A stretch of 24,905 nucleotides of DNA, from IMG/VR virus record IMGVR_UViG_3300044796_000665, positions 1 through 24,905 of that record; one strand, 5' to 3'. The number at the start of each line of letters is the position of its first letter. The stretch's first letter is position 1. Shown piece after piece: positions 1-24,905 of the stretch. Below the pieces are notes generated by a model. It ran no database searches. It was not told the DNA's origin and was given only the letters and a program-made list of their open reading frames with translations. This stretch comes from a virus. Position numbers and translations under genes: made by a program.

Positions 1-363
1 ATGGCGGCACGGACCCGGAGCTTGGCGGTTGTCACGGTCCTGATGGCCTTGTCGGTCCAGGCGTCACCCGGCCGCGCCCAGATCGATCAACCGCCCGAAG
101 TCCACGCGGCGCCAGCAACCGACGCCGCCGTCGACGCGGCGTTCCAGTGTCCGGAATCCCTGGCCGGCGACGCCCAGCGCCTGCGGGCCCTGGTCGACTA
201 CTTCCACTGGGTCCAGGCGCGCCATCCGGATTGGAGCGTGGCGGACGCCGTGGAATACAAGAAGGACCTGTTGGTTCGCCATCAATGCACGGCCAGCCTG
301 CGCGACCTGGACGACTACGCCGCGCGCGAGTGGTCACCGCCGAGCTCTCGCCGGCAGCACTAG
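1..363 (+). CDS. Small secreted protein of unknown function
   Basis: A 120-residue protein with an N-terminal Sec-type signal peptide: basic residues at 4-6, a hydrophobic stretch at about 8-20, and a likely cleavage after Ala26 (GRA|Q). The mature part is short and has two cysteines (Cys50 and Cys96) that could form one periplasmic disulfide, plus an aromatic helix-like segment (VDYFHWVQARHPDW) at about 65-78. I do not recognise the family. The ATG is the first base of the window, so no ribosome-binding site can be checked and a longer form cannot be excluded. It is followed by an AT-richer gap and then the phage terminase, so it is more likely a host or boundary gene than part of the packaging operon. 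No function is proposed. Confidence 0.55.
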   Translation: MAARTRSLAVVTVLMALSVQASPGRAQIDQPPEVHAAPATDAAVDAAFQCPESLAGDAQRLRALVDYFHWVQARHPDWSVADAVEYKKDLLVRHQCTASLRDLDDYAAREWSPPSSRRQH

Positions 364-636
364 CACAATAGTGACGTGTGGGCACGCAATGGCCCGTCTC
401 GGATTGACAGCATGGCGAATCTAGCGCTACAAGTCCGCACGGTCGGGAGTTGCGCCACCACAATCTGATGTCGCGACCCAGAGCCAACCTATCATACTGT
501 TTCAGTGGGTTAATCGACCGCGCTCCGCTAGAATGTCATCCGCGTCGACCGGAAAAGCCGATCCGGGCCTCAATATACGTACATGCTCCGCCGTCGTCCT
601 ATCGTGACTTGCTGTCACAGAATTTCGCAATTGATA
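364..636. other. Gene-free, relatively AT-rich stretch upstream of the terminase operon
   Basis: I see no convincing coding frame, tRNA or long repeat here. The short open frames lack start and ribosome-site support and lack the strong third-position G/C bias of the neighbouring genes. Base composition is visibly less GC-rich than either side. The stretch contains a GAATC site (417-421; GANTC is the CcrM methylation motif in Caulobacterales) and, near its end, the inverted repeat described separately. It probably holds regulatory DNA and perhaps the junction between host and phage sequence. Confidence 0.5.
604..618. promoter_or_regulatory. Interrupted palindrome, candidate operator or activator site
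   Basis: GTGAC (604-608), five bases, then GTCAC (614-618): a perfect five-base inverted repeat spaced like a dimeric regulator half-site pair. It lies 18 bp before the -35 element of the putative terminase promoter, a position usual for an activator. The regulator is not in the window, so the role is inferred. Confidence 0.35.
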
Positions 637-666
637 TTGACCTATTGGCGAATCCGAGGCTATAAG
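637..666 (+). promoter_or_regulatory. Putative housekeeping promoter for the terminase/late operon
   Basis: TTGACC at 637-642 matches a -35 element. Downstream is GCTATAAG at 659-666, which fits both a sigma-70 -10 hexamer (TATAAG, 18-bp spacer) and the Caulobacter-type -10 consensus GCTANA (16-bp spacer). A GAATC (GANTC) site at 650-654 lies between the two elements. Transcription would begin near 672, just ahead of the first phage gene. Confidence 0.5.
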
Positions 667-727
667 TCGTCACGGTCGAGAAATGCGCTTCCACCGCGCG
701 CGGCGCGAGCCGGAGTTGTTCTCCCCT

Positions 728-1171
728 ATGACCAAACCTTCCGCTTCACGCGGACTGGCTCGGCGAGCGCCGCCGGTTCTGCGCCATGACGACGTCGCCT
801 TGGCCAAGCTGGCTGAGCTCGGCGCCATCCAATGTACAGTGGCCGAAGCCGCCCAGATCTTCGGCGTGCCGGACAGCCGGATGACCAATTTCTTCGCCCG
901 TAACGGGCGCGCCCGTACGGCGTTCGAACAGGGGCGCGCCTTGGTCATCGAACAGCCGCGCATCACCCAATTCAAACTCGCCCAGACTAGTCCGACCATG
1001 GCTGTCTTCCTCGGCAAGCACTACCTCGGCCAAGCCGATCGGCGGGAGTGGGATCAAAGTGCCGCCATCGAAGCCTCCGAAGCCGCGCCAAGCGTCCGAA
1101 ATAAGCTCGCTGCCTTCGCAACCGCCCCACAGCCGGCAGGCGATCGCCACGGCGGGTCAAAGGTTCGATAA
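728..1171 (+). CDS. Terminase small subunit-like DNA-binding protein
   Basis: A 147-residue protein directly upstream of, and overlapping, the large terminase. In phage packaging the small subunit binds the packaging site and regulates the large-subunit motor. The segment 'GAIQCTVAEAAQIFGVP' reads as a helix-turn-helix, followed by the motif 'FLGKHYLGQ', which I know from small phage packaging proteins of this type. I prefer ATG 728, with GGAG at 712-715, over the in-frame ATG 683, which would leave a leader of only about ten bases after the predicted promoter; the 683 form adds 15 residues. The last 113 bp are also read in another frame as the start of the terminase large subunit, which may explain the low-complexity C-terminus. 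Identification rests on position and the HTH, so the family is not certain. Confidence 0.65.
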   Translation: MTKPSASRGLARRAPPVLRHDDVALAKLAELGAIQCTVAEAAQIFGVPDSRMTNFFARNGRARTAFEQGRALVIEQPRITQFKLAQTSPTMAVFLGKHYLGQADRREWDQSAAIEASEAAPSVRNKLAAFATAPQPAGDRHGGSKVR

Positions 1172-2474
1172 CTCCGACACTGTCGCTCTCAAGTACGTCT
1201 GGCCCTTCTGGGCCCGGCAGGCCCAGCTGCCGCCGCCGGGCGACTGGCGCTACTGGCTGATCCTGGCTGGCCGCGGCTTCGGCAAGACTCGCGCCGGCGC
1301 CGAGTGGGTCAGGTCTCAGATCGCCGCCGGCTGCCGCCGCATCGCCCTGATCGGCCCCACCGTCGCCGATGTCCGCGATGTGATGGTCGAGGGCGAGTCC
1401 GGCCTGCTCAACATCAGCTCGCCCCGGGAGCGGCTGACCTACCAACCATCGCGCCGCAGGGTCATCTGGCCCAACGGCGCCGTGGCCTTTCTCTATTCGG
1501 CCCAGGAGCCGGAACGCCTGCGCGGCCCTCAGCACGACGCGGCCTGGGCCGACGAACTGGCGGCCTGGCCGCGGGCTCAGGACACCTGGGACCAGCTCCA
1601 GTTCGGCCTGCGTCTGGGCGCCGATCCGCGTGTGGTGATCACCACCACGCCCAAGCCCTTGCCGGTGGTTCGCCAACTGGTTGCCGGCCCGTTCGGCGTC
1701 GTCACGCGCGGGACGACCTACGACAACCAAGCCAACATGCCCGCCGTGTTCATCGACGGGATCATCAAGCGCTACGAAGGCACACGGATCGGCCGCCAGG
1801 AGCTGCACGCCGAACTGCTCGGCGACGTGCCCGGCGCGCTGTGGCCGTATGAGACCATCCTGGCGGCGCGGATCGCCTCGCATCCAGATCTTCAACGGGT
1901 CGTGGTCGCCGTGGACCCATCCGGCTCAAGCGGTCATGACGACGGTGACCAACAGGGCATCGTGGTCGCCGGCCTCGGCGTCGACGGCCTGGGCTACGTG
2001 CTGGCCGACCGTACTTGCCGGCTGTCGCCGCAAGGCTGGGGACGCCGCGCCATCGAGGCCTTCGACGCCTTCGGCGCGGATAAGATCGTGGCGGAGAAGA
2101 ACTATGGCGGCGAGATGGTCCGGTTCACGATCCAGGCCGTGCGCTCAAGCGCGCCGGTCTCCCTCGTCACCGCTTCGCGCGGCAAGATTGTCCGCGCCGA
2201 ACCCGTCTCGGCCCTCTACGAACAGGGCCGCATCCGCCATTTGATCCCCGACCTGGCCGATAATCCGCTGGCCGAACTGGAGCGCGAACTGCGCCACGCC
2301 ACCTCCAACGGATATCTCGGCGAGGGTTCGCCCAATCGCATGGACGCCCTGGTCTGGGCGTTGACCGAACTGTTCCTGTCCGAGCCGGTGCCCGGAGGGG
2401 CGTTCCTGGTGCTGGCCCGGCGGGAATTGGTGGAGTTGGAGTTGGCGAAGCAGGCGGGAAGACCAGATCCGTAG
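1059..2474 (+). CDS. Phage terminase large subunit (packaging ATPase/nuclease)
   Basis: A 471-residue DNA-packaging motor. The N-terminal ATPase has Walker A 'AGRGFGKT' (70-77), Walker B 'WADE' (Asp165-Glu166 with the catalytic Glu) and the coupling motif 'TTTPKP' (195-200). The C-terminal RNase H-like nuclease that cuts concatemers shows 'VAVDPSGSS' (Asp286), Glu346 in 'VAEKNYGG' and Asp429 in 'NRMDALVWAL', the expected acidic triad. The start is GTG 1059, preceded by GGGAG at 1044-1048. No other usable start lies between there and the conserved region, so the 113-bp overlap with the small subunit appears genuine. Length and motif order are normal for the family. It acts at the portal vertex together with the portal gene downstream, from which it is separated by an oppositely oriented dehydrogenase. 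Confidence 0.95.
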   Translation: MPPSKPPKPRQASEISSLPSQPPHSRQAIATAGQRFDNSDTVALKYVWPFWARQAQLPPPGDWRYWLILAGRGFGKTRAGAEWVRSQIAAGCRRIALIGPTVADVRDVMVEGESGLLNISSPRERLTYQPSRRRVIWPNGAVAFLYSAQEPERLRGPQHDAAWADELAAWPRAQDTWDQLQFGLRLGADPRVVITTTPKPLPVVRQLVAGPFGVVTRGTTYDNQANMPAVFIDGIIKRYEGTRIGRQELHAELLGDVPGALWPYETILAARIASHPDLQRVVVAVDPSGSSGHDDGDQQGIVVAGLGVDGLGYVLADRTCRLSPQGWGRRAIEAFDAFGADKIVAEKNYGGEMVRFTIQAVRSSAPVSLVTASRGKIVRAEPVSALYEQGRIRHLIPDLADNPLAELERELRHATSNGYLGEGSPNRMDALVWALTELFLSEPVPGGAFLVLARRELVELELAKQAGRPDP

Positions 2475-2595
2475 ATCACAGTGGTTTGAGCGGATGAGCT
2501 CGGCGCCGCGCCGGGGAGTCGATATCGGAACGTTCCGGCAACCCCATTCGTTAATTTATGGTTAACAAAGAGAACAAAGCAGGACCGCTCGCGCC
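2475..2595. other. Convergent intergenic region with a 12-bp palindrome
   Basis: This gap separates the 3' ends of terminase (plus) and dehydrogenase (minus). It contains the perfect palindrome CGGAACGTTCCG at 2526-2537 and an AT-rich patch at 2550-2580 including GTTAAC. Read on the minus strand the patch is T-rich, which would suit transcription ending there, but there is no classical GC stem followed by a T-run. Confidence 0.35.
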
Positions 2596-3474
2596 TCAGT
2601 TCCTCGCGTTCAACGCGGGCGGCGATCCAGGCTCCAATCCGGCCAGGGCGGGACTCCTGGCCGACTTGTCGAACGCCTGCAGAATCCGTTGGAACCGCGC
2701 CTCCACCGCGGCGCGCATTTCCGGATGGGTGAAGACGTAGAGGTCGTTGTCGCGCACCGCTTCGAGCACCCGCGCGGCCACCGGCTCGACCGGTATGCCG
2801 GCCAGGACCGCGGCGCCGGACACCAGGTCGCCTTCGCGCGGGGCTTGCTGCTGGTCGGGGCCGTAGCCGCCTTGCCGATTGCGGCGGCTTTCGTGGATGC
2901 GCGTGCGCACATAACCCGGGCAGAGGATCGACACGCCGATGGCTTTGGCCGCCAGCTGCGCGGCCCAACCTTCGCTCATCGCCACCACGGCGAACTTGGT
3001 CGCGCAATACGGCTCCATTCCCGGCGGGCTGACCATGCCGGCCATGGAGGCGGTGTTGACGAAGTGGCCGCCCTCGCCGTGGCTCTCGATCAGCGGTTCG
3101 AAGATTTCCATTCCATAGACGACGCCCTTCAGATTGACGTCGATGATCCAGTCCCAGTCCTTTTCCGCCACCGTTCCGAACACTCCGCCCGCGGCGACGC
3201 CGGCGTTGTTGCACACCAGATGCACCTTGCCGAACTTGGCGATCGTCTGCCGCGCCGCGGCGCGTAGGGAGTCGCGGCTGGCGACGTCGGCGGTCACCGC
3301 TTCGGTCCGCACCTGCTTGCCGCGCAACTGGTCGACCGCTTCGGACAAGGCGGCGGGCTCGATGTCCGCCAGCATGACATTCATGCCTTCACGCCCGAAG
3401 GCCTCGGCCATCGCCAGCCCGATGCCGCTCGCCCCGCCGGTGATGAAGGCTGTCTTGCCGCGCAGATCCCGCAT
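2596..3474 (-). CDS. Short-chain dehydrogenase/reductase (SDR), cargo gene
   Basis: A 292-residue classical SDR: a cytosolic NAD(P)-dependent oxidoreductase with a Rossmann fold. Visible motifs are the cofactor loop 'TGGASGIG' (12-19), Asp37 after the second strand (suggesting NAD preference), 'NNAG' (89-92), Asn114, Ser143 and 'YCATK' (Tyr156, Lys160), the complete catalytic tetrad. The substrate cannot be read from the sequence. ATG 3474 is chosen because the Rossmann strand begins six residues later and a GGGAG lies just upstream; the open frame extends to 3591 but the extension has no family resemblance. The gene is intact and runs against the packaging operon, exactly between terminase and portal, which are usually adjacent. 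It is probably a lysogeny-expressed passenger or an insertion of host origin rather than a structural gene. Confidence 0.9.
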   Translation of the reverse strand: MRDLRGKTAFITGGASGIGLAMAEAFGREGMNVMLADIEPAALSEAVDQLRGKQVRTEAVTADVASRDSLRAAARQTIAKFGKVHLVCNNAGVAAGGVFGTVAEKDWDWIIDVNLKGVVYGMEIFEPLIESHGEGGHFVNTASMAGMVSPPGMEPYCATKFAVVAMSEGWAAQLAAKAIGVSILCPGYVRTRIHESRRNRQGGYGPDQQQAPREGDLVSGAAVLAGIPVEPVAARVLEAVRDNDLYVFTHPEMRAAVEARFQRILQAFDKSARSPALAGLEPGSPPALNARN

Positions 3475-3565
3475 CGTCGTTCCGCTCCCATGACGGCCGT
3501 CGGATGCGGCCTTGCCGGTCAAGGCTAACACCCCGCGCCGCGCCCGCACAAACAAAGGAACGGCC

Positions 3566-4909
3566 ATGCCACCCAACGGCGGTCTTCGCACCTCCCTGAG
3601 ATTCCGGGTTCAGTCCGGACCGCTGACCAACGCCTGGGGCGTTTTCAGCCCGGGCGCGGCCTTGACGCCGATCGCGCCGGAGCCTCCGCGCGCCTGGGAT
3701 TTCCCCCTGGGCGTCAACACCGTGCTCACCCCCCGGGCCTATGAGCCGTTCAGCTTCGCCCAGTTGCGCGCCTTCGCCAACGTGGAGCTGGTCCGGCTGG
3801 CCATCGAGACGCGCAAGGACCAGGTCGAGCGCCTCGGCTGGCGGATCAAGCCGCGCGACCGACACTGGGGCGGCGATGACGGCGTCGACGGAGGAGGAGG
3901 CGCCGATCCGCGCATCGCGGTGCTGGAGGCATTCTGGCGCAGGCCCGACGGGGCGACGCCCTTCGCCACTTGGCTGAGGCTGGCGCTGGAGGATCTGCTG
4001 GTGCTCGACGCGCCGGCGATCGAGCGGCGGCGCACCCTGGGCGGAGATTTGATCGGCCTAGACATCATTCCCGGCGACACCATCCATCCGATGGTCGACG
4101 AGACCGGCCGGCGACCTCGCGAGCCTGACGCGGTCGCCTATCAGCAGGTGATCAAGGGAACCGCCTGGGCCAACCTGACTAATTCCGACCTGATCTACGC
4201 GCCGCGCAATCCGCGCCCGAACCACAATTACGGTTTCGGCCCCGTCGAGCAGATCATCGTCACGATCAATACCTTGATCCGCCGCCAGGCCGCGCAGCTT
4301 GCCTATTTCACCGAGGGCAACACTCCCGCCGGCCTGCTCAACGGGCCGGAGGGCTGGAGCCCCGACCAGATCCGCGACATGCAGCTCTGGCTGGACGCGC
4401 GGCTGTCGGGCGCCACGGCCCAGCAGGCCAAGCTGTTATGGGTGCCGGCGGGAACCAGGTACCAGTCCTTCAAGGATAGTCCGATCAAGGACGATTTCGA
4501 CGAATGGCTGGCGCGCATCGTGGCCCACGCCTTCAGCCTGCCGCCGACGCCCTTCGTGCGCCAGATGAACCGTTCAACCGCCGGCGAGGACAAGGACCGC
4601 GGCCTGGAGGAGGGCCTCGAGCCGATCAAGCTGTGGGCCAAGCGGCTGATTGACGGTGTCATCCAGGACGAGCAGGGCTGTCCCGACCTCGAATTCGCCT
4701 GGAACGACGCGGTCGCGGTCGACCCCCTGCAGCAGGCCCAGATCGACGACCTTTGCTTGCGCAATGGCTCGGCGACCATCGACGAAGTGCGCGACCGCCG
4801 CGGCGAGGGTCCGCTGCCGGACGGCGCCGGCGCCCGCGCCAGAACCTACACCGCCTCGGGCGCGACCCCACTGACCCCCGCGGCTTCAGGAGCAGGGCCC
4901 AACCCATGA
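3566..4909 (+). CDS. Phage portal protein
   Basis: A 447-residue portal protein, the dodecameric ring at one capsid vertex through which DNA enters and to which terminase and tail attach. Portal-like features include 'LAIETRKDQVERLGW' (about 78-92), the central 'NSDLIYAPRNPRPNHNYGFGP' region (kept here as a partial read), the following 'TINTLIRRQAAQLAYF' helix, and a C-terminal part with 'LPPTPF' and 'EEGLEPIKLWAKRLI'. The start is ATG 3566 with AAAGGA six bases upstream; an in-frame TTG at 3512 lacks such a site. Position between terminase and protease, and length, agree. The stop overlaps the protease start (ATGA, 4906-4909), indicating translational coupling. Because the dehydrogenase runs the other way just upstream, the portal needs readthrough from the terminase promoter or its own promoter in 3475-3565. 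Confidence 0.9.
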   Translation: MPPNGGLRTSLRFRVQSGPLTNAWGVFSPGAALTPIAPEPPRAWDFPLGVNTVLTPRAYEPFSFAQLRAFANVELVRLAIETRKDQVERLGWRIKPRDRHWGGDDGVDGGGGADPRIAVLEAFWRRPDGATPFATWLRLALEDLLVLDAPAIERRRTLGGDLIGLDIIPGDTIHPMVDETGRRPREPDAVAYQQVIKGTAWANLTNSDLIYAPRNPRPNHNYGFGPVEQIIVTINTLIRRQAAQLAYFTEGNTPAGLLNGPEGWSPDQIRDMQLWLDARLSGATAQQAKLLWVPAGTRYQSFKDSPIKDDFDEWLARIVAHAFSLPPTPFVRQMNRSTAGEDKDRGLEEGLEPIKLWAKRLIDGVIQDEQGCPDLEFAWNDAVAVDPLQQAQIDDLCLRNGSATIDEVRDRRGEGPLPDGAGARARTYTASGATPLTPAASGAGPNP

Positions 4910-6015
4910 GATTGTATGGCGAAATCACCAAGGTCGAGCCTCAGGACGACGGCACGATCAAGGTCATCGGCGTCGCGTCCACCGGCGCGGTCGACGAGGC
5001 CGACGAGACGGTCCTGCCGGCGGCCATGAAGGCGGCCCTGCCGGACTACATGCGCTTCGGCGCATTGCGCGAAATGCATGGCATGTCCGCCGCCGGGGCG
5101 ACCCTGAGCGCCCAAGTCGACGCCGACGGGGTGACCCGGATCGAGACCCACGTGGTCGATCCCTTGGCGGTGAAGAAGGTTCAGCTCGGCGTCTACAAGG
5201 GCTTTTCCATCGGCGGCAAGGTGCTGGCGCGTGACCCGGCCAATTCCAAGATCATCACCAAGCTGAGGCTCAACGAGATCTCCCTGGTCGACCGGCCGTG
5301 CAACCCGGAGGCGGTGGTGGAGATGTGGAAGGCCGCGCCCGATCGGGATTCCCTCGCGCCGACCAACGCCGAGGTGATCGCCAGGGCCATCGCGCTCGCC
5401 GCCGCGGCCGGCCGGCCGGGACGCCATACCGAATTCGTGGTCAAGGCGCGCGAGGCCCTGATCGGGGAACGCGCGACCGAAGAGGCAATGGCGGCGATGG
5501 AAGTGGAGCCTTGGGCCGCGCTCGAATTCGAACAGCCCGATCAAGCCGCCGAGCTCATGGCGATCGCCAAGCTTGGCGCGCGAAACTCAGAGGCCGATCT
5601 GGCCCGGATCCAGGCCGCCCACGATCAGCTGACCGCGCTCGGAGCCCGGTGCGACGCCGCCAACGTGGACAAGGCCCAGGTCCATGACGATCTGACCAAG
5701 GCGCTGGCGCAGAACGCTCGCCTCGCCGGGGTTCTCGAGGCCGCCGTCCCCCGGATCGAGGAGATGCGCCAAACCATCGACGCACTCGCCAAGCGCCTCG
5801 AACAGATCTCCATCCAGCCTGCCGCGCCCAAGGCGGTCGTGGGCCTCATGCGCGCCGTGACCAAGGCCGAGGACGCCAACCCCGGCGCCGGTCCGGCTGG
5901 CGTGCTCACCGCCGAGGAGCTGAAGAAATACCTCGACGGCCTCCCCGAAGACGAACGCGGCCGCCTGCAACTGCGCGCGGCGCTGCGCGAGCCGATCAGC
6001 CTGACCGCGCGCTGA
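4906..6015 (+). CDS. Prohead protease with C-terminal scaffold-like region
   Basis: A 369-residue protein. The first ~150 residues look like a phage prohead serine protease: His58 in 'REMHGM', Ser101 in 'KGFSIGGKV' and the conserved 'LNEISLVDRPCNPEAVVEM' block (about 122-140). Such proteases clear scaffold from the shell during maturation. The remainder (about 200-369) is Ala/Glu-rich and helical, with a likely coiled coil around 'RIEEMRQTIDALAKRLEQI', and resembles an internal scaffold. No separate scaffold gene lies between protease and capsid, so the two functions are probably fused, as in other phages with protease-scaffold polyproteins. ATG 4906 overlaps the portal stop and has AGGAG at 4888-4892. 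A longer frame from TTG 4753 lies wholly inside portal coding sequence and is not favoured. Confidence 0.85.
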   Translation: MRLYGEITKVEPQDDGTIKVIGVASTGAVDEADETVLPAAMKAALPDYMRFGALREMHGMSAAGATLSAQVDADGVTRIETHVVDPLAVKKVQLGVYKGFSIGGKVLARDPANSKIITKLRLNEISLVDRPCNPEAVVEMWKAAPDRDSLAPTNAEVIARAIALAAAAGRPGRHTEFVVKAREALIGERATEEAMAAMEVEPWAALEFEQPDQAAELMAIAKLGARNSEADLARIQAAHDQLTALGARCDAANVDKAQVHDDLTKALAQNARLAGVLEAAVPRIEEMRQTIDALAKRLEQISIQPAAPKAVVGLMRAVTKAEDANPGAGPAGVLTAEELKKYLDGLPEDERGRLQLRAALREPISLTAR

Positions 6016-6034
6016 CCCGTTCAGGCCGCGACCC

Positions 6035-6067
6035 TTTTCCACGGCGCCCGCGGGCGCCTTTTCCACG
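6035..6067 (+). terminator. Hairpin between protease and capsid, terminator-like or processing site
   Basis: A perfect 16-bp palindrome GGCGCCCGCGGGCGCC (6043-6058), foldable as a six-pair stem with a CGCG loop, is followed by TTTT (6059-6062). The nonamer TTTTCCACG occurs on both sides (6035-6043 and 6059-6067). The short T-run makes it a weak terminator at best. Just before the capsid gene it could partially terminate transcription or protect the 5' end of capsid mRNA. Confidence 0.45.
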
Positions 6068-6088
6068 CCCCCAAGAAGGAGGCTTTTC

Positions 6089-7621
6089 ATGAACGCCATC
6101 GTCAATCGTGACGACGTCCGAAAGTCGGTCGTCGACTCCCTCTCCAACCCGTCTGAAGACATCGCCCGCCATGTGCTAGCCATGGCCGGGGCCAGTCCCA
6201 ACACCATCGAAAAGGCCATCACCACCGGTACCGGCCTGGTCGCCTACGACCTGCAGGCGCCGGCGAAAAACCTCTATCCCGTGAACACTCCGTTGATCCG
6301 CTCGCTGCCGCGGGTCGGCGGCGTTGGCACGGCGACCAACTGGAAGGCGATCAACGCCATCTCCGGCTCCGGCTTCGACGCCACCGGCTGGGTACCGGAA
6401 GGCCAGCGCGCCGGCCAGATGAGCTACGCCACCTCCAATCACTCCGCCGCCTACGCCACCATCGGCGAGGAAGACCAGGCGACCTGGGAAGCCATCAGCG
6501 CCGGCCGCGCCTTCGAGGACGTCCAGGCGACCATGACCACGCGGCTGCTGCAGAAGATGATGCTGAAGGAGGAGATGGCGGTGCTCGCCGGCAACGCATC
6601 GCTCCAGCTTGGCGTCCCGACCGCGCCGAACCTGGCCGCCGCCGGCTCCGGCGCAACCCTGCCGGCCTTGACCTATTCGGTGATCGTGGTCGCCTTGACC
6701 CTGGAGGGTTATCGCAACTCCAGCCTGGCCAACGGCGTGGCGACCTCCAAGATGGTCACCGGCGCGGACGGCAAGACCTTCACCATCAACGGCGGCTCCT
6801 CGAACAAGTCGGCCAACGCCACCCAGGCGGTCACCCTCGGCCAGACCTTGTCGGCCTCCGTGTCCTCGATCCAGGGCGCGGTGGCCTACGCTTGGTTCGT
6901 CGGCGCGGCCGGATCGGAGACCTTGCAGGCCATCACTGGCGTCAACAGCGCCGTGTTCGCCGCGCCTCTGGCCAGCTCCCGGCAGGCCGCCACGGCGATC
7001 ACCGCCGATTGCTCGACCAACGCCACCGGCTTTGATGGGCTCTTGACGACCGCGCTCAAGGCCGGAAACGGCGCCTACGTCAATTCGCTGGCCACCGGCA
7101 CGCCCGGCGTCGGCGCCGCCTTGACGTCTTCCGGCCACGGCTCGGTCAACGAGATCGACGCCATGCTGCAGAACCTGTGGGACCTCTACCAGGTCTCGCC
7201 GACGGTTCTGTGGGTCAACAGCCAGCAGCTCAAGGACATCGCCGCCAAGGTGTTGTCCACCGGAACCGCCCCGCTGCTGCAATATTTCCAGAACCCCGAG
7301 GCCGGCGAAGTTCGGATGACCGCCGGCGCGGCGATCGATTTCTACTTCAACCCCTTCCTCAACGGCGGCATGCGGATTCCGATCAAGATCCATCCGCTGG
7401 TCCCGCCGGGGACCATCCTGGGCTACGCGGCCGATCTGCCGCTGCAGTACCAATCCAACGACGTGCCCAATGTCGCCGAGGTCAAGGTGCGACGCGACTA
7501 CTACCAGGTCGACTGGCCGGTCACGACCCGCGCCCAGATGGTCGGCGTCTACGCCGAGGAAACCCTGGCCGTCTACGCCCCCTTCGCCATGGCCGCGATC
7601 ACCAACATCGCGGCGGGGTAG
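6089..7621 (+). CDS. Major capsid protein (HK97-fold) with Ig-like insertion
   Basis: A 510-residue main shell protein, placed after the protease and before the connector, with the strongest ribosome-binding site in the window (AAGGAGG, 6076-6082, six bases before the ATG), as expected for the most abundant protein. The capsid-like parts are about 1-175 ('LIRSLPRVGGVGTATNWKAI', 'GWVPEGQRAG') and about 315-510 ('LWVNSQQLKDIA', 'IDFYFNPFLNGG', 'LQYQSNDVPN'). Between them about 175-315 differs: rich in Ser/Thr/Ala/Gly with an Ig-like strand pattern ('GQTLSASVSSIQG', 'AVAYAWFVGAAGSETLQ'). I read this as an Ig-like domain inserted in a surface loop and displayed on the capsid. There is no obvious N-terminal scaffold segment. 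The fold assignment is by context and pattern, not alignment. Confidence 0.85.
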   Translation: MNAIVNRDDVRKSVVDSLSNPSEDIARHVLAMAGASPNTIEKAITTGTGLVAYDLQAPAKNLYPVNTPLIRSLPRVGGVGTATNWKAINAISGSGFDATGWVPEGQRAGQMSYATSNHSAAYATIGEEDQATWEAISAGRAFEDVQATMTTRLLQKMMLKEEMAVLAGNASLQLGVPTAPNLAAAGSGATLPALTYSVIVVALTLEGYRNSSLANGVATSKMVTGADGKTFTINGGSSNKSANATQAVTLGQTLSASVSSIQGAVAYAWFVGAAGSETLQAITGVNSAVFAAPLASSRQAATAITADCSTNATGFDGLLTTALKAGNGAYVNSLATGTPGVGAALTSSGHGSVNEIDAMLQNLWDLYQVSPTVLWVNSQQLKDIAAKVLSTGTAPLLQYFQNPEAGEVRMTAGAAIDFYFNPFLNGGMRIPIKIHPLVPPGTILGYAADLPLQYQSNDVPNVAEVKVRRDYYQVDWPVTTRAQMVGVYAEETLAVYAPFAMAAITNIAAG

Positions 7622-7640
7622 AGGCGCCTCCCAACTGCTT

Positions 7641-7671
7641 CGCCATCCTTGGGCCCGATCCAAGGATGGCG
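7641..7671. repeat. 12-bp perfect inverted repeat between capsid and connector genes
   Basis: CGCCATCCTTGG (7641-7652) and CCAAGGATGGCG (7660-7671) form a 12-pair stem with a seven-base loop. No T-run follows, so it is not a classical terminator. It could set the capsid-to-connector expression ratio by attenuation or by stabilising the 3' end of capsid mRNA. Its arms resemble the dispersed CATCC...GGATG palindromes of alphaproteobacterial genomes and the copy-like element at 18002-18051. Confidence 0.6.
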
Positions 7672-7708
7672 GGGCCTTGCTCACAGTCCTTTCGATCCGG
7701 GAGCCGTC

Positions 7709-8275
7709 ATGGCCGCAGGCGACTTGACCACCCTCGACAACGTGAAGGCCTGGCTCGCCCTGGCCAGCGGACCCGGCGCCAGCGACGACCTGTTGGCGCG
7801 GCTGATCACGGCGGCCTCAAGCTTTGTCGTTGATTACCTCGGCCGCGATCTGCTGCCCACCGACTACACCGAGGTGTACGATGGCACGGGCGCGCCGTGG
7901 ATGATGCTGCGCCAGGCGCCGATCACCGCTGTCCAGTCAGTGTCGTTTTGCGGTCGGGTCATCACCACCCAGGCCGATCCGGTCGCGGGCGCCGAAGGCT
8001 TCTTCTTCGACGGCCGCCGCCTGTCGCTGATGGGCGAGATATTTCCGTTCCGCCAGCCGGTGGTCGTCGCTTACACGGCCGGCTTCGCCAGCCTCCCGCC
8101 GGCGATCGAACAGGCGATCATCGAACTGGTCGGCGAGACCTTCAAGCGCCGTGATCACATCGGCCAGAGCTCCAAGACCCTCGGCGGTCAGGAAACCGTG
8201 GCCTTTTCGCTCGCCGACATGAACGCCAGCGCAGCCGCCGCGCTCGCATCCTACCGGGCGGTCGCTCCGATTTGA
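7709..8275 (+). CDS. Head-tail connector protein (gp6-like)
   Basis: A 188-residue protein of the phage gp6/phiE125 gp8-like head-tail connector type, which forms the adaptor ring under the portal. The N-terminal 'LDNVKAWLAL' then 'DDLLARLITAASSFVVDYLGRDL' is the typical helical start of this family, followed by a beta-rich middle ('APWMMLRQAPITAVQSVSF') and a C-terminal helical part ('AIEQAIIELVGETFKRRD'). ATG 7709 is preceded by GGGAG (7699-7703). An upstream in-frame TTG at 7649 lies inside the hairpin and is rejected. Position right after the capsid supports the role. Confidence 0.8.
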   Translation: MAAGDLTTLDNVKAWLALASGPGASDDLLARLITAASSFVVDYLGRDLLPTDYTEVYDGTGAPWMMLRQAPITAVQSVSFCGRVITTQADPVAGAEGFFFDGRRLSLMGEIFPFRQPVVVAYTAGFASLPPAIEQAIIELVGETFKRRDHIGQSSKTLGGQETVAFSLADMNASAAAALASYRAVAPI

Positions 8276-8300
8276 TCCGCGGCGGAAAGGCCTTCGCTCG

Positions 8301-8798
8301 ATGCTCACCGTCACCTTGGCCGGCGCGGATACGCTAAACGAACGTCTGGAGGCCCTGCCCGCCGCCGTTCAGGCGGTGGTCCGCGCCAAGGCCGCCGACC
8401 TGGCCCAGCGCCTGCGCGCCCACGTGGTCAACGACAAGCTGTCGGGACATGTCCTGCGCTCCAGGACCGGCGCCCTGCGCGCCTCGATCGGCGCTGACGT
8501 TACCGTCGAGGGCGACACCGTCCAGGCGCGCGTCTTCTCGTCGGGCGAGGTCAAATACGCCCGCATCCAGGAATACGGCGGGCGTACGGGCGCGCACGAC
8601 ATCATCCCTAATAAGGCCAAGGCCCTGGCCTTCCTCATGGGCGGGCGAACCGTCTTCGCCGCCATCGTCCACCACCCGGGCTCGACGATTCCTGAACGGT
8701 CCTACTTGCGCTCGAGCCTGGCCGACATGGCGAGCGTCATCGCCGATGAACTCAAGGCCGCGGTCGCGGGCGCGCTCGCGTACGGAGAAGTTGAATGA
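8301..8798 (+). CDS. HK97 gp10-like head closure/tail-joining protein
   Basis: A 165-residue protein with the hallmarks of the HK97 gp10-like family: an N-terminal helical 'LNERLEALPAAVQAVVRAKAADLAQRLRA' region (partial read), 'RTGALRASI' (about 55-63), 'YARIQEYGGRTG' (about 90-101) and 'IPERSYLRSSLADM' near the C-terminus. These proteins sit at the head-tail interface or proximal tail. A GGAAAGG (8283-8289) precedes the ATG. The stop overlaps the next start (ATGA, 8795-8798), so the two are translationally coupled. Confidence 0.8.
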   Translation: MLTVTLAGADTLNERLEALPAAVQAVVRAKAADLAQRLRAHVVNDKLSGHVLRSRTGALRASIGADVTVEGDTVQARVFSSGEVKYARIQEYGGRTGAHDIIPNKAKALAFLMGGRTVFAAIVHHPGSTIPERSYLRSSLADMASVIADELKAAVAGALAYGEVE

Positions 8799-9235
8799 AC
8801 CCGCGCGAAGATATCTTCAACGCCCTGTTCGCCCTCACCGTCGGCCTGGCCTGGGATTCCCCGCCGCGGGGCCTGGCCTATCAGGCCCGCCGGGTGATGC
8901 TGTGGGACGATCTGCCGGCCCAGCCGGCGCTGTGCCAGGCCGAACAGGACGAGGACGTCGCCGAGGTGACCGGCCTGCCCTCGAAGACCACCTATTCGGC
9001 CAGCTGGCTGATCTATCACAATGTGGGCAAGGACCCCGCGGCCACGCCGGCTACCGAGACCAACCTGATCCTGGACGCGGTCCAGGCGCTGTTTCCATCC
9101 GGCGATCCGGATCAGGCGCAGACCCTCGGCGGTCTGGTCCACCACTGCTTTATCTCCGGCAAGATCTTCAAGGACCCGGGCGACCTCGACGGCCAGGCGC
9201 TGATCATCGTGCCGATCAAGATCCTCGTTCCGTGA
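8795..9235 (+). CDS. Tail terminator/completion protein (DUF3168-like)
   Basis: A 146-residue protein with the layout of DUF3168 tail completion proteins (functionally like lambda gpU): an N-terminal helix 'NPREDIFNALFALTVGLAWD', a beta-strand core around 'SASWLIYHNVGKD', the segment 'ETNLILDAVQALF' and a C-terminal strand 'ALIIVPIKILVP'. Such proteins cap the tail tube and fix its end to the head connector. The order gp10-like, terminator, tube is the usual one. The start overlaps the preceding stop by four bases. Confidence 0.7.
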   Translation: MNPREDIFNALFALTVGLAWDSPPRGLAYQARRVMLWDDLPAQPALCQAEQDEDVAEVTGLPSKTTYSASWLIYHNVGKDPAATPATETNLILDAVQALFPSGDPDQAQTLGGLVHHCFISGKIFKDPGDLDGQALIIVPIKILVP

Positions 9236-9259
9236 CCGCTGTAACCTCGGGAGGCCACC

Positions 9260-9442
9260 ATGGCCGATGACCCTGCCGCGCGGCCAGTTTCCGCGAATCT
9301 CGAGGCTCGGCTCATCGCCGCCATCCGCGCCTGGCGCGATGCCCACATCGCCAACAGCCCGATCGCGCGCGAGGTCGCGTGCTGGAACCATCTGCAATCG
9401 AAGCTCGATGACCTCGTCGCTTCCATCATGAGGGAATTCTGA
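9260..9442 (+). CDS. Small phage protein of unknown function (60 aa)
   Basis: A 60-residue, mostly helical protein ('ANLEARLIAAIRAWRDAHI', 'CWNHLQSKLDDLVASIM') with a good ribosome site (GGGAGG, about 9249-9254, before the ATG). It fills the gap between terminator and tube with almost no spare sequence, its stop ending one base before the tube start, and it shares the codon usage of its neighbours, so it is probably real. I do not recognise the family; a minor tail or assembly role is only a guess from position. Confidence 0.6.
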   Translation: MADDPAARPVSANLEARLIAAIRAWRDAHIANSPIAREVACWNHLQSKLDDLVASIMREF

Positions 9443-9443
9443 A

Positions 9444-10181
9444 ATGCCTCAGTCAGTTTTCGGGGTCGGCTTCCTTTTCGCCACCCCCGCCGGCGCCAAC
9501 GCTACGCCGACGCGCTTTGGCGCGCTGCAGGACGTGACCGTCGACTTCAGCTTCGACACCAAGCTCTTGTACGGCTCCAGCCAGTTCGCCCTCGAACAGG
9601 CGCGAGGAAAGGGAAAGATCGACATCAAGGCCGCCATCGGTCGGGTCGACCCCAACCTGTTCAACAACATCTTCTTCGGCCTATCCACCTCGGTCGGAGA
9701 AACGCTGAACTCCATCGACGAGACCGGCGTGATCACCGCCGGCGCGGTGACCGTCGCCAACGCCTCGACCTGGACGCAGGATCTGGGCGTCTACAATGTC
9801 GCCACCGGCCTCTACATGACGCGCGTGGCCTCGGCGCCGAGCGGCAATCAATATGCGGTCACCGGCGGCGCCTACACCTTCAACGCTTCGTTGAACGGCG
9901 ATGCGGTGCGGATAAGCTACGTCTACAGTTCGACGACCACCGGAACCCGGCTGGCCTACACCAACCAGCCGATGGGTTCGAACGCCATCTTCTCGATGAC
10001 CCTGGTCAATCAATTCGCCGGCGTGGGCGGCCGCAAGTCGCTGTTCATGAGCTTCCCGGCGGTCCAGGCCTCGAAACTGTCCATGCCCCTCAAGCTGGAT
10101 GACTTCACCCTCACCAGCCTGGACATGGGCGCCCAGGACGACGGCTCCGGCAATGTCTTCAGCTATTCGATGACCGGTTGA
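9444..10181 (+). CDS. Major tail tube protein
   Basis: A 245-residue, beta-rich protein with few charged residues, sited between the terminator and the tail assembly chaperones, the standard place for the tube subunit of siphoviruses. It starts 'MPQSVFGVGFLFATP' and includes 'LQDVTVDFSFDTKLLYGSSQ' and 'FSMTLVNQF', consistent with the two-sheet tube fold. A middle segment (about 80-170) rich in Thr/Ser/Ala ('ITAGAVTVANASTWTQDLGV') could be a surface-exposed addition. GAGGGA lies eight bases ahead of ATG 9444, inside the previous gene. The assignment rests on position, length and composition. Confidence 0.75.
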   Translation: MPQSVFGVGFLFATPAGANATPTRFGALQDVTVDFSFDTKLLYGSSQFALEQARGKGKIDIKAAIGRVDPNLFNNIFFGLSTSVGETLNSIDETGVITAGAVTVANASTWTQDLGVYNVATGLYMTRVASAPSGNQYAVTGGAYTFNASLNGDAVRISYVYSSTTTGTRLAYTNQPMGSNAIFSMTLVNQFAGVGGRKSLFMSFPAVQASKLSMPLKLDDFTLTSLDMGAQDDGSGNVFSYSMTG

Positions 10182-10192
10182 GGAGGCTTCGC

Positions 10193-10540
10193 ATGGCCCA
10201 AGTCACCATCGGCGGCGCGGCCATCGAGGTCGACCTGCCCAACTTCAAGGCGCTCAAGGCGGCTTGGCGCTACATCGCCGCCATCCAGGAGCAGACCGAT
10301 CCGATGGCGGCCGTCGACGCCATCCTGGGCGTCATCGCCGTCGGCGCGGTCGGCCAGACCCTGACGGTCGAGGAGCTCGAGCAAAGCCTGACGCCTCGCG
10401 AAATGGCGGGCCTTCGCCCCTTCATCAACGCCCTGATGATCGAGACCGGCCTCGCCGCCTCGCCGGAGGAAACCGCATCGGGGGAAGCCCCGCCGGCGGA
10501 GGGCGCGGCGAGCCCTTCGACGGAGACTTCGATAGCCTGA
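10193..10540 (+). CDS. Tail assembly chaperone (gpG-like, short form)
   Basis: A 115-residue protein just before the tape measure. In siphoviruses this is the tail assembly chaperone that coats the tape measure, usually made as a short form and a frameshifted long form. It opens with a small beta segment ('AQVTIGGAAIEVDLPNFKAL'), then helices ('AWRYIAAIQEQ', 'LTPREMAGLRPFINALMIE') and an acidic, low-complexity tail. ATG 10193 has a perfect AGGAGG (10181-10186) six bases upstream and is favoured over in-frame 10178, which lies ahead of that site. The tail overlaps an open -1 frame that continues to 10836. Confidence 0.75.
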   Translation: MAQVTIGGAAIEVDLPNFKALKAAWRYIAAIQEQTDPMAAVDAILGVIAVGAVGQTLTVEELEQSLTPREMAGLRPFINALMIETGLAASPEETASGEAPPAEGAASPSTETSIA

Positions 10541-10836
10541 TCGCCGAACTGGTCGCCGCCGGATGCGGGGGCGGGGACTGGGACCTGATCGAGACGCGCT
10601 GGAACCTGCATCGCTACGGCGCGATGCAGCGCCATTGGCTGCGCTACGGCCCGCCGACCTACGTCGCCGTGGCGCTCTATCTCGGGCTGAGCAAGCCCAA
10701 ACCGCCAGCTGAACATCAGCTGGTCGATCCCGCCGACCTGGCGAATTTCCTGCGCACGTTTCCCGGCCCCGTCGGCGCTCCCACCGGCGCGGCCTCGATG
10801 GAGCTGCCTCAATGTCCGACACCGCCCTTGAGGTGA
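10486..10836 (+). CDS. Tail assembly chaperone extension (gpT-like), probably reached by -1 frameshift
   Basis: This frame is open well before the short chaperone ends and continues to 10836, 25 bp into the tape measure. Its convincing part ('DFDSLIAELVAAG', 'DWDLIETRWNLHRYGAM', 'YVAVALYLGLSKPK') has the codon bias of a real gene, yet there is no start codon with a ribosome site before it; the first ATG (about 10623) would remove half of it. The simplest reading is a -1 slip from the short form, with G-GGG-GAA at 10480-10486 (in phase X-XXY-YYZ) the best candidate. The match to a consensus heptamer is imperfect because the A-site codon mispairs after slipping. The coordinates given are the extension only; the joined product would span 10193-10836. 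Confidence 0.6.
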   Translation, partial: SPAGGGRGEPFDGDFDSLIAELVAAGCGGGDWDLIETRWNLHRYGAMQRHWLRYGPPTYVAVALYLGLSKPKPPAEHQLVDPADLANFLRTFPGPVGAPTGAASMELPQCPTPPLR

Positions 10837-12041
10837 GATTCACCGCCAACACCGCCGCCGTCGGGACGGCGGTCGCGGCCATGCTGGCCAACATCAAGTC
10901 AGTCGCCGCCTCCGCCCAGACGCTGTCGGACTCGATGAAGACCACTGGAGAATCGGCCGCCTCCGCTTTCCGCCAAGCCGCGGCCGCCGCCAAGGAAGGC
11001 GCTGCCCAGCAGACCCAGGATGTCCGACAGGCCGATCGGGACGGTCTGATCTCGCACCAGCAGGCCCACGTCCAGATACTGGCGCTGGCCCAGCGGGAGC
11101 AGGATGTAGCCATCGACGCCGCCACGAAGATCGCGACTGAACGCGTCCGCGCGGACGCCTTGGCGCTGCAAGCGGCGGCGAGCGGCTCCGCCGAATACAT
11201 CCAGTTGAAAAAGGATGAACAGGCCGCTGCGGAACAGGCCCAGCGAGCCATCACCGCCGCCGTGCTCGCCGGCGATCGGGCGCGGTCGGACGAAAACCGG
11301 CGGGAGACCCAGCAGTACAAGCAGGCCTGGGACCAGTCGGCCGGCGCGGTGACGCGCGACTTCACACAGGGGTTGCTCCAGATGGCCGAGGGGACCAAGT
11401 CGTTCGGCCAGGTCATGGCCTCGATCGGCCAGCAGATTCTGAACAAGTTCGCCGATGTCACCGCCAAACTGGTCTCCGACTGGCTGTTCGCCGAGACCCG
11501 CAAGACCATCGCCACCGACGCCGGCGCGCTGGCGCGGACCAATGTCGAAGAGGTCGCCGCGACCCAGTCGCGCGCGGTTTCGGCAATGACGGCCGAGAAG
11601 CTGATCTTCAACGAGGCGCTGAAGGCGGCGGCGGCGGCCTACAGCGCCATGGCCGGCATCCCGATCATCGGCCCCATCCTGGGCGCCGCCGCGGCGACCG
11701 TCACCTTCGCCGCCGTCGAAGCCTACGGGAACATGGCTTCGGCGGCAGGGGGCTTTGACATCCCGGCCGGCGTCAATCCCCTGACCCAGTTGCACGCCAA
11801 CGAAATGGTGCTGCCGGCCTCGATCGCCAATCCGCTGCGCGGGATGCTGGCGGCGGCCAATTTTGCCGGATCCCCGGCGATGACCCTGAACGGCTCCGGC
11901 GGGGCCGGCGAGCAACACGTCCATCTGCACGTCCACGCCGTCGATGGCGCCAGCGTCCAGCGGCTGTTCGACAACCACGGCGACAAGCTGGTCAACGCCT
12001 TGAACAGCCGCCTTCGCGGCGGCGCGAAGCTGGGGGGGTGA
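10812..12041 (+). CDS. Tail tape measure / tail length protein (short)
   Basis: A 409-residue protein: a long Ala/Gln/Glu-rich helical N-terminal two-thirds ('LANIKSVAASAQTLSDSMK', 'AFRQAAAAAKEGAAQQTQ'), a hydrophobic, glycine-containing segment at about 279-306 ('GIPIIGPILGAAAATVTFAA') that could insert in a membrane during DNA entry, and a C-terminal part with 'GGFDIPAGVNPLTQLHANEM' that recurs at the end of many tape measures. It follows the chaperones, overlapping the extension by 25 bp. At the usual scaling of about 0.15 nm per residue it would give a tail of roughly 60 nm, short for a siphovirus. Alternatively it is a GTA gp11-like minor tail protein. Confidence 0.75.
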   Translation: MSDTALEVRFTANTAAVGTAVAAMLANIKSVAASAQTLSDSMKTTGESAASAFRQAAAAAKEGAAQQTQDVRQADRDGLISHQQAHVQILALAQREQDVAIDAATKIATERVRADALALQAAASGSAEYIQLKKDEQAAAEQAQRAITAAVLAGDRARSDENRRETQQYKQAWDQSAGAVTRDFTQGLLQMAEGTKSFGQVMASIGQQILNKFADVTAKLVSDWLFAETRKTIATDAGALARTNVEEVAATQSRAVSAMTAEKLIFNEALKAAAAAYSAMAGIPIIGPILGAAAATVTFAAVEAYGNMASAAGGFDIPAGVNPLTQLHANEMVLPASIANPLRGMLAAANFAGSPAMTLNGSGGAGEQHVHLHVHAVDGASVQRLFDNHGDKLVNALNSRLRGGAKLGG

Positions 12042-12044
12042 GTC

Positions 12045-12710
12045 TTGTCTGTCACGCCCTACATCCCGCCGGCGACGGTCACGTCGCTGCCCTCAGGCAT
12101 CTGGTTTGGCGCCGATGGACTTCCGGTGCTGCCTTACCTGCCCGGCCAGACACCGACCGTCGGCAAGGCTCCGCTGTGGTCGACCAAGGTCAAGCGCGCC
12201 GCGTCCGGCCGCGAACGCCGCACCGCCTTGTGGCCCTATCCCCTGTGGCAGTTCGAGCTGACCTACGAGGTTATCCGCCACAGGCCGTCCACGGACGAAC
12301 TCTTTACCTTGTGGGAGTTCTTCAACGTCATCCAGGGCCAGTACGCGCCCTGGCTGTTCGTCGATCCCACCGACTGCCAGATACTTTCGGCTTCTCCGCA
12401 GATCTTCGCGACCGGGGATGGAACGACCAGAGTTTTCCAACTGACGCGTTCGATCAATTCGTTCACCGAGCCGGTCTACGAGGTTTTCAACCCGGCCATC
12501 CTCGACAACGCCGCCGCCGCCGGCCCCTGCACGATCGGTCCGAACGGCCTCGTCACCTTCGCCACCGCGCCCGCGACCGGCCACACGCTGGCTTGGTACG
12601 GCTATTTCTACTTCGGCTGCCGCTTTCTTGAGGACGACCTGGCCTTCGAACAGATCGTCAGCCAGCTCTGGTCGGGCAAGTCGGTCAAGTTCACCAGTCT
12701 GAGGGCCTGA
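12045..12710 (+). CDS. DUF2460 tail-tip protein (GTA gp12-like, distal tail)
   Basis: A 221-residue protein of the DUF2460 type, known in GTAs as gp12, which forms the distal tail ring below the tube. The recognisable core is 'TALWPYPLWQFELTYEV', then 'LWEFFNVIQGQYAPWLFVDP' and the C-terminal 'FGCRFLEDDLAFEQI'. The start is a TTG at 12045, three bases after the tape measure stop, with a G-rich run just upstream; no ATG is available near the conserved N-terminus. It is followed by a TGATG overlap with the DUF2163 gene. Confidence 0.85.
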   Translation: MSVTPYIPPATVTSLPSGIWFGADGLPVLPYLPGQTPTVGKAPLWSTKVKRAASGRERRTALWPYPLWQFELTYEVIRHRPSTDELFTLWEFFNVIQGQYAPWLFVDPTDCQILSASPQIFATGDGTTRVFQLTRSINSFTEPVYEVFNPAILDNAAAAGPCTIGPNGLVTFATAPATGHTLAWYGYFYFGCRFLEDDLAFEQIVSQLWSGKSVKFTSLRA

Positions 12711-13600
12711 TGCTCACCCCGATCGACGCCGCCGGCCATCCCGGCGCCACCCTGGCCCTGCTCAACGGCGGGGCCGATTTCGTGATGGCCGATCTTTGGT
12801 CGATCACTCTCAACGGCGGGGCGGTCGTGCGTTGGCATGGCGCCGGCTTCAACGGCCCGCTCAGCTTCAATGGCCAGACCTGGCTCGCCGGCCCAACCAT
12901 CGAGCGCGGCAAGATCAGCGCCAAGCTCGGCCTGGAAGTCGCCACCCTGCAGGCCACCGTCACGGCCGCTCCCTCGGACCTGATCAACGGCGTTCCGGTG
13001 CTGCCCTTCGTGCGCGGCAATGGCCTGGACGGCGCCACCGTGGTTCTGCACCGCGCCTATTTGCCGGCCTGGGGCCAGCCTATCACCGGAGCGACCATCG
13101 CCTTCAGCGGCCGGGTGACCTCCCTGAAGAATCTGTCGCGCACCCAGTTCGAGCTGACCGTGTCGGCCTGGACGGTGCTCTTGAACGTCAACATGGGGCC
13201 GGACGTCTACCAGGCCGGCTGTCTCAACAGCCTCTTCGACGCCAATTGCACCCTGAACAAGGCCAGCTTCGCCTTCGCCGGAACGGTTACCGGCGGCGGA
13301 ACTCCCACCGCCTGCGCGACGACCCTAACCCAGGCCGACGGCTTCTTCACCCAAGGCCAGATCGTCTGGCTGACCGGCGCCAACGCCGGCCTGTCGCGGG
13401 CGGTCGCCACCTATGCAAACGCCGGCGGCGCCCTGACCTTCGCCTTTCCGCTGCCGAACGCGCCCGCGCCGGGAGACACATTCACCGCCTATCGCGGCTG
13501 CGCGCTGACGATGGCGGCCTGCTCTGCGTTCGGCAATCTGATCCACTTTCGAGGCCAGCCCTTTACCCCGCCGGCGGTGACCGGGGCGGTGGGCTCGTGA
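12710..13600 (+). CDS. DUF2163 tail-tip hub protein (GTA gp13-like) with conserved cysteines
   Basis: A 296-residue protein of the DUF2163/BR0599 type, the hub between distal tail and tip. The N-terminal half is beta-rich with 'YLPAWGQPITGATIAFSGRV'. The C-terminal half has Cys171 and Cys180 in 'AGCLNSLFDANC' and Cys264 and Cys271 in 'GCALTMAAC', followed by 'FGNLIHFRGQPFTP'. Two paired cysteines at this position recall the iron-sulfur-binding domain of lambda gpL, to which this family corresponds by position; Cys202 is extra and probably unrelated. ATG 12710 shares one base with the previous stop; the stop overlaps the next start (GTGA, 13597-13600). Confidence 0.85.
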   Translation: MLTPIDAAGHPGATLALLNGGADFVMADLWSITLNGGAVVRWHGAGFNGPLSFNGQTWLAGPTIERGKISAKLGLEVATLQATVTAAPSDLINGVPVLPFVRGNGLDGATVVLHRAYLPAWGQPITGATIAFSGRVTSLKNLSRTQFELTVSAWTVLLNVNMGPDVYQAGCLNSLFDANCTLNKASFAFAGTVTGGGTPTACATTLTQADGFFTQGQIVWLTGANAGLSRAVATYANAGGALTFAFPLPNAPAPGDTFTAYRGCALTMAACSAFGNLIHFRGQPFTPPAVTGAVGS

Positions 13601-14058
13601 GGCTGACCCCCGAGGCCGAGGAACGCGCCCTGGTGATCGCCGAGGCCCGGTCCTGGCTCGGCACGCCCTACCACCATCGCGCCTGCCTCAAGGGCGTCGG
13701 GGTGGACTGCGCCCAGCTACCCATCGGCGTCTGGTCGGCGGTCGGCCTGATCGACGGCTTCGACACTGGAGACTATCCCTCCGACTGGCATTTGCACCGC
13801 CAGGAGGAACGCTACGCCGGCGTCGTGCAGCGTTTCGCCGCCGAGATCGCGGCCGACGCGGCCCAGCCGGGCGAACTGATCCTGTTCAAGTTCGGCCGCG
13901 CCTTCAGCCACGGGGCGATCCTGGTGGCGCCCGGCGTGGTGGTGCACGCGGCGCGCAAGGACGGCTGCGTTTGCCTGGGCGATCTGGAGCGCGACGTCGA
14001 CCTGATCGACCGGCCGCGGCGGCATTTCTCATTCTGGGCGAAGCGCGATGGCCGGTAG
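13597..14058 (+). CDS. NlpC/P60 cell-wall peptidase of the tail tip (GTA gp14-like)
   Basis: A 153-residue cysteine peptidase that would cut peptide cross-links in peptidoglycan to let the tail through. The catalytic Cys38 lies in 'GVDCAQLPIGVW', His105 in 'FSHGAILV' and the third residue is likely His117 in 'VVVHAAR', the usual NlpC/P60 order. The start is GTG 13597, overlapping the DUF2163 stop, which gives 'MRLTPEAEERALVIAEARSW', the normal N-terminus of tip-associated members. There is no signal peptide, as expected for a virion component. It overlaps the tail-tip gene by 11 bp, so the four tip genes are translationally coupled. Confidence 0.9.
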   Translation: MRLTPEAEERALVIAEARSWLGTPYHHRACLKGVGVDCAQLPIGVWSAVGLIDGFDTGDYPSDWHLHRQEERYAGVVQRFAAEIAADAAQPGELILFKFGRAFSHGAILVAPGVVVHAARKDGCVCLGDLERDVDLIDRPRRHFSFWAKRDGR

Positions 14059-17000
14059 ATCAGCCTCGAACGCCATCACCCGCTATGCCGGGATCCAGGT
14101 GCAGACCTCCTCCCTCGGGCTGAACGTGCCGGTCGGCTGGGGGACTTTTCGCTGCAAGTGCAACCTGGTCGACTATCTGGATTTCAAGTCGAAGGCCGAC
14201 AAGGCGGCGGCGGGGAAGGGCGGATCGACCACCACCGGCTACAGCTACAGCGCCACGGTTATCCTGGCGCTGTGCGAGGGTCCGATCGACGGCGTCTCGA
14301 CGGTCTATGTCGACGGCAAGGTCTACACCAACGCCGCCAAGACCGCCCTGGTCCAGGCCAACCTCAACCTGAACACCGGAGCGATCGGCCAATCGGCCTG
14401 GTCCTATCTGACCTCGAACCACCCCGACCACGCCATCGGCTACAGCGGGCTGGCCATCGTCTACCAGTCCAACTATGCGCTCGACTCCAGCGCCACCACC
14501 CCGAACCACAGCTTCGAGGTGGCGCGTCTGGCCGGCTTCGGGGTCAGCGGAAGCAAGGACGCCGACCCCTCGCTGGTGGTCTCCGACTTCTTCGGCAACG
14601 CCCGCTACGGCGTGCCGTCCTGGGCGCCGGGCCTGCTGGGCGATCTGACGCAGTATCAGGACTATTGCCTGGCCGCCGGCCTGCTGGTCTCGCCGGTGAT
14701 CGATTCCCAGCGCAGCGCTTCGGACTTCCTGACCGAACTGCTCAGGGCGACCAACTCGACCTGCGTCTGGTCCGAGGGCCTGCTCAAGTTCATCCCCTAC
14801 GGCGACACCGCCCTGAGCGGGAACGGCAAGACCTACACGCCGGCCTCGACGCCGGTCTATTCGCTGAACGACGACGACTATATTCCCCAGTCCGAGGGCG
14901 ACGATCCCTTGACGGTCGACATCCAGGACCAGTCCGACGCCTACAACGTGGTCCAACTGGAATATCTTGACCGGACCAACCAGTACAACATGGCCATCGC
15001 CCTGGCCTCGGACGCGGCCAACGTGGCCCAGTACGGGATGCGGCGAAAGGACCCGGACACCGTCCATTGCATCGCCGCGCCCGCCGTCGCGGCGCTGTCG
15101 GCGCAGCTCTATCTGCAGCGCACCCTCTACATCCGCTCCCAGTTCAAGTTCACGGTAGGCTGGCAGTTCGCCCTGCTGGAGCCGGGCGACATCCTCGAGC
15201 TGACCGACACCGGGCTCGGCCTGAACGCCTATCCGGTCCGCATCATCCAGATCGACGACGACGAGGACGCCTGCCGCGCCATCATCGCCGAGGACTATCC
15301 TGTCGGAGTCGCCAACGCCCCGCTCTACGCCATGCAGAACTCAGCGGGTTACGCGGTCAACCAGGGGATCGATCCTGGGAGCGTCGAAACCAACCTGCTG
15401 CTCTATTCCGGCGATCCAACGCAGTCGGCCTGGTTCAAGGTCAACGCCACGGTCACCGGCGCGGCCTCGACCGACCAGTTCGGCCTGACGACGGCGGCCT
15501 ATATCGTCCCGACGGCCGTGAGCGGCGTCCACGCGATCGGGCAAGAGGTCGCCAACACCTTCGCGGGGCTGAACTACACCTACTCGGTCTGTCTTCAGAA
15601 GAGCGCCCACAAGATCGCCCGCGTGGAACTCGAGGACGGAACGAACGGCGTCATCATCGAGGTCGACCTGAACGCGGGGACCATCGTCACCCCCGGAACG
15701 GCCAGCGGGGACGCTGTCCTGGTCTCCGCGACCATGAACCCGACGCTCGTCTCCGGCATTTGGCGGGTGGCGATCACGGCGCAATTTCCCGGCGCCACGG
15801 CGCTCTACGGAATCGTCTTCGCCAACAGCGACGCCAACGCCAACATCTGGACCGGCGACGGGTCCAACGCCATCCTGGTTTCGCAACAACAGCTCTATCA
15901 GGGCCTGGCGGGGCGTCCCTACGCCGCCACGACATCGGCTATCTCCGGCCCCTACCTGTTCAACCCGCCGTCGGTCCTTTCGTCCAGCCTCGAGGTCTGG
16001 GCGGCGGTGGCCGGCGGTCCCAACTGGGGCGGCGCCAACGTCTGGGCCTCGATCGACGGGACCAACTACCAGCAGATCGGAACCATCGACGGGTCGGCCC
16101 GCTACGGGATCGCGACGGCCTCGTTCGCCAGCCACGCCGACCCGGACACGGCCGACACCCTGTCGGTTGACCTCGGGGCCTCGGCGGGCGCCCTGACCGG
16201 CGCATCGAGCGCCGACGCGGACAACGGGGCGACCCTTTGCCTGATCGACGGCGAGCTGGTCTGCTTCTCGACCGCGACCCTGACCAACCCGAGCCGCTAC
16301 AACCTGACCAGCTACATCCGCCGCGGCTACCTCAACAGCACCATCGCCGCCCACGCGGCCGGCGCGCCCTTCGTGCGGCTCGACGAGGCGATCTTCGACT
16401 TCCCCTATTTCGCCACCAACGCCGACCAGCCGGTCTACATCAAGTTCCAGAGCTTCAATCAATGGGGCCATGGCGTCCAGAGCCTGTCCGACTGCCTGGT
16501 CTACACCATCGTCCCGATCCCGCTCGGCGCCGCCGCCCCGTCGAGCGCGGCCTGGACGGCCGTCGGCACGACCCTGAGCAACGCCGGCCAGTCCATCCCG
16601 GCGATCGTCATCACCGGCGCCAGCGACAACCCCAGCGCCACCGCGATCGACTTCGAATACCGCGTCACGGGGACGACGATCTGGATCTCGGCGGGCATGG
16701 GCAACGCCAACGCGACATCCAAGATCATTGCCTCTGTCCAGTCGGGCCAGACCTACGACGTCTCGGTGGTCTACATCGTCGGCGACATCGTCTCGAACCG
16801 CGAGATCATCGCCAGCGCCATCACGGTCGGGGCTATCGCGACGGGGGGCGCCGTCGGTTCGAACCTGATCAATGACTCGTCGGCCGGCTCCGGCAAGACC
16901 GTCGTTCTGCCAGGCAGCGGCCACGTCGACATCATCCTGACCGGCATCGGCGGATCCGGAAACGGGGTGATGTCCGGAGGCCTCAAGGACGGCTTCACCA

Positions 17001-17419
17001 CCACCAACTACGGCGGCGGCGCGGGCGGGACGGTGGTGATCCATGGCTTCCCCGCCTCCGGTCAGACCCTGACCTACACCCTGCCGTCAGCGGTGGGTTC
17101 GGCGGCCACCTGCACGGGGACGGGGCTCAACATCACGGCCAACAGCGGAACCTCGGCCACCACCAGCGCCGAGGGCGCCGGCGGAACCGCGACCGTCACC
17201 ACCGCGACGGGGGCTTCGTCGACCAACGCCTACACCGGCCACAACGGCGGCCTGACCGACACCTGGGACGGCGGCGGCGCGGCCAATATCAGCGGCGCCT
17301 ACACCGACCAGACCACGGACGGGACCGGCGGGATCGCTCCCGGCGGAGGCGGCGCGGGCGCGCTCGGGGCCGTCCAGCCCGGCGCGGGCGCCTGCCTGCA
17401 GATCATCGCGAGGGCCTAG
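14048..17419 (+). CDS. gpJ-like tail-tip / host-recognition protein
   Basis: A 1123-residue protein at the place of GTA gp15 or lambda gpJ. The N-terminal half (about 1-445) is the hub-like part ('LNVPVGWGTFRCKCNLVDYL', 'GYSYSATVILALCEGPIDGV', 'WQFALLEPGDILEL'). About 446-632 looks like an inserted carbohydrate-binding jelly roll ('NLLLYSGDPTQSAWFKVNA', 'NYTYSVCLQK', 'LVSGIWRVAI'). About 633-820 returns to the gpJ-type pattern ('DGELVCFSTATL', 'IRRGYLNSTIAAHAAGAPFV'). About 825-930 is fibronectin III-like. About 945-1123 is Gly/Ser/Thr-rich, like a glycine-rich adhesin tip. Domain limits are estimates. The variable insert and C-terminus are the likely receptor-binding parts. Confidence 0.8.
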   Translation: MAGRSASNAITRYAGIQVQTSSLGLNVPVGWGTFRCKCNLVDYLDFKSKADKAAAGKGGSTTTGYSYSATVILALCEGPIDGVSTVYVDGKVYTNAAKTALVQANLNLNTGAIGQSAWSYLTSNHPDHAIGYSGLAIVYQSNYALDSSATTPNHSFEVARLAGFGVSGSKDADPSLVVSDFFGNARYGVPSWAPGLLGDLTQYQDYCLAAGLLVSPVIDSQRSASDFLTELLRATNSTCVWSEGLLKFIPYGDTALSGNGKTYTPASTPVYSLNDDDYIPQSEGDDPLTVDIQDQSDAYNVVQLEYLDRTNQYNMAIALASDAANVAQYGMRRKDPDTVHCIAAPAVAALSAQLYLQRTLYIRSQFKFTVGWQFALLEPGDILELTDTGLGLNAYPVRIIQIDDDEDACRAIIAEDYPVGVANAPLYAMQNSAGYAVNQGIDPGSVETNLLLYSGDPTQSAWFKVNATVTGAASTDQFGLTTAAYIVPTAVSGVHAIGQEVANTFAGLNYTYSVCLQKSAHKIARVELEDGTNGVIIEVDLNAGTIVTPGTASGDAVLVSATMNPTLVSGIWRVAITAQFPGATALYGIVFANSDANANIWTGDGSNAILVSQQQLYQGLAGRPYAATTSAISGPYLFNPPSVLSSSLEVWAAVAGGPNWGGANVWASIDGTNYQQIGTIDGSARYGIATASFASHADPDTADTLSVDLGASAGALTGASSADADNGATLCLIDGELVCFSTATLTNPSRYNLTSYIRRGYLNSTIAAHAAGAPFVRLDEAIFDFPYFATNADQPVYIKFQSFNQWGHGVQSLSDCLVYTIVPIPLGAAAPSSAAWTAVGTTLSNAGQSIPAIVITGASDNPSATAIDFEYRVTGTTIWISAGMGNANATSKIIASVQSGQTYDVSVVYIVGDIVSNREIIASAITVGAIATGGAVGSNLINDSSAGSGKTVVLPGSGHVDIILTGIGGSGNGVMSGGLKDGFTTTNYGGGAGGTVVIHGFPASGQTLTYTLPSAVGSAATCTGTGLNITANSGTSATTSAEGAGGTATVTTATGASSTNAYTGHNGGLTDTWDGGGAANISGAYTDQTTDGTGGIAPGGGGAGALGAVQPGAGACLQIIARA

Positions 17420-17974
17420 ATGCAGCGCGTGGACGATCCCGCCGACGTCGTGATGGACCCGGACGCCCATCCCTGGACCGTGCGGCTGAAATACACCGCC
17501 GTCGCCGAACTGCTGAGCGACTACCGCCAGTCCAACGCCATCATCGGGCGGCGCGCCTGCCCGGTGAGCGACTATCTCGCCGACCACCTGAACGACGACA
17601 TCACCGAGGTCGAGGCCTACGTCTACGCCCACCCCGAATGGGGCCCCGTCGCGATCTGCGAATCGATGCATCGGACCCTGCTGTTCAACAACGCCCAGAC
17701 GCACGAGCACGGCGAATTTCTCGCCGGCTGGGCTCAGCACTACCTCATGCTCAACCTGGTCAAGCACCACCCGTTCGAGCGCGCGCGCGGTCCGTTCAGC
17801 GAGATGCTCAAGCACCGCGACATGCGCTTCGCCAGCCCGGCGGCGGCCTATGTCGCCCTGGCCTACCTGAACGCCGGCCATCCCAACCCGCGCAAGTTCC
17901 TCGAAAAGCCCGAGGTCGCGGCCAAGTTCGCCGGCCTCGACGTATCCGCCTTCGCCGCGCCGGACTTCGACTAA
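17420..17974 (+). CDS. Phage-associated protein of unknown function (184 aa)
   Basis: A 184-residue soluble protein beginning at the base after the tail-tip stop, with GAGGG five bases upstream, so surely part of the tail operon. It is His- and aromatic-rich ('HPEWGPVAICESMHRTLLF', 'HEHGEFLAGWAQHYLMLNLV') and appears mainly alpha-helical, with no signal peptide or membrane segment. The C-terminal 'LNAGHPNPRKFLEKPEVA' is polar. I do not recognise the family. Its place between tip and fibre-like genes suggests a fibre assembly or tip-attachment role, but that is inference only. A terminator-like palindrome follows it. Confidence 0.75.
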   Translation: MQRVDDPADVVMDPDAHPWTVRLKYTAVAELLSDYRQSNAIIGRRACPVSDYLADHLNDDITEVEAYVYAHPEWGPVAICESMHRTLLFNNAQTHEHGEFLAGWAQHYLMLNLVKHHPFERARGPFSEMLKHRDMRFASPAAAYVALAYLNAGHPNPRKFLEKPEVAAKFAGLDVSAFAAPDFD

Positions 17975-18001
17975 CGCGAACCGCGTTCGCCAACCCTTCT
18001 C

Positions 18002-18060
18002 CGTCATCCCGGCCGAGGGCTCGCGTAGCGGGCCGTAGAGCCGGGATGACGATCTGTTTT
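18002..18060 (+). terminator. Dispersed palindrome with T-run, likely terminator
   Basis: CGTCATCCCGGC (18002-18013) pairs with GCCGGGATGACG (18040-18051), a perfect 12-pair stem with a 26-base GC-rich loop that can fold further. TTTT follows at 18057-18060. The element matches the intergenic palindromes common in alphaproteobacterial chromosomes. It would end or weaken transcription after the tail operon, before the exported fibre-like genes. Confidence 0.6.
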
Positions 18061-18093
18061 CAAACCGCGCACTCAACACTCAAGGAGCCACCG

Positions 18094-19209
18094 ATGAAAG
18101 TCATCACGCCCGCAATCGCGGCGCTGGCGCTCGCCTGGACCGGCGCCGTCCACGCCCAGAGCGCGCCCACCGTGGGCGCCTACCAGGTCCCCAGCGGCTC
18201 GAGCCAGATCCCTGCTCAGGGCGTCCAGATCATCGGGTATGACTCCGTCACGGGCGCCCTCTGCGTGATTGGCCAGACCGCCACCTGTTCGCTGCAGAGC
18301 TCGGGCGGCGGCGGCGGGGGAGGCGGAGCGGTCACCGCCGCCTCCGGCGCCTTCGCCCTCGGTTCCATCGTCGATCTCGGCACGGGCGCGAGCCCCGGCG
18401 CGAACACCGTCAACGGTTACCTGAAGACCATCGACACCACCCTCGGCTCGCCCTTCCAGGCCGGCGGCTCGATCGGCAACACCGCGTTCGGGATCACCGG
18501 TACGCTGCCCGCCTTCGCCTCCACGCCGACGGTCAACGCGGCGGAGAGCGGAACCTGGAACGTCGGGCTGTCGACGGGCTCCAACGCGATCGGTTCGATC
18601 ACCAACGCCAGTTTCGGGATCACCGGTACGCTGCCCGCCTTCGCGTCAACGCCGACCGTCAACGCGGCCCAGTCGGGCGCCTGGAACACCGGCGGTCTGA
18701 CCGGCGTCAACCAGTCCGGCTCCATCACGCGGATCGCCAACACCACCATCTACGCGGCCAACGAGCTGATCTGTCTCTACGCCTCGACCACGGCCTGCGC
18801 GCCGATCCAGGTCACGATCGCCGGGGCCAACGCCGCCACGGGCACCCTGGGGCGGGTGATGCTGGGCAAGACGGGCACGAGCCTGACGGGCGCGACCTTC
18901 ACCGTCTGGTTCTTCAGCGCCGCGCCGACCACGACCTCGATGTACGACCACACCGCCTATGTCGGCCCCTTCGCGGCGGACCTGCCGAACTATCTGGGCA
19001 GTTACACCTGCAACGCCATGCAGGCGACCAACGACGCGACCGCCCAGGCCTTCAGCGAATGCACGCCCACGGCCGGCCAGGGCTGGATGCAGTATCAGGC
19101 CCTGTCCGGCCACACCTATGTCGACGCCCTGATCACGGTCACTGGCGCCTACACCCCGATCTCGGGCGAGGTCTTCACGATCTACGCCAACAGCTTGCAG
19201 GACAAATAG
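18094..19209 (+). CDS. Fibre-like phage surface protein with Sec signal peptide
   Basis: A 371-residue protein with a clear signal peptide (Lys2, hydrophobic 4-18, cleavage after Ala21 in VHA|Q), a run of eight glycines (71-78), and two copies of a 'FGITGTLPAFASTPTVNAA' unit 42 residues apart; 32 bases are identical between the copies (18487-18518 and 18613-18644). The C-terminal ~150 residues ('TVWFFSAAPTTTSMYDHTAY', 'FAADLPNYLGSY') carry a pattern I know from phage virion proteins of many hosts. ATG 18094 has AAGGAG six bases upstream. A signal peptide on a virion-type protein is unusual: it may be exported by the lysogen, or processed for assembly at the envelope. The next gene, two bases downstream, has the same feature. 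Confidence 0.75.
   Translation: MKVITPAIAALALAWTGAVHAQSAPTVGAYQVPSGSSQIPAQGVQIIGYDSVTGALCVIGQTATCSLQSSGGGGGGGGAVTAASGAFALGSIVDLGTGASPGANTVNGYLKTIDTTLGSPFQAGGSIGNTAFGITGTLPAFASTPTVNAAESGTWNVGLSTGSNAIGSITNASFGITGTLPAFASTPTVNAAQSGAWNTGGLTGVNQSGSITRIANTTIYAANELICLYASTTACAPIQVTIAGANAATGTLGRVMLGKTGTSLTGATFTVWFFSAAPTTTSMYDHTAYVGPFAADLPNYLGSYTCNAMQATNDATAQAFSECTPTAGQGWMQYQALSGHTYVDALITVTGAYTPISGEVFTIYANSLQDK
18487..18644 (+). repeat. Two in-frame repeat units inside the fibre-like gene
   Basis: The 32-base block starting TTCGGGATCACCGG occurs identically at 18487-18518 and 18613-18644, 126 bp (42 codons) apart, and similarity continues for about 30 bases beyond each copy. The identity at DNA level, not only protein level, suggests a recent duplication or gene conversion and a site where repeat number could change by recombination. 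Confidence 0.85.
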
Positions 19210-19211
19210 CG

Positions 19212-20957
19212 ATGAAGCGCCGATCGATCCTGCTCGCCGCGCTGGCGGCCCTTGCCGCGCTCGCCGGCGCGGCCGACGCTATGACGCGTGCTCAGCGCGT
19301 CGGGGTGGTGATGCACAAGAAGGCGATCGTCGTCGCCTCCTACACGCCGGCCAGCGTCCACCTGGACGGCCAGCAGTCCTATCTCTCGACGCCCAACCCC
19401 TACACGGCGTCCCCGACGCCGATGAAGGTCAGCAGCACGACGGTCGCCGACACGTCGACCATGACAGTCAGCTACTGGCTCAAAGCCTTCCCAGCCTCAT
19501 CCTCGTCAGCCGGGACGGGCATCACCTATCTGAGCGGCTATGGAAGCGACATCGTGTCGTCGTCGCCGAACTCGACGGATGCGAGCACGGAAGTCATCCC
19601 TGGCAACGCGATGACTTACGACAACGCGTCCAGCAACTATGGCACGCTCAGGGCCAACTTCAACGACGATACGGGCGGCTCCGGTCACCAATGCCTTGCG
19701 ACGATCAGTAGTTTGTTGTCGGACGCGAACTGGCACCACATCCTCTATTCATTCGATGGGACCGTAAGCAGCACGACCAAGAGCCTCGCCATCTACGTCG
19801 ACGGCGTGTCGAAGATCACGACCTGCACCGGCCCAAGCACGGCCGCCTTTGTCGTCGGGCTGAGTCAGCGCGCCTGGATGGTGAAGGGCAATTCGGTCGG
19901 CCTTTTCAGCCCTGGCGCGGGCAATATCGACGTCGCGGACGTGTTCCTCGACGCGACGATATCCATCGTCTGCGACAGCAGTTCCAACATCACCGTGAAC
20001 AGCGTGTCCTATGCCTGCCCCGGCGGCCAGGGGACCATTCCGGCGGCCTTGCTGGCGAAGTTCTACAAGAGCGGGCCGGTCTATCTCGGCGCGAATGGCG
20101 CGGTCCCCCTTGGCCGCCAGCCTGAAATCTATCTCAGCGGCTCGGCGTCCGGCTTCCAGACCAACCTCGGGCAGGTCACCAACCTGACGACAGCCGGCAG
20201 CGCCTGGAACGCGCCCACCGGCCCGAACAGCATGCCGACCGCTCACCCCTATGTCCAATGGGCCACGGGGGCCAACGGCGCTGGAGGCCTGACCACGCTT
20301 TCGGCCTACGCCGTCAACCCGTCCAGCACGATCGCCGTCGGCGATTTGCTGATCACGACCCTGAAGCTCACGGACACCATGGGCGTGTCCAACCACTCCC
20401 CGGCGCCCCCGAGCGGTTTCACGCTTCTCGATGATCAGGAGAACGGCTCCTGCACGAATTCCGGCGACGCCATGGCGACCGCCTATCGTCTCGCCACCAG
20501 CGCGGACGTGTCGGGAACCGGCCAATACACCTGGACCTGGACGACGGCGGCCGGAAAGGGCTCGACGGTGATGATCGTCGATGTCCGGAACGCGAACCAG
20601 ACCACGCCGATCGACGCCCACGGAATCAGCGCGATCCAGGGATGTTCGGCCAACACGGCATCGGACGTCGCGCCCTCGGTATCGCCTTCGGCGACGAATG
20701 ACCTGCTGCTTTCCGTTTACGGCAACTACGGCAAGGAGACGACCTGGACCACGATCACCCAGCCGTCCGGGCAAACGCCCGCCGTCTCACTGACGGGCGT
20801 GACCCAATTTTCATCGATCGGGTTGACCGGCTTCTATGCGGGCCAGGTCGTCGCGTGGGAGAACCTGACTGCCTCGGGCGCGACCGGAACGCGGACGGCC
20901 ACTCTCAATGCGACCGACGCCGGCGTGGCCGCGAACATAGCGATCGCGCATCCATGA
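19212..20957 (+). CDS. Exported LamG-like / fibre-like protein
   Basis: A 581-residue protein with an N-terminal signal peptide (basic MKRR, hydrophobic Ala/Leu run 6-20, cleavage near Ala23). About 45-245 resembles a LamG/concanavalin A-like lectin fold: 'ASVHLDGQQSYLS', 'TMTVSYWLKAF', 'NWHHILYSFDG' and 'AIYVDGVSK' mark the typical strands. The region after about 345 ('FTLLDDQENGSC', 'AMATAYRLATSADVSGTGQ', 'VRNANQTTPIDAHG') resembles a second sandwich domain I have seen in phage and secreted proteins. The gene begins two bases after the previous stop, so both are co-transcribed. It is likely carbohydrate-binding; whether it is a virion protein or a lysogen surface protein cannot be told. Its end faces the methyltransferase, 16 bp away. 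Confidence 0.7.
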   Translation: MKRRSILLAALAALAALAGAADAMTRAQRVGVVMHKKAIVVASYTPASVHLDGQQSYLSTPNPYTASPTPMKVSSTTVADTSTMTVSYWLKAFPASSSSAGTGITYLSGYGSDIVSSSPNSTDASTEVIPGNAMTYDNASSNYGTLRANFNDDTGGSGHQCLATISSLLSDANWHHILYSFDGTVSSTTKSLAIYVDGVSKITTCTGPSTAAFVVGLSQRAWMVKGNSVGLFSPGAGNIDVADVFLDATISIVCDSSSNITVNSVSYACPGGQGTIPAALLAKFYKSGPVYLGANGAVPLGRQPEIYLSGSASGFQTNLGQVTNLTTAGSAWNAPTGPNSMPTAHPYVQWATGANGAGGLTTLSAYAVNPSSTIAVGDLLITTLKLTDTMGVSNHSPAPPSGFTLLDDQENGSCTNSGDAMATAYRLATSADVSGTGQYTWTWTTAAGKGSTVMIVDVRNANQTTPIDAHGISAIQGCSANTASDVAPSVSPSATNDLLLSVYGNYGKETTWTTITQPSGQTPAVSLTGVTQFSSIGLTGFYAGQVVAWENLTASGATGTRTATLNATDAGVAANIAIAHP

Positions 20958-20973
20958 ACGCCATCGAGGCAAA

Positions 20974-21828
20974 TCAGCCCGTCGCCTGCAGGACTTCGCC
21001 GCCGTTTCCGCCCGCCGTGACTCGGACGTTGGCCTCGGCGCCGGCCCGTGGTGGAAGCATTTCGCCCCTCGTGCCTTGCCAGATCACCACGCTGTCGTCG
21101 CGCCAGGCCGCAGCTTCCGCCTCAGCTTCATCGCAAGGATACTTCGCGGCGTGATAGCGAGAAAGAGCATCGCTGCGGTCGAAAATCTTGGCGTTGGCGG
21201 GGTTGTAGTAGATCAAGAAGACCTTGTTGCCAGATTTTTCTTGGTGTCTAGCGACCTTCGCCGCGACCTGTTTCATCAGCGGGGCGTAGAATGAGTTGTA
21301 GAGATAGATCACCACTAGGCCCGGCGGGATTTCGAAGTCGAGCACGTTGCCTTCGACGATCTCGATCGGCCTCCGCTCCGGATGCAGCGCACTGATGCGG
21401 GCGCCGTTGCGGCGCGCGATTTCGCAGAGGGCGGGCGATAGCTCAACTCCGACGATGCGGCGGAAGGGATATTCACTGGCCACGATGAGGGGGCGACCCT
21501 TGCCGCATCCGAAATCGACGAAGGATGCCCGGTCCAGATTCGGGATCGTCGCGAGCGCCTTGCGGATGATCGAGGGCTGCGATCCCACGTAGCCGAAGTT
21601 GTGCAAGTCGGCGCTTGAGTTGGTGCGCAGCGCGCTGGCCGAGATCACGCCGCCGGTCTCGATTCCGTAGAGCGCGTCTATAGGGTGTTGGTGGGCCACT
21701 CTTGGCTGAGGACTTGTCGAGGAACCCGTGGCAAATCGTGCGACCTTCCGAATCAAGGTCCGCATGGTTGTCCCTAATGGCTGGACGAAGAGAGCCCTCC
21801 TCGCCACGAACATCAATTTGGACATCAT
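20974..21828 (-). CDS. Class I SAM-dependent methyltransferase, cargo gene
   Basis: A 284-residue Rossmann-fold methyltransferase. Motif I is 'FVDFGCGKGRPLIVA' (about 103-117), followed by the acidic residue Glu129 in 'VGVELS' that binds the SAM ribose, 'VEGNVLDFEIP' as the motif II/III region and 'LYNSFYAPLMKQVAAKV' as motif IV. The substrate cannot be read; no DNA-methylase catalytic motif such as (D/N/S)PP(Y/F) is present, so a small molecule, lipid or protein is more likely than DNA. The start is uncertain: ATG 21828 is chosen, with a second ATG next to it, and GTG 21864 adds 12 basic residues; neither has a strong ribosome site. It is oriented against the late operon. Confidence 0.8.
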   Translation of the reverse strand: MMSKLMFVARRALFVQPLGTTMRTLIRKVARFATGSSTSPQPRVAHQHPIDALYGIETGGVISASALRTNSSADLHNFGYVGSQPSIIRKALATIPNLDRASFVDFGCGKGRPLIVASEYPFRRIVGVELSPALCEIARRNGARISALHPERRPIEIVEGNVLDFEIPPGLVVIYLYNSFYAPLMKQVAAKVARHQEKSGNKVFLIYYNPANAKIFDRSDALSRYHAAKYPCDEAEAEAAAWRDDSVVIWQGTRGEMLPPRAGAEANVRVTAGGNGGEVLQATG

Positions 21829-22015
21829 CAGGTCTCTGCCTGCGGCGACCTTTGCCGCCCGCACTTGAACCTACGGTCTCGGGTTGAGACCGGCAAGTCT
21901 AGCGACAGCCGTCCTAGTTGTCGCTCTGCGAACGTCGTTCGCCGCCTACCCCGAGGATTCCTATGGCCGCCCAACCGTCCGAGCCGGGGCCACCTGCGTC
22001 GTTTATAGGTCCGGG
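21829..22015. other. Gene-free gap upstream of the methyltransferase
   Basis: This gap holds the 5' region of the methyltransferase and the end of the decayed antitoxin remnant. I see no protein frame with family resemblance or start-site support, and no strong hairpin. The methyltransferase promoter should lie here or further upstream in the toxin-antitoxin region. Confidence 0.35.
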
Positions 22016-22247
22016 GATCCGCGCGGAGTCATCAATTGCTTCGCCTCGCTCCCATGTTCCGGCGTGCGAGCCGGAACGCCGAAGCTGTGCTCGAACGCCT
22101 TGAATGTCTTGGCCAACCTTCCACCGTGCGTGCCGCCGCCGACAACGCGGCGGGCGGGGCGGTCTTGCCGTCCAGATGGTCGCGGACCTCGCCGAGGCTT
22201 TCGATCAGCTCGCGGCCGAATTCGGTGTCTTCGAGCGTGGTCTCCAT
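22016..22247 (-). pseudogene. Frameshifted remnant of an HTH antitoxin-like gene
   Basis: An ATG at 22247 opens a good N-terminus, 'TEFGRELIESLGEVRDHLDG', like those of small HTH antitoxins, but after about residue 33 the frame becomes arginine-rich and unfamiliar. Reading the other frames restores the family: 'LAKTFKAFEHSFGVPART' in one, then after a one-base loss 'TWERGEAIDDSARI' in another. These align with the intact antitoxin's 'FAARFGFSTGAVRDWEQ' and 'QPEASARI' region. At least two frameshifts and a truncation are needed, so it is most simply a dead HTH gene. It begins six bases after the intact antitoxin stop. A 71-residue product (22032-22247) could still be made. Confidence 0.6.
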
Positions 22248-22252
22248 GGCTG

Positions 22253-22552
22253 CTAAGCCGCCTCGAGCGCCCGTTTCACCGCTTCGGGCTCATGCTCGAT
22301 GATCTTCAACAAGATCCTGGCGCTAGCTTCAGGCTGCTTGCGCTTTTGCTCCCAGTCGCGCACCGCGCCGGTAGAGAAGCCGAACCGCGCGGCGAACTCG
22401 GGCTGGGTGAGCCCGAGCTTGGTCCGGATCGCCTTCACATCCACGACTTCGGGAACGTGGACGCGGTAGGCAGCCGGATCGGCGCGTCCCTCGACGAACG
22501 CTAGCGCGTCTTCCAGCCCGGCCATGACCCGTTCGAAGTTCTTCTTGCTCAT
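22253..22552 (-). CDS. HTH antitoxin of a type II toxin-antitoxin pair (NadS/HigA-like)
   Basis: A 99-residue DNA-binding antitoxin. The N-terminal 'NFERVMAGLEDALAFVEG' is the usual toxin-contact part, followed by the link 'VPEVVDVKAIRTKLGLTQPE' and the Xre-type helix-turn-helix 'FAARFGFSTGAVRDWEQ', then 'ARILLKIIEHEPEAVKRAL'. It would neutralise the RelE-type toxin and repress the operon. ATG 22552 has GAAGGA seven bases upstream, and lies 11 bases after the toxin stop. Toxin-first order is typical for HigBA/RelE-NadS pairs. The frame is intact, with the residues expected for the HTH. Confidence 0.9.
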   Translation of the reverse strand: MSKKNFERVMAGLEDALAFVEGRADPAAYRVHVPEVVDVKAIRTKLGLTQPEFAARFGFSTGAVRDWEQKRKQPEASARILLKIIEHEPEAVKRALEAA

Positions 22553-22563
22553 CGTCCAATCCT

Positions 22564-22923
22564 TCAACCCATGGCCCGAGGGCCAAGGCTCTCAACCAGC
22601 CGGCCAGTCATTCTCGCCATCGCGCTCACTTCCGCACCGCTAAAATTTCCGCGCGTACCCTTGTAGAGCACGGTAATGAGGAACACCGGCGCGTGATCGC
22701 CGGCGAAATAGGTCACTACCCGATAGCCGCCTGACTTGCCGCGACCACGACCGGCGATCCGGACCTTGCGGCAGCCACCCGAACCGACGATCAGATCGCC
22801 CGCTTCGGGGTTAGCCGCGATCGTGTTCACCACCGCCGCCCTCTCGTCGACCGTCATGCCTTCGGTCTTGGCGGCGGCGAGATAGGCGCGGGTTTCGACG
22901 ACCGTGTGCACGAGCGCCTTCAT
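22564..22923 (-). CDS. RelE/HigB-family toxin
   Basis: A 119-residue toxin of the RelE-like superfamily, expected to be an mRNA-cleaving ribosome-dependent RNase that arrests growth when the antitoxin is lost. The family pattern is 'GDLIVGSGGCRKVRIAGRGR', 'GKSGGYRVVTYFAG' and 'PVFLITVLYKGTRGNFSGAE', including the basic and aromatic residues of the active cleft. The start is ATG 22923; an upstream in-frame start at 22947 would add eight arginine-rich residues and run through the operator-like palindrome. The pair is intact and lies between the methyltransferase and lysis cassette, oriented away from the latter. It may stabilise the prophage or act in defence; both are inference. Confidence 0.9.
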   Translation of the reverse strand: MKALVHTVVETRAYLAAAKTEGMTVDERAAVVNTIAANPEAGDLIVGSGGCRKVRIAGRGRGKSGGYRVVTYFAGDHAPVFLITVLYKGTRGNFSGAEVSAMARMTGRLVESLGPRAMG

Positions 22924-22937
22924 ACGGCGACGCCGTA
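22923..22937. promoter_or_regulatory. Palindrome at the toxin start, candidate autoregulatory operator
   Basis: TACGGCG (22923-22929), one base, CGCCGTA (22931-22937): a perfect seven-base inverted repeat touching the toxin start codon. This is the place where toxin-antitoxin complexes usually bind their own promoter. A second perfect palindrome, TGACGTCA (22961-22968), lies 24 bp further upstream. Together they would allow cooperative repression, though binding is inferred. Confidence 0.45.
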
Positions 22938-23029
22938 GACTATGCAAGCCAGAAGTGCGGTGACGTCATGATATCTGGCGGCGCCACGCGCCAACGGCGT
23001 CCGCCTCTGCCTCAACCCCGGAGACTCCC

Positions 23030-23293
23030 ATGACCGACCAATCGCCCGACGCGGCGCCCGTCGTGGCGTCCGTGAAACCCTGGTGGCTGGCGTTGATCCC
23101 CGACACCCGCGGCTGGCTGGCGATCGGATTCTTCGGGCTCACGGCGCACATCCTCGACCTGCTCGCCCAGACCCCGAACCTCGGTGAGAGTAAATTGTTC
23201 TTCGCCCTGGCCGAGGGCGTGGTCATCACCGGCCTGATCGGCGGGGTGGTGGCCTTCTACTACGCCGCCAGCCAAAAAGCGGACGACCAGTGA
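23030..23293 (+). CDS. Holin-like membrane protein
   Basis: An 87-residue protein with two predicted transmembrane helices (about 28-47, 'GWLAIGFFGLTAHILDLLA', and about 57-80, 'LFFALAEGVVITGLIGGVVA'), a short polar N-terminus and a charged C-terminal end ('SQKADDQ'). Size, topology and place directly before an endolysin fit a class II-like holin, which makes holes in the inner membrane at lysis. GGAG at about 23020 precedes ATG 23030. Holins diverge widely, so the call rests on topology and context. Confidence 0.7.
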   Translation: MTDQSPDAAPVVASVKPWWLALIPDTRGWLAIGFFGLTAHILDLLAQTPNLGESKLFFALAEGVVITGLIGGVVAFYYAASQKADDQ

Positions 23294-23308
23294 TCCATCG
23301 TTCGCTGA

Positions 23309-23341
23309 AGCTTCGGCGAGTCGGACCCGTCCGACGAAGCT
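23309..23341. repeat. Hairpin between holin and endolysin genes
   Basis: GTCGGAC (23320-23326) and GTCCGAC (23329-23335) form a seven-pair stem with a two-base gap, extended across a five-base bulge by AGCTTC (23309-23314) and GAAGCT (23336-23341). No T-run follows. It ends six bases before the endolysin ribosome site (AGGAG, 23347-23351), so it could affect endolysin translation. Confidence 0.5.
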
Positions 23342-23360
23342 CCGCCAGGAGCGTAGTCCG

Positions 23361-23966
23361 ATGATCACGCCGGCCAGACTGCGCGCCTTCGCGGGCCATT
23401 GCGACGCCGATGCGCTCGCCCCGCTGCTGGACGCCGAAGCCGCCCGCCGGAGGATCGACACGCCGGCTCGCGCGGCGGCCTGGATGGGCCAGATGGCGGT
23501 CGAGTGCGCCTATTTCACCGTCTTCAGCGAAAACCTGAACTATTCCGCCGATGCGCTGACCGCGGCCTGGCCGGCGCGCTTTCCCGCCGTGATCGCGGCC
23601 AACTACGCCCACAATCCTCCGAGGATCGCGGACCGCGCCTATGCCGGCCGGATGGGCAATGGCGATGAGGCCAGCGGCGACGGCTGGAGGTTTCGCGGGC
23701 GCGGGGTGCTGCAGATCACCGGGCGCGCCAACTACGCCAGCATGGGCGAGCTGACGGGTCTGGCCTTGCCGACCGAGCCCGATCTGCTGCTGGCGCCGGC
23801 CAACGGGATCCTCGCCGCCGGCGCCTTCTGGCAGGCGAAGGCGCTCAATTCGCTCGCCGACGAAGCCGACATCGAGGCCATCACGCGCGCGGTCAACGGC
23901 GGCCTCGGCGGGCTCGCCGCCCGCCTAGTGGCGACCAATGCGTTCCGCGCGCTCTGCAATCGCTGA
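23361..23966 (+). CDS. GH19-family endolysin (lysozyme/chitinase-like)
   Basis: A 201-residue glycoside hydrolase of family 19, used by many phages to cut peptidoglycan glycan strands. The catalytic region is clear: Glu48 in 'GQMAVECAYF', Glu57 in 'FSENLNYSADAL', then 'YAGRMGNGDEASGDGW' and 'FRGRGVLQITGRANY' (about 94-125). The C-terminal 'ITRAVNGGLGGLAAR' completes the fold. No signal peptide or separate wall-binding domain is visible, so it should depend on the holin upstream for release. ATG 23361 has AGGAG at 23347-23351. Length is normal for a single-domain phage GH19 enzyme. Confidence 0.92.
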   Translation: MITPARLRAFAGHCDADALAPLLDAEAARRRIDTPARAAAWMGQMAVECAYFTVFSENLNYSADALTAAWPARFPAVIAANYAHNPPRIADRAYAGRMGNGDEASGDGWRFRGRGVLQITGRANYASMGELTGLALPTEPDLLLAPANGILAAGAFWQAKALNSLADEADIEAITRAVNGGLGGLAARLVATNAFRALCNR

Positions 23967-24001
23967 GTTCAACCGCCCCCAGGGGCCAAGGAGACCAACC
24001 C

Positions 24002-24427
24002 ATGAGCATTCTGTCCCAACTGATCCAAGGCAAGATCACCCTGTCCCAAGCCGTCGGCGAAGCCGAAACCTGGCTCGGTCAGACCGAAACCAGCATTGAA
24101 AAGTCGATCGCCTCCGATCCCGCCGTCCAGTCCGCGGTGAACACCGTCATCGCCGACGGCAAGGCGGCCATCGCTGTCGGCGCCGACTGGGCGGGCACGG
24201 CGCTGTCGGGCGGCCTGGCCAACTTCGCCGACGAGCTCGCGAGCCTGGTGACCAAATATGTCCCGAAGCTGATCGGATCGGCCGGCGGCCCGCTCGCGGC
24301 CGCGTCGGTCACGGCCATCCAGGCGCTCGGCTCCGTCGGCGTCGCGGCCGTCCAGCACGAGGTGGCGAACATCGTCGCGGGCGCGCCATCATCGACCGCG
24401 CCCACGACCGGCGCCCAATCCGCGTAA
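24002..24427 (+). CDS. Small phage protein of unknown function (141 aa)
   Basis: A 141-residue, Ala/Ser/Val-rich protein with AAGGAG (23988-23993) eight bases before the ATG, in the lysis operon between endolysin and a membrane protein. It seems mainly helical ('ILSQLIQGKITLSQAVGEAE', 'AVQSAVNTVIADGKAAI') and has a weakly hydrophobic stretch at about 92-115 ('GGPLAAASVTAIQALGSVG') that could be amphipathic or membrane-associated. I do not recognise the family. Possible roles in lysis timing or membrane disruption are suggested only by position. Confidence 0.7.
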   Translation: MSILSQLIQGKITLSQAVGEAETWLGQTETSIEKSIASDPAVQSAVNTVIADGKAAIAVGADWAGTALSGGLANFADELASLVTKYVPKLIGSAGGPLAAASVTAIQALGSVGVAAVQHEVANIVAGAPSSTAPTTGAQSA

Positions 24428-24485
24428 CCGAACCCCAGCGCGGCCGGCGAGGCCTCGGCTGCTTCAATGAAACCGGAGAACAGAC

Positions 24486-24905
24486 ATGACCGCCATCGAC
24501 TGGCTGTCGGGATCGGCGGCCGCGGGCATGTTTCTGCTCTCGCTGGCCGCCGTCGCCGTCTCGCACGGCGTCCATCGGCAGAAGACCGACAACATCGAAG
24601 GCGATGTCCAAGCGCTCGGCGACCGGGTCACCGCCGTCGAGGCGCTGAAGATCTCCGTGGAAGGGCTCAGCCGCGGGATCGAGCATCTCGGCGAGCGGCT
24701 GATCGACAGCCAGAAGCTCAACGCCTCTGAACTCGGCCGGCTCGCCGATCAGATCGGGGCGGGCCAGAAGCTGATCGACGCGCGCTTCGACGCCATCCGG
24801 GAGCTGAGCGCGCGCGAGTTGGACGAGCTCAAGCACGGCGTCCGCAACATCCGACAGGCGCTCGAGTCGACTCAACGCGAGGTGGATCGGCGTTCGGCCG
24901 GGTAG
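24486..24905 (+). CDS. Membrane-anchored coiled-coil protein, possible spanin-like lysis protein
   Basis: A 139-residue protein with one N-terminal transmembrane helix (about 9-27, 'SAAAGMFLLSLAAVAVSHGV') followed by a long charged helical region with heptad-like spacing ('IEGDVQALGDRVTAVEAL', 'LIDARFDAIRELSARELDEL', 'VRNIRQALESTQREVDRR'). GGAGAA precedes the ATG. This layout and its place after holin and endolysin resemble an inner-membrane spanin (Rz-like), though no outer-membrane lipoprotein partner is seen overlapping it. It ends with the window, so a partner could lie just beyond. A structural or membrane-tether role is an alternative. Confidence 0.6.
   Translation: MTAIDWLSGSAAAGMFLLSLAAVAVSHGVHRQKTDNIEGDVQALGDRVTAVEALKISVEGLSRGIEHLGERLIDSQKLNASELGRLADQIGAGQKLIDARFDAIRELSARELDELKHGVRNIRQALESTQREVDRRSAG

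Follow-up and report, generated by a model that had tools for sequence, protein, structure and literature searches.

Gene layout of the window

The window, i.e. the whole 24,905-base stretch of DNA analysed here, is a linear virus record of a tailed phage. It carries GTA-type tail assembly genes together with a tape measure and a tail tip gene (Table 1). The order past the tip is a gene for a 184-aa protein, two genes that we call A and B, genes on the minus strand and the lysis end. B adjoins a methyltransferase gene on the opposite strand. Also on the minus strand lies a likely toxin-antitoxin pair, composed of a RelE-like gene (PF06296, 1.1e-6) and an HTH / MqsA-like antitoxin gene. Within the head module, the large terminase and the portal-position gene flank an oppositely oriented short-chain dehydrogenase gene (adh_short, 6.7e-49), which is unusual cargo.

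Table 1. Features of the window and their positions
Feature	Position	Strand	Remarks
120-aa gene	1-363	+	Ahead of the terminase gene; predicted signal peptide
Large terminase	1059-2474		
Short-chain dehydrogenase	2596-3474	-	
Capsid-position gene	6089-7621		
Tape measure	10812-12041		
Tail tip protein	14048-17419	+	GTA-type; domains Phage-tail_3 and Rcc01698_C; variable Gly-rich C-terminus
184-aa protein	17420-17974	+	No signal peptide
Inverted repeat CGTCATCCCGGC...GCCGGGATGACG	18002-18051		Strong; between the 184-aa gene and A
Gene A	18094-19209	+	371 aa; ATG; RBS
A, predicted Sec signal peptide MKVITPAIAALALAWTGAVHA	18094-18156	+	Cleavage A21/Q22; mature start QSAPT
A, mature N-terminal module	18157-18300	+	~48-50 aa; cysteine pair C57/C65
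A, two tandem 126-nt repeats (GSIGNTAFGITGTLPAFASTPTVN type)	18465-18716	+	
A, C-terminal domain	18715-19206	+	Four cysteines (227, 235, 306, 323)
Gene B	19212-20957	+	581 aa; ATG; RBS; two bases from A
B, predicted signal peptide MKRRSILLAALAALAALAGAADA	19212-19280	+	Mature start MTRAQ
Methyltransferase gene	20974-21864	-	
Likely toxin-antitoxin pair	22253-22947	-	

The Gly-rich C-terminus of the tail tip (residues 830-1123) is highly variable among phages whose tips are 71-86% identical over the first 450 residues. It is alike (66-74%) in the window and in the related locus L006, and A and B are also common to both. With a variable Gly-rich C-terminus of its own, the tip can serve as the main receptor binder and is likely to be the primary one. 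In another relative, L003, the tip is split over two frames (8435-13093), which is either an assembly error or real; the related L002 has a single gene of 1552 aa. The 184-aa protein gave no Pfam or PHROG match. Its homologues in L006, L007, L011 and L018 either follow the tail tip or lie between genes with signal peptides. The 119-nt gap before A, which contains the inverted repeat, has a folding energy of -47.7 kcal/mol (z -2.8), and a 12-mer of this repeat occurs in single copies in L002, L003, L009 and L020.

Predicted signal peptides and domains of A and B

Signal peptides were scored by our own fixed rule. Three of the 28 genes in the window were positive, namely A, B and the 120-aa gene ahead of the terminase, which is unrelated to them. 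When 4,808 internal 60-mers were used as decoys, 2.1% passed the rule. By this rule, both A (score 11.94) and B (14.11) show the pattern of a Sec/SPase I signal peptide with n-, h- and c-region and an AxA-type site, the predicted cleavage following AGA or ADA, and for each protein ~1% of shuffles of the first 40 residues reached the same score. The initial annotation had reported Sec signal peptides on two adjacent genes; both genes are real, and the rule, the decoys and the shuffles all agree with that report. The predicted route of B is Sec, and its twin arginine makes export by Tat possible as well.

A is composed of a signal peptide, a module common to relatives, a Gly-rich linker, two 42-aa repeats and a C-terminal phage fibre-type domain (residues ~208-371). 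The signal peptide of the A type is kept in L006, L002, L021 and L004:13594. The N-terminal module follows directly after the cleavage site also in L006, L004:13594 and L021, and partly in L002. A weak match to an Aphanizomenon phage protein covers residues 107-190 and extends into the repeat region. For the C-terminal domain, two homologues with 30-33% identity (L201/L202) were found in a genome of the same order as Rhodoblastus. One of them adjoins a DUF2793 fibre-type gene, and the DUF2793 protein also matches tail-fibre PHROGs. The earlier assignment of a virion-type C-terminus to A is supported by this fibre-type cassette and by the phage match of residues 107-190.

Mature A has six cysteines. 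All four that lie in the C-terminal domain are conserved in L004:18095, whereas the L201/L202 homologues, which have no signal peptide, have no cysteine in this domain. Homologues without signal peptides had been named beforehand as evidence that would speak against export. They exist for this domain of A, but, being free of cysteines, they support rather than refute the export of the window version.

Past its signal peptide, B is predicted to consist of a LamG / concanavalin A-like region (residues ~44-320) and a second beta-rich region that extends to the end and is common to L006. Mature B also has six cysteines. B matches L060, a protein that carries Laminin_G_3 (PF13385) at 9e-46, so that the LamG-like domain ascribed to B is supported indirectly, by way of this homologue; a profile match to Laminin_G on B itself was absent. 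Neither A nor B matched a Pfam, PHROG or PDB entry. Single-sequence searches revealed no relatives of either protein among viral contigs, and direct searches yielded no plasmid match for A and no phage match for B.

Signal-peptide genes downstream of the tail tip in related phages

Because searches with A and B alone found almost no relatives, the tail tip was used as the search anchor. The resulting set contained twenty close loci (tips 66-86% identical) and two distant ones, and genes were called with a simple caller of our own. The initial annotation had suggested looking for the gene pair at other tail operons. In 12 of the 15 distinct phages with closely related tips (window included), one to five signal-peptide genes were located just past the tip or the adjacent small genes, and the idea that the pair is unique to the phage of the window was rejected. 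L004 has five such genes in a row. One phage (L015-L017) has none after the tip, and the contigs L010 and L014 end early, with no signal-peptide gene within their length. Over all genes, 13 of 219 upstream of the tip were positive and 40 of 128 downstream, the latter count taking in lysis lipoproteins and spanins, compared with ~6% of shuffled N-termini (first version of the rule). The recurrence of predicted signal peptides at this position in 12 of the 15 phages is more than chance.

Among phages with closely similar tips, the bodies of these proteins are largely unrelated and comprise A-type, LamG-like, GDSL esterase, beta-helix and fibre-type modules. The sequences of the signal peptides diverge between relatives while their pattern is kept. 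Motifs of fibre-type N-termini after the cleavage site are common to L007, L018 and L012, and likewise to L018:12960 and L019. Other members of the group match tail, tail-fibre, lipase and pectin-lyase PHROGs as well as GDSL, pectate-lyase-like and beta-helix Pfam families. The sequences support a grouping of A and B with other phage proteins that are built of tail-fibre and glycan-recognition modules and carry signal peptides. Their bodies differ between close relatives in the manner of host-recognition modules. Genes of the Acyl_transf_3 type follow the signal-peptide genes in L003, L009, L012 and L020.

More distant, prophage-like loci in Hyphomicrobiales (Rhodoblastus, Xanthobacteraceae) have the same trait, and fibre-type genes without signal peptide lie beside it. 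The named genomes with relatives are mostly Hyphomicrobiales. Among 48 further loci in which three or more genes lay downstream, 24 had a large signal-peptide protein. The controls Brevundimonas phage Polewnik, Acinetobacter 5W and Effie, Pseudomonas KT1 and the Acidaminococcus loci were without such genes; in KT1, a 789-aa gene without signal peptide follows the tip.

Cysteine parity of the mature proteins

An even number of cysteines has been used as a criterion for DsbA substrates (PMC7678975); even parity in periplasmic proteins is a tendency and not a strict requirement. In the clade of the window, all of the 20 complete, non-redundant mature proteins were even when cleavage sites were set by hand (19/19 of those with any cysteine), compared with 41 of 73 upstream genes (56%). 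Their cysteine content was 1.61%, against 0.79% upstream. Applied blindly to a set that includes the Hyphomicrobiales loci, the rule gave 29/33 even, versus 28/78 for genes downstream that lack the signal peptide and 102/225 for genes upstream. Of the four odd cases, two were spanin-type genes, and the others were a false positive and a misplaced cleavage site. Rule errors set aside on inspection were the spanin-type genes in L006 and L020, fibres starting with MSVQVKRRR, and the misplaced cleavage sites in L037:12989 and L132:15697.

As a replicate, 133 new loci were found with other tail tips and treated by the same rule. When proteins were grouped into families of at least 200 aa, with length and false-positive filters that were picked after the raw list had been seen, 23 of 24 families in the discovery set were even versus 35/69 (p = 3e-5). 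The raw list of family representatives gave 22/30 with signal peptide and 36/81 downstream without. The new families of the replicate were even in 8 of 13 cases (9/13 with a single cleavage site shifted) versus 31/59 (p = 0.39), and showed no cysteine enrichment. Both sets combined yielded 31/37 versus 66/128 (p = 3e-4). That parity is even in all relatives was rejected on the replicate families, whose result makes the signal clade-weighted. We conclude that the parity signal is strong in the clade of the window and in the relatives closest to it, and becomes weak at greater distance.

Predicted time of expression

In the relatives, the signal-peptide genes start ~5-65 nt past the tail genes or overlap them. 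GC3 is 92.5% in A and 84.9% in B, compared with 91.2% in the tail-tip gene, and a consensus scan of positions 17300-21200 found no sigma-70-like promoter. The spacing in the relatives, the tip-like codon bias and the negative promoter scan together favour late, lytic expression. The possibility that A and B are recent foreign cargo was rejected, since their codon bias matches that of the backbone. In the initial annotation, the two proteins had been proposed to be exported by the lysogen. The export part of this proposal is supported by the recurring signal peptides and the even cysteine numbers; the lysogen part finds no specific support, as the late-type spacing, the codon bias and the negative promoter scan favour lytic expression.

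Interpretation of the probably exported proteins

In all likelihood, A and B are exported with formation of disulfides, as judged from their predicted signal peptides and cysteines. The even cysteine numbers of the mature proteins in the clade are expected for folding in an oxidising periplasm. The explanation that we prefer overall, to which we assign about equal weight for and against, is that A and B are exported, fibre-derived proteins that would bind or modify glycans and are made late together with the tail operon. Their action on envelope glycans, the function that fits best by analogy, is proposed tentatively. A and B would be produced late in the lytic cycle along with the tail operon and would cross the inner membrane by Sec, with Tat as a possibility for B. 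The signal peptides would then be removed and disulfides formed in the periplasm. Proteins that mature there would not be built into virions in the cytoplasm. In the periplasm and, after lysis, outside it, they might bind or modify envelope glycans of the producer, of debris and of neighbouring cells, A and B acting as lectin-like binders and their relatives as esterases or lyases. As an outcome, progeny may not be trapped on spent receptors, or the entry of rivals may be reduced. Late co-expression with the tail, together with a tip that may be the main receptor binder, favours this reading of exported, glycan-acting proteins. The variable C-terminus of the tip and the fibre-type genes without signal peptide in distant relatives also mean that proteins of the A/B type need not be the sole receptor binders. 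The Acyl_transf_3 genes near the signal-peptide genes of four relatives also count in its favour. Several points count against our preferred explanation. Sec or Tat alone does not take a protein to the cell surface. The fibre-type N-terminal modules found right after the cleavage site would fit docking onto virions equally well. Moreover, the weak replicate of the parity test and the phage that is free of such genes (L015-L017) have to be set against it.

The main alternative, which we rate as rather unlikely, is that A and B are virion fibres matured in the periplasm, i.e. exported, disulfide-bonded receptor binders that dock onto tail tips once lysis mixes periplasm and virions. The genes occupy the fibre slot between the tail tip and the lysis genes, and the combination of a common ~50-aa module directly past the cleavage site with differing C-termini is the classical layout of a fibre. 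The fibre-type N-terminal motifs shared past the cleavage site (L007, L018 and L012; L018:12960 and L019), the bodies that match tail-fibre families, and the joint occurrence of the tip C-terminus, the 184-aa gene, A and B in the window and L006 point in the same direction. Assembly after dilution by lysis, however, would be inefficient, one phage does without such genes, the tip has a variable C-terminus of its own, and in several distant relatives there are separate genes of the fibre type that lack a signal peptide. No published precedent was found in the open-access literature. In its general form, this alternative would amount to a split-compartment tail assembly, in which part of the receptor-binding apparatus of tailed phages of Alphaproteobacteria would pass through Sec, fold with disulfides in the periplasm and join the virions only after lysis; we consider this doubtful. 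Lysogenic conversion, in which a prophage would express and export A and B to alter adhesion or exclude other phages, is improbable, and a dedicated lysogen role has little support. It could draw on Lom, a positional analogue with a signal peptide between the tail spike and fibre genes of lambda (PMC12309495), on Cor and Llp, which inactivate receptors (PMC9586334, PMC11436027), and on the nearby acyltransferase genes in relatives and the methyltransferase gene beside B, albeit on the other strand. There is, however, no promoter near A in the scanned region and little room for one in the relatives, and A and B share the codon bias of the backbone. Any separate expression of A owing to the strong inverted repeat in front of it would be putative. 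Superinfection exclusion by A and B, as raised in the initial annotation, is possible.

That the hydrophobic N-termini stay uncleaved and serve cytoplasmic virion proteins as anchors or for trimerisation is very improbable. The signal peptides were predicted by a home-made rule and cysteine parity was weak in the replicate set, both of which leave room for such segments. They would account poorly for the AxA sites, the even cysteine counts, the cysteine-free homologues without signal peptide, and signal-peptide sequences that diverge while their pattern stays.

Comparison with known systems

The production and assembly of tail fibres are generally placed in the cytoplasm. Proteins of the fibre type that very probably mature outside this compartment, in which virions are built, are unexpected and so far unexplained. 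Export-signalled fibre-type proteins with paired cysteines at a fixed site in many related phages would point to an unrecognised class of secreted phage glycan binders or to a new assembly route. For annotators, they are a warning against the default label 'virion fibre' for such genes. Our search of the open-access literature found no description of exported fibre-type phage proteins as a class.

Several known proteins share single traits with A and B, and two of them, Llp and WceF, are precedents for the preferred explanation. Lom of lambda has a signal peptide, and its gene lies between those of the tail spike and the tail fibre (PMC12309495), which is the same kind of gene neighbourhood. 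However, Lom forms a beta-barrel in the outer membrane and is expressed by the lysogen, whereas A and B are long, fibre- or lectin-like, have cysteine pairs and look late-expressed. Llp of T5 is periplasmic and closes the receptor, with a Cys11-Cys58 disulfide (PMC9586334). Llp and Cor resemble A and B in that they are phage proteins exported to the periplasm, as is predicted for A and B, but they are small lipoproteins, while A and B have type I sites, no lipobox, several domains and 371 and 581 aa. The endolysin Lys44 of phage fOg44 has a cleaved Sec signal peptide (PMC6116005); unlike A and B, it is a peptidoglycan hydrolase of the lysis cassette and is not fibre-like.

WceF of Pantoea stewartii is a trimeric, tailspike-like beta-helix glycanase with an export signal (PMC7949094). 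It is the product of a bacterial exopolysaccharide gene, is exported by Tat and is not a phage protein; the sequences of A and B give no sign of a beta-helix, whereas those of some relatives do. One domain of the Rhodoblastus signal-peptide protein L037:16303 recurs in fibres of cyanophage WH11-B and of ctEw122, and the GDSL proteins of Lyrsu01 and REC1 likewise have domains homologous to exported proteins of the relatives. The two fibres, with odd cysteine counts of 1 and 3, are a matched contrast in favour of export. All four proteins differ from their exported counterparts in having no signal peptide, and their cysteine counts are 1, 3, 3 and 5.
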